DNA of 64,000 nt from Acidovorax defluvii (GTDB lineage: Bacteria; Pseudomonadota; Gammaproteobacteria; Burkholderiales; Burkholderiaceae_C). Every line of letters begins with the position of its first letter. The first letter of the stretch is position 1. A model generated the notes under the pieces. It ran no database searches and was not told the DNA's origin. It was given only the letters and a program-made list of their open reading frames with translations. The DNA is taken from the NCBI GenBank assembly GCA_003268905.1, contig QLTU01000013.1:1-64000 (forward strand). The letters are read 5' to 3'. Of this stretch, positions 1 through 64,000 are shown one piece after another. Made by a program: the position numbers and the translations under genes.

Positions 1-179
1 CTTACCCACCTGCCGGGCAATCCTCTGCTAAAAGCAAGGGCCTGACCATGGACTCAGTGGGGAATGTTGTACGCCACCCGAAATAGAAGAGAACCATTTT
101 TACTCCAAATTGCGCCGCCAGAGCCCGCTGACCGGTGTTTTGAGCACGATCCGCCTCGAAGGCTCCTTCGGGGCGTGCC

Positions 180-425
180 TCAGTCGTCCTGCGCGCGTGG
201 GGGCAGCCCGGCGGCAGAGCGCAGGGGTTCGAGCAGCTGCGAAAGGCCGTTGTGGTCGATCTCGTGCATGAGCGCCAGCAAACGCCCCAGGTCGCTGCGC
301 GGAAAGCCCTCGCGGGCAAACCAGTTGAGGTAGTTGCCGGGCAGATCGGCCAGAACACGGCCCTTGTATTTGCCAAAAGGCATGGACACGGTGACGAGGC
401 GTTGCAGCTGGCTGGGGTCCATCAT
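180..425 (-). CDS. DUF3820 family protein
   Basis: An 81-residue protein that starts MMDPSQLQRLV and contains the core MPFGKYKGRVLADLP, followed by YLNWFAREGFP, the typical pattern of DUF3820 (Pfam QSregVF_b, named as a putative quorum-sensing-regulated virulence factor). No enzymatic role is established. The start was chosen because its ATG shares one base with the stop codon of the upstream yciH gene (TGATG), which points to translational coupling. A longer reading upstream in this frame only shadows yciH. Confidence 0.8.
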   Translation of the reverse strand: MMDPSQLQRLVTVSMPFGKYKGRVLADLPGNYLNWFAREGFPRSDLGRLLALMHEIDHNGLSQLLEPLRSAAGLPPRAQDD

Positions 426-793
426 CAGCCCCCGGCGCGCTTGACCTGGTGGCCGAGCTTTTTCAGCGCCTCCATCACGCGCTCCACATGGTCGCCCTGC
501 ACCTCGATCACACCGTCCTTGACCGTGCCGCCGCTGCCGCACGCGGCCTTGAGCTGCTTGCCCAGCCCGGCCAATGCGTCGGCATCCAGCGCCACGCCCT
601 TCACCACTGTCACGGCCTTGCCGCCGCGCCCCTTGGTTTCGCGCGAGACGCGCACGATGCCGTCGCCTGTCGGCACGGGCGCCCGCTTGCAAACGCACTG
701 CGCCTGGGGCTGGCGGCAGTCGGGGCACATGCGGCCATGGTCGGTGGAATACACAAGGCCGCCCAGGCCCGCAAGATCACGCAAGGATTTCAT
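425..793 (-). CDS. yciH: Translation initiation factor SUI1/eIF-1 family protein (YciH)
   Basis: This 122-residue protein is the bacterial homologue of eukaryotic eIF1. The N-terminal part carries a Cys-rich stretch (CPDCRQPQAQCVC) and the rest is the SUI1 fold, with RETKGRGGKAVTVVKG and the glycine-rich CGSGGTVKDGVIEVQGD near the C terminus. Family members bind the small ribosomal subunit and influence start-codon fidelity. In bacteria the role is accessory. The length matches YciH. The gene is coupled to the DUF3820 gene by a one-base overlap, and a DUF2721 membrane protein gene lies 10 bases upstream on the same strand. Confidence 0.88.
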   Translation of the reverse strand: MKSLRDLAGLGGLVYSTDHGRMCPDCRQPQAQCVCKRAPVPTGDGIVRVSRETKGRGGKAVTVVKGVALDADALAGLGKQLKAACGSGGTVKDGVIEVQGDHVERVMEALKKLGHQVKRAGG

Positions 794-803
794 GGTTCGG
801 GCC

Positions 804-1307
804 TCAGGGCTGCGGGGTGGCGGGTGTGGGCGTTGGCGCCGGGGCAGGTGCAGGCGCCGGGGCGCGCAGCATGTGGAAATTGAGGATGCGCGTGGCCATC
901 ACCGTTTCCACAAAAAAGAGCACCAGCGCCAGCAGGAACGAGAGCACGCCGCTCAAAAAGCTTCCCAGCGCCCAGGTGTGGCCGCGAAAGTTGGTGGTCT
1001 CGCCCAGAAACAGCAGGATGATGGTCACACCGATCAGAAAACCGCACAGCGTGAGCAGGCCAATGCAGCCATTGGCCATGCGCCCACGGGTGCGCAGGTA
1101 ACCCAGCTCCATCACGGCGCGCTGCAGAAAATCGGCCTCATCGGTGTGGCGGGCCCGGTCTTCCACCACACGGGCGCGGTCGATGATGCGCGCCAGGCGC
1201 CCCGCCACCGCGCCAATCATGCCGGCCACAGCGGTCAGCAGGAACACCGGAGCCACCGCCAGCTGGATGCTGTGGGTGATGGTGGATGAATCAAGAGCGA
1301 GGTTCAT
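804..1307 (-). CDS. DUF2721 family membrane protein
   Basis: A 167-residue membrane protein with three hydrophobic segments at about residues 15-40, 80-103 and 115-137. It begins MNLALDSSTITHSIQLAVAP and contains the LARIIDRAR motif typical of DUF2721. The function is unknown. The C terminus ends in an Ala-Pro repeat tail (about residues 149-165), which is probably disordered. It is followed by yciH on the same strand, so the two may be cotranscribed. A much longer reading upstream in the same frame runs antisense to rhlE and is rejected. Confidence 0.75.
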   Translation of the reverse strand: MNLALDSSTITHSIQLAVAPVFLLTAVAGMIGAVAGRLARIIDRARVVEDRARHTDEADFLQRAVMELGYLRTRGRMANGCIGLLTLCGFLIGVTIILLFLGETTNFRGHTWALGSFLSGVLSFLLALVLFFVETVMATRILNFHMLRAPAPAPAPAPTPTPATPQP

Positions 1308-1634
1308 GGTGTCGAAAAAACAGTGCCGCACGCGGCGCGCACGGGCAGCGATTATCGCTACCCCCGTGGGTAGCGCACAATGCACGCCCACAGGCGGCGC
1401 GGCGCCAGGCACTGCGCCATGTGGCCGGCCGGCCCCTTCAAAGCACCGGCAAGTCGGCATTTTTTGGGGTTGCACCGCGTGGAGGCCCTTCTGCCGGCTG
1501 CCAGGCGGTGAACAATGCAGCGCTACAGCCGCTTTGCCTGCGGCCCCTGAAGTTGTCGCGCAGTTCTTCTTGCTGGCCATGATCTTTTTGCGCGTTGGCG
1601 CCGGGTGCATGGCCTGAATTTTTTGTCTTACACC
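1308..1634. other. Divergent intergenic region between DUF2721 gene and rhlE
   Basis: This 327-base stretch separates two divergently transcribed genes and should hold both promoters. The only clear structure is a perfect hairpin at 1357-1374 (GCTACCC, four-base loop, GGGTAGC), with no T-run to make it a terminator. I see no supported gene here. Open readings on both strands lack family features and overlap each other. Confidence 0.4.
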
Positions 1635-2897
1635 ATGCCATTTTCTGCCCTCGGTCTTTCTCCCGCACTCACCCAGGCCGCCACGGCCATGGGTTTTGTC
1701 GCCCCTACACCCATCCAGGAGGCGGCCATTCCGGCCATTTTGCGCGGAGCCGATGTCGTGGGCTCGGCCCAGACGGGTTCGGGTAAAACGGCAGCTTTTG
1801 CCCTGCCCCTGCTGCAACAGTTGCAAGCCGGTGCGACCCACACACCGCGGCGGGTGCGCGCGCTGATTCTGGTGCCCACACGCGAGCTCGCCGCCCAGGT
1901 GGGTGAGGTGGTGCGCAGCCTGGCCCAGCACCTGCCCCAGCCCGTGAAAGTGGCCGTGGTGTTTGGCGGCGTCTCCATCAACCCGCAGATGATGGGCTTG
2001 CGCGGTGGGGCCGATGTGGTGATCGCCACACCGGGCCGCCTGCTCGATCTGGTGGAACACAACGCAATCAGGCTTTCGTCCGTGCAGCTGCTGGCGCTGG
2101 ACGAGGCCGACCGCCTGCTGGACCTGGGGTTTGCCGAGGAACTGCAGCGCACCCTGGCGCTGCTGCCAGCGCGGCGCCAGAACCTGTTCTTTTCGGCCAC
2201 CTTTCCGGCAGACGTGCAAACGCTGGCCGAGTCGTTGCTGAAAGACCCCGTGCGCGTGGCCGTGGCCGACACCCCTGCGAACGAACCGTGCATCGTGCAG
2301 CGCGCCATTGCGGTAGACGCCAGCCGCCGCACGCAGTTGCTGCGCCACCTGGTGAAGGAGAACGAATGGAGCCGCGTGCTGGTGTTCGTGGCCACGCAAT
2401 ATGCGGCCGAACATGTCGCCGAAAAGCTCTACAAGGCCGGCATCTTTGCCACACCGTTCCACGGCGGTCTGAGCCAGGGCGCGCGCAAACAGGTGCTGCA
2501 AGAGTTCAAGGACGACCGCTGGCAAGTGGTGGTGACCACCGACCTGGCAGCGCGTGGCATCGACATTGCCCAGCTGCCTGCGGTGGTGAACTACGATTTG
2601 CCCCGCTCTGCGGTGGACTACGTGCACCGCATCGGCCGCACGGGCCGCGCGGGCGAAAGCGGCATGGCCGTGAGCTTTGTCAGTGCCGACACCGAAGCGC
2701 ATTGGCGCCTGATCGAGAACCGCCAGCACCTCACCCTGCCGCGCGAACAGATCCCCGGTTTCGAGCCCACCGAGGTGGCCCCCGAGGGCACGGCAGCGGG
2801 TACGGGCGGCATCAAGGGCAAGCGGCCCAGCAAGAAGGACAAGCTGCGCGCTGCCGCTGCAGCAGCGCAAGCGGCAACAGGTGAGAAAGAAGCGTGA
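1635..2897 (+). CDS. rhlE: DEAD-box ATP-dependent RNA helicase RhlE
   Basis: A 420-residue RNA helicase that unwinds short duplexes, in this family during ribosome maturation and RNA turnover. The DEAD-box motifs appear in order: the Q motif FVAPTPIQ, motif I AQTGSGKT, PTRELAAQ, TPGRLLDL, DEADRLLDLGF, SATF, then HGGLSQGAR, TTDLAARGID and HRIGRTGRAG. The C terminus is a short basic, Ala-rich tail (GKRPSKKDKLR), as in RhlE. The start at MPFSALGLSP fits the family; an ATG ten codons earlier is possible. Neither has a strong ribosome-binding site. Confidence 0.92.
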   Translation: MPFSALGLSPALTQAATAMGFVAPTPIQEAAIPAILRGADVVGSAQTGSGKTAAFALPLLQQLQAGATHTPRRVRALILVPTRELAAQVGEVVRSLAQHLPQPVKVAVVFGGVSINPQMMGLRGGADVVIATPGRLLDLVEHNAIRLSSVQLLALDEADRLLDLGFAEELQRTLALLPARRQNLFFSATFPADVQTLAESLLKDPVRVAVADTPANEPCIVQRAIAVDASRRTQLLRHLVKENEWSRVLVFVATQYAAEHVAEKLYKAGIFATPFHGGLSQGARKQVLQEFKDDRWQVVVTTDLAARGIDIAQLPAVVNYDLPRSAVDYVHRIGRTGRAGESGMAVSFVSADTEAHWRLIENRQHLTLPREQIPGFEPTEVAPEGTAAGTGGIKGKRPSKKDKLRAAAAAAQAATGEKEA

Positions 2898-3251
2898 TCA
2901 GTCGGCGTCTTTGACGTTGTTGGCGTCGATGGTGTCGCCGCCCTCGCCTTCTTCGGCCACTTGGGCAGGACGGGCCTGGCGATGCCCGCCCTTGGCCAGA
3001 ATTTCGACATAAAACTGCGCACCGCCTTCGCGGGCCACGCCGTCAATCAGGCCGATCAGGGCAGCAAGGTGGGCCACTTCGGCAGTCTCTTCAGTACGGC
3101 CGAACTTGCAGTCGAAATCCCAAAAATCTGCCCCGGCGGGCACTGGACGGCCGCGCTCGCGCTTGATGTACTTGCGGATTTCATGCTTGATGGCTTCGAG
3201 AACGCGGTCGCGGTTCTTGCCTTCAATGTGGAGCTGGAAAGTTTTTTTCAT
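2898..3251 (-). CDS. DUF6172 family protein
   Basis: A 117-residue protein beginning MKKTFQLHIEGKNRDRVLEAIKHEIRKY. It has the conserved core GADFWDFDCKFG and an acidic C-terminal tail. This matches an uncharacterised family found mainly in Betaproteobacteria (DUF6172). There is no signal peptide and no membrane segment. The many basic residues in the first 35 positions would be compatible with nucleic-acid binding, but that is a guess. The gene converges on rhlE with no spacer. A reading that extends further upstream has no family support. Confidence 0.7.
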   Translation of the reverse strand: MKKTFQLHIEGKNRDRVLEAIKHEIRKYIKRERGRPVPAGADFWDFDCKFGRTEETAEVAHLAALIGLIDGVAREGGAQFYVEILAKGGHRQARPAQVAEEGEGGDTIDANNVKDAD

Positions 3252-3370
3252 GGTCGATCGTACCGCCTGCGGCAGCGGCATCGCCAAAGAAGTTATCGAA
3301 CCTGGACAAAGCGATGCCGCGCACACAGGGTTTTGGCGCCTTGCCGCCCCCCGCCTGCCCGGCCAGTCCA

Positions 3371-3589
3371 TCAGTAGTGGGGCGGCAGCTCGTCGCGCAG
3401 GTTGCGCGGGGCCGCGCCGCCGCCCTCGGGCACCTGCTGGCGCAAGCGCAGCAGTTCACGGGCCAGGTCGTCAATCTGCTGCTGCTGGCGATACACGGCG
3501 AGGTTCAGCTGATCAAGCAGATCTTCGGTGTAGCTGGCCTTGATCTCCAGATCGTTCAGGCGCTGTTCGAGGGGGGAGGAATCTTGCAT
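3371..3589 (-). CDS. slyX: SlyX family protein
   Basis: A 72-residue protein with the SlyX pattern: LEQRLNDLEIKASYTEDLLDQLN followed by the coiled-coil segment QQQQIDDLARELLRLRQQV and the diagnostic C-terminal LPPHY. SlyX proteins are small coiled-coil proteins of unknown role. The start at MQDSSPLEQRL gives the family length and follows a purine-rich stretch. It lies downstream of the aldo/keto reductase gene on the same strand. Confidence 0.88.
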   Translation of the reverse strand: MQDSSPLEQRLNDLEIKASYTEDLLDQLNLAVYRQQQQIDDLARELLRLRQQVPEGGGAAPRNLRDELPPHY

Positions 3590-3686
3590 GGCGCTATTGG
3601 AACGCAATCCGGGAAAAGCAATCCGGGAACGGAATGGAGGAAAGCCATTTGCAGCGCAACCCACGGGCCCGTGGGAGCGCTGCGGC

Positions 3687-4682
3687 CTACCGCCCATCCA
3701 GCGGATAGGCTGGATCGTTGTATCCCGGCGTGGACGGATGGCCCGGCGCCACCAGCGAGTTCACCAGCGCTTCGTCTTCTTCGGTCAGGGCGTAGCCAAG
3801 CGCGGGGGCATAGTCTTGCCACTGTGCCAGCGTTCGGGGCCCGGCGATCACCGAGCTCACGGCCGGGTGGGCCAGCACCCAGGCCGTGGCAAATTGGGCC
3901 AGCGTCACTCCCCGCTCGTGCACATGCTGCTGCAGTGTCTGGGCGATCTGCAACGACTCTTCGCGCCACTCGGTCTGAGCGATGCGCTTGTCACCCCGGG
4001 CGGCCCGCGAGCCGGCCACCGGTGGCTGACCGGGCAGGTATTTGCCCGTGAGCACGCCGCGCGCCACCGGGCTGTAAGGGGTGACGCCCACGCCATGGTG
4101 GGCGCAGGCCGGCAATATCTCGACCTCGGGCATGCGATTGAGCAGGTTGTAGTAGGGCTGGCACACCACCGGCCCCGGCATGCCCATCTGCCGGGCCAGG
4201 TGCACCAGCTCCGTGATGCGCCAGCCCCGAAAATTGGAAACGCCCCAGTAGCGGATCTTGCCCGCGCGCAGCATGGCATCGAGCGCCCGCAGGGGCTCCT
4301 CCAGGTTCATGCCGTTGTAGTCGCGGTGCAGATAGAGAATATCCACATGGTCGGTCTGCAGCCGCCCGAGGCTCGCCTCGACCTCGCGCAGCATCCAGCT
4401 GCGCGAATAGTGCGCCTCGTTCACGCGGTCCGACATCGGGTTGCCGAGCTTCGTGGCCAGCACCCAGTGGTGGCGCTGGCCGCGCAGCAGTTCGCCCAGC
4501 ATGGTTTCAGAAGCGCCCTTGGTGTACACATCGGCCGTGTCGATGTAGTTCACCCCCTGGGCATGGGCATCGGCCACGATGGCGGCGGCCTCTTCACGCG
4601 GGGTTTGGTCACCAAACATCATGGTGCCCAGGCACAGACGGGAGACCTGGAGATTGCTTTTGCCAAGGTTGCGGTATTGCAT
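3687..4682 (-). CDS. Aldo/keto reductase
   Basis: A 331-residue NADPH-dependent oxidoreductase of the (alpha/beta)8 aldo/keto reductase superfamily, closest in form to the YajO/Tas group. The catalytic tetrad is visible: Asp and Tyr in YIDTADVYTKG, Lys in LATKLG and His in YLHRDY. The N terminus MQYRNLGKSNLQVSRLCLGT is standard for the group and fixes the start. The substrate cannot be read from the sequence; small aldehydes or ketones are usual. It is followed by slyX. Confidence 0.88.
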   Translation of the reverse strand: MQYRNLGKSNLQVSRLCLGTMMFGDQTPREEAAAIVADAHAQGVNYIDTADVYTKGASETMLGELLRGQRHHWVLATKLGNPMSDRVNEAHYSRSWMLREVEASLGRLQTDHVDILYLHRDYNGMNLEEPLRALDAMLRAGKIRYWGVSNFRGWRITELVHLARQMGMPGPVVCQPYYNLLNRMPEVEILPACAHHGVGVTPYSPVARGVLTGKYLPGQPPVAGSRAARGDKRIAQTEWREESLQIAQTLQQHVHERGVTLAQFATAWVLAHPAVSSVIAGPRTLAQWQDYAPALGYALTEEDEALVNSLVAPGHPSTPGYNDPAYPLDGR

Positions 4683-4791
4683 GGAATGGGCCTGGAGTGT
4701 GGGTAAGAGCGGAAAGCACCGGCCCGGCACTCTCTGCCCAGACCGGCACAGGATGTTACTGCGGCCAAAGCCTCGACCTAGCGGGCCCTTG

Positions 4792-5058
4792 GAACCTGTT
4801 CAAGATCTTTTCATGGGGTCCGCATGGCTTCAAAACCGCGACGCTCTAGGCGCACGCCGCAGCCCATACCCATGTATGGGCAAGGTGGGCAACGACGAGT
4901 GTGGCGGTTTTGGAGCCATGCCCTTCGGGTTGCCCCGCAAAGGCTGCGTTCGCGGCGTTGCAAATCCTCGCCGGGCCAACAGCCCGGCTGTGGTTTGCGC
5001 CTTGCGGCCACAGCCTTTGCGGGGCAACGTACCCCATGAAAAGATCTTGAACAGGTTC
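4792..5058. repeat. Nested palindromic (fold-back) element
   Basis: A 267-base element bounded by a perfect 27-base inverted repeat (4792-4818 and 5032-5058). Inside are two further hairpin arms. The first pairs 4823-4839 with 4904-4920 (one mismatch) and has an inner hairpin at 4863-4880. The second is a perfect 18-base repeat, 4929-4946 with 5011-5028, whose tip holds a GCCGGGC/GCCCGGC hairpin. As single-stranded DNA or RNA it would fold into a three-way junction. It fills most of the 376-base gap between the aldo/keto reductase gene and fadH and abuts the fadH stop codon. No open reading is supported. It resembles a MITE-like or REP-like element. Confidence 0.75.
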
Positions 5059-7212
<2,154 letters not shown>

Positions 7213-7221
7213 TCCTGTTCC

Positions 7222-7854
7222 ATGGCAAGCCGTATCACCCCTACCCTGTCCGCCCCGACCTCCGAAGCAACCACCGACCGCCGCCAGGACATCCTTAACG
7301 CCGCGCTGGCCTGCGCGGTGGATGGCGGGGTGGATGCCGTTTCCATCGACGGCGTGCGCGCCCGCTGCGGGGCCAGCGTGGGCAGCATCTACCACCACTT
7401 CGGCAACAAGGACGGCATCGTGGCGGCGCTGTTCTTCGACATCTTTCACGACCAGTCGCGCAGCGTGCAGGCGCAGCTTGATGCCGCGCGTGGTGTCGAA
7501 GCAGGCGTGCGCGCCCTGGTCACGGGCTATCTGGACTGGGTAGTGGCGCAACCCGAGCGGGCGCGCTTTTTATTCCAGGCGCGCAGCGCCGTGGCGGCAG
7601 GCCCGCGCACGCCCGATCTGGCCCAGGCCGCCAGCCGCCGCAACCAGGCCCTGGTGGCATGGTTCGAACCCCACCGCCAGGCGGGCGCGGTGCGCAACCT
7701 GCCCTGTGAGCTGATGCCTTCGTTGGTGATGGGCCCGGTGCAAAGCTATTGCCGGGCCTGGCTGTCGGGCCAGGAGGGCCCGAACGCCCTGACCTCGCCC
7801 GCCATCTACCGGGAAGAACTGGCCGCCGCTGCATGGCGGGCGGTGCGGGCGTAA
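7222..7854 (+). CDS. TetR/AcrR family transcriptional regulator
   Basis: A 210-residue repressor. The N-terminal helix-turn-helix reads RRQDILNAALACAVDGG, then CGASVGSIYHHFGNKDGIV, the hallmark of TetR proteins. The remaining roughly 140 residues form the variable ligand-binding and dimerisation domain. Its position, divergent from fadH, suggests control of unsaturated fatty-acid oxidation, with an acyl-CoA as a plausible ligand. The next gene, an aminotransferase, converges on it with an 8-base gap. Confidence 0.88.
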   Translation: MASRITPTLSAPTSEATTDRRQDILNAALACAVDGGVDAVSIDGVRARCGASVGSIYHHFGNKDGIVAALFFDIFHDQSRSVQAQLDAARGVEAGVRALVTGYLDWVVAQPERARFLFQARSAVAAGPRTPDLAQAASRRNQALVAWFEPHRQAGAVRNLPCELMPSLVMGPVQSYCRAWLSGQEGPNALTSPAIYREELAAAAWRAVRA

Positions 7855-7862
7855 AAAGCTGT

Positions 7863-9053
7863 TTACAACGCCTGCGCCAGGCGGGCCACGCCTTCGCGGA
7901 TCTTGTCGGCATCGGCCGTGGCGAACGACAGGCGGAATGTGGCGTGGTCGGGGTTGGCACAAAAGAACGGCGTGCCAGGCACAAAGGCCACGCCCTTTTC
8001 AATGGCGCGCTTGGCCAGCACATTGCCATCCTGCACCTTGCCGCCCGCGCCCGTAAGGCGCGCCCACACAAACAGGCCGCCCTGCGGCTGCACGAACTCG
8101 ATGGCATCGCCCAGCTCCTTGCGCAGCGCATCGCCCATGGCCTGGGCGCGCTCTGCATACACCTTGCGCACGTTCGCCAGCGTGCCGGGCATGCGGCCGG
8201 CCTTGAGGTACTGCGCCGCCGTGGCCTGGGCAAAGGTGCTGGTGTGCGCATCAGAGAACTGCTTGCACATGGTGGCTTTGGCCAGCAGTTCGGCCGGGCC
8301 AATCATCCAGCCCACGCGCAGGCCGGGCGAGAGCACCTTGCTCAATGATCCGCAGTGCACCAGCAGCTCGCGGCTGCCGGGCACGCTGGCCGACAGGTTG
8401 AGCAGGCTGGGGGGCGGCGCGTCGCCAAAGTACAGGTCGCCGTAGGGATCATCCTCGACGATCAGCGTGTTGTGCTTCACAGCCATCTCCAGCACGGCCT
8501 TGCGGCGTTCCAGGCTCAGCATGGCGCCACTGGGGTTGCCGAAGGTGGGGATCAGGTAGACGAACTTGGGTTGGTGCTCGGCGATGAGTTTTTCCAGCTC
8601 GTCGGTCTTTACGCCATTGCCATCAATGGGCGCGCTGATGAGTTCAGCGCCATACAGGCGAAAGCACTGGATGGTGGCCAGAAAGGTGGGGCCTTCCACA
8701 ATGACCTTGTCGCCGGGGCTGATGAGCGTCTTGCCCAGCAAATCCAGCGCCTGCTGGCTGCCGGTGGTGACGATGAGGTTGTCAGCCGCCACCTCATTGG
8801 CGCCCTTGGCTGTCATGAAGGCCGCCAATTGTTCGCGCAGCGGGTTGTAGCCCTCGGTCGCGCCATATTGCAGCGCGGCGCCGGGCTCTTCCGTCAGCGC
8901 GGCATTGCTGGCGGCGCGAATGCCCTCCACGTCAAACATGGCGCTGTCCGGAAACCCCCCCGCAAAGCTGATGATGCCGGGCTTGCCCAGCAGCTTGAAG
9001 AGCTCGCGGATGGCGGAAGTTTCTACGTTGTTCAGGCGGTCGGCAAATTGCAT
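7863..9053 (-). CDS. PLP-dependent aminotransferase, 2-aminoadipate/MocR-type fold I
   Basis: A 396-residue class I/II aminotransferase. Conserved positions include FGNPSG (Asn173), VEDDPYGDLYF (Asp202, Tyr204) and the PLP Schiff-base lysine in GSLSKVLSPGLRVGW (Lys239). The N-terminal pattern IISFAGGFPD resembles LysN/2-aminoadipate and valine-pyruvate type enzymes. There is no fused GntR domain. The amino-acid substrate cannot be settled from sequence. The gene is divergent from nth. Confidence 0.87.
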   Translation of the reverse strand: MQFADRLNNVETSAIRELFKLLGKPGIISFAGGFPDSAMFDVEGIRAASNAALTEEPGAALQYGATEGYNPLREQLAAFMTAKGANEVAADNLIVTTGSQQALDLLGKTLISPGDKVIVEGPTFLATIQCFRLYGAELISAPIDGNGVKTDELEKLIAEHQPKFVYLIPTFGNPSGAMLSLERRKAVLEMAVKHNTLIVEDDPYGDLYFGDAPPPSLLNLSASVPGSRELLVHCGSLSKVLSPGLRVGWMIGPAELLAKATMCKQFSDAHTSTFAQATAAQYLKAGRMPGTLANVRKVYAERAQAMGDALRKELGDAIEFVQPQGGLFVWARLTGAGGKVQDGNVLAKRAIEKGVAFVPGTPFFCANPDHATFRLSFATADADKIREGVARLAQAL

Positions 9054-9170
9054 GGACGGTGCTTTCAGTGGACGGGCAATAGCGCATTGTCGCCAATCGG
9101 CGGCCGCAAATTGCTGCTTTGCCGACCGCGCCCCGCAGACATGCCGCGCCCGCGCCCTACACTGCCCGCC

Positions 9171-9809
9171 ATGAAAACCGCGCAGATCGAACCCTTTTTT
9201 GCCACCTTGAAGGCGGCCAACCCGCTGCCCAACACCGAACTTGAATACACCACGGTGTTCGAGCTGCTGGCCGCCGTGCTGCTAAGCGCGCAGGCCACCG
9301 ATGTGGGCGTGAACAAGGCCACACGCAAGCTGTTCCCGGTGGCTGGCACACCCCAGGCCATTCTGGACCTGGGGCTGGAGGGCTTGGAGGGCTACATCAA
9401 GACCATCGGCCTCTACAAAAGCAAGGCGCGCCACCTGCTGGAAACCTGCCGCATCCTGGTGGAGCAGCACAGCGGCCAGGTGCCGCGCACGCGCGAGGCG
9501 CTCGAAGCCCTGCCCGGCGTGGGCCGCAAAACGGCCAACGTGGTGCTCAATGTGGCTTTCGGCGAGCCCACCATGGCGGTGGACACCCACATCTTTCGCG
9601 TGAGCAACCGCACGGGCCTGGCGCCCGGCAAGAACCCGCTGGCAGTGGAGGTGCAGCTGATGAAACGCGTGCCCCCCGCCTACGCCGTCGATTCGCACCA
9701 CTGGCTCATCCTGCTGGGCCGCTACGTGTGCCAGGCACGCAAGCCACGCTGCTGGGAATGCGCGGTGAGCCCGTATTGCGACTACCGGCCCAAAACGCCG
9801 GCGCCCTGA
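9171..9809 (+). CDS. nth: Endonuclease III
   Basis: A 212-residue DNA glycosylase/AP lyase for oxidised pyrimidines in base-excision repair. It has the helix-hairpin-helix LPGVGRKTANVVLN containing the catalytic Lys, the catalytic Asp in VDTHIFRVSNR, and the C-terminal 4Fe-4S ligands in the spacing C-x6-C-x2-C-x5-C (CQARKPRCWECAVSPYC). The length is normal. A dispersed repeat follows the stop codon. Confidence 0.95.
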   Translation: MKTAQIEPFFATLKAANPLPNTELEYTTVFELLAAVLLSAQATDVGVNKATRKLFPVAGTPQAILDLGLEGLEGYIKTIGLYKSKARHLLETCRILVEQHSGQVPRTREALEALPGVGRKTANVVLNVAFGEPTMAVDTHIFRVSNRTGLAPGKNPLAVEVQLMKRVPPAYAVDSHHWLILLGRYVCQARKPRCWECAVSPYCDYRPKTPAP

Positions 9810-9818
9810 TCTCAGCCC

Positions 9819-9888
9819 ATTAGCTACATTTTTAATAGCTGTCAGCGCTTTTCCATAAAGCGCCAGCGGCCAAAAATGCTTGAAAATC
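9819..9888 (+). repeat. Dispersed AATAGCTG/AGCGC repeat, copy A
   Basis: About 70 bases beginning TAGCTACATTTTTAATAGCT, then an imperfect hairpin around AGCGCTTTTCCATAAAGCGC and the ending GGCCAAAAATGCTTGAAA. Similar copies occur at 29213, 30714, 37347, 39657, 61176 and 62941. This intergenic copy lies after nth and is the most complete, so it serves as the reference for the family. Confidence 0.7.
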
Positions 9889-10057
9889 TGGCTGTAACCA
9901 CCGCCCCACACCAGCGTCACCCAAGGCCTTCCGCCGCAGCGGGCCGTGGCTATACTGAGCGCCGCGTAGAAACATTTTTTTACGCCTTGTATCCCCCAAG
10001 CCCGCACCACTGGATGACGAACCTCGACCCGCGTTCCATGATTGCCCTGGGGGCTTC

Positions 10058-11149
10058 ATGTCCGCCGTCATGGCCATGGTGCTGCTGTTCATGCGGCGGC
10101 ACTACCCGCCCAGCATCCGGGGCGTGGGTGGCTGGGCGGCGGCGCCCCTGATCTGGCTCGGCTCCACCCTGCTGTTTGGCATGCGCGGTGCCATTCCCGA
10201 CTGGCTGGGCCTGGTGCTGGCCAACCAGCTGCTGGTGCTGGGCAACGTCACCTACTACATGGGTACGCGGCAGTTCATGGGCCAGCCCCCCCCCACCTGG
10301 CGCACCTGGAACTGGGTGATGGCGGGCAGCACCGTGGTGTTCATCTACCTCACGTACTGGGCCCCCAACTACCCCGCGCGCGTGGGGTTTTTCACCCTGT
10401 TGATGGGCGTGCTGTATGCCGTGCAGCTCCGCTTCATGCTGCGCCACGGGGGCCGCAACTTTCCTGTGCGGCTGGTGGAAGTGGTGCTGGCGTTGCACAT
10501 GCTCGTGCTCGCCGTGCGGCTTGGCTCCATCCTGGCTGGTAACGCGGGCAGCGGACTGATGGAAGCCTCGGTGTTCCAGACCCTCTATGTGGGTGCCTAC
10601 GTGCTCACGGTGCTGATGCTGTCGATCGGCGCGGTGCTGATGGCCACCGACCGCTTGCGCACCGAGCTGGAACACCTGGCCACCTACGACTCGCTGACCC
10701 AGGCCCTGAACCGCCGGGCGCTGCTGCAACGCTGCGAGGACGAGCTGGAACGCGCCCAGCGCTATGGCAACGGGCCGTCCATCATGATGCTGGACCTGGA
10801 CAACTTCAAGGCCGTGAACGACACGCACGGCCACCAGCATGGCGACGCCGTGCTGGTGCACTTTACCGAACGCACGCGCCAGGTGCTGCGCCGCGCCGAC
10901 CGGCTGGGCCGCTACGGGGGCGAGGAATTTCTGGTGCTGCTGCCCGGCGCGGATGCGGCCGCGGCCGAAGGCGTGGCCCAGCGCATCCACGCCACGCTGG
11001 CCTCGGGCCACCCGCTGGACTGCCAGGTGAGCATCGGCCTCACCAGCTGGAGCGGGCCGCAGGAAACCCTGGACGCGATGCTCTCACGCGCCGACGCCGC
11101 GCTCTACCGGGCCAAGAGAGAGGGGCGCAACCGGACCGTGGTGGGATAG
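10058..11149 (+). CDS. Diguanylate cyclase, membrane-bound sensor with GGEEF domain
   Basis: A 363-residue protein that should make cyclic di-GMP. Roughly the first 200 residues hold about six membrane-spanning helices. The C-terminal GGDEF domain starts near LATYDSLTQALNRRA and has the active-site RYGGEEF. An RRAD sequence five residues before it matches the RxxD product-inhibition site. The true N terminus probably lies upstream: 10014-10057 encodes MTNLDPRSMIALGA in a frame offset by one base, so a single-base loss near 10053 may have truncated the gene. Translation from the internal ATG at 10058 would drop only the first short segment. Confidence 0.85.
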   Translation: MSAVMAMVLLFMRRHYPPSIRGVGGWAAAPLIWLGSTLLFGMRGAIPDWLGLVLANQLLVLGNVTYYMGTRQFMGQPPPTWRTWNWVMAGSTVVFIYLTYWAPNYPARVGFFTLLMGVLYAVQLRFMLRHGGRNFPVRLVEVVLALHMLVLAVRLGSILAGNAGSGLMEASVFQTLYVGAYVLTVLMLSIGAVLMATDRLRTELEHLATYDSLTQALNRRALLQRCEDELERAQRYGNGPSIMMLDLDNFKAVNDTHGHQHGDAVLVHFTERTRQVLRRADRLGRYGGEEFLVLLPGADAAAAEGVAQRIHATLASGHPLDCQVSIGLTSWSGPQETLDAMLSRADAALYRAKREGRNRTVVG

Positions 11150-11184
11150 CCCGCAGGCCCAGATCCCGAGCGGGCCGCTGGCCC

Positions 11185-12045
11185 TCAGGCGCTGGCGCGG
11201 GCGAGCAGTCGCCTGGCCGCGGCCAGCACCGGCGCATCCACCATGCGGCCATCGAACCGGAACACTGCCCCGTCCTGTGCAGCGGCGGCCTGCAGTACGC
11301 GGCGTGCCCAGTCGAGTTCGGCGGCGTCCGGTGCAAAGGCGGTATGCACCGGTGCCACTTGTGCAGGGTGGATGCACAGCTTGCCGCCAAAACCCATGCG
11401 CCGGCTGCGCGCGGTGTCGTCGACCAGACGCTGAAGGTCTTGCGTGGACGTGGTCACGCCATCGACCGGCGCGGCCAGTCCGGCGCGGCGCGAGGCGCGT
11501 ACCAGTGCCAGGCGCACGGGCAGCAGTTCGGCCTCGTCCGGTGCGCAGTCCATGCCCAAATCGACCTGGAAGTCAAGGTGTCCGAAAGCCAGACGCACTA
11601 CCTGGGGCGCCTGTGTCAAGGCATCCAGGGCATCAAGCCCCGCATTTGATTCCACCAGCGGCACCAGCAGCCCTCGTGGGCCCAGCGCACCGGCCATCGC
11701 GCCGAGCACCGCTGCCGATTCGGCCTTGGCCACCATTGCCCCGGCCAGGCCCTGGGCCACGCAGGCAGCCACGGCCGCCACGTCGTCGGTGTGCCAGGGA
11801 GTGCCTGCGGCATTGACGCGCACCAGCAGGCGTGCGCGCTGCCCCGCGTCCAGGCTGGCCACGGCGGTCTGCAGCGCTGCACGTGCCGCCGCTTTTTCAC
11901 CGGGCGCCACGGCGTCCTCCAGATCCACGATAACGGCGCCGGCACCGCTGGCCAGGGCTTTGGCGATGCGCTCGGGACGGGTGGCGGGTACGAACAGAAA
12001 GGTACTGGCGCGCGCGATGGCGGCGTGGGCGGACATGTCGGTCAT
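11185..12045 (-). CDS. HpcH/HpaI aldolase/citrate lyase (CitE-like) family protein
   Basis: A 286-residue protein of the CitE-like family, which cleaves or makes beta-hydroxy-acyl-CoA compounds such as citramalyl-CoA or malyl-CoA. Visible motifs are FLFVPATRPERIAKAL, VDLEDAV (metal-binding acidic residues), LVRVNA, VPLVES and GFGGKLCIHPAQ. Only the beta-type subunit is present, with no CitF or CitD beside it, so it probably acts on a CoA thioester. The CoA-transferase gene lies 7 bases upstream. The start at MTDMSAHAAIARA follows that spacing. Confidence 0.85.
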   Translation of the reverse strand: MTDMSAHAAIARASTFLFVPATRPERIAKALASGAGAVIVDLEDAVAPGEKAAARAALQTAVASLDAGQRARLLVRVNAAGTPWHTDDVAAVAACVAQGLAGAMVAKAESAAVLGAMAGALGPRGLLVPLVESNAGLDALDALTQAPQVVRLAFGHLDFQVDLGMDCAPDEAELLPVRLALVRASRRAGLAAPVDGVTTSTQDLQRLVDDTARSRRMGFGGKLCIHPAQVAPVHTAFAPDAAELDWARRVLQAAAAQDGAVFRFDGRMVDAPVLAAARRLLARASA

Positions 12046-12052
12046 ACGGTCT

Positions 12053-13255
12053 TCAGATGGCGCCCTTGGCGCGCAGTGCTGCCACCTGTTCGTCGCTGCG
12101 GCCCAAGGCACGCAAGATCGCATCGGTGTGCTCGCCCACGCCGGGAATCGGGTCCATGCGGTAGTCAAAGCTGCTGTGGGCACCAGGCGGCAGCAGCGCG
12201 GCAATGGGGCCTTGCGGGCTTTGCACCTGCTGCAGCCGGCCACGCGCCTGCAGTTGTGGGTGCTCCCACACCCCGGCCATGGTGTTCATGCGGGCATTGG
12301 CGATGCGCGCTTCGTCCAGCCGCGCTATCACCTGCGCGGCGGTCAGCGTGCCGAACACGGACAGAATCAGCTCCCGAAGCTCGCCGCGGTGCTCGTTGCG
12401 CCGCGCGCTGCTGTCAAAGCGCGGGTCGGCAGCGAGGGCGGGCTGCAGCAGCACCATGTCGCAGAACAGCTTCCATTCGCGCTCGTTCTGCAGGCCCAGC
12501 ATCACCGTGCCACCGTCGCCGGCGAGGAAGGGCCCGTAGGGGTAGATGGTCGCGTGCGAGGCTGCGCTGCGCGGTGGCGGCTCCGCCCCCCCGTAGGCGT
12601 AGTACATGGGAAAGCCCATCCACTCGCCCAGCGATTCCAGCATGGACACGTCGATGCGCGAGCCCTGTCCGGTCTTGTCGCGCTGCATCAGCGCCGCCAG
12701 CACGCTGGTATAGGCATACATGCCGGCCGCGATGTCGGCGATGGAGTTGCCGGATTTACAGGGTTCTTCGGGCGTTCCCGTGACCGATAGATAGCCCGCC
12801 TCGCTTTGGATCAGCAGGTCATACGCCTTCTTGTCGCGGTAGGGGCCGTCGCTGCCATAGCCAGAGATGTCGCAGACGATGAGCCGTGGGTACTGGGCGC
12901 AAAGGGCGTCGTAGGACAGCCCCATGCGCGCCGCCGCGCCGGGCGCGAGGTTCTGCACCAGCACGTCGGCGCTGGCCAGCAGCTCCCGCAGCACGGCCAG
13001 TGCCTCCGGCTGCTTGAGGTCCAGCGCCAGGCTTTCCTTGGAGCGGTTGACCCACACGAAGTGCGAGGCCATGCCCTGCGCCCGCTCGTCGTAGTCGCGC
13101 GCAAAGTCGCCACCACCGGGACGTTCCACCTTGATCACACGCGCGCCCAGATCTGCGAGCTGGCGGGTGCAGAACGGTGCGGCGATCGCATGCTCGAGCG
13201 ACACCACGGTGATGTGGTCCAGGGGGCGGGTCATAGTGCTCTTCATCGGTTCCAT
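12053..13255 (-). CDS. CaiB/BaiF family (class III) CoA-transferase
   Basis: A 400-residue CoA-transferase that moves CoA between acyl donors. It has VVSLEHAIAAPFCTRQLADLGA, VIKVERPGGGD and the catalytic-Asp region SGYGSDGPYRDKKAYDLLIQ. The chosen start (MEPMKSTMTRPL) overlaps the stop of the Bug gene as TGATG. An internal ATG at 13234 (MTRPLDHITVV) also fits the family. With the CitE-like lyase downstream it suggests activation of a dicarboxylic or branched acid to its CoA ester followed by C-C cleavage. Confidence 0.88.
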   Translation of the reverse strand: MEPMKSTMTRPLDHITVVSLEHAIAAPFCTRQLADLGARVIKVERPGGGDFARDYDERAQGMASHFVWVNRSKESLALDLKQPEALAVLRELLASADVLVQNLAPGAAARMGLSYDALCAQYPRLIVCDISGYGSDGPYRDKKAYDLLIQSEAGYLSVTGTPEEPCKSGNSIADIAAGMYAYTSVLAALMQRDKTGQGSRIDVSMLESLGEWMGFPMYYAYGGAEPPPRSAASHATIYPYGPFLAGDGGTVMLGLQNEREWKLFCDMVLLQPALAADPRFDSSARRNEHRGELRELILSVFGTLTAAQVIARLDEARIANARMNTMAGVWEHPQLQARGRLQQVQSPQGPIAALLPPGAHSSFDYRMDPIPGVGEHTDAILRALGRSDEQVAALRAKGAI

Positions 13256-14250
13256 CAATCCACGGTCGCGCCGGAACTTTTCACCACCCGCGCCCATTTC
13301 GCGATGTCTTCCTGCAGCAGCGCGGCGAACTGCTCGGGCGTGGTCTTGGGGGCGATCTCCACGCCCTGCAACTCCAGTCGATCCCGCAGGTCCTTAGCGG
13401 CCAGGGCGCGGGCCATGCCTTCCTGCAGCTTGGCCAGGGTGTCGGCGGGCACGCCTGCCGGGGCAAACAGGCCGATCCACAGCGTGCCGTTGTAGCCGGC
13501 CACCGTCTCGGCGATGGTGGGCACGTCGGGCAGAACCGGGGAGCGCGTGCCGCCACTGACGGCCAGTGCGCGCAGCTTGCCGGCCTTGATGTGCGCCAGG
13601 GCCGAGGGCATGCTTGCAAAGACGATGGGCAGCTGGCCGCCCAGCACGTCATTGATGGCGGGGGCCACGCCCTTGTACGGCACGTGCTGCAGCTCGATGC
13701 CGGCCATGCTGTTGAGCATCTCTCCCAGCAGATGGTTGAGCGTACCGTTGCCAGCCGAGGCGTACTGGTAGTGGCCGGGCTGCGCCTTGGCCAGCGAGAC
13801 CAGCTCGGCCAGGCTGCGTGCGGGAAAGGACGGGTTCACGAGCAGCACGTTGGGCACGGCGCCGATCAGGCCCACAGGTTTGAAATCCTTGACCGGGTCA
13901 AACCCCGGATTCTTGAAAAGCGCCGGGTTGATCGCCTGGCTGCTGCTGATGGTCATCAGCAGGGTGTAGCCGTCCTTCTCAGCTTTCGCCACGTACTGCG
14001 TGCCGATGTTTCCGCCCGCGCCGGGACGGTTTTCCACCACGGTGGAACCGCCCAGCACTTCGCCCAGCTTCTGGCTGACCAGTCGGCCCACGATGTCGTT
14101 GGTGCCGCCGGCCGCCTGGGGCACGACCATCACGATGGGTCGGCTCGGGTAGCTCGCCTGTGCGGCCGCCCACAACGGGGCGGCCAGCAGGGCGGCAAGG
14201 CAGGCGCGGCGCGCAATACCGTGGGCGGTGGCCGAGGTGGTGAACTTCAT
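13255..14250 (-). CDS. Bug family tripartite tricarboxylate transporter substrate-binding protein
   Basis: A 331-residue periplasmic binding protein. A signal peptide (RRACLAALLAAPLWAAAQA) precedes the mature YPSRPIVMVVPQAAGGTNDI. Typical Bug motifs are VVENRPGAGGNIG, YASAGNGT and PTIAETV. These proteins bind carboxylates and are very numerous in Comamonadaceae, often without a dedicated TctAB permease, as here. It is first in a three-gene operon with the CoA-transferase and the CitE-like lyase and is divergent from a LysR gene. Confidence 0.92.
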   Translation of the reverse strand: MKFTTSATAHGIARRACLAALLAAPLWAAAQASYPSRPIVMVVPQAAGGTNDIVGRLVSQKLGEVLGGSTVVENRPGAGGNIGTQYVAKAEKDGYTLLMTISSSQAINPALFKNPGFDPVKDFKPVGLIGAVPNVLLVNPSFPARSLAELVSLAKAQPGHYQYASAGNGTLNHLLGEMLNSMAGIELQHVPYKGVAPAINDVLGGQLPIVFASMPSALAHIKAGKLRALAVSGGTRSPVLPDVPTIAETVAGYNGTLWIGLFAPAGVPADTLAKLQEGMARALAAKDLRDRLELQGVEIAPKTTPEQFAALLQEDIAKWARVVKSSGATVD

Positions 14251-14384
14251 GCTGTGTGTCTCCTGGGTGTTTTCAACGATGGGCCGCATGTTCGCTGCAC
14301 GGCCGCAGCAGCACAATCACGCATTTCAGAACCGAGCCTTCGCCAAATCCGAAACCTCGCAGGCCGCCAGTTACCATGGCGCCC

Positions 14385-15323
14385 ATGCAATTCGATCTGA
14401 CGGACCTGCGACTGTTCGTGCTCACGGCCGAGGAAGGCGCCCTCTCGCGCGCGGCTGCGGCGCGCCACCTGTCGCTGGCCGCGGCCAGCGCGCGCATCAA
14501 GGCGCTGGAGCAGCAGGCGGGCATGCCGCTGCTGTACCGAGAGGCCCGCGGCATGCGCACCACCCCTGCGGGAGAGGCCTTCCTGCACCACGCCCGCGGC
14601 GTGCTGCGCCAGACCGAGCAACTGCGCGCGGACCTGCAGGAGTACAACGGCGGCCTGCGCGGCCATGTGCGCGTGTTTGCCAACACCACTGCGGTGACGG
14701 ACTTCATGCCCGAAATCCTGCCCGCGTTCCTCGCGGCCCATCCGCGCGTGAACGTCGAGCTTCAGGAAAAACCGAACGCCGAAATCCCGCGCGGCGTACT
14801 CGACGGGCGGGCGGACATCGGCATCGTCGCCGGCCAGGTGGACACACTGGGGCTCACGGCAATTCACTTCAGCACCGACCGGCTGGCCCTGGTGGTGCCG
14901 CGCGGCCACCGCTTCGCGCGGCGCCGGCGCATGGCCTTTACCGAAACCCTGGACGAGCCCATGGTCGGCATGCACCCGGCCAGCACGCTGCAGACCTTTC
15001 TGGCCCAGGTGACCGAGCAGCTGGGCCAGCCGCAGAAGCTGCGGGTGCAGCTTTCCAGCTTCGACGCCATGTGCCGCATGATCGGTGCGGGCGTGGGCAT
15101 CGGCATCGTCCCCGAGAGCGCGGCCCGGCGCTACCTGGACCCCACGGGCCTGGTGCTGATCGAACTCACCGACGCCTGGAGCGTGCGCGAGCGCTACATC
15201 CTGGTGCGCGAGGCAGCCCGAGTGCCCACCTACGCGCAGGCACTCATCGACCTGCTGCGCGCGCACCACCAGACGGCGCCTGCAGCGGCGCGGGCCCGGC
15301 CGACGCCACGCCGCAGGCGCTGA
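14385..15323 (+). CDS. LysR family transcriptional regulator
   Basis: A 312-residue regulator. The N-terminal winged helix-turn-helix is LRLFVLTAEEGALSRAAAARHL followed by ASARIKALEQQAG. The C-terminal half is the substrate-binding fold (GHVRVFANTTAVTDF and GVGIGIVPESAA). It is transcribed divergently from the Bug/CoA-transferase/CitE-like operon and is the likely activator of it, with the transported acid or its CoA ester as a plausible effector. An ATG three codons earlier (14376) is an equal alternative start. The C-terminal tail is rich in Arg and Pro. Confidence 0.9.
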   Translation: MQFDLTDLRLFVLTAEEGALSRAAAARHLSLAAASARIKALEQQAGMPLLYREARGMRTTPAGEAFLHHARGVLRQTEQLRADLQEYNGGLRGHVRVFANTTAVTDFMPEILPAFLAAHPRVNVELQEKPNAEIPRGVLDGRADIGIVAGQVDTLGLTAIHFSTDRLALVVPRGHRFARRRRMAFTETLDEPMVGMHPASTLQTFLAQVTEQLGQPQKLRVQLSSFDAMCRMIGAGVGIGIVPESAARRYLDPTGLVLIELTDAWSVRERYILVREAARVPTYAQALIDLLRAHHQTAPAAARARPTPRRRR

Positions 15324-15326
15324 GGA

Positions 15327-16397
15327 TCAGGGTGCGCGGTTGTCCACGCCCGCGGATTCGAAACTCGCCATCTCCGCCAGCACCGCACAAGCCGATTGCA
15401 ACAGCGGCCAGGCCAGGGCCGCGCCCGAGCCTTCGCCCAGGCGCAGGCCCAGGTCGAGCAGCGGTTGGGGCTGTTGGCCAGGCAGCAAGTGCGCCAGCAT
15501 ATGCGCGTGGCCGGGCTCAGCCGAGCCGTGGGCGAACACGCAGCGCTGCAGCACGTGGGGCTGCAGGCGGGCAGCCACCAGCACAGCGGCGCTGGTGATG
15601 AAGCCATCGACCACGATCACCCGGCGCTCCGACGAGGCTTGCAGCACGGCGCCCACCAGCGTGGCCACCTCGAAACCGCCCAGCGCGGCCAATGCGTCGA
15701 GCGGGTTGACCGCGCCTTCATTGGCCGCCAGCGCCTGCGCCAGCACGGCACGCTTGCGTGCCACCCCGCCCGCATCCAGGCCGGTGCCGGCGCCGGTGCA
15801 GTCCTCCAGCGACACGCCGCACAGGCGCGACAGCAACAGCGACGCCACCGAGGTGTTGCCAATGCCCATTTCGCCCAGCAGCAGCGCATTGCCGGGCAAA
15901 CCACGCACCACATCCATGCCGTTGTGCAGCGCCTGGGCACATTGCGCAGGCGTCATGGCGGGCCCGATGGACGCGTCTTGCGTGCCGGCAGCCACCTTGC
16001 GCACCAGCAGCTGGGGCTGGCCGGGTACGGCAGCGCGCGGCGCAAAGTCGCGCGCCACGCCGCAGTCCACCACGGTGAGCGCCAGGCCGTGCTGGCGCGC
16101 CAGCACGCTCACGGCAGCGCCACCCGCCAGAAAGTTCTCCACCATCTGCCACGTCACGTCGCTGGGGAAAGCCGACACGCCGCGCGCGGCCAGGCCGTGG
16201 TCACCGGCGAAGACGACCATTTGCGGCTGCTCCAGCCGGGGCGAGTCGGTGCCCAGAATCTGTCCGATGTGCAGCGCAAGCTGCTCCAGGCGACCCAGCG
16301 AGCCCAGGGGCTTGGTCTTGTGGTCCAGCTTGTGCTGCAGGGCTTGGGTGAGCTGCGGGTCGGCGAGGTCGGCAAGAAGAGGCAGTGGGGCGGTCAT
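15327..16397 (-). CDS. cobT: Nicotinate-nucleotide--dimethylbenzimidazole phosphoribosyltransferase
   Basis: A 356-residue enzyme that makes alpha-ribazole phosphate from dimethylbenzimidazole and nicotinate mononucleotide for the lower loop of cobalamin. Characteristic motifs are KTKPLGSLGRLE, FAGDHGLAARGVSAFP, EMGIGNTS and, near the C terminus, RLGEGSGAA with the catalytic Glu. The ATG at 16397 is preferred over an in-frame TTG four codons earlier. It lies downstream of bluB, which makes its substrate, under the same riboswitch. It ends 3 bases from the convergent LysR gene. Confidence 0.94.
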   Translation of the reverse strand: MTAPLPLLADLADPQLTQALQHKLDHKTKPLGSLGRLEQLALHIGQILGTDSPRLEQPQMVVFAGDHGLAARGVSAFPSDVTWQMVENFLAGGAAVSVLARQHGLALTVVDCGVARDFAPRAAVPGQPQLLVRKVAAGTQDASIGPAMTPAQCAQALHNGMDVVRGLPGNALLLGEMGIGNTSVASLLLSRLCGVSLEDCTGAGTGLDAGGVARKRAVLAQALAANEGAVNPLDALAALGGFEVATLVGAVLQASSERRVIVVDGFITSAAVLVAARLQPHVLQRCVFAHGSAEPGHAHMLAHLLPGQQPQPLLDLGLRLGEGSGAALAWPLLQSACAVLAEMASFESAGVDNRAP

Positions 16398-16504
16398 GGT
16401 GTGGTTCAACTTTCAAGAAGGGTTGGGCGCGGTCTGTACGTACGGGACTGCGCGTCGTGTGATGGTGGTGGTGCGGCCGGCAAGCCCCGTGCACCGACGC
16501 AGCT

Positions 16505-17266
16505 TTATGCGGGGGTGGTCTGGCGACTGCGCTGCGCTGCCGCCTGGTCGCGCTGCAGGTGCGCGATGAGCGGCTGCTGATCGTCGCGCTGGCCCCATTG
16601 GTCGAAGTACACGAGGTCTTCCATGGGCAGCCGCGGCAGCCAGCCGGCGGTTTCCAGCTCAGGCTTGGCATGGAAGTGGCTCACGTAGCCCACGCACAGG
16701 TAGGCGATGGGGGTGATGCCCTTGGGAATGCCGAGCGCCTCTTGCAGGTCGGCCTGGTGGAAGATGCTGACCCAGCCCACGCCCAGCCCTTCGGCGCGCG
16801 CGGCCAGCCACAGGTTTTGCACGGCGCAGACGCTGCTGTACAGGTCCATGGTTTTCATGTGGGTGCGCCCCACCACCACGGGGCCGGTGCGCTCGCGGTC
16901 GCAGGTGATGCAGATGCCGATGGGCGACTCGATGATGCCTTCGAGCTTGAGCTTTTGGTAGGTGGCCCGCTTGTCGCCCTCGAACATGTCGGCGGCTTCG
17001 GCGTGCGCCTTGGCAAAGGCGTCGTGCACGCGGCGCTTGGTCTCGGGCGAGCGCACCACCAGAAAGTTCCAGGGCTGCATGAAGCCCACCGAGGGCGCGT
17101 AATGCGCGGCGGTGAGGATGCGGCTGAGCACCTCATCCGGCACCGGCGTGGGCAAAAACTGCCCGCGCACGTCGCGGCGTGAAAAGATGGCGTGGTAGAT
17201 GGCGTCGCGCGCTTCTTGCGTGAAGGCGTGAACGCTTTGCGTGGCTTGCGCCGGTGCGGTATTCAT
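16505..17266 (-). CDS. bluB: 5,6-dimethylbenzimidazole synthase
   Basis: A 253-residue member of the nitroreductase fold that fragments reduced FMN in the presence of oxygen to form dimethylbenzimidazole, the lower ligand of B12. Family motifs include the FMN-binding FSRRDVRGQFL, HYAPSVGFMQPWNF and ARAEGLGVGWVSIF. It is the first gene after the cobalamin riboswitch at 17327-17475 and is followed by cobT. The requirement for oxygen indicates an aerobic route to B12 completion. Confidence 0.92.
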   Translation of the reverse strand: MNTAPAQATQSVHAFTQEARDAIYHAIFSRRDVRGQFLPTPVPDEVLSRILTAAHYAPSVGFMQPWNFLVVRSPETKRRVHDAFAKAHAEAADMFEGDKRATYQKLKLEGIIESPIGICITCDRERTGPVVVGRTHMKTMDLYSSVCAVQNLWLAARAEGLGVGWVSIFHQADLQEALGIPKGITPIAYLCVGYVSHFHAKPELETAGWLPRLPMEDLVYFDQWGQRDDQQPLIAHLQRDQAAAQRSRQTTPA

Positions 17267-17326
17267 GGCAGTCCCCTGTGCGTGAATAGGTAGCGCGCTG
17301 CCTGGCCTTGCAGCGCGTTGGATATT

Positions 17327-17475
17327 CAGGCCGGTCTTCTGGCTTGGAGTCGTCTGGCCCCCGCGCCTTCCCGGCCTTGGCAGCCAGTGGCATTGAGCGG
17401 GGGTCATCGTCCTTACAGCGTTGGGCACGCGGCGGATTTGCACCGCCTTCACGATTCTCCCGTTGCGTCATCGCA
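17327..17475 (-). promoter_or_regulatory. Cobalamin riboswitch upstream of bluB-cobT
   Basis: Read on the minus strand, the segment contains the conserved blocks of the B12 aptamer: GGTGCAAATCCGCC, the B12-box element ATGCCACTGG, GCCGGGAAGGC, and the closing GCCAGAAGACCGGCC. It lies between the cobQ stop and the bluB start and should reduce bluB-cobT expression when adenosylcobalamin is plentiful. Confidence 0.92.
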
Positions 17476-17523
17476 TTGGGCACCTGAGGGGCGCGATGAT
17501 AGCAGCCGCAAGCCGCGCATTTC

Positions 17524-19026
17524 TTACGCGATCAGCGCGTCCAGCACGCCCGGGTCGAAGTGCCGGGCCACGCCATCGGCCAGGCCGTCGAACACGGTCT
17601 CCAGCGTGGGCGCCTGGGCGCCAAACAGGGCGTGCAGCACGGCGGCATCCTCGAACAAACCATGCAGGTACACACCCAGCACATTGCCCGCCGGGTTCTG
17701 CCAGGCGATGCCGGGCATGACTTCGCGCACCACGTCGCCCTTGGCGGCCATGGCGGGGTGCTGGGCGGTCTGGCCGTGGTGGATTTCGTAGCCCTCTGCA
17801 CGCACGCCCGAGAGCGGTGCCCAGGCGCCCGTGAGCTGCCCGAAGGCTGCGCTGGTGCGCCGCACGGTCTTGGCGGGCTCGAACACGGTGACCAGCGGCA
17901 ACAGGCCCAGGCCGGGGCCGTTGCCGTCGATGCCCTCGGGGTCGATCAGCGCCTCGCCCAGCATCTGCAGGCCACCGCACACGCCCAGCACGGTGCCGCC
18001 CCGGCCTGCGTGCGCGGCGATGGACTGGTCCAGCCCCTGCGTGCGCAGCCAGGCCAGATCGGCGGCTGTGGCCTTGGAGCCCGGCAGCACAATCCAGTCG
18101 TTGGGCCGCAGCCCCGCCACGTCGGCCGGGCTGCGCACCCACTGCAGGCGCAGGCCGGGCACGTTCTTGAGCGGCTGGTATTCATCGAGGTTGCTGATGC
18201 GCGGGTAGGCAACTACGGCCACCGTGGTGTGCACGGCACCGGCGGTCAGCGTGCGGTCGTCAAAGACGCCGTCTTCTTCGGGCAGGCCGTGCTGCCACCA
18301 CATCGGTATGGTGGCCACGGTAGGCACGCCGGTCAGCGCTTGCAGCATTTGCGGCGCGGGCGCCAGTAAGGCAGCATCGCCCCGAAACTTGTTGAGCACA
18401 AAGCCTGCAATCAGCGCACGCTCGTCTTCGGGCAGCAGCGCCCAGGTGCCGTAGAGGTGGGCGAAGGCACCACCCCGGTCGATGTCGGTCACCAGCAGGC
18501 AACGCGCCTGCGCATGGCGCGCCACGCGCATGTTGACGATGTCGCTGGCGTGCAGATTGATCTCGGCAGGCGAACCCGCGCCTTCGATCACCACCACGTC
18601 GTTTTCGGCGCGCAGCGCATCGAGCGCTGTCGCGATCTGCGGCCAAACCTTTTCACTGCGGCCGCGCCAGGGCATGGCTGTCAGCTCTGCGCTTACCTGG
18701 CCCATCAACACCACCTGGCTGCGCGTGTCGGCCTCGGGCTTGAGCAGCAGCGGGTTCATGCGCACATCAGGCACAGCGCGCGCGGCCAGGGCCTGGAAGT
18801 ACTGCGCCGAGCCGATCTCGCCCCAGGCGCCGTCTATGCCCTCGACCACACGCGCGTTGTTGCTCATGTTCTGCGCCTTGAAGGGCGCCACCTTGAGGCC
18901 CTGGTTGCTGTAGTAGCGGCACAGCGCGGTGGTGAGCCAGCTTTTGCCGGCTCCGCTGGTGGTGCCCAGCACCATCACGCAGCGGGCCAGTCGTGTGTTT
19001 GCAGTGGAGTGGGTGATTGTTGCCAT
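17524..19026 (-). CDS. cobQ: Cobyric acid synthase
   Basis: A 500-residue glutamine-dependent amidotransferase that amidates four side chains of adenosyl-cobyrinate a,c-diamide. The N-terminal ATP-binding domain has VLGTTSGAGKSWLTTALCR and PFKAQNMSNNARV. The C-terminal triad glutaminase domain has the nucleophilic Cys in TVLGVCGGLQMLG and the His in GYEIHHG. The length is normal. It lies upstream of the bluB riboswitch and so has its own promoter, which I could not identify. Confidence 0.95.
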   Translation of the reverse strand: MATITHSTANTRLARCVMVLGTTSGAGKSWLTTALCRYYSNQGLKVAPFKAQNMSNNARVVEGIDGAWGEIGSAQYFQALAARAVPDVRMNPLLLKPEADTRSQVVLMGQVSAELTAMPWRGRSEKVWPQIATALDALRAENDVVVIEGAGSPAEINLHASDIVNMRVARHAQARCLLVTDIDRGGAFAHLYGTWALLPEDERALIAGFVLNKFRGDAALLAPAPQMLQALTGVPTVATIPMWWQHGLPEEDGVFDDRTLTAGAVHTTVAVVAYPRISNLDEYQPLKNVPGLRLQWVRSPADVAGLRPNDWIVLPGSKATAADLAWLRTQGLDQSIAAHAGRGGTVLGVCGGLQMLGEALIDPEGIDGNGPGLGLLPLVTVFEPAKTVRRTSAAFGQLTGAWAPLSGVRAEGYEIHHGQTAQHPAMAAKGDVVREVMPGIAWQNPAGNVLGVYLHGLFEDAAVLHALFGAQAPTLETVFDGLADGVARHFDPGVLDALIA

Positions 19027-19205
19027 GGGCGCAACGATACCCGTTACACCCGAGGCGTCGCGCTATCAGCGCACGCAATGGTTTCGCAGCGCATGCGTGA
19101 AGGCGACGCATTTTGTCGCAGCACTGGAGAGAATGGTTGCCGTACTCCTCTTCCACACAAGCGCCAGCCCAGTCCAGGCAGGGCCCAGCAGAAACGGAGC
19201 AAACC

Positions 19206-19514
19206 ATGTGGCTACTGATTGACGACGTGCGCGACCTTAACGCCGACGCCATTGCCCGCACGCCCGAGGCGGGGCAGCGCCTGCTGGCCAGTGGCCCCTG
19301 GGCCTGCCTGTGCCTGGACCATGACCTGGGCACGGCCCAAACAGGCCTGGACGTGCTGCACTGGGCCATAGGGCACGACTGCTTGCCTCAGCGTGTGCAG
19401 CTTGTCACGACCAACCCGACGGCCCGCAGCAAAATGGCCGCCGCGCTGCATGCTGCCGGATACAACAGTGCAGACGGTCTGAACTTCAAAAACACCGATG
19501 GCGTGAACTCTTAA
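19206..19514 (+). CDS. Small receiver-like protein (cREC-type)
   Basis: A 102-residue protein with MWLLIDDVRDLNAD at the N terminus and CLCLDHDLGTAQTGLDVLHW in the middle. The acidic pair and the LDHDLG motif resemble the receiver fold, in particular the cREC group (cyclic-phosphate-processing receiver domain, Pfam PF20274) proposed to act on RNA or nucleotide phosphates. The match is by eye. No histidine kinase or output domain is present. It is at the left edge of the accessory island, divergent from cobQ. Confidence 0.6.
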   Translation: MWLLIDDVRDLNADAIARTPEAGQRLLASGPWACLCLDHDLGTAQTGLDVLHWAIGHDCLPQRVQLVTTNPTARSKMAAALHAAGYNSADGLNFKNTDGVNS

Positions 19515-19633
19515 CCCCTTTCAGATAAACCACACCACACCCCCATCCAACGCAGACTGCGCAACTCACTGGCTACGATGCCGGGGCAGCATGAACCAGA
19601 CGTTTGCCCCACACCCAACCACCCGAAACACCC

Positions 19634-20151
19634 ATGCGACTGATCATTCTTGACACCGAAACCACCGGCCTATCACCTGCTGAAGGCCGCATTGTGGAAA
19701 TTGCCGCAGTAGAAATGCTGGACGGTAAGCCGACCGGACGGGAGTTCCACCATATGCTGAACCCCGAGTGCCCCATCTCCGAGGAGATTTCAGAGATTAT
19801 CGGCATCAACGACGCCATGGTGGCAGACAAACCCGCATTTGCTGATATTGCCCAGGCCTTCATCGATTTCGTTGGCGACGACAAATTGTGGTTCACCGTG
19901 CGGAATTCGATAAAGCATTCCTAGACCAAGAGTTCTTTAACATTGGCCTGGATTGGCCCCATTTATCCAAACCAGAATTATGGATTGATACCTTGGCGTA
20001 TTTCGAGGAGAAGCATCCAGGCGAGCGATGCAGTCTAGATGCTTTGTGCGAGCGCTACCAAATTCAGAAGCCGGAAGCTACTGGTCCGGATCTGATCCAA
20101 AGCGCAAAAATGCTGGGGGCACTCTACATCACTGTGGCGCCAGCGTGTTAA
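19634..20151 (+). pseudogene. DnaQ-like 3'-5' exonuclease, frameshifted
   Basis: The first 86 codons encode an exonuclease N terminus with motif I (RLIILDTETTGL) and IVEIAAVEM. The frame then moves by one base at about 19888, where TTGGTGG appears to have become TTGTGG. The continuation in the next frame, VHRAEFDKAFLDQEF, carries motif II and is followed by SLDALCERYQI. The exonuclease III motif expected near the end (His with a later Asp, HGALLDA in E. coli DnaQ) is absent, so the gene looks degenerate even without the frameshift. It is probably a former paralogue, not the chromosomal epsilon subunit. Confidence 0.72.
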
Positions 20152-20241
20152 TAAAGTTCGGAACGAAATACAAGTTGCCGCTTTGCGGCGCATCCCTCCG
20201 GGTGTATTTTTTTGATCAATATCAGTGAAAGAAAGGTCAAC

Positions 20242-20889
20242 ATGCAATGTTTTGCAAGATGGGAAAAAGACGATGCCTCGGGTGTGTTTTTTCGCGATCA
20301 AACCATTCTTCAATTTGGCAACAACTGGGATCTACTCGCCAGCTTCATCTTGCTGAATCCTGGAAGTGCTTTGCCCTTGAACCATGAATCCAAAACAGAA
20401 TATTTGCGCTCCAAAAAACTGCCCTACTTTGTAGAACCAAAAGCAGGTGAAAGCTACCTTGAATTTTCCATCGATCGCCTGATGCGTGATGTTCTCAAGC
20501 TGTTTTCCACCCACTACGACGGTGGATCAATCAGGTTACACAACTTGTTCAATCTAAAGAACCAAAATTCTGGCGAAGCGTTGACCCAATTCGAGAAGAA
20601 CAAAGAACATCCTAAGATGTTCTCTTCAGAATCAGAAATAAAATTTTGCGGCGCACCCGTCATTGTTGCGTCCGGTGACAATGCCGCAGGTACTGAACTA
20701 AAAATTCAGCCAATCAAACACATACAATTAGCACCAAACGAGAGTTTGTACGCACTTGGTCGAAAAGATTCTACAAAGTTCCATTTCAAGAAAGCCGAAG
20801 CGGATGCGTCGGATTTTGTGAGAAGCTACCACCCCTCGTACACATTCAAATATGGCAATTCAACCGAGATCGGTGATTTGGGAGAGTAA
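20242..20889 (+). CDS. Uncharacterised protein resembling DUF1643
   Basis: A 215-residue soluble protein. The start MQCFARWEKDD is preceded by GAAAGAAAGG, a good ribosome-binding site. The block FILLNPGSALPLNHES recalls the LNPSTA signature of DUF1643. The later RLHNLFNL and PVIVASGDNA sit where that family has its NLF and ALG/AWG motifs. DUF1643 has no known enzymatic role. The gene is AT-rich and codon-poor compared with its neighbours, which indicates transfer. Confidence 0.55.
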   Translation: MQCFARWEKDDASGVFFRDQTILQFGNNWDLLASFILLNPGSALPLNHESKTEYLRSKKLPYFVEPKAGESYLEFSIDRLMRDVLKLFSTHYDGGSIRLHNLFNLKNQNSGEALTQFEKNKEHPKMFSSESEIKFCGAPVIVASGDNAAGTELKIQPIKHIQLAPNESLYALGRKDSTKFHFKKAEADASDFVRSYHPSYTFKYGNSTEIGDLGE

Positions 20890-21037
20890 GCGTTATATAC
20901 CGGACACTAATTTTTAATATTGAAAACCAATCGGCAGGATGCCCGGTGTGTGTCCTTATTTGCACTACGAATCAGCCGTGCCGATGCAGCTCCACACGTG
21001 CACACTAACTATTCCGCCGGCTTTGCCAGGGGAATAG

Positions 21038-21481
21038 TTACTTCGGATCTACAACTTCAATACCAGCAAATTCAAGCCTTGCGAGAATTGAATCCTCCCT
21101 CCAATTCCAATGTTCTGGCATAGTATATTTATGCATGGAGTCAACCTTCTTGTGTTGATCTACTGTAATGTATGCAATTCTCAGCAATCTAGAAATCATC
21201 TTAGCAACATCATCAATACTACCGTTCTCGTGATAAATCTTGAAGGACAAATTCCGTATATATGCACACGGGACAACATGCTCTCCGTAAGTTCGGTCGC
21301 CCGCTTTTGAATTTAATTCAATATATACACTAGGAATCATCGATTCAAATATTCTTGAGTGTATGCCAGCTTCAGTTTGATACCTTGGGTCATACCTTTG
21401 CTCCTCCCAGAACGAATAGAGGGCCACGGCCGCACGTTGATAACCTCGATAAATACGCTCTTCATTTGTAAAAATTTTCAT
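21038..21481 (-). CDS. Hypothetical protein, second gene of nuclease-like pair
   Basis: A 147-residue protein of unknown function (MKIFTNEERIYRGYQRAAVALYS). There is no signal peptide, membrane helix or recognised motif. Residues 30-60 contain an acidic/aromatic stretch (FWEEQRYDPRYQTEAGIHSR). Its start lies 3 bases after the stop of the upstream gene, so the two are almost certainly translated together and may form a functional pair. The composition is strongly AT-rich. Confidence 0.55.
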   Translation of the reverse strand: MKIFTNEERIYRGYQRAAVALYSFWEEQRYDPRYQTEAGIHSRIFESMIPSVYIELNSKAGDRTYGEHVVPCAYIRNLSFKIYHENGSIDDVAKMISRLLRIAYITVDQHKKVDSMHKYTMPEHWNWREDSILARLEFAGIEVVDPK

Positions 21482-21484
21482 AAT

Positions 21485-22513
21485 TCAATTTGTAAATTTT
21501 TTAAAAATCATTGCCGGATTCTTCACGATAATCGTAACCAATTTTATTATATTCTCCGTAGCCTCCAAGTCAATCACCCCGAGTTCCTTCAAAACCATAT
21601 AACTTTGAGCCTGCGTCGCAAGCACGGCATCTCTGTCAACCCCTACACGGTGCGGGCGAACAATCTCCAAACCCAGTTGTTGGCTGGTGGCAAACACCTT
21701 GTTTTGCCAATAAGCATACCATTTCCTGCGCTCTGCCCGATCTTCGAGTCGCAATATGAAACTCAGATGGTGCTTGTTGCTGATGCGCAGGAACAACACC
21801 CCGCCCTCAACAACCCGATGTTCCATGTCAAAAAATTCTTGACTTGTATGGGCACTCTCTAGCAACAACCCATGGCGGCCATTGCCAAAACGCAAATACA
21901 ACTCATGGCAATAACCCGCCCACTGCGCCCATTTCCATTCGGATGGAGGCAAGCGAAGGAAACGTTGCGCTTCGTTCTCCAATTGCAATAGATATTTCTT
22001 GAAATCAGAGTACGTGTCGCTTTCCAACTCGGCCTGAATACCGATGAGACTGGAAAACAAACGAAGCAAATCACGACGATCAATCAGTGGGAAGCCTTGA
22101 TCTGTCAAACCTCGAATGTCGTTTGCAAAATCTTGACAATCATAAGTAAACGCACAAACCCGACTGGAGGCAATATTGTATTCGGCAACTAGTTTGGTAC
22201 GGTTTTTCTGAATCTCATCGGGCACATGGTCATACAGGTTACCTGTATTAATCTCCAGCGCGGCATCATCGTTCAAGATAAACCACAAACCATTCTCACT
22301 ACCCAGTTCATGCGTAACATCCCTCACACGGTCAATTTCAAAATCCAGGTGAAAATTAGCTCTGGAGCAAACTAAAGTCAAAAATGATTTTGCCGTTGCA
22401 TGCAAATGTGGCTTGACAGTTTTATTTGACTCAATCGTCCATTGCAGAAACCACCGCAAGAATGCTTCTTCCTGCGAAAACGAATATTCCGAGATGAAAA
22501 AGTTGGGGGTCAT
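21485..22513 (-). CDS. Hypothetical protein, possible PD-(D/E)XK nuclease-like
   Basis: A 342-residue soluble protein. The N terminus YSFSQEEAFLRWFLQW, followed after about 70 residues by LWFILNDDAALEINTGNL and a QKNRTKLVAEY segment, resembles the layout of PD-(D/E)XK nucleases of the PDDEXK_4 type (end-recognition Glu, Asp strand, ENK strand, QL-Y helix). The expected catalytic E-x-K lysine is replaced (EIN), so activity is doubtful. No homologue is recognised with confidence. The ATG at 22513 is used; an upstream TTG is less likely. It is AT-rich. Confidence 0.5.
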   Translation of the reverse strand: MTPNFFISEYSFSQEEAFLRWFLQWTIESNKTVKPHLHATAKSFLTLVCSRANFHLDFEIDRVRDVTHELGSENGLWFILNDDAALEINTGNLYDHVPDEIQKNRTKLVAEYNIASSRVCAFTYDCQDFANDIRGLTDQGFPLIDRRDLLRLFSSLIGIQAELESDTYSDFKKYLLQLENEAQRFLRLPPSEWKWAQWAGYCHELYLRFGNGRHGLLLESAHTSQEFFDMEHRVVEGGVLFLRISNKHHLSFILRLEDRAERRKWYAYWQNKVFATSQQLGLEIVRPHRVGVDRDAVLATQAQSYMVLKELGVIDLEATENIIKLVTIIVKNPAMIFKKFTN

Positions 22514-22557
22514 TTTCAATTCTGCTTTTCAATGGAATTTCGGTATAAAGGCCCGCA

Positions 22558-23535
22558 TCACGATTCGACCGCCGTTTTCCGGATATTTCTGACAGCCTCC
22601 CCAAACCCCCTGAGCCACCATTGCAGCATGGCGCTGTCCACCACGGTGGCCGTTATCTGCATCCAGTCGGCGTCCAGCGCCTGCACCTGTTGATCGCGTG
22701 ACAAAGGGGTTTCTGTGAGGTGAAAGCCTGCTTCGGTTTCAATTTCGAACGTGAGGTGCACCTGCTCGCCATACCCAAAACCAAAGCGCCCGTCGGCGTC
22801 GTATTGGGCGAGGTCGAATTCCGGTGGCCGGTCAAAGCCCAGGGTGGACGCCTGTGCCTTGCGGATGCGGTGCAGGGCAAGGCTGCGTTCGTCGTCGAAG
22901 TCTTCAAACCGGCAAACCAGGTACAGACGCGGGCCTTGCTGGGCCAGCCCCAGGGGCATGACCTTGGCTTGCTGGCGCTTGCCAGCGGCGTTCTGGTAGT
23001 CCAACTCCAGCCAGCGGTTGGCGTACAGCGCTTCGCTCACCTCTTCCAGCACGCCGGGGGCGATGGTAGGTGGCAGCAGCGGCTGGCTGGTGGCCACCAC
23101 ACGCACCTTGCGCGGCCATTCACGCTCCAGGTGGGTGGACTGGGGGTTGTCCGGGTAGCCGTCGAGGTTGCGCCGCGCTTTGTCAAAAAAACCGGACATC
23201 GACTGCATGAGGCGCGGGGGCAGCAGGTTGCGCAGGTGTTCTTGCGCCAGTTGCAGCAACAAAGACTCTTGGGGCGTGAGGTGCGACACCGCCATGCCAC
23301 GCGACGCTTCCTGCCACCGAAAGCCGTAGGGTTTGCTGCGGTCGTCACGCTCTATTTCGAAATGCTCGCTGAAGGTTTCAAGCATGCGCTGGATGGTTCG
23401 CAGATCCCGATCCATGCCAGCGTTTTGGAGCTGTTCTTGCAGCTCCCTCGCAGTGATTTTGTTTTTGCGGGGGATGCGGCGTAATAGCTCTAGCGCCAGC
23501 AGCAGAGTTTCCAGGGTGTCGGGGCGTTTCGCCAT
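22558..23535 (-). CDS. WYL domain-containing transcriptional regulator
   Basis: A 325-residue regulator. The N-terminal winged helix-turn-helix covers about residues 1-75 (LLLALELLRRIPRKNKITAR). The WYL domain, which binds nucleotide or nucleic-acid ligands in related proteins, spans about 165-235 (WLELDYQNAAGKRQQAKVMPLG and LYLVCRFEDFDDERSLALHRI). A C-terminal WCX-type extension follows. WYL proteins often control phage-defence genes. One base separates its start codon from the stop codon of the DUF2779 gene upstream, so the two form an operon. Confidence 0.88.
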   Translation of the reverse strand: MAKRPDTLETLLLALELLRRIPRKNKITARELQEQLQNAGMDRDLRTIQRMLETFSEHFEIERDDRSKPYGFRWQEASRGMAVSHLTPQESLLLQLAQEHLRNLLPPRLMQSMSGFFDKARRNLDGYPDNPQSTHLEREWPRKVRVVATSQPLLPPTIAPGVLEEVSEALYANRWLELDYQNAAGKRQQAKVMPLGLAQQGPRLYLVCRFEDFDDERSLALHRIRKAQASTLGFDRPPEFDLAQYDADGRFGFGYGEQVHLTFEIETEAGFHLTETPLSRDQQVQALDADWMQITATVVDSAMLQWWLRGFGEAVRNIRKTAVES

Positions 23536-23536
23536 G

Positions 23537-25045
23537 TCATGGGGCTTTCTTCTTCAAGGTGTTGGCGGTGAAGGCCGCCCACAGGCGCACCATGGCCCAG
23601 GTGTCGAGATGGCAATAGGCCAGCAATTGGTCTTGCAACTCGGCTTTGCGCGGGGCGGTGGTGGTGGGGGCAATGGCCTCCAGGTAGGCCTGCTGCGCCA
23701 TGCCGCCGTCTTGCACGCCGTCCAGGTCGCTGTAGCGCAAGTCTGGGCACAGGGCGGGCAGCACGGCCTTGATGCTCCAACTGCCCTGCTGGCTGGGGTG
23801 GTAGTAGTGCTGGCGCGCGATGGGCAGCAGATCCACCACACGCTCGTTCAGTGCCAGCAGGTGCGGGGCCAGGTCGGCAAAGCGCTCGGCCAGTTCACGG
23901 ATGCGGGTGGTCTCAAACGCGGCGTTGTACACAAACACGGGGCCTTGGGTTCCGCAGGCCGCAACCAGATCCTGGGCAAACGTGCGGCAAGGGTTGTGGC
24001 CCGACAGATCGAGAAACGCGGTGTGGGTGGCGTGTCCCTCGGCGTCCAGATGGTGCACGCTGAACTGGAAAGGGATTTGCTGATAGGGCCGCGTGCCAGC
24101 CCAGATGGGCACAGCGAACTGTATGGTTTCAAAGTCGATGAAGTACGCGGGCAGCGGGTGGCCCGACAGCGCCTGCGCCGCGCCCGCTTGGTCAAAAAAA
24201 GCCTGGCCCGACAGCGTGGCGTGCTTGACGCGCAATTGCAGCGGATTGAGCAGGTCATCGGGCAGGTCACGCAGTTCCGTCACGCCGTGCGCCTGCACAT
24301 GGTTTTGCACCGCCTGGCCGGGGCGCGGCAGCCAGTGGATGGGGTGCTCGGCCTGCGGTTCCAGGCTGGCGCAGTGGTTGTAAAAGCCGCACTCAAAGGG
24401 GTGAAAGCACTGCGCACCAGTGGCCAAGGTCGGCGCACTGTCGCAGTGCACTACTGCCTGGGCTTGTGCCACCCAACCTTTCACCTCATCGGCACGGGCA
24501 AAGGCCTCTTCGCTCAAGTCGCTTTCACGCAGCAAGCCCCGGTAGTCGCCCTGGCCAGGGTAGGTCCAGCCGCTGTCGATATGCGCTAGGGCAAAGGCCG
24601 TGAGCGCGAGCCCGCTTTCACGCGCCACGTAGGCCTGTATGGCGGCGTCGTCGCGGTGGTAATCCTTGACGCTGGTCGACGACTTGACCTCCACCATGCG
24701 CCAGCCAAGCTGATCGCCTTCATCGCTGGGCAGCAGCACATCGGCAAAGGCCAGCGCACCGCCCGCACGAAAACCTGCCTCAAAAATAGGTTGGCGGCTG
24801 TGGGTCAGCAGGTGCTGGGTGCGGGCAAAGGCGGCGTCAAAGCCTTCGGCCTGTGGATTGATCAGCTCTCCCTGGCTTTGCGGGTCATACAGCTGGCGGG
24901 CAATGTCACCCACTTGGAGGCCCGTGGCAAAACGGGCAACTGCCGGGCCAGAGTCCGCGCGCAGTTCGGGCTGGTGCACCTCCAGCCAAAGGCGTTTGGG
25001 GCACTGGCGAAAGGCCAGGAGTTTGGATTTGGAGAGGGGGCGCAT
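23537..25045 (-). CDS. DUF2779 protein: Cas4-like nuclease fused to DEDD exonuclease
   Basis: A 502-residue two-domain nuclease-like protein. The N-terminal half has a RecB/Cas4-type PD-(D/E)XK core, with Asp102 in FADVLLP and Glu119/Lys121 in MVEVKSS. Four cysteines (15, 213, 219 and 225, in FRQCPKRLW and CFHPFECGFYNHC) are placed like the 4Fe-4S ligands of Cas4/AddB. The C-terminal half starts at YFIDFETIQ (Asp304, Glu306) and ends with YCHLDTWAMVRLW, a DnaQ-like DEDD exonuclease pattern. Family function is unknown. It is paired with the WYL regulator. The ATG at 25045 is preferred to a TTG three codons earlier. Confidence 0.82.
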   Translation of the reverse strand: MRPLSKSKLLAFRQCPKRLWLEVHQPELRADSGPAVARFATGLQVGDIARQLYDPQSQGELINPQAEGFDAAFARTQHLLTHSRQPIFEAGFRAGGALAFADVLLPSDEGDQLGWRMVEVKSSTSVKDYHRDDAAIQAYVARESGLALTAFALAHIDSGWTYPGQGDYRGLLRESDLSEEAFARADEVKGWVAQAQAVVHCDSAPTLATGAQCFHPFECGFYNHCASLEPQAEHPIHWLPRPGQAVQNHVQAHGVTELRDLPDDLLNPLQLRVKHATLSGQAFFDQAGAAQALSGHPLPAYFIDFETIQFAVPIWAGTRPYQQIPFQFSVHHLDAEGHATHTAFLDLSGHNPCRTFAQDLVAACGTQGPVFVYNAAFETTRIRELAERFADLAPHLLALNERVVDLLPIARQHYYHPSQQGSWSIKAVLPALCPDLRYSDLDGVQDGGMAQQAYLEAIAPTTTAPRKAELQDQLLAYCHLDTWAMVRLWAAFTANTLKKKAP

Positions 25046-25075
25046 AGACAGCAAAAGAGGTATGGCGCAAGCCGC

Positions 25076-25852
25076 TCAGCAGGCCACCGCATTGCTGGCG
25101 ATGAAGATCAGAGAAAAGTTGTCCGGCGCCCCGGCCCTGATCACCGCTTTGCGCAGTATCTGGGCTTGCGCTAATGCAGAGGTGCCCGGCACGATGAGTT
25201 GCTGCAGCGATGCACTGTCCAAGGTGTCGTGCACCCCATCGGTACACAGCAGCAAGGCATCACCCGGCAAAAAGGGGGCAGCGCATTGGTGGATGTCAAA
25301 GTCGGCCTCCTCGCTGTCTGCCGCCAGGCAAGAGTCCAGCGTGTTGTAGACGGTGGCGTATTCCTCGCCTTCTTCGGCCTCGCCACGCGCAATCATGCCG
25401 CTGAGGACGGTGTGGTCGCGTGACAGTTGCTGCCACTCGCCCTGTGAGGAAAGGCGGTACACCCGGCTGTCACCCACGTTCATGACCGAGCATTGCTCAC
25501 CCTGGATTTGTACCGCCGCCAGCGTGGTGGCCGATCCGATGGTTTCGCCATAGGCTAGCCGATCACACAGGCGGCCGTGAATGCGCCGCACCAGGCCTTT
25601 ATCAAACGTTACGCCGCCTTGTATGGCCGTGGCCAACTCCTCCAGCACCGTGCGGCTGGCACGCTCTGCCAGGGGGCTACCGCCTAAGCCATCGGCCACG
25701 GCCAGGGTGACTACGTCGGCAGCCGTCTGGTGGCAGGCGGGGCGCAGGTTGCGCGCCTGAAAAACTTCCACACCGCTCCAAAGCGCATCCTGCTGTACGG
25801 GGTAGCGCCAGTCTGTGCCTTGGTGCTGGGTGTAGGCAATATCCAGAATCAT
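25076..25852 (-). CDS. PP2C-family serine/threonine protein phosphatase
   Basis: A 258-residue metal-dependent phosphatase with the PP2C motifs in order: AVADGLGGSPLAE (metal-binding Asp), GSATTLAAV, NVGDSRVYRL, LLLCTDGVHDTL and APDNFSLIFI. It resembles Stp/PrpC-type phosphatases that reverse Hanks-kinase phosphorylation. No kinase gene lies in the window. A good ribosome-binding site (GAAAGGA) precedes the start. It is 30 bases upstream of the DUF2779 gene on the same strand, so phosphatase, nuclease and WYL regulator may be one transcript. Confidence 0.85.
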   Translation of the reverse strand: MILDIAYTQHQGTDWRYPVQQDALWSGVEVFQARNLRPACHQTAADVVTLAVADGLGGSPLAERASRTVLEELATAIQGGVTFDKGLVRRIHGRLCDRLAYGETIGSATTLAAVQIQGEQCSVMNVGDSRVYRLSSQGEWQQLSRDHTVLSGMIARGEAEEGEEYATVYNTLDSCLAADSEEADFDIHQCAAPFLPGDALLLCTDGVHDTLDSASLQQLIVPGTSALAQAQILRKAVIRAGAPDNFSLIFIASNAVAC

Positions 25853-25921
25853 CGCAATCCTTTCTGTGGGGGAGGACGAACGCGAACCGAGGAGGCCGCA
25901 GCATGGCCATTATTGTGATTA

Positions 25922-25942
25922 ATGCGACAAATTGTGTCGCAT
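25922..25942. promoter_or_regulatory. Perfect palindrome in divergent promoter region
   Basis: ATGCGACA and TGTCGCAT flank a 5-base centre in the gap between the divergent PP2C and PIN-toxin genes. The 8-base arms are exact. It is a candidate operator for the toxin-antitoxin pair (autoregulation by the RHH protein) or for a regulator of the PP2C operon. Confidence 0.5.
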
Positions 25943-26005
25943 CACAAGAAGAGTCGGATTGCACCCGGCTTGAACCATTTGACTGCACCCGTGCTAGCAT
26001 TGCGC

Positions 26006-26425
26006 ATGCGCACCATTGTTCTCGATACGAATGTGTTTGTCTCTGCCTTGCGTTCGGGCGGCGGTGCGTCACGCGAGGTATTGCGCCGCATCCTGCTGGG
26101 TCAGATTTCTCCCCTGTTTGGCAACGCTCTGTGGCAGGAGTACCAGGATTTGTTGGGGCGAGACGTCTGGACGCCCGCCACCACCGCGCAAGAGCGCTTG
26201 CAAGTGCTTGCCGCATTGGCGCGGGCCGGTCGCTGGGTGCATGTGTACTACGGCTGGCGACCCAATTTGCGCGATGAGGGCGACAACCACCTGATTGAAC
26301 TGGCCGTGGCTGGCAATGCCCAGGCTGTGGTTACACACAATGTGCGCGATCTGGCGCGTGGCGAACTGGCCTGGCCACACTTGCGCATTCTCACCCCCGC
26401 CCAATTTCTACAGGAGCAGCCATGA
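26006..26425 (+). CDS. PIN domain toxin of a putative toxin-antitoxin pair
   Basis: A 139-residue PIN-fold ribonuclease. The first catalytic Asp is in VLDTNVFVSALRSGG. Further acidic positions are in RDEGDNHLIELA and VTHNVRDL. It belongs to the group often annotated as putative toxin-antitoxin system toxin component, PIN family. The next gene, an RHH antitoxin, overlaps it by 4 bases (ATGA). The toxin comes first, the reverse of the usual vapBC order. Confidence 0.85.
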   Translation: MRTIVLDTNVFVSALRSGGGASREVLRRILLGQISPLFGNALWQEYQDLLGRDVWTPATTAQERLQVLAALARAGRWVHVYYGWRPNLRDEGDNHLIELAVAGNAQAVVTHNVRDLARGELAWPHLRILTPAQFLQEQP

Positions 26426-26655
26426 GCACCTTGACCATCCGCCTCCCTGACGACACCGCACAGCGCCTGAAGGATCTGGCCCACACCCGGGGCCTGAGCA
26501 TCAACAAACTGATGGAAGAACTCAGTACCCAGGCAATAGCTGCTTTCGATATGGAAACGCGCTTTCGTACGCTGGCCGCCAGTGGTGACCCAGCGCAGGC
26601 GCTGGCCATTCTGGACCGTCTTGATCAGCAGGACGCAAAAGCAGCGCAGCATTGA
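26422..26655 (+). CDS. Ribbon-helix-helix antitoxin
   Basis: A 77-residue protein with an N-terminal ribbon-helix-helix DNA-binding fold (LTIRLPDDTAQRLKDLA and GLSINKLMEELS), as in CopG/Arc proteins. The C-terminal half probably wraps the PIN toxin. It overlaps the toxin gene by 4 bases, and the complex probably binds an operator upstream of the toxin gene, possibly the palindrome at 25922. Confidence 0.82.
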   Translation: MSTLTIRLPDDTAQRLKDLAHTRGLSINKLMEELSTQAIAAFDMETRFRTLAASGDPAQALAILDRLDQQDAKAAQH

Positions 26656-26870
26656 CACCGGTGCGAGCCGGGCCAGGCATCTTTGATGGGGGCAGAGCTT
26701 GGACTGCCAAAAGGGGGCACGCCAGCAGCTGACCTTTCTGTCCGGCGCTTCTCTGCATAGCGTGTCTTGGTGTTGATGTTGAGCAACATCGAAAAACTCC
26801 TGTCAGAACCCTGATGGTAAGTTCGCCGACATCGGCATAGCCATCGACACCCGCCTGCCAAAGCCCGCCG

Positions 26871-27374
26871 TCAATGCAGGCGCACAGCAGTTTGCTGGGC
26901 CAACAGTTCGCACACCGGCCGCGGGTTGTGGGGCGATGCCGGGTACAGCGTGGCGGTCAACAAGGTGCGTAAGCCTTGCGCCTGGCGCTCCCGCATCAGA
27001 TCGGCAAAGGCCTGCTGTGCTTGAGGTATGCCCCACAGGCGGTCGGCATCGTCCAGTGCCAGCAAGTCCTGGCAGGCAAAGTGTTGCAGCACGCAGCCCA
27101 TGTCGGCAAAGTGCAGCCCGGCGGCCACTTCCTGCGCCCATTGCGTGGCCGACAGGCAGGCAATGCTGTCAATGACCCCGTTGCCGCGTGCATGCTGCGC
27201 CAGAGCGTGGAGCAAGTGGGTTTTGCCGCTGCCCGGTGGCCCTGCCAGCAACAGGGTGCTGAGCGCGGGGCACTCTTGCGCCACAAAGCGGATGCCTGCT
27301 GCACGCGCATGCTGGCTGCTGCGCCGGGGCACAAAGCTGGCCAGCGTCCATTGGCGCCGGGGGTGATAGAGCAT
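26871..27374 (-). CDS. Minimal DnaA/Hda-like AAA+ ATPase
   Basis: A 167-residue ATPase-core protein. After a short leader (MLYHPRRQWTLASFVPRR) it has Walker A in LAGPPGSGKTHLLHAL and a Walker B-like LLALDDADRLWG. The sensor region is LRTLLTATLYP. The order follows DnaA and Hda, but it ends where the sensor-II lid and the DNA-binding domain should begin, so it is an AAA+ core alone. It may be a decayed Hda/DnaA paralogue or a partner of a mobile element. No transposase adjoins it. The start at MLYHPR follows a GA-rich ribosome-binding site. Confidence 0.6.
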   Translation of the reverse strand: MLYHPRRQWTLASFVPRRSSQHARAAGIRFVAQECPALSTLLLAGPPGSGKTHLLHALAQHARGNGVIDSIACLSATQWAQEVAAGLHFADMGCVLQHFACQDLLALDDADRLWGIPQAQQAFADLMRERQAQGLRTLLTATLYPASPHNPRPVCELLAQQTAVRLH

Positions 27375-27505
27375 GCTGCGATCCTCTTGTTGCTGACGTG
27401 CGCAGCTTAGGCGCGGCCTGCGACAAGTTGCGCCGCAAAGAAGCCACTGCGACGAACTGAGCACAAACAGAGCAGCAGAGCGCTCACCGCAGGCGTGGAG
27501 CACCT

Positions 27506-27922
27506 TCAGATCGGCAGCAGCTTGACGGGTGGCTTCCAACCCTTGGCACTGGCACGGCGAGCCAATTTTTTGTCATCAAACGTGGCCATGCTGCTGCAAT
27601 GGCGGCTGGAGGCATGGTGCAGCGCATCGGCAAAGTCAAACCCATCGCCCAAAGCGGTTGCGGCCAGTTCCACTGCCACGCGGTCTTCGACCTCCAGGTT
27701 GGGCATGGCCAGCAAATGCGACAGCACCGCCAGCACATCCTCAGGTGGGCTCTTGTAGTAACCGCGCAGCACCCACTCCAGCTCCAGCACCACGGTTTTG
27801 CTGACAAACAAGGACTTGCCGCTTTCCAGCAACTTTCTGGCCGCCGCGCTTTGCTTTTGTGAAGGCGCATCGCTGCTGGCCACGTAGTAACGGGCCAGCA
27901 CATTCGTGTCCAGCGCGATCAT
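27506..27922 (-). CDS. vapC: VapC-like PIN domain ribonuclease toxin
   Basis: A 138-residue PIN nuclease. It has the first Asp in MIALDTNVLARYYV, the conserved Glu in TVVLELEWVLRG, and a later acidic pair in GFDFADALHHA and MATFDDKKLAR. VapC toxins cleave tRNA or rRNA and inhibit translation when the antitoxin is degraded. The antitoxin gene lies upstream with a 4-base overlap. Confidence 0.9.
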   Translation of the reverse strand: MIALDTNVLARYYVASSDAPSQKQSAAARKLLESGKSLFVSKTVVLELEWVLRGYYKSPPEDVLAVLSHLLAMPNLEVEDRVAVELAATALGDGFDFADALHHASSRHCSSMATFDDKKLARRASAKGWKPPVKLLPI

Positions 27923-28155
27923 GGCGCTTCAGTGACCAGACTGGCCACATCAAAATCTGCGGGCACCCCTTTACGCCGACTTTGGATCATCCCGAAGCCG
28001 CTGTCCTGCGCCTGCCGAACCGAGCGCGCGGGCCGCAGGGCAATGTGGTCACCTTCGATCTCGAACGTCACCGCCATGCCTTGCTTGAGTCCAAAATGCT
28101 GGCGCACATCCCGCGGAATAGTGACCTGTCCTTTGCTGGTCAGTGTGGTTTGCAT
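27919..28155 (-). CDS. vapB: AbrB/MazE-type antitoxin (VapB)
   Basis: A 78-residue protein with an N-terminal swapped-hairpin AbrB DNA-binding fold (TTLTSKGQVTIPRDVRQHFG) and a C-terminal toxin-binding tail. It is the partner of the overlapping PIN toxin. The promoter must lie within about 30 bases, between its start and the end of cobC, and coincides with a perfect palindrome at 28171-28187, the probable autoregulatory operator. Confidence 0.9.
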   Translation of the reverse strand: MQTTLTSKGQVTIPRDVRQHFGLKQGMAVTFEIEGDHIALRPARSVRQAQDSGFGMIQSRRKGVPADFDVASLVTEAP

Positions 28156-28170
28156 GGCAATGCCCCAAAT

Positions 28171-28187
28171 GTATTACCCTGTAATAC
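28171..28187. promoter_or_regulatory. vapBC operator palindrome
   Basis: GTATTACCCTGTAATAC has perfect 7-base arms and lies 16 bases upstream of the vapB start, overlapping the last base of cobC. The position suits autorepression by the VapBC complex. Binding is inferred. Confidence 0.6.
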
Positions 28188-29200
28188 TAGCATGCCGATG
28201 TGTGCCTCCATACCGCCGCCCGCAAGGCCTCTTGCGGCTCGGGCGCCAGCACGCCCAGGCGCACCACGCCGGGAAGGCCGAACGAGGCGCAGTCGCGCAG
28301 CTTGATGCCCTGCGCCCGCAGGTGGTGCAGCAGCGCGGGCAGGTCGGCCACCGGGGGCCGCGCGCAGAAGTAGTTGGCCTGGCTGCCGGGCAGCACCTCC
28401 CAGCCCAGCGCGTCGCACAGCGCCAGCTGGCGCGCCTTCCAGTCGCGCAGCACACCCAGGCATTCGGCCAGCCAGTGCTGCACGCGGGGCTGCACCCAGG
28501 CCTGCAACAGCGCCACGCCGTGCGCGCCCACGGGCCAGGACGGCGCCAGCGCAACAAGGGCTGCCGCATCGGCCTCGCAGCCCTGCGGCGCGATGGCGTA
28601 GGCGGCGCGCACGCCCGTCAGGCCCAGGGCCTTGTTGGGGGTCCACAGTTGCCAGACGCGTCCCAGGCGCCCCGGCGGCGGCGCATGGCCTTCGAGGCGC
28701 AAGGGGTGGTAGGCGCAGTCGAGCACGCGCAGGGCGTCCTGCCCACTGCCGTCCAGCAGCCAGGCGGCCAGCGCCGTGTCGCTCCGGCCCAGCGGACTGG
28801 AGGGCTCGCAGGCCCATTGCAGCGCGGCACCGGTACCGGGTGCGTGACAGAAGACCAGGCCCCAGGCGCGGGCGGCCTGGGCATAGTCGCCATAGCCATG
28901 CGCAGGCACCGCCACGGCGCCTGCACCGCGCCGCACGGCCAGCGCCGTGATGCGGTGGATGAACTCGCTGGCGCTGCCCGCCAGCACGATGCGTGCGGGC
29001 GCCACGCCATGAAACACGGCCAGCTGCGCGCGCAAGGCGGTGTAGGCCGGGTCGGGATAGCGCGTGGCGTCGGCCTGCTGCACGGCGGCGAGGGCCATGG
29101 GGCACGGGCCGCAGGCGTTGCTGTTGGTCGAGAAGTCGTTCGGCGCGGCGCCGAGGCCGTCGGTGCCGCCGTGGCAGGGCATGGCTGCGGCATCAGGCAT
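28187..29200 (-). CDS. cobC: L-threonine-O-3-phosphate decarboxylase-like aminotransferase
   Basis: A 337-residue PLP enzyme of the aminotransferase I/II fold, of the CobC/CobD(Salmonella) group that supplies the aminopropanol linker of cobalamin. It has DFSTNSNACGPCP, YPDPAYTALR, VLAGSASEFIHR and the PLP-lysine region WTPNKALGLTGVRAAYA. It is the last gene of the B12 operon and overlaps the chimeric gene upstream by 8 bases. It has a close tandem relative in that chimera, whose N-terminal two-thirds match it almost motif for motif. Confidence 0.87.
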   Translation of the reverse strand: MPDAAAMPCHGGTDGLGAAPNDFSTNSNACGPCPMALAAVQQADATRYPDPAYTALRAQLAVFHGVAPARIVLAGSASEFIHRITALAVRRGAGAVAVPAHGYGDYAQAARAWGLVFCHAPGTGAALQWACEPSSPLGRSDTALAAWLLDGSGQDALRVLDCAYHPLRLEGHAPPPGRLGRVWQLWTPNKALGLTGVRAAYAIAPQGCEADAAALVALAPSWPVGAHGVALLQAWVQPRVQHWLAECLGVLRDWKARQLALCDALGWEVLPGSQANYFCARPPVADLPALLHHLRAQGIKLRDCASFGLPGVVRLGVLAPEPQEALRAAVWRHTSAC

Positions 29201-29978
29201 TCCAGGCCCCTTGAATAGCTACGATAAAAATAGCTGACACCGCAATACCAGAAAGGGTCCAAGCCACTTTTGAAGCAAATTTTTGCGCCCACCCCACATC
29301 CCGTGGCGTGGGCGCCCGCCCCTGCGCATGCAACTGGTACACGCCCGGTTTGGTGAGCCGCACACCCAGCGTCAGCCCCATGGCCTTGTTAGGCGTCCAC
29401 AGCTGCCAGCAGGCCGATGGCAGGTGCGGCGATGGCGATCCAGCCCAGGCACCCTCCTCGTCCAGCCGCAGTGGTGCATAAGCGCAGTCGAGCACGCGCA
29501 GCGCAGCGACGGTGCTGCCGTCCTGCCATGTGCGCACCGCAGGATCTGCCCGACCCAGCGGGCTGGAGGGCTCGCACGCCCATTGCAAACCCGCCGCAGC
29601 ACCACCTCCCCGCACAACATCGAGCCCGCGCACTTGCGCAGCCTGGGCATAGTCGCCATAGCTGTGCGGCGGCACTGCCACCTGCACCGCGCCTTGCTGT
29701 GCGGCCAGGGCGGTCATGCGGTGAATGAACTCGCTGGCACTGGCCGCCAGCACAATGCGCGCCGGGGTCACGCCATGAAAAGCACCCAAACCCTCGCGCA
29801 GCGCCGTGTAGGCCGGGTCGGGGTAGTGCGTGGCATCGGCCGACTGCACGGCGTGCAGTGCCTCGGGGCACGGGCCACAAGCGTTGCTGTTGGTCGAGAA
29901 ATCAAACACCGGAACGCCCGCAGCATCCGGCCCACCGTGCAATGGCACGGGCGTGGAGAAACAACTTGGGGAGGTCAT
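29193..29978 (-). CDS. Chimera: N-terminal part of CobC-like enzyme fused to C-terminal CobD tail
   Basis: A 261-residue protein made of two parts. Residues 1-203 copy the CobC-like decarboxylase encoded next door (DFSTNSNACGPCPEAL, YPDPAYTALR, SASEFIHRMTALA) up to the PLP-lysine motif WTPNKAMGLT. From about residue 204 the sequence GVRLTKPGVYQLHAQGR continues as the C-terminal tail of CobD (NVRLAKPGVYTLHSKGR in the intact cobD upstream), with its hydrophobic helix. The reading frame is open throughout, overlaps cobD by 4 bases and cobC by 8, and lacks the C-terminal aminotransferase domain. It is probably non-functional as a decarboxylase and most likely the scar of a tandem duplication. Confidence 0.82.
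   Translation of the reverse strand: MTSPSCFSTPVPLHGGPDAAGVPVFDFSTNSNACGPCPEALHAVQSADATHYPDPAYTALREGLGAFHGVTPARIVLAASASEFIHRMTALAAQQGAVQVAVPPHSYGDYAQAAQVRGLDVVRGGGAAAGLQWACEPSSPLGRADPAVRTWQDGSTVAALRVLDCAYAPLRLDEEGAWAGSPSPHLPSACWQLWTPNKAMGLTLGVRLTKPGVYQLHAQGRAPTPRDVGWAQKFASKVAWTLSGIAVSAIFIVAIQGAWNA
29213..29246 (+). repeat. Dispersed repeat, partial copy G
   Basis: TAGCTACGATAAAAATAGCT followed by GACACCGC aligns with the first half of the reference copy at 9819. The hairpin half is missing. It lies within the last codons of the chimeric gene and encodes part of its terminal hydrophobic helix. Confidence 0.5.
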
Positions 29979-30979
29979 GCGTGCGCCCAGGCAACCCCCA
30001 CCAGCACCAGCAGTTGCAGGCCCGCCACCACGGGCACCATCGCCAGCACCACCTGCGTGCCCAGGCGCGCGGCACGCCGCGTATCCAGAGGCCCCGCCCT
30101 GCGGCCCTTGCTGTGCAGCGTGTACACACCGGGCTTGGCCAGGCGCACGTTCAACGCCAGCGCCATGGCCGCCATGGGCCAGCCGCTGTTGGGGGATGGC
30201 GTCTTGCGCGCCTGGCGGGCCAGCGTGGAAAACGGCTGGCCCCTGGCGACCACCGCCAGCAACAGGGCGGTGATGCGGGCTGGCACCCACGACAGCACGT
30301 CGTCCGCCCGCGCCGCCCACTTGCCCGCACATTGCCAGTAGCGCCCGCCGCGCATGCCGGGGTAGCCCCACATGGCATCGGCCGTATTGGCAAAGCGGTA
30401 CAGCGCAGCGCCCGGCAGGCCCAGCAGCGCAAACCAAAAGAGCGGCGCCACCACGGAATCATTCAGGTTCTCGGCCAGCGACTCGATGGCCGATTCGCGC
30501 ACCTGTACGGCGGTGAGCGCGCTTACATCACGGCTCACCAGCCGGGCCAGTTGCGCGCGCCCGGCGGGCAGCGACTGACCCAGCGCCACCTCCACCGCCA
30601 GCACCTCGTCGTGCAACATGCGCCAGGCCAGCAGCGGCTTGAGCAGCAGCGCCAGCAAGGCAGCCGCCACAAAGCCGTGCAGCATCAGCACCAGATGTTG
30701 CGCCCCCCAAGCCACTACCAAAACAATAGCTGCCAGCGCAAGCCAGACAAGCGCTGAGCGCCAAAAAGCCTTCAAATCGTCAGCGACGGGGGCCGTGGGC
30801 GCCAGCCGGTCGCCCCACCACTTCAGCGCCCGCCCCATCCAGACCACAGGGTGCCAGGCGGCGGGTGGCTCACCCAACCACCAGTCCACCGCCAGCGCCA
30901 GCAGCGGCACGCCGATCCACACCGCCAATTGGGGCCAGCCCCCTGCGGGTGTGAGCAATAAAAGCCAGTGGTCGGACAC
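29975..30979 (-). CDS. cobD: Adenosylcobinamide-phosphate synthase CobD/CbiB
   Basis: A 334-residue membrane enzyme that joins adenosylcobyric acid to aminopropanol (phosphate). It has LALAVDWWLGEPPAAWHPVVWMG at the N terminus, RESAIESLAENLNDSVVAPLFW in the middle and MALALNVRLAKPGVY near the end, with about four membrane helices. The GTG at 30979, 11 bases after the cobO stop, is the best start; a TTG seven codons earlier is less likely. A copy of the dispersed repeat (30714-30776) lies inside the gene and encodes hydrophobic residues. It overlaps the chimera start by ATGA. Confidence 0.9.
   Translation of the reverse strand: MSDHWLLLLTPAGGWPQLAVWIGVPLLALAVDWWLGEPPAAWHPVVWMGRALKWWGDRLAPTAPVADDLKAFWRSALVWLALAAIVLVVAWGAQHLVLMLHGFVAAALLALLLKPLLAWRMLHDEVLAVEVALGQSLPAGRAQLARLVSRDVSALTAVQVRESAIESLAENLNDSVVAPLFWFALLGLPGAALYRFANTADAMWGYPGMRGGRYWQCAGKWAARADDVLSWVPARITALLLAVVARGQPFSTLARQARKTPSPNSGWPMAAMALALNVRLAKPGVYTLHSKGRRAGPLDTRRAARLGTQVVLAMVPVVAGLQLLVLVGVAWAHA
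30714..30776 (+). repeat. Dispersed repeat, copy B (inside cobD)
   Basis: CAATAGCTGCCAGCGC, a spacer, AAGCGCTGAGCGCCAAAAAG and CCTTCAAAT align with the reference copy at 9819. It is in frame with cobD and specifies part of a hydrophobic helix (FWRSALVWLALAAIV). Confidence 0.65.
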
Positions 30980-30989
30980 GGCAGCCTGA

Positions 30990-31559
30990 CTAGTCCTCAA
31001 TGCCGCGCTGCGCGGGAATGCCCGCCTTGAACGCGTGCTTGACCATCTGCATTTCGGTCACGGTGTCGGCCAGTTCGATGATCTCGGGCGGGCAGCGGCG
31101 GCCGGTGAGGCACACATGCACGTCCTTGGGCCGCTCGCGCAGGGTCTGCAGCACGCCTTCAAGCGGAAGCCAGCCGTAGATCAACGGATAGGTGATTTCA
31201 TCCAGCACCACCATGAAGTATTCACCCGACAGGATGGCGGCACGCGCCTTCTCCCAGCCGTCACGCGCCAGCTGCGCGGAATGCTCCAGGTCCTGGCTCT
31301 TCCAGCTGAAGCCGTCGCCCAGCCCCTCGATGGGCAGGCCAATCTGCTCGAACATGCGGTGCTCTCCAAAGCGCGCCGTGGGCACCTTCATGAACTGGAA
31401 GATCTTCACGGCCTTGCCACGGCCGTGGGCACGCAGCGCCAGGCCGAAAGCTGCGGTGCTCTTGCCCTTGCCGTCGCCGGTGTTGACGATGACGAGGCCC
31501 CGGCGTTCGCCCTCGGGTTTTTCATAGCGCTTCTCGGTGGGAGGTGTTTCAATTTGCAT
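30990..31559 (-). CDS. cobO: Cob(I)yrinic acid a,c-diamide adenosyltransferase
   Basis: A 189-residue ATP:corrinoid adenosyltransferase of the CobO/BtuR/CobA type. The P-loop is [20 protein letters not shown]. Further motifs are [28 protein letters not shown] and [11 protein letters not shown]. It attaches the 5'-deoxyadenosyl group to cobalt. The ATG at 31559 is 9 bases from GAAAGA. Alternatives are an ATG at 31568 and a GTG at 31592 that would overlap the cobN stop as GTGA, in keeping with the close packing of this operon. Confidence 0.93.
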
Positions 31560-31588
31560 GGCGTTCATTCTTTCAGAGTGGTAGGGCG

Positions 31589-34500
31589 TCACATCGCGGC
31601 CAATTGCGACGGCGGGGACAGGGAAGATGGGCGACGGGCCTGCCAGGTAGCGCCAGCGAGCACCACAAGGGACATGGCCAGCAGCGCCACGATGCCCGCC
31701 ATGCGCTCCAACAATGTGGTTTCGGTCACCGCGGCTTCACGCTCGGGCTGGCGCTCCAGCAGCACGCCCATCGCGGGCACCGCGGACGCGGCGGGTGGAG
31801 TGTTGGCCTGGGGCGGTGGTGCAGGCAGATCGGCGGATGGGGGCACAGGCTGCGCCAACGCAGCTGCGGGCGACTGCGGCGCCGCCACGGCCATACCGGT
31901 CGGTACAGAAGCGGTGCCCTGCGCGGCCTGCTCCACCCAGCGGCGCACGCTGGGCAGCTCGGCCGCCAGCGACGCGGCGCGCGTCAGCTCCTGGTACATC
32001 TGCGCGAGCTGTTGTTGCGTGTCGATATCGGCCTGCCAATAGCCCTGGCGCTGCGCCTGCACCAGGCGCTCCAGCGACTGGGCGTAGGCCTGTGGATGCT
32101 CCTTGAGCCATTCGGGCAGGCCCAGCTGGTGCTTGTCGCGCACCAGCACGTCAAAGAAACTCTGCCAGTGGTCACTGCGCACCGTGTCGGGTGCCACGGC
32201 CTGCCAGCCCCAGGCGTACTGCACGGCTTTGAGCACTTGCAGCGTGCCCGAGTACCCCTCGGCCTTCTGCGCCTGCAGCCAGCCGGGGTGCAGGTAGCGC
32301 GACTGCATCTCCAGCGCTATGGCGCGCTGTGCCGTCTCGGTGGTGGGCTCGGCCACGTCGTGCAGTTGCGCCACATGCAGCTCCAGCCCCTGCGGCCGGC
32401 CGGCCACGCGGGCGGCGGCCGAGAGGCCGCCCAGGTACTGGAATGGGTCGTCCGAGCTGACCATGGCGTACAGGTGCGAGCTGCGCGAGAGGATGGCTGC
32501 ATCGGTCCGGCGCAGGTGGGCACCCAGGGCCTGCGCAGCCCTCGCACCCGCCACGCCTGTCACGGGTTCGCCGTCCAGATACGGCTGGCTCATGCGTTCG
32601 AGAAACATCTGGCCCAGACGCGCATCGTTGGCCTGCAGGCCGTCGCTTTGCACCGCGTCGGACAGGCCGGTGCCGTAGTCGCCCACCGCATTGCCGAACG
32701 AGCGCACGCGCGCCAGTAGCTCGGCCTGCGCGCGGGGCACGCCTTGCTTGCGCAGCTCCTGGTCGATCTGCTCGGTGTTGCGTGCGATCACGTTGCCGGG
32801 CTCGGCCGTGGCGGCCTGGGCCACGGCGCGGTCCAGCAGCGCCATGAGCGCGGGGAACTGGTCGCGGTACGAGCCGGTGATGCTCATGAGCACATCGACG
32901 CGCGGGCGTTTGAGTTCTTCTGCGGGAATGGTTTCCACGCGCACCGGGCGGCCGGCATCGTCCCACACCGGACGCATGCCCAGGGCCACCAGCGCCTGTG
33001 CTTCCATGATGCCCTGGTGGCGCAGCGTCTCGCCCGCCCACAGTGACAGCGCCATGCGCTGCGGCGCCTGGCCGCCGTGGCGCGCCTGGTAGTCCTTGAA
33101 CCAGTCGTTGAACAGCGTCTGGGCCACGGCATAGGCCTGGCGCGTGGGCAGTCGGCTCGGGTCCAGCCCCGTGAGGTTGCGGCCCGTGGGCAGACTGTCG
33201 GGGTTGCGGATGGGGTCGCCACCGTAGGCAGCGGGCAGGTAGCGGCCCTCCAGCGCGGCCAGCAGGCCGGGCAGCTCGCCCTCGGTGGCGAGCAGGCGCT
33301 CCAGCTCTTGCGCGCGCCGGGCCAGCTGCAGCAACGCGGGGGTGTCGATGGGCTGGCGCGCTGCGCGGTTGGGCACGTAGTCTTCGGCGCGCACCACGTC
33401 GGATGCCGCCTGCGCCGGCAGCGCGGGGCGCAGGTCGAGCACACTCGCGGCCTCGGCGTCCTTCAATGCCACCTCCAGCCAGCGCGCGGGGCGCGCGGCC
33501 AGCACCGCGTCGTGCTGGATGAGAAAGGCTTCGTCGATGTCCTCGCCCAGCGCCTCAATCAGCGGCTTGCGCAGCGCCTGCAGGATGGTTTCGCGCCGCT
33601 GCTCGGGCGCGGGCACGCGGCCGAACACAGCCAGGCCCTTGGGTTGCGAGCTTTGCGCGAGCTGGTCCAGGTAGGGGTGCAGGATTTCGAGGAAGCCGTG
33701 GAAATCGGCCGCGATGCGCTCGGCGCTCCAGCCCAGGTCGCGGTGCAGCTGGTGCTCCACGAACTGCGCCACCAGCTGCTTTTCGAGCGCGCGACGCGTG
33801 GGGCCTTCGTCCACGGTTTCCCATTCGTGCATCACCTCGTGCATGTGGGCCATGCGCGCCGCAAAGCCCGCCGGCGCAAACACCGGCGTGCGGTGGCTCA
33901 CCAGCATGGCGCGGCCCCGGCGCTTGGCCGTGAGGGCCTCGCCCAGGTTGTCCACGATGTAGGGGTAGACCACGGGCAGGTCACCGAGCGGCAGCAGCGC
34001 GTCGTCGTGCACATCCAGCGCACGCGCCTTGCCACCCGCCCATTCCTGCGTGCCGTGCGTGCCGAAGTGGATGAGCGCATCAGCCTCCAGCTGCGCCCAC
34101 AGGTACACGGCCAGGTAGTGGTGCGACAGCGGCGCCTTGGATTTGTGCATGAAGGGGTTCTGGCCCTGGCGCAGGGTTTCCTCGCGCGGCGGCTGGGGCA
34201 GCACGGCCAGCTGGCCCACCTGCAGGCGCGGGATCGCAAACACTTTTTCGCCCTGCCAATCGACCACGTAGCGGCTCTTTGCGGGTGCGCCCCAGTGCGC
34301 GTTCATGCGCTCGCGCACGGCCTTTGGCAAGGTGGCCAGGTGCTGCTCATAACGCGCCAGTGGCAGCGCGGCGGCCTGGCCGTTTTGCAGCAGCGCGTGC
34401 ACATCGGCGCCGGGGTAATAGGCAGCGAGCAGCGGCTTGAGCCCATCAATCCAGCCCTGCTCGGGCACGCGCTGCGTGCGGTAACCCGCCTGGGCCAGGC

Positions 34501-35776
34501 CGCCGGACACCTGCTCCAGACTGCGCGGCACGTTGAGAAACGAGGCGCCAAAGTTGGTGCCGCCCGGCGGGTAGTTGTAGACCATGGCCACCAGGCGCTT
34601 GTCGGCGGCAGGCTTGGTCTGCAGCGCGATCAGGCGCCGCGCCTTGGCGGCCACGGCCTGTGCCTGGCGCTCAATGAGTCGAAATTCTTGCCCCTGGGCA
34701 CCGTGGGCGGCCACCAGGACCGGGTCGATGGCACCGGCCGCCTCGGGCTGCGCCAGGTAAAACGGCACGTCGGACAGCGACAGGCCCGTGTCGCTGGCCT
34801 CCCACGCCGCCGCATCGCCCGCACGGTAAGGCTGTGTGCCCAGCAGGGGCACGCCCCAGCGCGCCAGCAGCGGCTGCAGTGCGGCGGCCTGGGGCACGAG
34901 CTGGTGTAGCACCAGGGCGGAGGCATGCAGGCGGCCGGGGCCAGAGCCAGCGCTTGCGGGCAGCTCCAGCACCTCGGCCAGCGTCTGCGCCGTGACCTGC
35001 TGGCCAAAGGCGGCATAGGCGAACAGGCCCTGCTGGCGGAAGGTGCGCAGCCAGGCGTCGAGCCATCCGGTGCTGCCATCGACAAAATGGTGGCGGTGCA
35101 CCAGCACGGCCACGGCGGGCAGGCCCTGCAGTTCGGGCTGGCCCCGGCGCCATGCCTCCAGCGCTGAGGCATGGGGCAACAGGCGGGGGGCATCGGGGTG
35201 GTAGATGCCACGGGCGGGCAGGATCGCGGGCGCGGGCAAGGCGGGCATGGCGACACCCGCTACGGTGGCACGCGCCAGGGCGATGGCGCTCTGCAGGTTG
35301 CGCGGGCCACCGGCCTGCAGGTAAGCCGCCATGCGGGCTGGCGCGTCCAGCGCAGCCATGTCGATTGCGGGCACTCCGGCAGGCACCCAGACCAGGCGGC
35401 CGGGGAAACGTGTCGCACGGGCATCGAGCTGCGCCCCTGCCATGCGGCGCAGGCGTGCCTCCACGCTGGCATGCGGCGCGTCTACCCACACCAGCGCAGC
35501 GCCCGCCAGCGCGCGCTGCAGCTTCCGGGCATCCGCCGCATCCAGCACCGCCGGGCCCGCGAGCGGGTAGTCGATGTGCGCAAAGCCCAGGCCCGCCTCG
35601 GTGGCCAGGCGCTGCACCATCGCCGTGCGCGTGGCGGTGGTGATATCGGAGGTGAGCCACAGCAACACGGGCGCAGCCTTATCGGCGCGATCGGCTGTGC
35701 CAGCCGGGACGGCATGCACCTGCGGCGCAGCCAGCAGCAGGCACCACAATGCCGCGCACAAGATGAGCGCGTTCAT
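31589..35776 (-). CDS. cobN: CobN-like chelatase subunit with signal peptide and C-terminal membrane anchor
   Basis: A 1395-residue protein of the CobN/magnesium-chelatase H family. It has a signal peptide ([20 protein letters not shown]), the large chelatase body with [14 protein letters not shown] and [19 protein letters not shown], a Pro/Ala-rich linker, and one hydrophobic helix near the end (about residues 1358-1377, [19 protein letters not shown]). Ordinary CobN is cytosolic and works with CobS/CobT, which are not seen here. This version should face the periplasm. It overlaps the DUF2149 gene by 4 bases and forms a unit with it and the ExbB-like gene. Corrin-ring genes are absent, so a role in metal or corrinoid handling is more likely than de novo insertion. 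Confidence 0.85.
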
Positions 35777-36138
35777 GGCTGGGCGGATGGTCCACCGGCC
35801 GCTTCAGGGGCTGACACAGCGCGCGTTTCAGGGATGTAGACGATGTTGCCGTCTTCGAGCTGGTAGGCCACGCCCGCACGCACGCCCTGCCCTTGCGCTG
35901 CGCTGCCAGCGCCCTTGAAGCGCACTTCCTTGCCCTGCTCGCGCACCACCACTTCCATGTCGGGCTGACCCGCGTTGCGGATGATGGTGACGCTTTCGTT
36001 GGCGCTGGTCTGGCTCTGCACGGCCACGGCCGTGAGCAGCGCCACCACCAGCACCAGGAACACGTCCACCAGGTTCACGGCGGACAGCATCGGGTCGTCG
36101 TCGTCCTCGGCCAGGACACTCAGGTGATTCAACATCAT
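35773..36138 (-). CDS. DUF2149 protein, ExbD-like single-span membrane protein
   Basis: A 121-residue protein. A short acidic cytoplasmic start (EDDDDPML) leads into one helix, VNLVDVFLVLVVALLTAV, with an Asp near its beginning, as in ExbD/TolR where that Asp carries protons. The rest is a small periplasmic domain (VTIIRNAGQPDMEVVVREQGKE). DUF2149 genes commonly sit next to ExbB-like and CobN genes. The gene overlaps both neighbours by ATGA. A proton-channel partner role is inferred from position and the buried Asp. Confidence 0.8.
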   Translation of the reverse strand: MMLNHLSVLAEDDDDPMLSAVNLVDVFLVLVVALLTAVAVQSQTSANESVTIIRNAGQPDMEVVVREQGKEVRFKGAGSAAQGQGVRAGVAYQLEDGNIVYIPETRAVSAPEAAGGPSAQP

Positions 36139-36602
36139 TGCGCCACCCCGCGCTCCTTGCGCACCACCAGCAGCTCCGCCAGCAGCCAGCGACGGCGCAC
36201 CGAGTACACCACCAGCCCCACCGACGCGGCAGCCAGCGCCAGCACCACGCCGGCAAAGGCGCCGCTGAACACGGCCAGGGCCTGCTGCCCGTTGCCCGCC
36301 GCCACGCTTTGCAGCGCGGGGCCCAGCGGGATCATCGTGGCGATCAGCCCCAGCATGGGCGAGAGGCGGCTGAGCAGGCGCACGGGCTCCACCTGGCGCA
36401 CCAGTTGCAGCTCCAACTCTTCCATCGACAGATGGGGCGCCGCACCCAGCGAGCGGTACTGTGGCTGGCGCCAGCGTTGCCAGGCCTCCATGAGCGTAGC
36501 GCCGCCCACCCACAGCGCGTAGACAAACGCCAGTCCCACCAGCACCAGCACGGGCCACAGCAACGACTGCGCAACCTGCGAAAAACCCGATTCGATGTTC
36601 AT
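36135..36602 (-). CDS. MotA/TolQ/ExbB proton channel family protein
   Basis: A 155-residue inner-membrane protein with three hydrophobic helices at about residues 13-34, 78-100 and 108-132. The motif LSRLSPMLGLIATMIPLGPAL matches the TolQ/ExbB signature around the proton path (Pro-x-x-Gly-Leu-x-x-T-M). It is shorter than ExbB. Together with DUF2149 it should form a proton-driven motor, here dedicated to the CobN-like protein. It overlaps btuD by ATGA. Confidence 0.85.
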   Translation of the reverse strand: MNIESGFSQVAQSLLWPVLVLVGLAFVYALWVGGATLMEAWQRWRQPQYRSLGAAPHLSMEELELQLVRQVEPVRLLSRLSPMLGLIATMIPLGPALQSVAAGNGQQALAVFSGAFAGVVLALAAASVGLVVYSVRRRWLLAELLVVRKERGVAQ

Positions 36603-37408
36603 GCGTCAATTTCCCTGGTCTTGTTGTGACGGTGTATCGATGGCAGCGCCATCCACATGCCATCGAGATGCCGCACATGGATGCGGTGGTCAAACACCTG
36701 CTCCAGCGCAGCGTGGGTGTCGGGCGCGTCGCAGGCGCCCTGGTGCAGCACGCGGCCTGCCGCCATCACCACCATGTTGTCGGCCTGCAGCGCGAGCGAC
36801 ACCTCGTGCAGCACGCTGACCACCGTGCCGCCCGCATCGACCAGCGCGCGCATGGTGTGCAGCCAATCGGTCTGATGGGGCGGGTCGAGGTTGGCCAGGG
36901 GCTCGTCCATCAGCAGCACCTGCGCCTGCACGGCCAGGGCGCGGGCCAGCAGCACGCGCTGGCGCTCACCGCCCGACAGCTGCGACAGCGGCCGGTGGCG
37001 CCAGTCCCAGGCCTGCGTGGTGCGCAGCGCCTGCTCCACAGCGGCATGGTCGGCCGCGCTGGGCGAGGCCAGCCAGGCCTGGTGCGGCAGGCGGCCCAGC
37101 ATGGCCACGTCGTAGCTGGAGAGGTCGTCGGCCGAGCCTTCGTTCTGCCCCAGCCAGGCGAATTGCCGGGCACGTTCGCGTGCGGGGATCTGCGCCAGTG
37201 GCCGCCCGAGCAACTGCACCTCGCCCTGCACCGAAGCGCCGGGTAACAGGCCCGCCAGCACCTTCAGCAGCGTGGACTTGCCGGCGCCATTGGGCCCGAC
37301 GATGCTGGTCCAGCGCCCTGCTGGCAGTTGCAGGTCAACGCCCTGCAATATCAAATGATTTCCGATGCTGGCGCTTATCTGGCAAGCGCTGATAGCTACT
37401 GAATTCAT
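36599..37408 (-). CDS. btuD: Vitamin B12 ABC transporter ATP-binding protein
   Basis: A 269-residue ABC ATPase of the FecE/BtuD group. Walker A is IVGPNGAGKSTLLKVL, the Q-loop region FAWLGQNE, the signature QLSGGERQRVLLARAL, Walker B VLLMDEPLANLD and the switch His in VVSVLHEVSLAL. It powers the BtuC permease. Its first codons fall inside copy F of the dispersed repeat, and it overlaps btuC by 4 bases. Confidence 0.9.
   Translation of the reverse strand: MNSVAISACQISASIGNHLILQGVDLQLPAGRWTSIVGPNGAGKSTLLKVLAGLLPGASVQGEVQLLGRPLAQIPARERARQFAWLGQNEGSADDLSSYDVAMLGRLPHQAWLASPSAADHAAVEQALRTTQAWDWRHRPLSQLSGGERQRVLLARALAVQAQVLLMDEPLANLDPPHQTDWLHTMRALVDAGGTVVSVLHEVSLALQADNMVVMAAGRVLHQGACDAPDTHAALEQVFDHRIHVRHLDGMWMALPSIHRHNKTREIDA
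37347..37408 (-). repeat. Dispersed repeat, copy F (5' end of btuD)
   Basis: On the minus strand this reads TAGCTATCAGCGCTTGCCAG, then ATAAGCGCCAGC, matching the hairpin part of the reference copy at 9819. It contains the btuD start codon region and supplies about its first 20 residues. Confidence 0.55.
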
Positions 37409-38430
37409 AGTGCACCACCTTGCGATGTGCGCCGGTGCATGAGCCACAGCAGGTAGGTACCGCCCAGGGCCGCCGTGAGCACGCCCACCGGCAGCTCCTG
37501 CGGCGCCAGCAGCCAGCGCGCCAGGATGTCGGCCGCGAGCAGCAACACCGCGCCCATCAGGCTGGAGAGCACGATGTGCCGCTCGTGCGTCACGCGCACG
37601 ATGGACCGCACCAGGTGCGGCGCCGCCAGCCCCACAAAAGCAATCAACCCGGTCTGCGCCACGGCCGTGCCCGTGGCCAGCGCCATGGCCGCCACCAGCC
37701 CGGCGCGCATGGGCGCGAGCGGCAGGCCCAGACTCGCGGCCGTGGCCTCGCCCAACGTCAGGCCGTCGAGCGCGCGGGCCAGCATCCATGCCACCACCGA
37801 GCACACAACAAAGGCCCCCACCATCAGCACGCAGGCCATCCAGCCGACAAAAGCCGTGCTGCCCAGCGTGAAGGCCTGCATGGCCTGCAGGATGTCGGGC
37901 GAGGCCAGCTCCACCAGGTCGCGCAGGGCGCTCAGCACCACACCCACGATCACGCCCGCCAGCAGCAGGCGCAGCGTGTGTTGCACGCCTTTAGCCAGCA
38001 GCAGCGTAAGAACCACGGCGCCCGCCGCGCCCAGAAACGCCATGCCCGTGATGCCGATGCGTGCCAGCCACTGCGCCGCCACCGGCGACACACCAAACAG
38101 CGCCATGGCCACGGCCCCGCCCAGCGCTGCGCCCGAGGCGCTGCCCAGCAGGTACGGGTCGGCCAGCGGGTTGCGAAACAACCCCTGCGCCACCGCGCCC
38201 GACAGGCCCAGCAGCGCGCCCGCCAGCCAGGCGCCCAGTGTGCGCGGCAAGCGGATGTCCCACACGATCTGCCAGGCCACCGGGTCGCCGTGCATGCGCA
38301 GCACGCTGTCGAAACCCGTGCTGCCCACGCTGGCGCCACACACGGCCAGCACAGCGCTGGCCAGCAACAGCCAGGCACCACACCAGGCGGCTCGGCGGCT
38401 TTGGTGGTGATGATCTATGGCCGTGGTCAT
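37405..38430 (-). CDS. btuC: Vitamin B12 ABC transporter permease (FecCD family)
   Basis: A 341-residue inner-membrane protein with about ten helices. FecCD motifs include IRLPRTLGAWLAGALLGLSGA, FRNPLADPYLLGSASGAALG and GLAAPHLVRSIVRVTHERHI, the last forming the coupling region for BtuD. It carries corrinoid across the cytoplasmic membrane. The start abuts the btuF stop codon with no gap. Confidence 0.92.
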   Translation of the reverse strand: MTTAIDHHHQSRRAAWCGAWLLLASAVLAVCGASVGSTGFDSVLRMHGDPVAWQIVWDIRLPRTLGAWLAGALLGLSGAVAQGLFRNPLADPYLLGSASGAALGGAVAMALFGVSPVAAQWLARIGITGMAFLGAAGAVVLTLLLAKGVQHTLRLLLAGVIVGVVLSALRDLVELASPDILQAMQAFTLGSTAFVGWMACVLMVGAFVVCSVVAWMLARALDGLTLGEATAASLGLPLAPMRAGLVAAMALATGTAVAQTGLIAFVGLAAPHLVRSIVRVTHERHIVLSSLMGAVLLLAADILARWLLAPQELPVGVLTAALGGTYLLWLMHRRTSQGGAL

Positions 38431-39465
38431 TCAGTTCACCGCGACGCTGGCACTGCTGTCAGCCGACGCAACTGGCGCGGCCCAACTCAGTGCACCCGTG
38501 GAACTGGCTTTGCCAGGCCACTGGGTGCGTCCCCCCGAGGGGGAAGGCGCCGCAGGCGACTCAGGGGGAGCTTTCTCCGCCAGGCAGCGCGCCATGATGC
38601 GGGCGGCCTCGGCCATGCGCGGGCCGGGGCGTACCACCACGTCGGAATCGCCGGGGCCAAACACGCACAGCCGGTTCTCACGGATGGCGCGCATGCTGGC
38701 CCAGCCCGGGTACGGCACCATGGCCTGCATGCTGCGGTTGCCGATCATGATGATGTCGGGGTTGGCGCGCACCACAAACTCGGGGTTCAGACGGGGAAAA
38801 GGCCCGAGCGATGCGGGCACCACATTGCGCACCCCCAGCCGTGCCAGGGACTCGCCGATGAACGACGATTCGCCCGCCGCATAGGGCCCGCGGCTCACCT
38901 CGAAGTACACGCGCGCATTTTTGGCCTTGGGTGGCAGCGACTGCGCCGCCGCCTGCACACCCGCATCGATCACGCGCCAGAGGCGGTCGGAGCCCTGCGC
39001 GCGGGGCACGCCCAGTAAATCGCTCACAACGCCCAGCACGCGGCGCACGTCGGCATGCGTCTTGGGCTCCAGCGCCACGACGGTGAGACCCAACGCCTCC
39101 AGCCGGTCGCTGGCGCGTGAGCTGACGGACAACAGCACCACATCGGGCTTGAGGGCCACGATGGCCTCAATGCTCGGGTCCAGCCCGCCGCCTACTTTAG
39201 GCAGCTTGCCCACCACCGCGTCGGGCCAGTTGGAATAGCGGTCCACCCCAACGAGACGGTGGCACTGCTCCAATTCACACACGCTTTCAGTCAGCGAGGG
39301 CAACAGGCTCACGATGCGCTGGGGCGAACGCGGCAGCGCCACCGCGCGGCCCCGGTCATCCGTGATTTGCACCGGCTGCGCCTGCGCCAGCCCGGCCATG
39401 AGCAAGCCCAGAGCAATAAGGATCGCAATCACCCACAGGATGCGGCGCACGGGGGTCGGTTTCAT
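38431..39465 (-). CDS. btuF: Cobalamin/corrinoid periplasmic binding protein
   Basis: A 344-residue binding protein of the BtuF/FepB class-III type. The signal peptide (WVIAILIALGLLMAGLAQAQ) is followed by VQITDDRGRAVALPRSPQRIVSLLPSLTE. Binding-lobe motifs are VDRYSNWP, LKPDVVLLS and NPDIIMIGN. The last roughly 45 residues (PPESPAAPSPSGGRTQW onward) are low-complexity and derive from a GC-rich repeat at 38515-38575, so the native end was probably near residue 300. It overlaps cobU by ATGA. Confidence 0.9.
   Translation of the reverse strand: MKPTPVRRILWVIAILIALGLLMAGLAQAQPVQITDDRGRAVALPRSPQRIVSLLPSLTESVCELEQCHRLVGVDRYSNWPDAVVGKLPKVGGGLDPSIEAIVALKPDVVLLSVSSRASDRLEALGLTVVALEPKTHADVRRVLGVVSDLLGVPRAQGSDRLWRVIDAGVQAAAQSLPPKAKNARVYFEVSRGPYAAGESSFIGESLARLGVRNVVPASLGPFPRLNPEFVVRANPDIIMIGNRSMQAMVPYPGWASMRAIRENRLCVFGPGDSDVVVRPGPRMAEAARIMARCLAEKAPPESPAAPSPSGGRTQWPGKASSTGALSWAAPVASADSSASVAVN
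38515..38575. repeat. GC-rich palindromic repeat forming the btuF tail
   Basis: The block CACTGGGTGCGTCCCCCCGA, then GGGGGAAGGCGCCGCAGGCG and ACTCAGGGGG, has a C-run/G-run palindrome at its centre. I recall similar blocks between genes of Acidovorax and Comamonas. Here it is read through as the end of btuF. Confidence 0.5.
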
Positions 39466-40067
39466 GAACAGGTTTCTTTCAAAGTCAACGGCAGCCCCGC
39501 TGCCATGAGGGTGACGCGGGGGCACACCTGGGCCACCTGCTGGTTCAGGGTGCCCAGGGCATCGACAAAGGCGCGCACCTCTCGCCCAAGCGGGATGACC
39601 CCCAGGCCGATTTCGTTGCCCACCAGAACCACGGGGCCTGGGGATTGCCGAACTGCTTCCAAAAACATAGCAGCTTGCGCTTTCCAGTCAAGCGCAAGAG
39701 CCTGTTTTTGCTCGAAATTCATGCCTTCGGCACCCACAGGCATCGTCCAGTGGGTGAGCCACAGCGTAAGGCAGTCCACCACCACCAGGGTGTGCGCCGT
39801 GCTCAGGCGCGCCACGGCAGCAGCCACATCGCGCGGCTCTTCCACGGTTTGCAGGCCGGGCACACGCAGGGCACGGTCGCGCTGGTGGCGGGCGATGCGC
39901 TCGCGCATTTCGTCGTCCCATGCTTCCCCCGTGGCGATGAGCACGGCGCGGTGCTCGCCCGATTGCGCCAGCCAGTCGCGCGCCAGCAGCTCGGCGCGGC
40001 GCGACTTGCCGCTTTTCTGGCCACCCAGGATGAGTTCGGTGGTGATGGCTGCGTGCGGCATGGTCAT
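39462..40067 (-). CDS. cobU: Adenosylcobinamide kinase/adenosylcobinamide-phosphate guanylyltransferase
   Basis: A 201-residue bifunctional enzyme that phosphorylates adenosylcobinamide and transfers GMP to it. The P-loop is LILGGQKSGKSRRAELLA. Other motifs are RIARHQRDRA, VVDCLTLWLTHW and VLVGNEIGLGVIPLGREVR. A copy of the dispersed repeat (39657-39718) is in frame within the gene, encoding part of QKQALALDWKAQAAMFLEA. The start overlaps cobB by ATGA; an ATG two codons later is also possible. Confidence 0.93.
   Translation of the reverse strand: MTMPHAAITTELILGGQKSGKSRRAELLARDWLAQSGEHRAVLIATGEAWDDEMRERIARHQRDRALRVPGLQTVEEPRDVAAAVARLSTAHTLVVVDCLTLWLTHWTMPVGAEGMNFEQKQALALDWKAQAAMFLEAVRQSPGPVVLVGNEIGLGVIPLGREVRAFVDALGTLNQQVAQVCPRVTLMAAGLPLTLKETCS
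39657..39718 (+). repeat. Dispersed repeat, copy C (inside cobU)
   Basis: AACATAGCAGCTTGCGCTTT, a spacer, and TCAAGCGCAAGAGCCTGTTT then TTGCTCGAAAT align with the family at 9819 and 62941. It is in frame with cobU and encodes a helix between conserved motifs. Confidence 0.6.
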
Positions 40068-41443
40068 AGGGGCACTCCGCCCATCAGGTGGGCCACAGCC
40101 TCGGGGCTGGAAGGAAACCACGCGTGAAAGTAGCTGGCGTGGATGCTGCCCTGCTGGTACAGCGCCTCGCCAGCATCCGGCACGGGCACTTCACCCGGCC
40201 GGGCCGTGCGGGCCACCACGGTGGCGCTGCTGTCGCAGGTCGAATAATGAAACGTGTGGCCACGCAGGGTATGCCCCGCCACGGCCAGTTGCTGCGGCCC
40301 CAGCGCTGCCAGGCGCTTTTGCATGGTCACCTGGCCGGGCAGCAGCCCCCACAGTGGGGCGGTGCTGCCATCGGCCAGAGCAATGGATTCCATCAGCGCC
40401 ATCATGCCGCCGCACTCGGCCCAGAGCGGCTTGCCTGCGCCCACATGTGCACGCAGGCTGGCCTGCATGCCGGTGTTGGCGGCAATCTGCGCGGTGTGCA
40501 GTTCGGGGTAGCCACCGGGCAGCCACACGGCGTCGCACTGGGGCAGCGCCGCGTCGTGCAGGGGCGAAAAAAACACCACGCGCGCGCCCATCTGCGTGAG
40601 GCACTGCACATTGGCGGCGTAGATGAAGCAGAACGCGGCATCGCGCCCCACCGCCACCGTGCGGCCGGCCAGCAGGGGTGGCACGGGCGCGGCCTGTACT
40701 GGTGCCGGAAAGTCCACCGACCAGCGCCGCAGATCATCCAACGTCATCTGACCCAGGGGCGTGGCAGCCAGTGCGTCGGCGGCGGCGTCCAGCCGCTCCA
40801 GGCTGTCGGCCAGTTCGTGCGCGGCCACCAGGCCCAAGTGGCGTTCGGGCAGCAGCGCCGCACCGGCCTTGCCCACACCAGGGGCGGCGCCAGGCTGCAC
40901 ACGCATCAGCGCCCCCATCCAGTCGTCGGCATCGTTCAGGCCACCCTGCAGCATGTCGGCATGGCGTGCGCTGCCCACACGGTTGGCCAGCACCCCGGCC
41001 CACGGCAAACCCTGGCGGTAGTGGCGCAGGCCAAATGCCAGCGCACCAAACGTGCCGGCCATGGCCGAGGCATCCACCACCGCCAGCACCCGCACACCGA
41101 AGTGCTGGGCCAGATCGGCGGCGCTGGGGTCGCCATCGAACAGGCCCATGACGCCTTCGATGAGGATGAGGTCGGCTTCCTGCGCCGCCGCATGCAGGCG
41201 CTGGGCGCAATCGGTCTGGCCGGTCATCCACAGGTCCAGCTGGTGCACCGGCGCACCGCTGGCGAGTTGGTGCCAGTGCGGGTCCAGGAAATCGGGCCCG
41301 CATTTGAAGACCCGCACGCGGCGACCCTGGCGCGCATGCAGGCGTGCCAGGGCCGCCGTCACCGTGGTCTTGCCCTGGCCAGAGGCCGGGGCCGCAATCA
41401 GCAGCGCGGGGCTGCGTGCAGCGGCGGTGGTCGGCAGGGTCAC
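40064..41443 (-). CDS. cobB: Cobyrinate a,c-diamide synthase
   Basis: A 459-residue glutamine-dependent amidotransferase that amidates the a and c carboxylates of cobyrinate. The N-terminal ATP-binding domain has LIAAPASGQGKTTVTAALAR, FKCGPDFLDPHWH and LIEGVMGLFDG. The C-terminal glutaminase domain has VWLPGGYPELH and the Cys in PLWAECGGMMALM. The GTG at 41443 overlaps the btuB stop as GTGA and is preferred; a GTG four codons earlier is possible. Confidence 0.94.
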   Translation of the reverse strand: MTLPTTAAARSPALLIAAPASGQGKTTVTAALARLHARQGRRVRVFKCGPDFLDPHWHQLASGAPVHQLDLWMTGQTDCAQRLHAAAQEADLILIEGVMGLFDGDPSAADLAQHFGVRVLAVVDASAMAGTFGALAFGLRHYRQGLPWAGVLANRVGSARHADMLQGGLNDADDWMGALMRVQPGAAPGVGKAGAALLPERHLGLVAAHELADSLERLDAAADALAATPLGQMTLDDLRRWSVDFPAPVQAAPVPPLLAGRTVAVGRDAAFCFIYAANVQCLTQMGARVVFFSPLHDAALPQCDAVWLPGGYPELHTAQIAANTGMQASLRAHVGAGKPLWAECGGMMALMESIALADGSTAPLWGLLPGQVTMQKRLAALGPQQLAVAGHTLRGHTFHYSTCDSSATVVARTARPGEVPVPDAGEALYQQGSIHASYFHAWFPSSPEAVAHLMGGVPL

Positions 41444-43209
41444 TGCGGCGCCCACTTCACGCCGACATACAGCGTGCGGCCCGGCGTGGCATAGCCGTTG
41501 GCCAGGGTGTAATTCTTGTCGGCCAGGTTGTCCAGGCGCGCCAAGATCTGGTAGTCACGCGCCAGGCGGGTGCTGGCGTAGAGATTGAGCAAGGTGTAGC
41601 CGCCCAGGCGGGTCTTGTTGGTCACGTAGTCATAGCGCTGGCCCGAGACCTGCGCCTCGCCGCCCAGCGTCCAGCCCGCCACGCGCGTATCAGCCCCGAA
41701 ACTGGCGTGCTGGCGCGCGCGACGCGCCAGCAGCTTGCCGCTGTCGAGGTTCTTGGGGTTCTGCAAATCCAGCGAACCACGCAGCTGCACCTGGGCGACA
41801 CGGGTACTGCCCGCCAGCGTAAGGCCCTCGTAGCGCGCCTTGCCCACGTTGGCATAGCAGCCCGGGAAGGGGCCCGTGCCACCCGGGCAGGGGCCCGCGC
41901 CGTTAACCCAGTCTATGAGGTTGCTGACGTTGTTACGGTACGCCGTGGCCGAGAAGCTGCTTGCGTCCCGGGCCCATTTCACGCCCAGCTCGACGTTGCG
42001 GCTGGTTTCGGGCTGCAGCGTGGCATCGCCATACATGCTGAAACGCTGGTACAGCGTGGGGGCTCGAAAGGCCGTGCCGGCCGAGGCCGTGGCACGCCAG
42101 TTCGGCGCAAAGGCGTAGCCATAGGTCGCGCTGCCGGTGCTCTTGCCACCAAACTCGCTGTCGGAGTCGTGGCGCACATTGAGCTGCAGCGTGTGGCGCC
42201 CCGCGTTGAAGCCATAGCCCAGTGCCAGGGCATCCTGCGAGCGGCTGCTGTCGATGGGACTGTTTTGCAAATCGTCTTCGCGGCGCTCCAGGGCGGCACT
42301 GAAGCGGTGGGCACCCCAGCGGAAATCGTTCTGCCAGAGGTAGCCGCGCAGCTGGGTCTCGGTGAGGTAAAGCGATGGCGTGGTCTCGTAGCGGTTGACC
42401 GAATCGGTAATCGACACGCGCGTGCTGTACACGTCCGACCATTGCGCCGCCCAGCTGAGGCCTGCCGTACGCAGGCGGTTCAGGCTGCGGTCATCCACGG
42501 GCCTGGACACGCTGTAAGAGGTATTGTCGTAGCCCGCATTCATTCGGCTGGCCAGCAGCGTCGCGTCCAGACGGTGCCGGGCATTGATGCGAAATCCCAG
42601 CCGGGCGTTACCCGAGGTGCTTTGGTAGCCGTCGCGGTCAGGGTTGTGTGAGCCGCTGACCTTGGCATCAAACCCGTCGCTGATTTCGCGCGCAATGCCC
42701 AGCGAATAATCGAACGCGCCATCCTGCCCGGCCGCGCCGCTGACCCCGGCCTCGATTTTGCGGGTGCCCTGGCTGCCAATGCCCACGCCCACATAGGGCC
42801 TTGCAGGGCCTTCGCCCCGACGGGTGAATAGCTGGATCACGCCACCAATGGCGTCCGATCCATAGACCGCAGCGGCCGGACCGCGCAACACCTCGATGCG
42901 ATCGATCTGCGACAGCGGAATCTGCTCCCACTGCGCACCACCGGTGGACTGCGAGTCAATGCGGACACCGTCGATATAGACCGCCGTGAAGCGCGATTCG
43001 GCGCCGCGCAGAAAAACTCTGCTGGCATTGCCCACGCCGCCGTTGCGCGAAATCTCGATGCCCGGAAGGCGTGCCAGCACATCGGCCAGGCCCGTGGCAC
43101 CGCTGCTCTCGATGGTCTCGCGGTCCACGATGGACACGTCGGCCACCAGATCGGCCAGGGGCTGCTCGGTGCGCGTGGCGGTCACCACGGTGTCTTGCAG
43201 TGACGGCAT
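41440..43209 (-). CDS. btuB: TonB-dependent vitamin B12 receptor, separated from its signal peptide by a stop codon
   Basis: A 589-residue outer-membrane receptor. The TonB box region is DTVVTATRTEQPL, the plug domain has VLARLPGIEISRNGG, RVFLRGAESRFTAVYIDG and IEVLRGPAAAVYGSDAIGGVI, and the beta barrel ends in LYVGVKWAPQ. Read from its first ATG it has no signal peptide. The signal peptide is encoded upstream in the same frame (ATG at 43356) but a TAA at 43219-43221 lies between. The gene is therefore either inactive, or the base is an error or a CAA-to-TAA mutation. It heads the long B12 operon behind a riboswitch. Confidence 0.88.
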   Translation of the reverse strand: MPSLQDTVVTATRTEQPLADLVADVSIVDRETIESSGATGLADVLARLPGIEISRNGGVGNASRVFLRGAESRFTAVYIDGVRIDSQSTGGAQWEQIPLSQIDRIEVLRGPAAAVYGSDAIGGVIQLFTRRGEGPARPYVGVGIGSQGTRKIEAGVSGAAGQDGAFDYSLGIAREISDGFDAKVSGSHNPDRDGYQSTSGNARLGFRINARHRLDATLLASRMNAGYDNTSYSVSRPVDDRSLNRLRTAGLSWAAQWSDVYSTRVSITDSVNRYETTPSLYLTETQLRGYLWQNDFRWGAHRFSAALERREDDLQNSPIDSSRSQDALALGYGFNAGRHTLQLNVRHDSDSEFGGKSTGSATYGYAFAPNWRATASAGTAFRAPTLYQRFSMYGDATLQPETSRNVELGVKWARDASSFSATAYRNNVSNLIDWVNGAGPCPGGTGPFPGCYANVGKARYEGLTLAGSTRVAQVQLRGSLDLQNPKNLDSGKLLARRARQHASFGADTRVAGWTLGGEAQVSGQRYDYVTNKTRLGGYTLLNLYASTRLARDYQILARLDNLADKNYTLANGYATPGRTLYVGVKWAPQ

Positions 43210-43218
43210 GCGTGCGTT

Positions 43219-43356
43219 TTACGCCAGCAGCACGGGCGCTGCCCATGGCTGCGCTTGCGCCACCACCTGGGCAGACACCAGCGACAGGACAGCCAGCACG
43301 CAGGGGCGCAGGCACAGCGGCGCCATACGGCGCGCACGAGGGGTACGGATTTTCAT
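43219..43356 (-). other. Orphan signal peptide of btuB
   Basis: Forty-five codons starting MKIRTPRARRMAPLCLRPCV and continuing LAVLSLVSAQVVAQAQPWA form a classic signal peptide with an AQA cleavage region, then end in TAA. The frame is the same as btuB, and four codons after the stop comes the ATG at 43209. This is the missing export signal of the receptor. Confidence 0.75.
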
Positions 43357-43450
43357 AGGAATCATCATCAACAAACAACCCGAGCCGGCTTCCCCGCCAG
43401 CATGTGGGTGACAAGGCTTCGTTTGCCCTGAAAGGCGCGCGAAACCACCG

Positions 43451-43626
43451 TGTTGGCCGGTATCCGGGCTGGCGGAGCACCCTCCAATGCCTTCCCAGGC
43501 GCTTGTTCAAGGCACCCAGTGGCGTGTGAATGGAGAGGGAATCGGATGATTCGTCCGCTGACCGTTGCGGGGGCAGCGCAGGCTGGGCCCACCATGTTTG
43601 GCGGAACCTCCCTGCTTCCCGTTGAA
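43451..43626 (-). promoter_or_regulatory. Cobalamin riboswitch upstream of the btuB operon
   Basis: On the minus strand the element reads GGGAAGCAGGGAGG, then GCTGCCCCCGCAACGGTCAG, the B12 box CGCCACTGGG, CTGGGAAGGC and GCCAGCCCGGATACCGGCC. All conserved parts of the adenosylcobalamin aptamer are present in order. It should control the 13-gene operon from btuB to cobC. Confidence 0.94.
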
Positions 43627-43710
43627 CTGCGGTATGTGAACCACACCGCGAGCACCAACGGCGCGATTTTAAGGGCATTCCAGGTGCACCCCTCTACAAT
43701 CGCCGGCAGT

Positions 43711-43932
43711 ATGGACGCTCCTTCCACCACCGACCAGATCGCCGAACGCGTTGAGCGGCTGCTCTTGCGCCACGCGGAACTCCAGCGCACCAACGCCCTG
43801 CTGGCAAGCCAGGTGGCTAGCCTCACGCAAGAGCGCGACTCCCTCAGATCACGCTTGAGCGCCGCCCGCGCCCGGGTGGATGCCCTGCTGGAACGCCTGC
43901 CCACCGCCCCCTCCCCCAAGGACGCCGAATGA
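43711..43932 (+). CDS. Small coiled-coil protein upstream of zapA (TIGR02449-like)
   Basis: A 73-residue protein that is almost entirely coiled coil (VERLLLRHAELQRTNALLAS and LTQERDSLRSRLSAARARVD). This matches the small family (TIGR02449) usually encoded just before zapA; it also looks like the cell-division coiled-coil ZapB. The stop overlaps the zapA start by ATGA, so the two are co-translated. A division role is inferred from the neighbour. Confidence 0.78.
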   Translation: MDAPSTTDQIAERVERLLLRHAELQRTNALLASQVASLTQERDSLRSRLSAARARVDALLERLPTAPSPKDAE

Positions 43933-44288
43933 AACAAATCGAGGTGCAGATCCTGCAGCAAAGCTACCTGCTGTCCTGCCCCGAAGGGCACGAGTCAAGG
44001 TTGCTGGAAGCGGTGGAGCGTGTAGACACCGCCATGACGCGCATCCGCGATGCCGGCAAGGTGCGGTCGCGCGAACGCATTGCCGTGCTGGCGGCGCTGA
44101 ATCTGGCGTTTGACATTGCCGACCGCGAAGCCGCTGACCTGGCGGCCGAGCGTGCACAACCAGCCGGTCACGCCCACACCATCGGGTCAACAAGCCAGCC
44201 TTCCGACGCGAGCACCGATGATCAGCAGCTGCAGGCGCTTGTGCGTCGCCTGGATGACGCCTTGGGGGAAGACGGGCGACTGCTCTGA
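43929..44288 (+). CDS. zapA: Cell division protein ZapA
   Basis: A 119-residue FtsZ-associated protein. The N-terminal globular domain is KQIEVQILQQSYLLSCPEGHE, then ERVDTAMTRIRDAGKVRSRERIAVLAALNLAFD. The C-terminal half forms the dimer coiled coil (LQALVRRLDDALGE). ZapA bundles FtsZ protofilaments at the septum. The order zapA then 6S RNA is conserved in Beta- and Gammaproteobacteria. Confidence 0.9.
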   Translation: MKQIEVQILQQSYLLSCPEGHESRLLEAVERVDTAMTRIRDAGKVRSRERIAVLAALNLAFDIADREAADLAAERAQPAGHAHTIGSTSQPSDASTDDQQLQALVRRLDDALGEDGRLL

Positions 44289-44360
44289 GCAAATCGCACC
44301 TGCAGCCACTGCTTACAACGGCAGCGCCTGCAGGGCATGCATCCAGCGCCTACAATGGAG

Positions 44361-44537
44361 GTGTCTGCGGTGCTGCCGGGCTTTATATTTCCTTGAACCA
44401 ATGCTCATTGAGCACGGGCTTGGTACATCGCCCGGTGAGCGTGATCATCTCGCGTCAGATGAACCCAACGCCTGGCTGCCCTCGCCCACCTGAACCCCCG
44501 GTTCAGGATGCCGGTCCGGTGGCACTTGCAGACACCC
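44361..44537 (+). ncRNA. ssrS: 6S RNA
   Basis: A region of about 175 nucleotides after zapA, closed by the long-range stem GGTGTCTGC (44360-44368) with GCAGACACC (44528-44536), as in other betaproteobacterial 6S RNAs. A -10 hexamer TACAAT lies at 44351-44356 with a weak -35, and a T-run (44539-44544) follows the closing stem. 6S RNA mimics an open promoter and holds sigma-70 RNA polymerase in stationary phase. The ends are estimates. Confidence 0.85.
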
Positions 44538-44609
44538 TCTTTTTGCCCCCGTCAGTGCAGCAACGCTCTGCGCAGACGTCGCGCCTTCAGTACCCCCGGA
44601 ATCCTTTGC

Positions 44610-45428
44610 ATGATGCTCGACCCCCTTCTGATTGTTGAACTCGGAATCCTAGGTCTGGGCACAGGTTTTCTGGCGGGCCTGCTCGGCATTGGTGGTGGCA
44701 TGCTGCTGGTGCCCTTCCTGACCTACATCCTGGGCCACCAGCAAGTAGCCCCCGATCTCGCCGTCAAGATGGCCATTGCCACCTCCATGGCCACCATCAT
44801 GTTCACCTCGATTTCCAGCGTGCGCGCACACCACAAGCGGGGTGCAGTGCGCTGGGACATCGTGAAGCGGCTGGCGCCGGGCATCGTTATCGGCGGACTG
44901 GTGGCGAGCCTGGGCGTTTTTTCGCTGCTCAAGGGTGCATTTCTGGCGATCTTCTTCGGGCTTTTTGTGAGCTTCTCCGCATTTCAGATGTTTCTGGACA
45001 AAAAACCGGCGCCGTCCCGACAGATGCCGGGACCCGGCGGTCAATTGGCGGCCGGGGGGCTGATTGGTTTCCTGTCCGGCCTGGTGGGTGCCGGTGGTGG
45101 TTTTGTCAGCGTGCCCTTCATGACCTGGTGCAACGTGGCCATTCACAATGCCGTCGCCACCAGTGCCGCACTGGGCTTTCCGATTGCCTTGGCGAATGTG
45201 GTGGGTTATGCGGTGGGCGGTCAATCCGTGGACGGCCTGCCCGCAGCCTCGCTCGGCTATATCTGGCTACCGGCTCTGGCAGTCATCGCCACCTGCAGCG
45301 TCATGACAGCGCCCTTGGGCGCCCGCGCCGCGCACCAACTGCCCGTGAAACAGCTCAAACGTGTGTTTGCCAGTTTGCTGTTCATGCTGGCGGCCTACAT
45401 GCTCTGGAAGGGCGTGTCCGCGTTCTGA
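44610..45428 (+). CDS. TauE/SafE family sulfite exporter/permease
   Basis: A 272-residue membrane protein with about eight helices in two repeated halves. The halves open with GFLAGLLGIGGGMLLVPFLT and GFLSGLVGAGGGFVSVPFM, the hallmark of TauE/SafE proteins, which export sulfite or organosulfonates or import small acids. The substrate is not identifiable. The start is ATGATG at 44610; the second Met (44613) is an alternative. Confidence 0.88.
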   Translation: MMLDPLLIVELGILGLGTGFLAGLLGIGGGMLLVPFLTYILGHQQVAPDLAVKMAIATSMATIMFTSISSVRAHHKRGAVRWDIVKRLAPGIVIGGLVASLGVFSLLKGAFLAIFFGLFVSFSAFQMFLDKKPAPSRQMPGPGGQLAAGGLIGFLSGLVGAGGGFVSVPFMTWCNVAIHNAVATSAALGFPIALANVVGYAVGGQSVDGLPAASLGYIWLPALAVIATCSVMTAPLGARAAHQLPVKQLKRVFASLLFMLAAYMLWKGVSAF

Positions 45429-45513
45429 GGGAAACCCCCTGCGATACGGTAAGGCCACATGCTGAGCGCCCTCCCCGTGCTCTTGCGCTGCGGGAGCAAG
45501 CTATTCGCCCAGT

Positions 45514-45682
45514 CTAGGAGCCTGTCGGACTTGGAGCGTCGAAAGCGAAAATCGGCCCCAGCGAGGACAGTTTTTGCCAGATTTGCAGCGCCATAGCCTG
45601 GCTATGGGGCAAAAAGGTGGTGAAAAATGGATCGCTGCGGCCGATTTGCAGCCGACGATTTCCAAGTCCGACAGGCTCCTAG
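45514..45682. repeat. Second nested palindromic element
   Basis: A 169-base element bounded by a perfect 22-base inverted repeat (45514-45535 and 45661-45682; arm sequence CTAGGAGCCTGTCGGACTTG plus GA). Inside are AAATCGGCC with GGCCGATTT, TTTTTGCC with GGCAAAAA, and the palindrome CCATAGCCTGGCTATGG at its tip. It has the same design as the element at 4792 but a different sequence. Its right arm contains the stop codon of the GGDEF/EAL gene, and it may act as a bidirectional terminator between that gene and the TauE/SafE gene. Confidence 0.72.
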
Positions 45683-47973
45683 GTGGCAGGCATCTCTGGC
45701 GCAAACTGCGCCAGCCCGAGGGTGGACTTGCCCAGCAGTTGCCGGAACTCGGCCGAAGGCAGGCCAGGCGAACACAGGTATCCCTGAAAATGGCCACACT
45801 GCATCTGCTGCAGCACGGCGCGTTGGGCAGATGTTTCCACACCCTCTGCCACCACTTCGATATGCAGCGCGCGCCCCATGCTGATGATGGCACTGACAAT
45901 GGCACGGTCCCCATCGTCTTCGGGCAGGCCCCGCACGAACGACTGGTCGATCTTGAGCTTGTGGATGGGCAGCTTCTTCAGATAAGCAAGGCTGGAGTAG
46001 CCCGTCCCAAAGTCGTCGATGGCGAGGCTCACACCAAGCTCCGACAGGGCTCCCAAGCGCAGCTCCATTTCGTGCGCATCCTGCAGCAAGATTGTTTCGG
46101 TCAGCTCCAGTTCGAGCAAGGTCGCTGGCAACTGGTGCACTGCCAGCAGACGCGTCAGACGTTCCACGAAATCGGCCTGGCGAAACTCCAGCGCAGAAAC
46201 GTTGACGGACACCACAATGGGCATGCCATCCCGCATCCACTGCGCAGCTTCGCGCACGGCCTGCTCCATCACCCATGCCCCCAGCGTCACGATATAGCCG
46301 GACTCCTCAGCCAACGGCACAAACTGTGCGGGTGATACGGCACCAAACTCAGGGTCCGTCCATCGGATCAGCGCCTCTGCCCCGATGATCCTGCCGGTAA
46401 TGCGGTTCACCTGCGGCTGATAATGCACAGACAGGCGCTGCTCACCCAGCGCCTGGCGCATGGCGTGCTCGAGCTTCATGCGCGAGAGCAGGTTGGCGTT
46501 CATCTGTGGCTGGTAAAAGCCATAGCTGCCACGCCCCCGCTCCTTGACGCGGTACATGGCCGTGTCGGCCTGCTTGATGAGATCGTCCAGCGTGACCCCG
46601 TCTTGCGGATACAGCGCCATGCCAATGCTGCACTGGATGGAGAACCCCATGCCATCCAGCAAGAACGGCCTGAGCATGTCGTCCAGTATCCGGCCTGCCA
46701 CGCTTTCCGCCACCACGGCGTCGGCGCCATGCAAATAAATCACGAACTCGTCGCCACCGAGGCGGCACAACATGTCGGTCTGTCGCAGGCAAGCCTGCAG
46801 GCGCTCGGCAACCAACTGCAATACCCGATCACCAAAGGGATGGCCCAGAGAGTCGTTGATGACCTTGAACCGGTCCAGATCCAGGAAAAGGATGGCAAAG
46901 CCGGTGTCGCTGGCCCGCCCGCCCTGAATCGCGGTGTGCACCCTCTGCGATAGCAGCAACCGGTTGGGCAAACCGGTCAGCACATCGCTGTAGGCAAGTT
47001 CTTCAATGCGTTTCTGGGCCGCGTGCTGCAACGTGAGGTCGCGCATGAAGCCAATGCTTTGTACAACCCGGCCTTCATCATCGCGCAGCGCAACCCATGA
47101 AAGATGCACGGCGCAGTAGGCACCGTTGTCGCGTGGCAACCAGAGCTCGCCCTCCCAGAAGCCTTCACGATCCCATCCGGCCAGCACCTGTTCCATGAAG
47201 GATGCGTCCGAACCACTACCAAACAAGGACGCCGCCAGGCATCCCTCAAACGCTGCAGAGCAAGGCCCAACCAAACGCTCGCAGCCCGGATTCATGCGCA
47301 TGAGCTGGTGCTGGCTATCTGCAATGAAGATGGCGTCCAGGCTGGAATCAAAAACCCGTGCCGCCAGACGCAGGCTAGCCTGCACCTCGGTCTGGCGGGT
47401 GATGTCCCGAAAGGAATACACACGTCCCACGGGTCGTCCCTTGTGAAGCTGGGGCACAACGCGGCGCTCCACCGTCATGCCGCCGTGCAACTCCAGGATG
47501 TCGGTGCGCTCCAGCAGCGGCTCACATTCAATGGCGGCAAGGCGCGCCTGATAGTCCTCTACATCCACCACCATGGATGAGAGATGCTCGTGCACCGCAG
47601 CGTCATTGCGCTGCAGCAATAGCGCCCGCGGAATATTCCAGATTTGCGCCAGCCGCTGGTTAAAGGCACGCACGCGCCCGTCAAGCCCGCACACCAGCAT
47701 GCCGTCGGCAGCGGAGTCGAGGGTGGCGCGCAATTCGGAGAGCAAGGTTTCCAGCTCCTGCTCGGTAGCGTTCTGGGCACTGCGGTCCAGCATGGTGAGC
47801 ATGAGAACAGTGTGCCCATCGCCCGGGTTCACCCATGTGACGCGTCGATCCACAGGCACCAGCACACCATCTGCTCGCAACATGCTGGTGTGAGAGTGAA
47901 TGCCAGCTGCAAGGGTGGCCTTGGGCTCGGCCCAGAAGGCATGGTCCTGGGGCGTCGCTGCCAAGCTTGTCAC
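45679..47973 (-). CDS. PAS-GGDEF-EAL protein (c-di-GMP cyclase/phosphodiesterase)
   Basis: A 764-residue signalling protein. PAS-like sensor regions lie at about residues 75-200 and 205-320. The GGDEF domain has RLGGDEFVIYL with RQTD placed as an inhibitory site. The EAL domain has IGAEALIRW, LTETILLQD, DDFGTGYSSL and KIDQSFV, so both domains look active. Translation from this GTG at 47973 is forced by a TAG at 47977-47979. The frame continues upstream for 47 codons of PAS-like sequence to a GTG at 48120. That GTG overlaps the HD-GYP gene stop by 4 bases, so the natural start is probably there. Confidence 0.85.
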   Translation of the reverse strand: MTSLAATPQDHAFWAEPKATLAAGIHSHTSMLRADGVLVPVDRRVTWVNPGDGHTVLMLTMLDRSAQNATEQELETLLSELRATLDSAADGMLVCGLDGRVRAFNQRLAQIWNIPRALLLQRNDAAVHEHLSSMVVDVEDYQARLAAIECEPLLERTDILELHGGMTVERRVVPQLHKGRPVGRVYSFRDITRQTEVQASLRLAARVFDSSLDAIFIADSQHQLMRMNPGCERLVGPCSAAFEGCLAASLFGSGSDASFMEQVLAGWDREGFWEGELWLPRDNGAYCAVHLSWVALRDDEGRVVQSIGFMRDLTLQHAAQKRIEELAYSDVLTGLPNRLLLSQRVHTAIQGGRASDTGFAILFLDLDRFKVINDSLGHPFGDRVLQLVAERLQACLRQTDMLCRLGGDEFVIYLHGADAVVAESVAGRILDDMLRPFLLDGMGFSIQCSIGMALYPQDGVTLDDLIKQADTAMYRVKERGRGSYGFYQPQMNANLLSRMKLEHAMRQALGEQRLSVHYQPQVNRITGRIIGAEALIRWTDPEFGAVSPAQFVPLAEESGYIVTLGAWVMEQAVREAAQWMRDGMPIVVSVNVSALEFRQADFVERLTRLLAVHQLPATLLELELTETILLQDAHEMELRLGALSELGVSLAIDDFGTGYSSLAYLKKLPIHKLKIDQSFVRGLPEDDGDRAIVSAIISMGRALHIEVVAEGVETSAQRAVLQQMQCGHFQGYLCSPGLPSAEFRQLLGKSTLGLAQFAPEMPAT

Positions 47974-47976
47974 GGG

Positions 47977-48120
47977 CTAGCCTACCATGTCGCTACTTGG
48001 CAGTCCAGCCAACCGCTCCGCCGCCTTGTTCACCTGCAAGATGCACAGGCTCTTTTCGTCCACGAGCCAAACGGCCTCCAGCAAGCCATCCAGCCAGGCG
48101 TGCGTCGGAAAAAGACTCAC
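47977..48120 (-). other. Upstream PAS fragment cut off by an in-frame TAG
   Basis: A GTG at 48120 overlaps the HD-GYP stop as GTGA and opens a frame encoding SLFPTHAWLDGLLEAVWLVD and LQVNKAAERLAGL, a typical PAS start. It ends at TAG (47977-47979), and the same frame continues into the 764-residue protein. This marks a nonsense change or sequence error within one original gene of about 813 codons. Confidence 0.7.
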
Positions 48121-49388
48121 GCTTGCGCCTTATCGGAACCGGGGTCTACGGCGCGCTCAAAAAAATAACAGATCCGCTTGCGAGGCGACAGGTAATCGAG
48201 TGCATCGCGAGGCAACTGGGCAGGCTTCAGACTGCGTCGTATACCCAGTTCGGGCATCTCCTCCAGGTCCAGCACCGGCGCCTCGTCCTTGGGAACGCGG
48301 ATGTCGTGAACAATCACCTTGGGGCGCAGCGGCCTGGAAGAGTTGACCAAAACCACAATCGCGTAACGGTCATTCACCAGCTGAACTACGGATCCTGGCG
48401 GATAAACCCCCATCATTCGGATGAAGGCTCCCAGTACCACCGGATCAAAGCGCGACTTGAGCTGGGCAAAAATCGCCGAAAGGGCTTCGTGGGGAGTCAG
48501 GACCTCCACACTTCCCACCGGGTTGCACATGCGGTCGTAGTGATTGACCAAGGCCAGAATCTGGCCCGCGCGCCCCATATCTTCGCCCACGAGACGCAGG
48601 GGGAATCCGCTACCGTCTGCCATTTCATGGTGCTGGGCTATTGCGGTCAGAACAGCATCTGACAGTCCCATTTGCTGGGCAAAAGCGACTGAATGCCCCA
48701 CATGCGCCTCATAACGCTCTCGCGCGGCCGGAGTGAGCCCGGCGTCAGCTGGTGCGTTGAGCTTGCCCAGATCGTGCAGCAACGCAGCAATCCCGAGCTG
48801 GTGCATTTCCGGGGTTTTCATGCCCAAAGCCTTGCCCAGCAAGAGGCTGACCACCATGACATTGACGGGGTGCAGCGCGCTGCTCTCGCCCACGCCTTCT
48901 GACAGGAGACGGATCACTACGTCCCCGTTCTGCAGCAATTCCTTCAGGCAGTCCGCCACCAGCGCTTCGCTGTGATGGCGAGCCAGGTCTGGCTGCGCGC
49001 CAACTGCACGCTCTACGGCCTGATACTGCCGTGTCGCGTCCTCGAAACGCTGGTTGCATGCGGCCAATAGCTGGTTCTGACGCTGCAAGTGGGCGCGATT
49101 CTGGGCGGCGATGGAATCTGCAATTACAGCCGGGACAACCGGGTCTGCTGCCAATTCCGGTTCGTCCACATCAGGCACCTTGGCCACGACCGCGTCCAGT
49201 GCGGGATCACTTTTATGGGGATAGTAACGAACTTCGGAAAGGCCAAGCTCCCTGAGCGTGGCAATCTGGCTCGCCGAAACGATGCGAAAGCGGCTCACTG
49301 GGAAAGGATGGTGCAACCAGCCCACGTCCAACTGAACGTACATGCCGATGCGAAGCTGACTGATGTCAATGAGGAGGGAAGAATTCAC
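48117..49388 (-). CDS. HD-GYP domain c-di-GMP phosphodiesterase with DUF3391
   Basis: A 423-residue protein. The N-terminal DUF3391 region starts IDISQLRIGMYVQLDVGWLH. The HD-GYP domain has the metal-binding AALLHDLGKL, HVGHSVAFA and HHEMADGSGFP (GFP in place of the usual GYP) and NHYDRMC. It should hydrolyse cyclic di-GMP to GMP. The start is uncertain: a GTG at 49388 fits the domain, with GTG and TTG codons further upstream. The stop overlaps the start region of the GGDEF/EAL gene, so the two act in one operon. Confidence 0.85.
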   Translation of the reverse strand: MNSSLLIDISQLRIGMYVQLDVGWLHHPFPVSRFRIVSASQIATLRELGLSEVRYYPHKSDPALDAVVAKVPDVDEPELAADPVVPAVIADSIAAQNRAHLQRQNQLLAACNQRFEDATRQYQAVERAVGAQPDLARHHSEALVADCLKELLQNGDVVIRLLSEGVGESSALHPVNVMVVSLLLGKALGMKTPEMHQLGIAALLHDLGKLNAPADAGLTPAARERYEAHVGHSVAFAQQMGLSDAVLTAIAQHHEMADGSGFPLRLVGEDMGRAGQILALVNHYDRMCNPVGSVEVLTPHEALSAIFAQLKSRFDPVVLGAFIRMMGVYPPGSVVQLVNDRYAIVVLVNSSRPLRPKVIVHDIRVPKDEAPVLDLEEMPELGIRRSLKPAQLPRDALDYLSPRKRICYFFERAVDPGSDKAQA

Positions 49389-49479
49389 AGCACATAAAAA
49401 GATACATGGTGAGATGAATTCCACCAATAGTTACTGCAATTGTCGCCCGATCACCGATTCCAACACGGTTGCCTTGCAG

Positions 49480-50217
49480 CTAACGGCACCACAAGGAGGG
49501 TTTGTAGATCAGATCCATCCACAGGGCCCAACCCGCAACCCCCACCAGTAGCGCCCCCGCCAGCCGGGTTCCCCAGCTGGCGCGCACCGCATTGATGCGT
49601 GTACGCAAGCGGCCCCACAACCAAGGGCCACCCACAAGCCAAAGACCGCTGCCCACTCCGAAAAGCAGCATGGTGACGGCGCCCTGCAGTGCACCACCGC
49701 TGAGCGCGGCAACCAGCAGCGCCGAATAAAGCAATCCGCAAGGCATGAGGGCCCAAAGCAGCCCCGCCACCATCAGCCCTCCAGGTGCACGGACAAGAGG
49801 TTGCACGCGGCGCCAAGCCGTGCGCCCGGCCCGCTCCACCCACACCGGCTGACGCGCCTGCACCATCATCATCAAGCCCCAGGCCATGACAGCAACGTGC
49901 ATCAAGGTCCATACCGGACTCAGGGCCATGGTTTGCTGCGTCAGCCAGGCCAGGCTCTCCATGGCCAGCGCTGCCAGCGCGCCCGCCCCGGCATAGCCAA
50001 ACAGGCGCCCAAGGTGAAACGCCAGCAACCGGCGCGGCATGCCGCCTTGCGGAACCCACTGCACTGCCTGAACCGCAACGTTGCCGGTTTCGTCCGCAGT
50101 GGAACGCGCCCCACCCTGCCCCACCAGCGCACCGCAAGGTGCAGCGCACATGACCAAGCAATGGGGCCCGCCTGCGAGACCCATGAACAAGGCAGTTACG
50201 GCGAGAGGCGCAAGCAT
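49480..50217 (-). CDS. DsbD/TauE-like membrane protein of the cbb3 oxidase cluster
   Basis: A 245-residue membrane protein with six helices, carrying GGPHCLVMCAAPCGALVG and, later, LWALMPCGLLYSALLVAALSG. The paired Pro-Cys motifs match the DsbD_2/TauE-like family (PF13386), often found near cytochrome c oxidase genes and thought to help metal or redox maturation. It lies 31 bases downstream of hemN on the same strand. The exact role is unknown. Confidence 0.75.
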   Translation of the reverse strand: MLAPLAVTALFMGLAGGPHCLVMCAAPCGALVGQGGARSTADETGNVAVQAVQWVPQGGMPRRLLAFHLGRLFGYAGAGALAALAMESLAWLTQQTMALSPVWTLMHVAVMAWGLMMMVQARQPVWVERAGRTAWRRVQPLVRAPGGLMVAGLLWALMPCGLLYSALLVAALSGGALQGAVTMLLFGVGSGLWLVGGPWLWGRLRTRINAVRASWGTRLAGALLVGVAGWALWMDLIYKPSLWCR

Positions 50218-50248
50218 TTATTAGGGTGCACAGTCCATTCAGTCAACG

Positions 50249-51631
50249 CTAGATGATGCGTGAGAACCTGGCCCGATTGCGGTCCGCCTGCAAATAGCGG
50301 TCAAACACCATTGCGATGCCGCGCACAAAAAACCATCCCATGGCCGTCACCTTGATGCTCTCTGAATTCAGCACAACAAGACCTTGTTCGGCCATGGTCT
50401 CCAGCTGCTCCAGCTCGGGCGCAAAATACTTCCGAGAATCAATAAGCCACGCTTGGTCAATGGGTTCAAACTGCAATTCACCTTGGCACATGAGCGCCAT
50501 GATGACAGCCCTTCGGACCAGATCGTCACGGTTCAGCGCCAATCCACGCACCACAGGCAAACGTCCCTGGTCCAGATGGTCGTAATATTCCTCGAGCGAC
50601 TTGGCGTTCTGACTGTAGGTGGCACCCACCCTGCCGATCGCCGACACCCCCAAGCCAATGAGGTCGCAATCGGGTTGGGTGCTGTAACCTTGAAAATTGC
50701 GGTGCAGTCGCCCTTGCCGCTTGGCAACGGCCAAAGCATCGGTGGGCAAAGCAAAGTGGTCCATGCCCACATAGACATACCCGGCTTCCATGAAAGTGTC
50801 CAGCGAGCGCGAGAGCATGGTCACCTTGGCTGACGCCGCGGGCAGTTCTGTCGAGAGAATGCGCCGCTGAGGCTTGAAGCGATCTGGCAAGTGCGCATAG
50901 GCATACAGAGCAATCCGGTCTGGGTGCAACTGGACCACCTGAGCCAAAGTGCGGTCGAACGACTCGGGTGTCTGGCGTGGCAGCCCGTAGATCAAATCGA
51001 CATTGACCGACTCAAAGCCCAGCGCGCGCGACGCCTCCACGAGCGCGAAGACCTGCTCTGCGGGCTGGATGCGGTGCACGGCCTTCTGAACCTCGGCATC
51101 GAAATCCTGAACGCCGAAGCTCAGACGATTGAAGCCCAACTCGGCCAGCACCGCCAGCCGATCTGCCGTGACAGTGCGTGGGTCCACTTCGATGGAGTAC
51201 TCTCCGCCCGGGGCGAAAGTGAAGCTGCGCCGCAGCGTGGCCATGAGCTGCCGCAATCCATCGTCCGAGAGGAACGTAGGTGTTCCGCCCCCCAAATGCA
51301 GCTGACTGACAACCTGCCCGGTGCCGCAATGGGCCGTGTGCAGATCGATCTCGCGGCTCAAGTAGCGCAAGTACACATCCGCACGGTCGTGGTGCTTGGT
51401 GATGATTTTGTTGCAAGCGCAGTAGTAGCACAGCGATTCGCAAAAGGGGATATGGACGTACAGGGACAATGGCAACGCCATCGCCGTGGTGCCAAGCCGA
51501 CGCTGCGAAAGCGCGAGGGCATAATCCTCCTGCCCAAAAGCTTCGACAAACCTGTCGGCCGTTGGGTATGAGGTGTAACGGGGCCCTGGCACGTCAAAAC
51601 GGCGCAGAAGTTCTGGTGAAACAGCGGTCAT
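50249..51631 (-). CDS. hemN: Oxygen-independent coproporphyrinogen III oxidase
   Basis: A 460-residue radical SAM enzyme that decarboxylates coproporphyrinogen III in haem synthesis without oxygen. The iron-sulfur motif is FCESLCYYCACN (C-x3-C-x2-C). Other family features are GPRYTSYPTADRF, LHLGGGTPTFLS and the C-terminal FFVRGIAMVFDRYL. It is divergent from fnr, with an FNR box about 60 bases upstream of its start, in keeping with anaerobic induction. Confidence 0.94.
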   Translation of the reverse strand: MTAVSPELLRRFDVPGPRYTSYPTADRFVEAFGQEDYALALSQRRLGTTAMALPLSLYVHIPFCESLCYYCACNKIITKHHDRADVYLRYLSREIDLHTAHCGTGQVVSQLHLGGGTPTFLSDDGLRQLMATLRRSFTFAPGGEYSIEVDPRTVTADRLAVLAELGFNRLSFGVQDFDAEVQKAVHRIQPAEQVFALVEASRALGFESVNVDLIYGLPRQTPESFDRTLAQVVQLHPDRIALYAYAHLPDRFKPQRRILSTELPAASAKVTMLSRSLDTFMEAGYVYVGMDHFALPTDALAVAKRQGRLHRNFQGYSTQPDCDLIGLGVSAIGRVGATYSQNAKSLEEYYDHLDQGRLPVVRGLALNRDDLVRRAVIMALMCQGELQFEPIDQAWLIDSRKYFAPELEQLETMAEQGLVVLNSESIKVTAMGWFFVRGIAMVFDRYLQADRNRARFSRII

Positions 51632-51684
51632 TGGAAAATATCCTTGCGTGCAGCAGTACTGTGCCGTACCCTTCGCCCAACGTC

Positions 51685-51698
51685 CTTGACTTTAATCA
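51685..51698. promoter_or_regulatory. FNR box between hemN and fnr
   Basis: TTGACTTTAATCAA matches the FNR consensus TTGATnnnnATCAA with one change. Its centre is 60 bases from the hemN start codon, suitable for activation of hemN at about -41.5, and 121 bases from the fnr start, where it could mediate autoregulation. Confidence 0.8.
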
Positions 51699-51812
51699 AG
51701 AGGATGGTCGGACGTAGCGGCGACAATTTGATTCATGTCAGCAGCCGAGCGCACAAATCGCGTCCCGCCAGCCACACACCAATTATCCCTGCCCAACCAG
51801 ACTCCAGTGTCC

Positions 51813-52535
51813 ATGAATCCGCAAACCATCAAAGTCGCCTGCTCCAACTGCAACCTGCGAGAACTCTGCATGCCCGTTGGTCTGAACGAGCAGCAGCTGC
51901 AACGGATTGATGAAGTCGTGGCTGTACGACGAAAAATCAAACGGGGAAGTACGCTGTTTCGCAATGGCGAGTCGTTCACTTCGCTCTATGCCATCCGTAC
52001 CGGGTTTTTCAAGACCTGCGTCGCCACGGAAGACGGACGCGATCAGGTCACGGGCTTTCAGATGGCCGGTGAAATCATCGGACTGGATGGCATCGTCAAC
52101 GATCACCACACCTGCGATGCCGTCGCGCTCGAAGACGCCGAAGTGTGTGTCATGCCTTTCGATCGCATCGAAGAGCTGTCGCGCGAAGTCTCTGCACTGC
52201 AGCACCACGTTCACAAGATCATGAGCCGTGAAATCGTGCGCGAGCACGGCGTGATGCTTTTGCTTGGCAGTATGCGCGCAGAGGAGCGCCTCGCAGCCTT
52301 TCTTCTCAATCTGGTGCAACGCCTTCATGCCCGCGGGTTCTCTCAATCAGAGCTGGTGCTGCGAATGACACGAGAGGAAATCGGCAGCTACCTGGGTCTC
52401 AAGCTGGAAACGGTGAGCCGAACGTTCTCCAAATTTGTGGAAGACGGCATCGTGGAAGTCAAGCAGCGCCACGTTCGCATTCTGGACACCGAAGCCCTCA
52501 GGCGAATCGTCAACAACCAACAGGCCTGCCACTGA
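51813..52535 (+). CDS. fnr: FNR-type oxygen-sensing transcriptional regulator
   Basis: A 240-residue CRP/FNR regulator. The N-terminal cluster ligands are in CSNCNLRELC, and a fourth Cys is in GFFKTCVATEDG, so a 4Fe-4S oxygen-sensing cluster is expected. The helix-turn-helix near the C terminus is TREEIGSYLGLKLETVSRTFSKF, with the E-SR pattern that recognises TTGAT half-sites. Three matching boxes lie in this window. The ATG at 51813 gives the family length; an ATG at 51735 is possible. Confidence 0.94.
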   Translation: MNPQTIKVACSNCNLRELCMPVGLNEQQLQRIDEVVAVRRKIKRGSTLFRNGESFTSLYAIRTGFFKTCVATEDGRDQVTGFQMAGEIIGLDGIVNDHHTCDAVALEDAEVCVMPFDRIEELSREVSALQHHVHKIMSREIVREHGVMLLLGSMRAEERLAAFLLNLVQRLHARGFSQSELVLRMTREEIGSYLGLKLETVSRTFSKFVEDGIVEVKQRHVRILDTEALRRIVNNQQACH

Positions 52536-52593
52536 TCAGCCACCAGAAATCGCGCCCCTCACACTGAGTCGCCTCACTGCAACGGCATGGCGG

Positions 52594-52887
52594 CTACGGG
52601 CAGGGCGTCACTTTGTGACAATCGTCGGGCCGAGCATGCGCAGGCACAGGACAACGATTGAGCTCAAAAGGTGACATGGACAGCAGGGTAGTCAACGCAC
52701 TGGCAACCATGGTGATGATCCAGAACACGAAAAAAGCGAGGGTGTAGACACCCTCGCGAGACAGCGTCAAGGGCTGGCCAAACCAATGCAGATCCTGCGG
52801 ATCCACCATGGCAAAAACCAGCATTTCGAGAATGCCCGCCACCATGAAGGCAGGCCATGCAATCCACATCAGGCGTTGTGTCCACAT
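52594..52887 (-). CDS. Small membrane protein at the end of the cco operon
   Basis: A 97-residue protein with two helices (about residues 8-28 and 48-70: AFFVFWIITMVASALTTLLS) and a hydrophilic tail containing Pro, Cys and His (CPVPAHARPDDCHKV). A good ribosome-binding site (AGGAAA) precedes the start. The function is unknown. It is probably the last gene of the ccoG-fixH transcript. The tail could bind metal, but that is speculative. Confidence 0.65.
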   Translation of the reverse strand: MWTQRLMWIAWPAFMVAGILEMLVFAMVDPQDLHWFGQPLTLSREGVYTLAFFVFWIITMVASALTTLLSMSPFELNRCPVPAHARPDDCHKVTPCP

Positions 52888-52938
52888 CGTCTTGTTTCCT
52901 TTAATCTTGGCAAAAGATTGCGCATGCGGAGTGCCAAC

Positions 52939-53211
52939 TCAGCGGGGCTGATCTCCGGCAGGAGTCGCCGCGTGGTTCCGGGCTTTCAGTGCAGGAGCCA
53001 AGCTTTTTTCTGGTTGCGCCAGCGTCTGGTTGATTTCAAGCCCCTTGCGGTAATAGTCTTCGGCCACAACGGGGTCTGGGCGGCTGATGGCCAGCCACAA
53101 GGTGACAAAACCAGCGATCACCACAATGACCGGCCCGGCAATCACCAGCCAGACATGACCGAATCTCCACCAAGGTTGCGGTTCACGATTGACAACGGGG
53201 TTGGACGACAT
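52939..53211 (-). CDS. fixH: FixH family protein
   Basis: A 90-residue membrane protein with one N-terminal helix (VWLVIAGPVIVVIAGFVTLWLA) and the motif DPVVAEDYYRKGLEINQTLA, typical of FixH/CcoH proteins that assist assembly of the cbb3 oxidase. It lies downstream of ccoG, as usual. The start at MSSNPVVNREPQPWWRFGH is preceded by GGAG. Confidence 0.85.
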   Translation of the reverse strand: MSSNPVVNREPQPWWRFGHVWLVIAGPVIVVIAGFVTLWLAISRPDPVVAEDYYRKGLEINQTLAQPEKSLAPALKARNHAATPAGDQPR

Positions 53212-53276
53212 GGAATCTCCTTGAAACATCAGCAATACAGCGCACAAACCACCATGTAGGGCACAGTGACTTTCAC

Positions 53277-54722
53277 TCAGCGTGGAACCAGGAAAATGGA
53301 TTTTTCAGCCACCTTGCCGCCGCTTTCCAGCGCTGAAATGTCGAAATGAATCGCGTGAGAACCTGGAGGTGCCGATCCATAGGGGATTTGCAACCGCACT
53401 GCGACCCAACGAGACTCCGCAGCGCCTATGTCTACCTCTTGCTCCGAGGCCACCTCAAGGTCATCCAGGCCCGATGCTGAAATGCGATAGCGCTGCGTAG
53501 CCTCTGTAGCGTTCATGATTTGCAGCCGATAAACATTTTCAAGCTTGCCCCCCGCCACAATGCGGGACAAGGCGGCGCGATCCCGCACAATATCCACTTT
53601 GAGCGGTGTCCGTGTTGTGAGGCTGACTAACATACCCACGCACAATGCGACCAGAACGGCGGTGTAGATGAGCACACGAGGGCGCAAGACATGTCGCAAA
53701 ATTTGCGACTGATTCCAGCGATTGAGAACACCATTCTGGGTTGAATACCGTATCAAGCCCTTGGGGTAGTGCATCTTGTCCATCACGGTATTGCAGGCAT
53801 CCACGCAAAGGCCGCAGCCAATGCATTCGTATTGCAGACCCTTGCGGATATCAATACCCACCGGGCACACTTGAACACACAAGGTGCAGTCAATGCAGTC
53901 GCCCAGCCCCTTGGCCTTGTAGTCCACCGTCTTGACTCGGGGGCCACGCGGCTCGCCTCGGGCTTCGTCGTAGGTGACGATGAGCGTATCTCGATCGAAC
54001 ATTGCGCTCTGGAAACGGGCATAGGGGCACATGTATTTGCACACCTGCTCCCGCATAAAACCGGCATTGCCGTAGGTGGCCAATCCGTAGAAAAGCACCC
54101 AGAAAATCTGCCAGCCGCCAGCAAAAGCCAACAGCTCAGGACCCAGCTCCCGAATCGGCACAAAATAACCCACAAAGGTGAAACCGGTCCAAAGGGACAC
54201 GGCCACCCATACGGCCTGTTTCAGGAACTTCTTGCGGATTTTTTCAAATGTCCAGGGGCCCGCATCCAGCCGCAGACGCGCACTGCGATCTCCCTCGATC
54301 TTGTGCTCGATCCACATGAATATCTCGGTGTAGACCGTTTGTGGGCAAGCAAATCCGCACCATAACCGGCCCGCAACCGCAGTAAACAGAAACAGCGAAA
54401 GCGCCGAAATGATCAGCAGCCCCGTCAGATAGATGAAATCCTGTGGGTACAGAACCAAGCCGAAAATATAGAAACGGCGAGCACCCAGATCAAACAGCAC
54501 CATCTGGCGCTGGCCCCACTCAAGCCAAGGCAACCCATAAAAAACGATTTGGGTCAGAAACACCATGGCCCACCGCCAACGCGCAAAGTACCCACTGATG
54601 GATCGCGGGTAAATCTTCTTTTGCGCCTCGTAGAGGGAAACAAATTCGCCCTCTGCCGATGGATCGGGTGTGGCCGCCGCAATGGGAATGACCTTGCGCG
54701 GTGGCCTGTCAGATGATTTCAT
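53277..54722 (-). CDS. ccoG: Cytochrome c oxidase accessory protein CcoG (FixG/RdxA)
   Basis: A 481-residue membrane iron-sulfur protein with about five helices. Two ferredoxin-like cluster motifs are CIDCTLCVQVCPVGIDIR and CIGCGLCVDACNTVMDKM, and upstream cysteines lie in GRLWCGFACPQTVYTE. A C-terminal immunoglobulin-like domain faces the periplasm. CcoG helps deliver copper to cbb3 oxidase, probably by reducing Cu(II). It lies downstream of ccoP. Confidence 0.94.
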   Translation of the reverse strand: MKSSDRPPRKVIPIAAATPDPSAEGEFVSLYEAQKKIYPRSISGYFARWRWAMVFLTQIVFYGLPWLEWGQRQMVLFDLGARRFYIFGLVLYPQDFIYLTGLLIISALSLFLFTAVAGRLWCGFACPQTVYTEIFMWIEHKIEGDRSARLRLDAGPWTFEKIRKKFLKQAVWVAVSLWTGFTFVGYFVPIRELGPELLAFAGGWQIFWVLFYGLATYGNAGFMREQVCKYMCPYARFQSAMFDRDTLIVTYDEARGEPRGPRVKTVDYKAKGLGDCIDCTLCVQVCPVGIDIRKGLQYECIGCGLCVDACNTVMDKMHYPKGLIRYSTQNGVLNRWNQSQILRHVLRPRVLIYTAVLVALCVGMLVSLTTRTPLKVDIVRDRAALSRIVAGGKLENVYRLQIMNATEATQRYRISASGLDDLEVASEQEVDIGAAESRWVAVRLQIPYGSAPPGSHAIHFDISALESGGKVAEKSIFLVPR

Positions 54723-54799
54723 GGTGCTGGCGGTGGAGGCAGAAAAACAAACACTTCAGGACGACGACCCCAGCCAGTGGTGGCGGGGTCGCCCCGATT

Positions 54800-55714
54800 T
54801 CAGCGGGCGGCGGCGGGCTTGTTGGACAAGCCCCATACATAGGAAGCCAGCACGCCGATCTGCGCTTCTGACAGCTTGTCTGCTTGCGCAGGCATCTCGT
54901 TGACCTTGCCGCTATTGATCATGGTGGTGATGGCCGCTTCGCCCCAGCCATGCAACCAGATGTCGTCCGTCAGGTTGGGGGCACCCAGAGCCTGGTTGCC
55001 CTTGCCGTCCATACCGTGGCAGGCCGCGCATGAGACAAACTTGGACTTACCCAAGGATGCCCGCACGGAATCATGGGGGCTGCCCGAAAGACTCAAGACA
55101 TAGTGCGACAGATTGCGGACATCTTCCGGAGATCCGACCGCAGCAGCCATGGGAGGCATATTGCCGATGCGCCCCTTTTCAAGGGTTTCGCGGATCTTTT
55201 CGGGGTTGCCGCCATGCAGCCAGTCGTTGTCCGCAAGATTGGGGAAACCCTTGCTGCCACGAGCATCCGAACCGTGGCACTGGGCACAGTTGTTCATGAA
55301 CAGGCGCTCGCCAATGGCATGTGCCTGCGGATCCACGGCCACGTCTTCAGGCTTCATGGACGCAAAGCGTGCATACAGAGGCTCGATTTCCGCCTTGGCT
55401 TTGGCCATTTCGGCCTCGTACTCGCCCTTTTGCGTCCAGTTCAGCTTGCCTGTGAAGGTGCCAAGACCGGGATAGGCTGCCAGATAGCCCAGACCAAAGA
55501 CGATGGTGATAACGAACAGCCACACCCACCAACGCGGCAGGGGGTTGTTCATTTCGACCAGATCCTCGTCCCAGACGTGGCCGGTGGTGTTGTCGGCCGT
55601 GGCCGAGACTTTCTTGCGGCCCGCCATCCAAAGCAGAATGCCGCAGGCGATGATGCCGACAAGGGTCAGCGTGGTCACAAAGACCGACCAGAAATTGCTG
55701 GTGAAGTCACTCAT
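54800..55714 (-). CDS. ccoP: Cytochrome c oxidase cbb3-type subunit III
   Basis: A 304-residue di-haem cytochrome c. The N-terminal helices are FVTTLTLVGIIACGILLWMAG and WWVWLFVITIVFGLGYLAAY. The two c-type haem sites are CAQCHGSD and CAACHGMD, with Met ligands in GNMPPM and NEMPAQ. It passes electrons to CcoO and CcoN in the membrane-bound oxidase. The length is normal. Confidence 0.95.
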   Translation of the reverse strand: MSDFTSNFWSVFVTTLTLVGIIACGILLWMAGRKKVSATADNTTGHVWDEDLVEMNNPLPRWWVWLFVITIVFGLGYLAAYPGLGTFTGKLNWTQKGEYEAEMAKAKAEIEPLYARFASMKPEDVAVDPQAHAIGERLFMNNCAQCHGSDARGSKGFPNLADNDWLHGGNPEKIRETLEKGRIGNMPPMAAAVGSPEDVRNLSHYVLSLSGSPHDSVRASLGKSKFVSCAACHGMDGKGNQALGAPNLTDDIWLHGWGEAAITTMINSGKVNEMPAQADKLSEAQIGVLASYVWGLSNKPAAAR

Positions 55715-55738
55715 GGGATGTTCTCGTTCTGGTGAAGG

Positions 55739-55876
55739 TCAATCTTGCTTGAAGGGCAGCTGGGCTGCCTCATCAAACCTGGACTTGTTGCGGCCCCTGT
55801 AGGCCCAGACCCAGATGCCAATAAAGCAAGCCATCGATGCCAGTGTGGCGACGATGCGCATGGTCGTGATGTCCAT
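55739..55876 (-). CDS. ccoQ: Cbb3-type cytochrome oxidase subunit CcoQ
   Basis: A 45-residue protein, MDITTMRIVATLASMACFIG then IWVWAYRGRNKSRFDEAA, with one membrane helix and a basic then acidic tail, as in CcoQ/FixQ, which stabilises the oxidase. It lies in the 175-base gap between ccoO and ccoP in the canonical NOQP order. It starts 13 bases after the ccoO stop. Confidence 0.88.
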   Translation of the reverse strand: MDITTMRIVATLASMACFIGIWVWAYRGRNKSRFDEAAQLPFKQD

Positions 55877-55888
55877 GGCAAATTTCCT

Positions 55889-56521
55889 TTACTTGAGCGC
55901 ACGGCCCATGACTTGCAGGTAAGCCACCAAGGCATCCATCTCGGTCTTGCCCTTCACATCAGCGGCAGACGCAGCGATCTGCTCATCGGTATAAGGCACG
56001 CCCACGGTTCGCAGCGCATTCATGCGCGGGGCTACATCGGCTGGATCAAGGGTGTTTTTCTCAAGCCATGGATACGCGGGCATATTGGACTCGGGCACCA
56101 CGTCGCGCGGATTGTTCAGGTGAATGCGATGCCATTCGTCGCTGTACTTTCCTCCCACACGATGCAGATCAGGGCCGGTGCGTTTGCTGCCCCACTGGAA
56201 CGGATGGTCGTACACGTATTCGCCAGCAACCGAGTAGGGGCCATAGCGCAAGGTTTCTGCGCGGAAGGGCCGGATCATCTGCGAATGGCAGTTGTAGCAA
56301 CCTTCACGAATGTAGACATCGCGCCCCATCAGCTGAAGCGACGAGTACGGCTGCACGCCGGTTACCGCCTCGGTTGTGGACTTCTGAAAGAACAGAGGCA
56401 CGATTTCCACCAGGCCGCCGATGGCGATCACCAGCAGGATCAGCACGATCATCAGAAAATTGTTGGTTTCCACCTTCTCATGGGTGAAGCCGACAGAAGC
56501 ATTTTGGTTTTTATCAGACAT
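55889..56521 (-). CDS. ccoO: Cytochrome c oxidase cbb3-type subunit II
   Basis: A 210-residue membrane-anchored monohaem cytochrome c. One N-terminal helix ([20 protein letters not shown]) is followed by the haem site [15 protein letters not shown] and a Met ligand in [10 protein letters not shown]. It transfers electrons from CcoP to the catalytic subunit. It lies 18 bases after ccoN. Confidence 0.95.
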
Positions 56522-56539
56522 GAATGGGCTCCTTCGGGC

Positions 56540-57979
56540 TCAGGCGTGGGCAGCGTTCACGGCGGGAATGGCTACCTTGACCGAACGACCAGAAATAGCG
56601 GTTGCCCACACGTTCCACGCCATGATGATCATGCCGCCCAGATACAGCAGCCCACCGGCCACGCGGATCACGTAGAACGGATAGGTTGCCTTCACGCTTT
56701 CAACGAAGGTATAGGTCAACGTGCCGTCCGCATTGATGGCGCGCCACATCAGGCCCTGCATCACACCGGCAATCCACATGGCGGCGATGTACAGCACGAT
56801 ACCGATGGTGGCCATCCAGAAGTGCAGCTCAATCGCCTTGATGGAGTGCATCTTTTCGCGCCCGAACAGGCGGGGAACCATGTAATACAGCGAACCCATG
56901 GTGATCAGACCCACCCAACCCAAGGCACCCGAGTGCACGTGACCCACGGTCCAGTCGGTGTAGTGGCTCAGGGCATTGACGGTCTTGATGGACATCATCG
57001 GACCCTCGAACGTGGACATGCCGTAGAACGACAGCGACACGATCAAAAAGCGCAGGATAGGGTCGTCACGCAGCTTGTGCCAGGCGCCCGACAGGGTCAT
57101 GATTCCGTTGATCATGCCGCCCCAGCTCGGGGCCAGCAGAATCAGGGAGAACACCATGCCCACCGATTGCGTCCAGTCAGGCAGCGCGGTGTAGTGCAGG
57201 TGGTGTGGGCCCGCCCACATGTAGGTGAAGATCAGTGCCCAGAAGTGCACGATGGACAGGCGATAGCTGTACACCGGACGGCCCGCCTGCTTGGGGATGA
57301 AGTAATACATCATTCCCAGGAAGCCGGTGGTGAGGAAAAAGCCCACAGCATTGTGGCCGTACCACCATTGCACCATGGCATCCTGAACACCCGCATAGGC
57401 CGAATAGCTCTTCATGAAACCTGCGGGAATGGCAGCACTATTGACAATGTGCAGCAAGGCTACCGCCAGGATGAAGGCCCCAAAGAACCAGTTGGCCACA
57501 TAGATATGCTTGACCTTGCGCGTGCCGATCGTGCCAAAAAACACGATGGCATAGGACACCCAGGTCACGGCAATCAGGATGTCGATAGGCCATTCCAATT
57601 CGGCATATTCCTTGCCCTGGGTGTAACCCAGGGGCAAGCTGATCGCCGCAGCCACAATGACCAACTGCCAGGCCCAGAAGGTGAACGTAGCCAGCGACGG
57701 TGCGAACAGGCGCGTCTGGCACGTACGCTGCACCACGTAATAGCTGGTGGCAAACAGGCCGCAACCACCGAACGCAAAAATCACCGCGTTGGTGTGCAGT
57801 GGACGCAAGCGCCCATAACTAAGCCAGGAAATACCGAAATTGAGTTCTGGCCAAGCCAGCTGGGCGGCGATGAACACGCCCACCAGCATGCCAACCACCC
57901 CCCAGACCACGGCCATGATAGAAAACTGACGCACAACCGTGTCGTTGTAGTGCGCAGTCATTGTTTTTGGAGAATCCAT
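56540..57979 (-). CDS. ccoN: Cytochrome c oxidase cbb3-type subunit I
   Basis: A 479-residue catalytic subunit with about twelve helices. Haem and copper ligand histidines are visible in [31 protein letters not shown] and [17 protein letters not shown]. It reduces oxygen to water with very high affinity and pumps protons, so it serves respiration at low oxygen. The start follows GAGGTG. An FNR box lies about 60 bases upstream. Confidence 0.96.
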
Positions 57980-58033
57980 CGGGCACCTCGTTTTATTACT
58001 GGAATAGTTTTATTTAAGTAGGGTTATTTGACA

Positions 58034-58047
58034 TTGATGCATGTCAA
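58034..58047. promoter_or_regulatory. FNR box upstream of ccoN
   Basis: TTGATGCATGTCAA matches the FNR consensus with one change and overlaps the ccoS stop codon. It is centred 61 bases from the ccoN start. A -10-like TTAAAT lies about 25 bases downstream on the minus strand, so activation at about -41.5 is likely. Confidence 0.8.
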
Positions 58048-58181
58048 TCGTCCCGAATAATACGCTCGCCCTCTTGCTCCACGCTCTCGAACTGGCCGTG
58101 ATAGATCGCCCACCACAGACCTGCCAGGACCATCAAGACCAAAATAACAGACAAGGGGATCAGCAAATACAGGATGTCCAT
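58044..58181 (-). CDS. ccoS: Cbb3-type cytochrome oxidase assembly protein CcoS
   Basis: A 45-residue protein with one membrane helix, MDILYLLIPLSVILVLMVLA, then WWAIYHGQFESVEQEGERI. This is the standard CcoS pattern. CcoS is needed for insertion of haem and copper into CcoN. Its start overlaps the ccoI stop by one base. Confidence 0.92.
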   Translation of the reverse strand: MDILYLLIPLSVILVLMVLAGLWWAIYHGQFESVEQEGERIIRDD

Positions 58182-60622
58182 CAGACCGGGTCCAGGGAAG
58201 ATTGGGAAGCAGTGGTCATGGGGGCTGGGCCTTTCACCTGTTCTGGCATGTACGGGCCAGATGCCTGCGCACCCGGCAAGGCACGGGACAAACGGGCAGC
58301 GTTCAGCACCACCAGCAGCGAACTGAGCGCCATGCCCAGCCCCGCTAGCCAGGCCGGCATCCAGCCGACCAGCGCCAAGGGCACGCACAGCGCGTTATAG
58401 CCTGCAGCCCACCATAGATTCTGCCTGACCACGCGCAAGGTCTGACGCGCCAGCAGCACGGCCTGCGCAACCAGCGACAGGCTACCCCCCAGCACCACGA
58501 AATCAGCACGCGATTGTGCCAGCGGCACCGAACGCCCAAAGGCGAACGATACATTGGCCCCGGCGAGAACCGGGCCATCGTTGAGGCCATCGCCCACCAT
58601 GGCCACATGGCGCCCCTGCGCCTGCAGCCCCTGCAAGGCAACCAGCTTGTCCTGGGGGGTGCATTCGCCCTGCGCCTGGGATATGCCTGCCTGCGTGGCC
58701 ACCCGCTGCACCGCGCCCAGACGGTCTCCCGACAATATCTGCACCGACACTCCCGCCTGTTGCAGCGCACGCACCACCTCTGCTGCCTCGGGCCGTACAT
58801 CTTCAATCACATCAAACCGCGCCAGTTCAGTGAACTGGCCGTCGCTCCCCTGCCCCGAAAGCACCACTTGCAGCGCCTCGCCACCATCTTGCGCGGGCAC
58901 CCCCGCGTGGCGAGCCGAACCCAAGCGCAGCCAGCGCGGGGCGGCGTTGCCCGATGCGTCGTGCACTTCGGCGGTCAACCCCTGGCCCGCCTCTTCACGC
59001 AGGCTCAACGCGCTCCAGCGAGTGCTGTCCGCCGGTGCCGCCGCCACAATGGCGCGGGACGCGGGGTGCATGGACTGCCGCGCCAGCGTGGCGGCCAGAG
59101 CCAGGGCCTCGTCCCGGTCCAGCCCTGGTGCGCACCGCACCGAATGCACAGCCATGCCGTCCCGGGTGAGCGTGCCTGTCTTGTCAAACACCAGTGCATC
59201 CACGCTGGCCAGGGCCTCCAGCCCCTGCAGGTTGCGCACCAGCACGCCATGGCGGGCCAGCGTGCCCGCCGCCGTCAACATGGCCACCGGCGTAGCCAAA
59301 GACAAGGCGCATGGGCAGGTGACGATAAGCACCGCCACGGCCACCATCAGCGCGTGGCCCGGATCAGAAGGCCACCACCAAACAACCGCCAGCCCGGCCG
59401 CCAGCAACACAGCCAAGAGGAAGGGCCGCGCAATGCGGTCCGCCAGTTGGGCGAGGCGGGGCTTTTGCAATGAAGCGCTTTCCATCAAGGCCAGAATCTG
59501 GGCAAAACGGGTCTGACCACCAATCCCCTCCACCCTCACCTCGACCGGCGCCTGAAGGTTGTAGCTGCCCGCCGTTACCTGGCTGCCTTCGGGGCGCTCA
59601 ACCGGGGTGGATTCGCCCGTGAGCAGGGCTTCATCGGCCTGGGTGTTGCCTCGCGTAATGCAGCCATCGGCAGGAAAAGCCTCGCCCGGCAGCACACGAA
59701 TGGTGTCCCCCACAGCCAGCCGACGGGCGGCCACGCGTGCAAAGACACCATCGGCCCCCAGCCGCTCCACGCTGTCGGGCAGGCGGTTCATGACGGCCTC
59801 CAGCGCACCGGCCGTGCGGTCTCTTAAACGCAGCTCCAGCCACCGGCCGGTCAGAAGAAAAAAGACAAACATGGTCAGCGAATCGTAAAAAACCTCGCGG
59901 CCAAAGATTCCCGAAGGGTCGAACGTCCCTGCCGTGCTCACCACAAAGGTGATGCCCATGCCCAGAGCCACCGGCAAGTCCATGCTGATGCGGCGCTGGC
60001 GGATATCCCGCAGCGCGCTGGTGAAAAACGGTCCGCAGGCAAAGAACACCACCGGCAGCGTCAGCACCCACGAGGCCCAGCGCAGTAATTGCTCCATTTC
60101 GCCGGTCAGATCGCCCGGCTGCGCCACGTAGGCGGGCCACGCGTACATCATGACCTGCATCATGCAAAAGCCCGCCACCAGCCAGCGCCACAGCGCAAGC
60201 CGGCTCTCGCGCTGGCGCTGTTCGCGGGCGTGGGAGTCCATGGCAGGCAAGGCACGATAGCCCGCCTTCTGAACCGCTGCCATCCACTGCGATGGCAGCA
60301 CCTGGTTGGGGCGCCAAACTACACGCGCCCGGTGCGTTGCGCCACTCACATCCACCTGCTCCACACCCGGAACCGCCCGCAGGGCGTCTTCAATGGTCAA
60401 GGCGCAGGCGGTGCAGTGCATGCCCTCCAGCACGACGTTGGACTCCCACACCGGGTCGGACACCACATCTTCTGGCGCCTCAGGCGCGGTCGGCGCAGCC
60501 GCCGCATCTCGGGTATTGCTGCCCGAAGACCGGCGCATGCGCCCAAAGGCCGCCCATTCCTGGGGGTCGTCCAGCAGCACATGGGCCGCCATATCTGGCA
60601 AAGTGGAGGAGTTAGTGGACAT
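58181..60622 (-). CDS. ccoI: Copper-translocating P-type ATPase CcoI (FixI)
   Basis: An 813-residue P1B-type ATPase that exports copper for cbb3 oxidase assembly. The N-terminal metal-binding domain has GMHCTACALTIE. Later come LTGEST, the membrane metal site VTCPCALSLA, the phosphorylation motif VFDKTGTLTRDG, the HP motif SMHPASRAIV and MVGDGLNDGPVLA. About eight membrane helices are present. It is 105 bases from the divergent usp gene and is followed by ccoS. Confidence 0.94.
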   Translation of the reverse strand: MSTNSSTLPDMAAHVLLDDPQEWAAFGRMRRSSGSNTRDAAAAPTAPEAPEDVVSDPVWESNVVLEGMHCTACALTIEDALRAVPGVEQVDVSGATHRARVVWRPNQVLPSQWMAAVQKAGYRALPAMDSHAREQRQRESRLALWRWLVAGFCMMQVMMYAWPAYVAQPGDLTGEMEQLLRWASWVLTLPVVFFACGPFFTSALRDIRQRRISMDLPVALGMGITFVVSTAGTFDPSGIFGREVFYDSLTMFVFFLLTGRWLELRLRDRTAGALEAVMNRLPDSVERLGADGVFARVAARRLAVGDTIRVLPGEAFPADGCITRGNTQADEALLTGESTPVERPEGSQVTAGSYNLQAPVEVRVEGIGGQTRFAQILALMESASLQKPRLAQLADRIARPFLLAVLLAAGLAVVWWWPSDPGHALMVAVAVLIVTCPCALSLATPVAMLTAAGTLARHGVLVRNLQGLEALASVDALVFDKTGTLTRDGMAVHSVRCAPGLDRDEALALAATLARQSMHPASRAIVAAAPADSTRWSALSLREEAGQGLTAEVHDASGNAAPRWLRLGSARHAGVPAQDGGEALQVVLSGQGSDGQFTELARFDVIEDVRPEAAEVVRALQQAGVSVQILSGDRLGAVQRVATQAGISQAQGECTPQDKLVALQGLQAQGRHVAMVGDGLNDGPVLAGANVSFAFGRSVPLAQSRADFVVLGGSLSLVAQAVLLARQTLRVVRQNLWWAAGYNALCVPLALVGWMPAWLAGLGMALSSLLVVLNAARLSRALPGAQASGPYMPEQVKGPAPMTTASQSSLDPV

Positions 60623-60657
60623 GGTTCTAGCCTACCGAAGGTAGCATGACACGCACA

Positions 60658-60671
60658 TTGACGTGGATCAA
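60658..60671. promoter_or_regulatory. FNR box upstream of the universal stress protein gene
   Basis: TTGACGTGGATCAA matches the FNR consensus with one change. It lies in the gap between the divergent ccoI and usp genes, 63 bases before the usp start codon. It could regulate either gene; the spacing to a TAAGCT -10-like element at 60693 favours usp. Confidence 0.75.
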
Positions 60672-60727
60672 GCGGCGAATCGTGGTCCTCTCTAAGCTCT
60701 CATCATCCCTATTTCGAGGAGTCAAGC

Positions 60728-61171
60728 ATGTACAAACGCATTCTGGTTGCCACCGACGGTTCTGCACTGTCCAACAAGGCGGTTGAAACTGGCCTGTCCC
60801 TGGCGGCCCTGTCGGGCGCCACGGTGGTGGCACTCAAGGTGGTTCCGCGCTACCCGCGCAGCTATTTTGAGGGCGGCATGCCGGTTGACATGGTTGACGT
60901 GAAACGCATCGAGCAGCAATGGAGCGACGCCGCCCAGGAACTCGTTGACAAAGTGAAAGCCCAGGGCAGCGCCGAGGGCGTGACGGTCAAGGCCGTGATC
61001 GCCAAGTCCGACCTGGTGGCAGAAGCCGTGATCTCGGCTGCCAAAAAGCACAAGTGCGACCTGATCGTGATGGCATCCCACGGCCGCAAAGGCATCAAGC
61101 GCTTGCTGCTGGGCAGCGAAACCCAGCATGTGCTGACCCACTCGCACATTCCTGTGCTGGTGTTGCGTTAA
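60728..61171 (+). CDS. Universal stress protein (UspA family)
   Basis: A 147-residue protein with the UspA fold: MYKRILVATDGSALSNKAVE at the N terminus and DLIVMASHGRKGIKRLLLGSE with HIPVLVLR at the C terminus, the ATP-binding type of loop. Such proteins help cells survive starvation or low oxygen. An FNR box upstream links it to oxygen limitation. GAGGAG precedes the start. A strong terminator follows. Confidence 0.9.
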   Translation: MYKRILVATDGSALSNKAVETGLSLAALSGATVVALKVVPRYPRSYFEGGMPVDMVDVKRIEQQWSDAAQELVDKVKAQGSAEGVTVKAVIAKSDLVAEAVISAAKKHKCDLIVMASHGRKGIKRLLLGSETQHVLTHSHIPVLVLR

Positions 61172-61175
61172 GCAT

Positions 61176-61232
61176 TAAATAAGCCTCTAGCCCTTTACCC
61201 ATAAGCGCTAGCAGCTATTAAAAGTAAAGCAA
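61176..61232 (-). repeat. Dispersed repeat, copy E
   Basis: On the minus strand the block reads TTTTAATAGCTGCTAGCGCT, then TATGGGTAAAGGGCTAGAGG. The core AATAGCTGCTAGCGC is almost identical to copies at 9819 and 62941. It lies between usp and its terminator. Confidence 0.65.
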
Positions 61233-61259
61233 AACGGGGCCACAATGGCCCCGTTTTTT
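61233..61259 (+). terminator. Rho-independent terminator after usp
   Basis: AACGGGGCC, a 5-base loop and GGCCCCGTT form a strong stem that runs into a T-tract. It ends the usp transcript and, because A-tracts also flank the left arm, may also stop the convergent malonyl-CoA synthetase transcript. Confidence 0.85.
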
Positions 61260-61280
61260 CATGGTCGGCAAGCCGGGCGT

Positions 61281-62846
61281 TCAGGCAAACAAACCCTTGT
61301 GCTGCTCGCGCAGCAGGTTTTTTTGCACCTTGCCCATGGTGTTGCGCGGTAACTCTGTGGCCACAAAGCAGCGCTTGGGAATCTTGAAATTGGCCAGCTG
61401 CGACTTGAGTTGCGCCAGGATGGCGTCGCCGTCGAGCTTTGCGCCCGGCTTGGCAATGACCACGGCCACGCCCACCTCGCCAAAATCGGGGTGCGGCACC
61501 CCCACCACCGCGCTCTCGGCCACGCCCGGCATATCGTTGATGGCGCTCTCGATCTCGGCGGGATAGACGTTGTAGCCGCCGCTGATGATGAGGTCCTTGC
61601 TGCGGCCCACAATGCTCACGTAGCCGCGCTCGTCCACCTTGCCCACATCGCCGGTTTTGAACCAGCCGTCGGCGCTGAACTCTTCTTTCGTCTTCTCGGG
61701 CATGCGCCAGTAGCCCTTGAACACATTGGGCCCTTGCACCTGGATGTTGCCGATCTCGCCCACCGGCAAGGCCTTGCCCGCGTCATCGACCACGCGCAAG
61801 CCCACCCCCGGTAGTGGAAAACCCACGGTGCTGCCGCGCCGCTCGCTCTGGCCACCATGGCGCGCGTCGCCGCCATAGGGGTTGGAGGTGAGCATGATGG
61901 TCTCGCTCATGCCATAGCGCTCCAGAATGGTGTGGCCGGTGCGCTCGCGCCAGGCATTGAAGGTTTCGATCAGCAAAGGCGCCGAGCCTGCGATGAACAA
62001 GCGCATGTTCTTCGTGGCGTCCTTGTTCAACCCCGCCTCGGCCAGCAGGCGCACATACAGTGTGGGCACCCCCATGAACACGGTGGCGCGCGGCATGGCC
62101 GCCAGCACGGCCTTGGGGTCGAACTTCGCCATCCAGATCATCTTGCTGCCATTGAGCAGCGCGGCGTGAATGGCCACGAACAGGCCATGCACATGAAAGA
62201 TGGGGAGCGCGTGGATAAGTACATCGCCGGGTTGGAAGCCCCAGTAGTCCTTGAGCGTGACGGCATTGCTCAGCAGGTTGCCGTGCGTCAGCATGGCCCC
62301 CTTGCTGCGGCCCGTGGTGCCACTGGTGTACAGAATGGCGGCGAGGTCATCCACCCCCTTGTCAACAGGCTGGTGAACGTCGACATGGGGCGCGGCACGA
62401 TCGAGCAGGCTGCCCGTGCGGTCGTCGCCCAGTGTGAAGACATGCTGCGTGCCCGCCTTGAAGGCGATCTTGGACACCCAGCCAAAGTTGCCCGGCGTGC
62501 ACACCACCACAGCGGGCTCGGCGTTGCCCACAAAGTATTCAATCTCGCCGCTTTGGTAGGCGGTATTGAGCGGCAAAAACACATAGCCCGCGCGCAGCGT
62601 GGCCAGATACAGCAGCATCGCCTCGACCGACTTTTCGACTTGGACCGCCACGCGGCTGCCCGAAGGCAACTTCAGTGACGCCAGCAGATTGGCGATGCGC
62701 GCGCTGGCGTGGTCCAGGTCGCGCCAGGTGTAGAGCAGCGGCTCGCCCTGGGGCGAGGTGGTTTCGACGGCGATCTGGTCCAGGTCGCCAGGAAAAGCGG
62801 CGCGCAGGGCGCAAAACAGGTTGGAGTTGCTGTTCGGTTGGGTCAT
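61281..62846 (-). CDS. matB: Malonyl-CoA synthetase (AMP-binding)
   Basis: A 521-residue acyl-CoA ligase of the ANL superfamily. The AMP-binding motif is ILYTSGTTGRSKGAMLTHGN. Further motifs are ERYGMSETIML, WFKTGDVGKVDERGYVSIVGR and the C-terminal catalytic Lys region NTMGKVQKNLLR. The sequence around FIAGSAPL and the size match MatB-type enzymes that activate malonate. Other short dicarboxylates are possible. It ends 22 bases from the terminator and is preceded by an enoyl-CoA hydratase gene. Confidence 0.88.
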   Translation of the reverse strand: MTQPNSNSNLFCALRAAFPGDLDQIAVETTSPQGEPLLYTWRDLDHASARIANLLASLKLPSGSRVAVQVEKSVEAMLLYLATLRAGYVFLPLNTAYQSGEIEYFVGNAEPAVVVCTPGNFGWVSKIAFKAGTQHVFTLGDDRTGSLLDRAAPHVDVHQPVDKGVDDLAAILYTSGTTGRSKGAMLTHGNLLSNAVTLKDYWGFQPGDVLIHALPIFHVHGLFVAIHAALLNGSKMIWMAKFDPKAVLAAMPRATVFMGVPTLYVRLLAEAGLNKDATKNMRLFIAGSAPLLIETFNAWRERTGHTILERYGMSETIMLTSNPYGGDARHGGQSERRGSTVGFPLPGVGLRVVDDAGKALPVGEIGNIQVQGPNVFKGYWRMPEKTKEEFSADGWFKTGDVGKVDERGYVSIVGRSKDLIISGGYNVYPAEIESAINDMPGVAESAVVGVPHPDFGEVGVAVVIAKPGAKLDGDAILAQLKSQLANFKIPKRCFVATELPRNTMGKVQKNLLREQHKGLFA

Positions 62847-62852
62847 GGCAAA

Positions 62853-63671
62853 TCAAAAAACAGGAGAACGTTTGGCCAAAAAGGCGGCAATGCCTTCGCG
62901 GTGCTCGGCGCTGTCGGCGTAGGCATAGGGGTCGGGTGTGCCATTTACTATATTTTCAATAGCTGCTTGCGCTTTACCATCGGGCGCTTGCGGCACTTTT
63001 AATACCCGAAAAGTCTGCTTATTCATGCGTGCAGCACCAGGCGCCAGCGCTGCCACGCGGCAGGCCGTGCCCAGCGCATCGGCGGCCAGCAGTGCGGGCT
63101 CGGTCACGCGGCTCAGAAACCCGCGTGCCAGCATCTCTGCTGCAGAAAAGGTGGCTGCCTCCAGCAGCATCTGGCGCGCGGTGACATCACCCACCGCGCC
63201 CGCCACCAGCTGCGCTTCACGCGGTGCCATGGGAAAACCCAGCCGGGCGATGGGCGCGCCAAAGCGTGCGCTGCTGCCGGCAATGCGGATATCGCAACAG
63301 CTGGCAATCTCCACGCCAGCGCCCATGCAGGCTCCGGTGATGTGCGCCACGATGGGCACGTCGCAATCGAGCATGGCCTGCAGCGCACCCCAGACGTCGT
63401 TTTCGTGGAAGTCGCGCAGCGCGGCGGCGTCGAAACGGAACGCCGGATATTCCGAAATATCGCCGCCAGCGCAGAAAGCACCATCTGCCCCCTCTATTTG
63501 CACGCAGCGCACATCTGTATTGCGCTGAATGCTCTCAAAAACAGAGCGTAGCTGGCGCCACATGGCGCGTGACATCGCGTTGAGCCGGCCGGTGTGGCGC
63601 AGCGTGACCTGCACCACACCCGCTTCGCCGGCCGCTCCTGCGGCCCGCGCCGCGACAACTTCCCCAGACAT
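62853..63671 (-). CDS. Enoyl-CoA hydratase/isomerase family protein
   Basis: A 272-residue crotonase-fold protein. The oxyanion-hole regions are FCAGGDISEYPAF and GACMGAGVEIASCCDIR. The two catalytic acidic residues usual in hydratases are not obvious, so it may be an isomerase or lyase. Near the C terminus LKVPQAPDGKAQAAIENIVN is encoded by copy D of the dispersed repeat. A good ribosome-binding site (GAAAGGGA) precedes the start. The gene lies 6 bases upstream of matB and 20 bases downstream of the Bug gene. Confidence 0.85.
   Translation of the reverse strand: MSGEVVAARAAGAAGEAGVVQVTLRHTGRLNAMSRAMWRQLRSVFESIQRNTDVRCVQIEGADGAFCAGGDISEYPAFRFDAAALRDFHENDVWGALQAMLDCDVPIVAHITGACMGAGVEIASCCDIRIAGSSARFGAPIARLGFPMAPREAQLVAGAVGDVTARQMLLEAATFSAAEMLARGFLSRVTEPALLAADALGTACRVAALAPGAARMNKQTFRVLKVPQAPDGKAQAAIENIVNGTPDPYAYADSAEHREGIAAFLAKRSPVF
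62941..63007 (+). repeat. Dispersed repeat, copy D (inside the enoyl-CoA hydratase gene)
   Basis: TACTATATTTTCAATAGCTG, then CTTGCGCTTTACCATCGGGC and GCTTGCGGCACTTTTAA, matches the family at 9819 and 61176. It is in frame and adds a stretch of Ala, Gln and Lys codons to the protein near its C terminus. Confidence 0.6.
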
Positions 63672-63691
63672 ACGATCCCTTTCTGCGTGCT

Positions 63692-64000
63692 TCAGTCCAG
63701 CTTGGCGCCAGCGGCCTTGACCACCTGCGCCCAACGGCCCACCTCGGCGCTGACAAAGCTCGCAAACTGCGCCTGCGTCATGCCTCCGTAGTCGGCACCG
63801 TTGCTGGCCCAGATGGTCTTGATTTCGTCGACTGTGCCGATGCGGCGAATGTCTTCGACGATGCGCGCCTGCACATCGGCCGGCGTGCCCTTGGGCGCCC
63901 ACAGGCCGTACCAGGTGGTCACGGTGTAGTCGGGCAGGCCCACCTCGGCGGCGCACGGCACATCGGGGAAGGCAGGGTTGCGCTGGTTGCCCGACACCAT
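63692..64000 (-). CDS. Bug family substrate-binding protein (C-terminal part, truncated by window)
   Basis: The last 102 codons of a tripartite tricarboxylate transporter receptor: DVPCAAEVGLPDYTVTTWYG, LWAPKGTPADVQARI and VSAEVGRWAQVVKAAGAKLD. These are typical of the Bug C terminus. The N-terminal part lies beyond the window edge, so the Met at 64000 is probably internal. It heads an operon with the enoyl-CoA hydratase and malonyl-CoA synthetase. Confidence 0.85.
   Translation of the reverse strand: MVSGNQRNPAFPDVPCAAEVGLPDYTVTTWYGLWAPKGTPADVQARIVEDIRRIGTVDEIKTIWASNGADYGGMTQAQFASFVSAEVGRWAQVVKAAGAKLD

Follow-up and report, generated by a model that had tools for sequence, protein, structure and literature searches.

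In a cobalamin operon of Acidovorax defluvii, a CobN-family chelatase that looks exported is tied to an ExbB/ExbD-like protein pair. A first-pass annotation of the sequence had proposed this link and its dedication to vitamin B12, and gene order, riboswitches, a clade of related loci and comparisons of the motor proteins, all at the level of sequence and structural model, agree with it. We propose that the three proteins form an inner-membrane machine for corrinoid salvage, most likely one that loads or exchanges cobalt in scavenged corrinoids, a reading to which we give a probability of about 0.4. The broader statement, that the trio is a periplasmic, motor-linked corrinoid or cobalt machine, is probable. 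Within it, about half of the weight falls to cobalt insertion or exchange, about a third to hand-over without chemistry and the rest to metal removal. We infer the complex, its proton coupling, ligands and substrate, and the direction in which it acts.

A three-gene unit inside a B12 operon

The window, meaning the whole stretch analysed, comprises positions 1 to 64,000 of the forward strand of contig QLTU01000013.1 (assembly GCA_003268905.1). Gene order and a 79-bit riboswitch match confirm that cobN, the DUF2149 gene and the ExbB-like gene lie between btuD and cobO of a B12 operon (Table 1). Neighbouring genes overlap: btuD overlaps the ExbB-like gene and cobN overlaps cobO by 4 bases, and the cobN-DUF2149 and DUF2149-ExbB-like overlaps described earlier are likewise 4 bases each.

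Table 1. Features of the operon and of its CobN protein, in window coordinates.
Feature	Position	Strand	Evidence
Cobalamin riboswitch, operon head	43438..43674	-	Rfam RF00174, 79.1 bits, E 7.9e-18
btuB-type TonB-dependent receptor	41440..43209	-	PF00593, PF07715
cbiA/cobB, cobyrinate a,c-diamide synthase-like	40064..41455	-	PF07685, PF01656; TIGR00379 246 bits, below cut-off 261.4
cobU	39462..40121	-	PF02283, 155 bits
btuF-like periplasmic binding protein	38431..39525	-	PF01497
btuC-like permease	37405..38430	-	PF01032, 252 bits
btuD-like ATPase	36599..37408	-	PF00005; start inferred from 4-base overlap with btuC
ExbB/TolQ-like motor protein, 155 aa	36135..36602	-	Profile, model and hhalign comparisons
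DUF2149, ExbD-like: one helix, small periplasmic domain	35773..36138	-	PF09919, 81 bits; alignment; hhalign
CobN-family chelatase, exported-looking, BtuS type, 1395 aa	31589..35776	-	PF02514, 862 bits; NF004644, 1477 bits, above cut-off
CobN signal-peptide-like segment, residues 1-22	35711..35776	-	Hydropathy; end inferred from V-H-A motif
CobN His-102, head domain	35471..35473	-	Alignment, B12-clade rows
CobN His-291, neck domain	34904..34906	-	Alignment, B12-clade rows
CobN HFGTHG active-site motif, residues 570-575	34052..34069	-	His-574 = HmuS His-538
CobN [12 protein letters not shown], residues 1106-1117	32426..32461	-	Holds Asp-1110, Gln-1113
CobN C-terminal membrane helix, residues 1359-1377	31646..31702	-	Kyte-Doolittle hydropathy; preceded by proline-rich linker
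cobO, corrinoid adenosyltransferase	30990..31592	-	PF02572; NF004637 above cut-off
cbiB	29975..31000	-	TIGR00380, 211 bits, above cut-off
cobC/cobD-like aminotransferase	28187..29200	-	PF00155

An exported-looking chelatase related to HmuS

Kyte-Doolittle hydropathy supports the signal peptide and C-terminal membrane helix predicted at first pass, with a hydrophobic N-terminal segment at residues 5-23, which carries a V-H-A motif, and a second at 1359-1377. Proline makes up 17-19% of the linker (medians) versus 6.6% of the body. Two non-exported relatives, the CobN-like G149a and G028b (BchH-like by eye), lack the terminal segments at both ends. The CobNST cobaltochelatase (7c6o, 9uk9) shares the body family, the active-site histidine and, in 7c6o, an Asp/Gln pair, but it is cytosolic, has no terminal membrane segments and is driven by ATP through CobS and CobT, whereas the window CobN has hydrophobic segments at both ends, appears exported and is accompanied by an ExbB-like protein. 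A search of the genome with PF06213 found no CobT, as the first-pass annotation had said of this partner. CobN-like, predicted to be exported and membrane-anchored, the protein instead resembles BtuS, a third CobN type proposed by Rocha 2018 citing Rodionov 2003. The name points to B12, although in that work BtuS1/2 have a role in heme iron use by B. fragilis.

The nearest solved structure is HmuS of Bacteroidota (9d26), a membrane-bound heme de-chelatase whose activity is lost in the H538A mutant and for which a periplasmic location, proposed in P. gingivalis, offers a precedent. In vitro, however, purified HmuS from which the membrane segments had been removed used NADH to turn over heme and needed no motor to do so, which we counted against the main reading. 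Both proteins have a CobN-type body with the HFGTHG histidine and membrane segments at both ends, and the hmuYRSTUV operon also holds a TonB receptor and ExbB-type and DUF2149 genes (PMC12583661); only the window unit has a B12 riboswitch and B12 genes. In our weighing, that HmuS is membrane-bound and acts on a tetrapyrrole was counted for the main reading, and that it removes metal was counted against.

The active-site histidine is kept in 97 of 97 aligned rows; His-574 of the window CobN takes the place of HmuS His-538 in HFG(T/A)HG. Elsewhere the two proteins part. The HmuS heme ligands Met-79 and His-254 align to Pro-101 and Leu-293 (the latter read by hand), Asp-1110 and Gln-1113 replace His-1209 and Glu-1212, and the signature LSLDHxxEFMGG is absent from residues 1106-1117. 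HmuS also has a methionine-rich insertion in domain IV; unscored inspection by eye saw no Met-rich stretch in the window CobN. Since it lacks the heme ligands and the His-1209/Glu-1212 pair, the window CobN is not an HmuS; by analogy, it may act in an HmuS-like way on corrinoids. The presence of the Asp/Gln pair in M. tuberculosis CobN (7c6o) was counted for the main reading. Outside the B12 clade, however, 41 of 52 rows share the pair, so it is no marker of corrin substrates, and this was counted against. Two other histidines are invariant in B12-clade rows with a residue at the position: His-102 (43/43), adjoining the HmuS Met-79 position, and His-291 (44/44), two residues off that of His-254. 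Both are missing from a second B12-linked lineage (L051, L055, L056), which we counted against the main reading.

An ExbB/ExbD-like pair

Several comparisons concur with the earlier identification of the motor gene as ExbB-like. The protein has no Pfam match at E 0.001, and PF01618 reaches 17.1 bits (E 0.0103), under its cut-off of 22.9. Its profile picks up six PDB sequences at E <= 1, of which five belong to MotA, ExbB or TolQ (best E 0.012). When its predicted structure is compared with known folds, ranks 1-33 all go to ExbB/TolQ (best E 0.025, with no match <= 0.001), and the first of these, 5sv0 (probability 1.00, TM 0.57, E 0.025), is consistent with the fold and pore helices of MotA/TolQ/ExbB. 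An hhalign comparison with ExbB/TolQ-type proteins encoded in this genome gives 90% (control 0.2%), and Thr-89, which corresponds to the pore threonine of ExbB, is invariant (15/15).

For DUF2149, the ExbD-like aspartate noted at the start of its single helix is Asp-25, invariant in 15 of 15 aligned homologues and in keeping with the ExbD/TolR Asp. An hhalign comparison with ExbD/TolR is in register on this residue, but short (18 columns, 30%). No fold or PDB-sequence match was found for DUF2149, and its model is of low confidence (pLDDT 69, pTM 0.30). Weak DUF2149 matches were likewise counted against the main reading. The pair thus resembles ExbB-ExbD and TolQ-TolR in an ExbB-like fold with a conserved Thr, in an ExbD-like Asp helix and, by analogy, in a possible third partner on a proline-rich arm. 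It differs in its shorter ExbB-like protein, in a DUF2149 periplasmic part without an ExbD match, and in a third partner that would be a chelatase.

Related loci point to B12 and to metal

Among 200 genomes of the order, 15 carry DUF2149, and 14 of these have the three genes side by side, which is beyond chance; CobN rather than the receptor is the constant neighbour of the motor genes (14/15). Related loci fall into a single B12 clade of 43 rows (local support 100), in which the trio is complete in 40 of 41 loci whose DNA extends far enough. A survey for riboswitches, suggested at first pass, was positive in the window and in 21 of the 22 loci of the B12 clade that were scanned, versus 0 of 13 scanned loci of the TonB-receptor type. 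L081 gave no riboswitch match even at E <= 1, and we counted this against the main reading. In all nine loci without btuFCD, the riboswitch directly heads a stand-alone trio, with a ZrgA-family metal-binding gene between riboswitch and trio and no strong-scoring btuB relative within the locus. Such cassettes, with their own riboswitch, occur in several genera, and L087 has a second riboswitch serving the trio. The ZrgA homologue PA4063 binds Zn or Co, according to PMC11481552.

These loci bear on the possibility that the motor pair serves to energise BtuB in the outer membrane, with CobN a bystander. A TonB-dependent receptor often stands beside the trio, and the EMBO J paper on HmuS describes HmuU and HmuV as energisers of the receptor. 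Against this stand the constancy of CobN as neighbour, the nine stand-alone loci, a unit in which no TonB gene was noticed, and four other MotA/TolQ/ExbB-family proteins above cut-off in the genome, and we consider a dedicated energiser quite improbable.

The arrangement has precedents in hmuYRSTUV, in BtuS-type exported CobN and in PA1922-PA1925 of Pseudomonas aeruginosa. The last is a Zur regulon of TonB receptor, CobN-like protein, proton-channel protein and DUF2149, resembling the window unit but zinc-regulated rather than linked to B12; its channel protein, annotated ExbD, is by gene order probably the ExbB-like one. Stutzerimonas L110, outside the B12 clade, has the same gene order. Such partner genes, in hmu operons and in PA1922-1925, together with HmuS as nearest solved relative and ZrgA beside the stand-alone cassettes, would fit an HmuS-like de-chelatase of the periplasm. 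It would strip cobalt from corrinoids, or rid corrins or porphyrins of a metal that does not belong there (Zn, Ni, Cu), and pass the metal to ZrgA-like proteins. Riboswitch control, however, implies expression when B12 is scarce, so stripping cobalt from B12 would make little sense, and the HmuS residues Met-79, His-254, His-1209 and Glu-1212 are missing. We regard this de-chelatase as unlikely.

Corrin-ring genes and the hand-over alternative

The first-pass statement that all corrin-ring genes are absent stands for the window and fails for the genome, where contig C4 carries CbiX, CbiF, CbiC, CbiD, CbiE-T, CbiL, the CbiG C-terminal domain, CbiH, BluB and CobA. Able to make the ring, this strain need not depend on salvage, and its ring-making ability was counted against the main reading. 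It suits an ordinary cobaltochelatase of B12 synthesis mistaken for an exported protein, as does the NCBIfam name 'cobaltochelatase CobN'. That explanation is very hard to credit given the terminal segments that G149a and G028b lack, the missing CobT, an early chelatase (CbiX) already in the ring cluster, and the 31 of 35 genomes with the B12-clade CobN version in which the ring marker CbiC was not found. CbiC occurs in four of these 35 genomes and CobT in one (34 without), so the co-occurrence in most genomes that would have spoken against the original proposal is not seen; both absences were counted for the main reading. With the window's genome added, CobQ is present in 35 of 36 genomes and CbiA in 36 of 36 (E <= 0.001; six of the CbiA matches above the model's cut-off). 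CbiA without CbiC is also found, by hand count, in 20 of 24 genomes of the order lacking a B12-linked trio, which was counted against the main reading.

Absence of CbiC from most genomes searched equally suits a PMF-driven hand-over, in which CobN is a non-enzymatic shuttle from BtuB to BtuF and the motor resets its binding site without moving metal. In the window the trio overlaps btuD, and in the B12 clade the loops of both head and neck carry an invariant histidine; both observations are consistent with such a shuttle. So is a B12-clade locus of a Giesbergeria MAG (L099) with the same riboswitch operon, in which cobN directly follows btuD and tblastn found neither an ExbB-like nor a DUF2149 gene, through either loss or an assembly gap; this operon was also counted against the main reading. 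The active-site histidine in every aligned row argues the other way. Stand-alone cassettes with ZrgA and without btuFCD nearby point to metal, and hence against hand-over, and BtuB-BtuFCD of E. coli is not known to need such a CobN. Hand-over is thus a serious rival, though one we rather doubt.

Discussion

In the salvage reading that we prefer, scarce B12 would switch the trio on. CobN would be exported and anchored by its C-terminal helix, its chelatase body held in the periplasm on the proline-rich arm, while the ExbB-like protein and DUF2149 would form a small ExbB/ExbD-type proton-driven motor in which CobN takes the place of TonB or TolA. A corrinoid delivered by BtuB may be held by His-102 of the head and His-291 of the neck, in the space between these two domains. 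Strokes of the motor would then move head, neck and body between open and closed states and bring the macrocycle to the conserved body site of His-574, Asp-1110 and Gln-1113, doing the work of CobS/CobT ATP hydrolysis in cytosolic CobN. Cobalt would be loaded or exchanged in scavenged corrinoids before import by BtuFCD, and CbiA, CobO, CobQ, CbiB and CobU would complete them in the cytosol.

A fuller version is speculative, and we think it doubtful: a periplasmic class I chelatase, its CobS/CobT AAA+ engine replaced by an ExbB/ExbD-type proton motor, would insert or swap cobalt in scavenged, damaged or metal-free corrinoids, with a ZrgA-type cobalt carrier feeding the stand-alone form, as 'descobalto-corrinoid' salvage in bacteria unable to make the corrin ring. 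PMC7693184 describes the isolation of a metal-free corrinoid from a strain of Chromatium, which we counted for the main reading.

HmuS of Bacteroidota showed that heme can be the substrate of an exported CobN. In the present operon a unit of this kind lies under a B12 riboswitch, and most of the searched genomes that carry it lack the ring marker CbiC. The gene name cobN is no proof of a role in B12 synthesis. Should the motor indeed power CobN, a chelatase would run on proton flow in place of ATP hydrolysis, and tetrapyrroles may gain or lose metal outside the cytoplasm.

Operon and protein architecture

The ExbB-like gene, the DUF2149 gene (PF09919) and cobN (PF02514, 1395 residues), hereafter the trio, lie in a minus-strand operon whose order after its cobalamin riboswitch is btuB, cbiA, cobU, btuF, btuC, btuD, ExbB-like, DUF2149, cobN, cobO, cbiB and a cobC-like gene. 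The first-pass annotation had described the trio as a run of overlapping genes between btuD and cobO, and every junction from btuD through cobO indeed overlaps by 4 bases, the pattern expected of translationally coupled genes. It had also read CobN as exported and membrane-anchored; hydrophobic segments are present at both ends of the protein (residues 5–23 and 1359–1377).

Features of the B12 region in the window
Feature	Positions	Strand	Remark
6S RNA	44359-44538		adjoins the riboswitch end of the operon
Cobalamin riboswitch	43438-43674	-	heads the btuB-to-cobC-like operon
ExbB-like gene	36135-36602	-	
DUF2149 gene	35773-36138	-	
cobN	31589-35776	-	
Partial second cobC-like frame running into cbiB-end-like sequence	29193-30437		by eye, looks like a tandem duplication remnant; 29193-29873 has no Pfam match
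Genes unrelated to B12 (WYL-like regulator, PP2C-like, PIN-like)	20200-27900		by eye; between cobQ and cobC
Second cobalamin riboswitch	17312-17502		105 bits, stronger than the first
Second B12 gene group	15327-19026		nicotinate-nucleotide phosphoribosyltransferase-like and BluB-like genes (by eye) behind the second riboswitch; also cobQ (TIGR00313)

The C-terminal membrane helix recurs in 88 of 93 CobN rows, two further rows having been skipped for short tails; four exceptions (L071, L089, L111, L142) stop near a contig end and one (L126) falls under the cut-off. Between chelatase body and helix runs a linker whose length has a median of 85 across the B12 clade (the 43-row tree group that includes the window protein) and is 96 residues in the window protein. 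The linker is proline-rich: its median proline content reaches 19% among B12-clade rows and 17% among the remaining exported rows, while the body has 6.6%. Set beside the build of TonB and TolA, this linker and helix would represent their layout reversed. A conserved linker-helix motif was dropped as a feature because it is present in just 57 of 88 rows, and in 16 of 43 within the B12 clade.

The stretch of unrelated genes between cobQ and cobC looks as if an island had been inserted into the B12 region. A 6S RNA gene also lies near the riboswitch in four related loci (L075, L080, L106, L056).

Distribution and riboswitch control

DUF2149 occurs in 15 of 200 genomes of the order; 14 of these 15 carry a CobN-family gene, and the three genes adjoin one another in each of those 14. 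A contig scan for relatives yielded 79 loci, which lean to close kin because they derive from the best 80 of 585 relatives. We fixed a B12 group before building the tree (loci with at least 51% identity in the contig scan, plus the window and G159). The 94-row tree leaves out L079, L104 and L142 as short and holds two duplicate sequences (L107 = G159, L127 = G038); G149a and G028b were assigned by eye as classical CobN and BchH. In this tree the B12 group forms a clade of 43 rows with FastTree support of 100. Within it, the window CobN groups with Acidovorax, at up to 95% identity over tree columns. The non-B12 loci of the best 80 usually lie beside other TonB-dependent receptors.

Of the 41 B12-clade scan loci (from the best 80) whose DNA reaches that far, 40 hold the whole trio; L079 and L097 end before the site. 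The incomplete locus, L099 (8190-13125, a Giesbergeria MAG), has a B12 operon with an exported-looking CobN whose gene lies directly behind btuD, and no ExbB-like or DUF2149 gene was found between the two or elsewhere in the locus. Motor genes can thus be absent beside cobN, whether through loss or an assembly gap. A second B12-linked lineage (L051, L055, L056) is separate and distant in the tree.

Other arrangements were seen as well. The CobNs of the second lineage share 26–27% identity with the window CobN; their loci carry btuB, cobO, cbiA, cobN, an exbB-like gene and a diverged DUF2149, with HxGRHS in place of HFGTHG and strong cobalamin riboswitches. In Azonexus hydrophilus (L096, 7361-21735) a B12-type trio adjoins a TonB-receptor-type trio on the opposite strand. 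One genome (G057, 99% complete; locus L050) has the ExbB-like and DUF2149 genes and no CobN-family gene. At L059 (7143-15211) two CobNs lie side by side, one exported-looking and ending in a membrane helix, the other non-exported, and neither an ExbB-like nor a DUF2149 gene was found in that locus.

The first-pass annotation had called for a riboswitch survey of genomes with the unit. A cobalamin riboswitch is present in 21 of the 22 B12-clade loci scanned (21 of the 43 B12-group loci from the best 80, plus L046), as well as in the window; L081 has none, even at E ≤ 1. The second lineage has one in all three loci, and the 13 scanned loci of the TonB-receptor type have none. A marginal guanidine-III riboswitch match within the B12 operon of L084 (4574-4640; 39.1 bits vs a cut-off of 36) may be chance.

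Among the matches listed, nine loci (in Parazoarcus, Azonexus, Thauera, Azoarcus and Caldimonas) carry the trio without btuFCD beside it. All nine share the order riboswitch, ZrgA-family gene, ExbB-like, DUF2149, cobN, the ZrgA-family name resting on Pfam in the three loci tested and on similarity in the remainder. No ZrgA-like gene was found in the window or in loci other than these nine. ZrgA itself is described as a periplasmic protein that binds zinc (PMC9820375), and either zinc or cobalt is bound by PA4063, its homologue in P. aeruginosa (PMC11481552).

An ExbB/ExbD-like pair

Residue conservation, PDB profile matches, model ranks and profile alignments together point to an ExbB/ExbD-like pair in the two small proteins. 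The ExbB-like half is well supported. A Thr that we take to correspond to the pore Thr of ExbB is kept in 15 of 15 aligned homologues, and hhalign gave 90% when the protein was compared with four ExbB/TolQ-type proteins from the same genome (control, 0.2%). In a profile search of PDB sequences, five of the six matches at E ≤ 1 were MotA, ExbB or TolQ (E 0.012 to 0.27). The predicted model (pLDDT 89) placed ExbB/TolQ chains at ranks 1–33, with a best E of 0.025 and none ≤ 0.001. PF01618 matches the protein at E 0.01, under the cut-off, which four further proteins of this family in the genome exceed.

Reading DUF2149 as the ExbD-like half is reasonable. The ExbD-like Asp that had been noticed at the start of its sole helix, Asp-25, does not vary across the 15 homologues aligned and presumably occupies the position of the ExbD Asp. 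Against three ExbD/TolR sequences of the same genome, hhalign aligned the helix alone, with the two Asp residues in register (30%, E 0.0005; 0.3% for an ExbB control). Neither a profile search of PDB sequences nor a fold comparison gave a usable match for the periplasmic part, so that DUF2149 is not a recognizable ExbD by these searches and resembles ExbD/TolR in its helix alone.

Active site and putative corrinoid ligands

The nearest solved structure to the window CobN, by single sequence and by profile, is HmuS, the heme de-chelatase of Bacteroidota (PDB 9d26). HmuS His-538, reported as essential, corresponds to window His-574 and is kept in 97 of 97 aligned rows. HmuS His-1209/Glu-1212 correspond to Asp-1110/Gln-1113, a pair also found in M. 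tuberculosis CobN (7c6o, the one solved CobN on which this comparison stands, as the 9uk9 alignment stops before the pair). The Asp/Gln pair occurs in 44 of 45 B12-clade rows (L106 has Glu/Gln). It cannot serve as a marker of a corrin substrate, since 41 of 52 rows outside the clade have it too; five others there (G104, G162, L129, L137, L144) carry His/Glu. An HmuS-like His/Glu pair was noted in the exported CobNs of L129, L137, L144, L053 and L062, which include Bosea, Lautropia and an Alcaligenaceae member; by eye, L129 has a Fur-family-like gene nearby.

The HmuS heme ligands Met-79 and His-254, described in the EMBO J paper as holding heme between head and neck, align to Pro-101 and about Leu-293. 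Adjoining these positions are His-102 and His-291. Among rows with an aligned residue, His-102 occurs in all 43 of the B12 clade and in none of the 39 outside it, and His-291 in all 44 of the clade and in one of 52 outside it. Because the HmuS ligands at adjoining positions hold heme, we predict that His-102 and His-291 hold a corrinoid in B12-clade CobN. Both histidines are absent from the second B12-linked lineage, which limits this claim.

Corrin-ring and salvage genes in carriers

The first-pass annotation had contrasted this CobN with the classical cytosolic form that needs CobS/CobT, and had named co-occurrence with CobS/CobT and full corrin synthesis in most carriers as a refutation; the markers searched do not show it. 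Among 35 B12-clade genomes (from the best 80; L072, L076–L079, L089, L099 and L104 left out of 43), CobT occurs in one and the ring marker CbiC in four; completeness values are not given for the 35 and several are MAGs, so that their absences weigh less. Azonexus hydrophilus and Roseateles aquatilis are examples of carriers that lack CbiC. Once the genome of the window is included, 35 of 36 genomes have CobQ and all 36 have CbiA at E ≤ 0.001 (six over the model cut-off; split in two pieces in four genomes). By these markers, most carriers appear unable to make the ring yet able to finish a corrinoid. The genome of the window is itself an exception: the claim that it lacks all corrin-ring genes fails, for a ring cluster including CbiX lies on another contig. 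CbiX is an early cobalt chelatase. A cytosolic late chelatase would thus be unneeded in ring-less carriers and in this genome alike.

CbiA in ring-less genomes was also considered as proof of metal-free corrinoid salvage, and fails, because it occurs without the B12-linked trio too. Across the order, CbiC is found in 15 of 200 genomes. By hand count, CobB-like scores occur in 39 of the 200; 24 of these 39 lack CbiC, 20 of these 24 lack a B12-linked trio and 19 lack any complete trio. CbiA therefore marks a salvage life style, not the trio.

Relation to known systems and likely activity

Like the trio and its neighbors, the hmuYRSTUV operon encodes a TonB receptor, a CobN, an ExbB-type protein and a DUF2149 protein; PA1922-1925 of the Zur regulon likewise encodes a set like the trio plus a receptor. 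According to Rocha et al., a third CobN type, BtuS, was proposed for metalloporphyrin salvage by Rodionov et al. (2003). The EMBO J paper treats HmuU and HmuV as receptor energizers, and the P. gingivalis paper allows that HmuT, HmuU and HmuV might affect HmuS; the portions of this literature consulted describe no experiment in which a motor acts on the chelatase. Among the matches listed we noticed no paper on a CobN-ExbB-DUF2149 unit under a B12 riboswitch, in a search outside which most subscription journals lie.

The unit is real and conserved: a CobN of the exported kind under B12 control, accompanied by an ExbB/ExbD-like pair. By the HmuS family's own residues, the window CobN is not an HmuS, but it may work on corrinoids as HmuS does on heme. 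The activity may be metal removal, or the hand-over of a corrinoid. We lean instead to cobalt insertion or exchange, because riboswitch control implies that the trio serves under B12 scarcity, a metal-binding protein accompanies its stand-alone form, cobaltochelatase-type residues are retained, and most carriers resemble salvagers.
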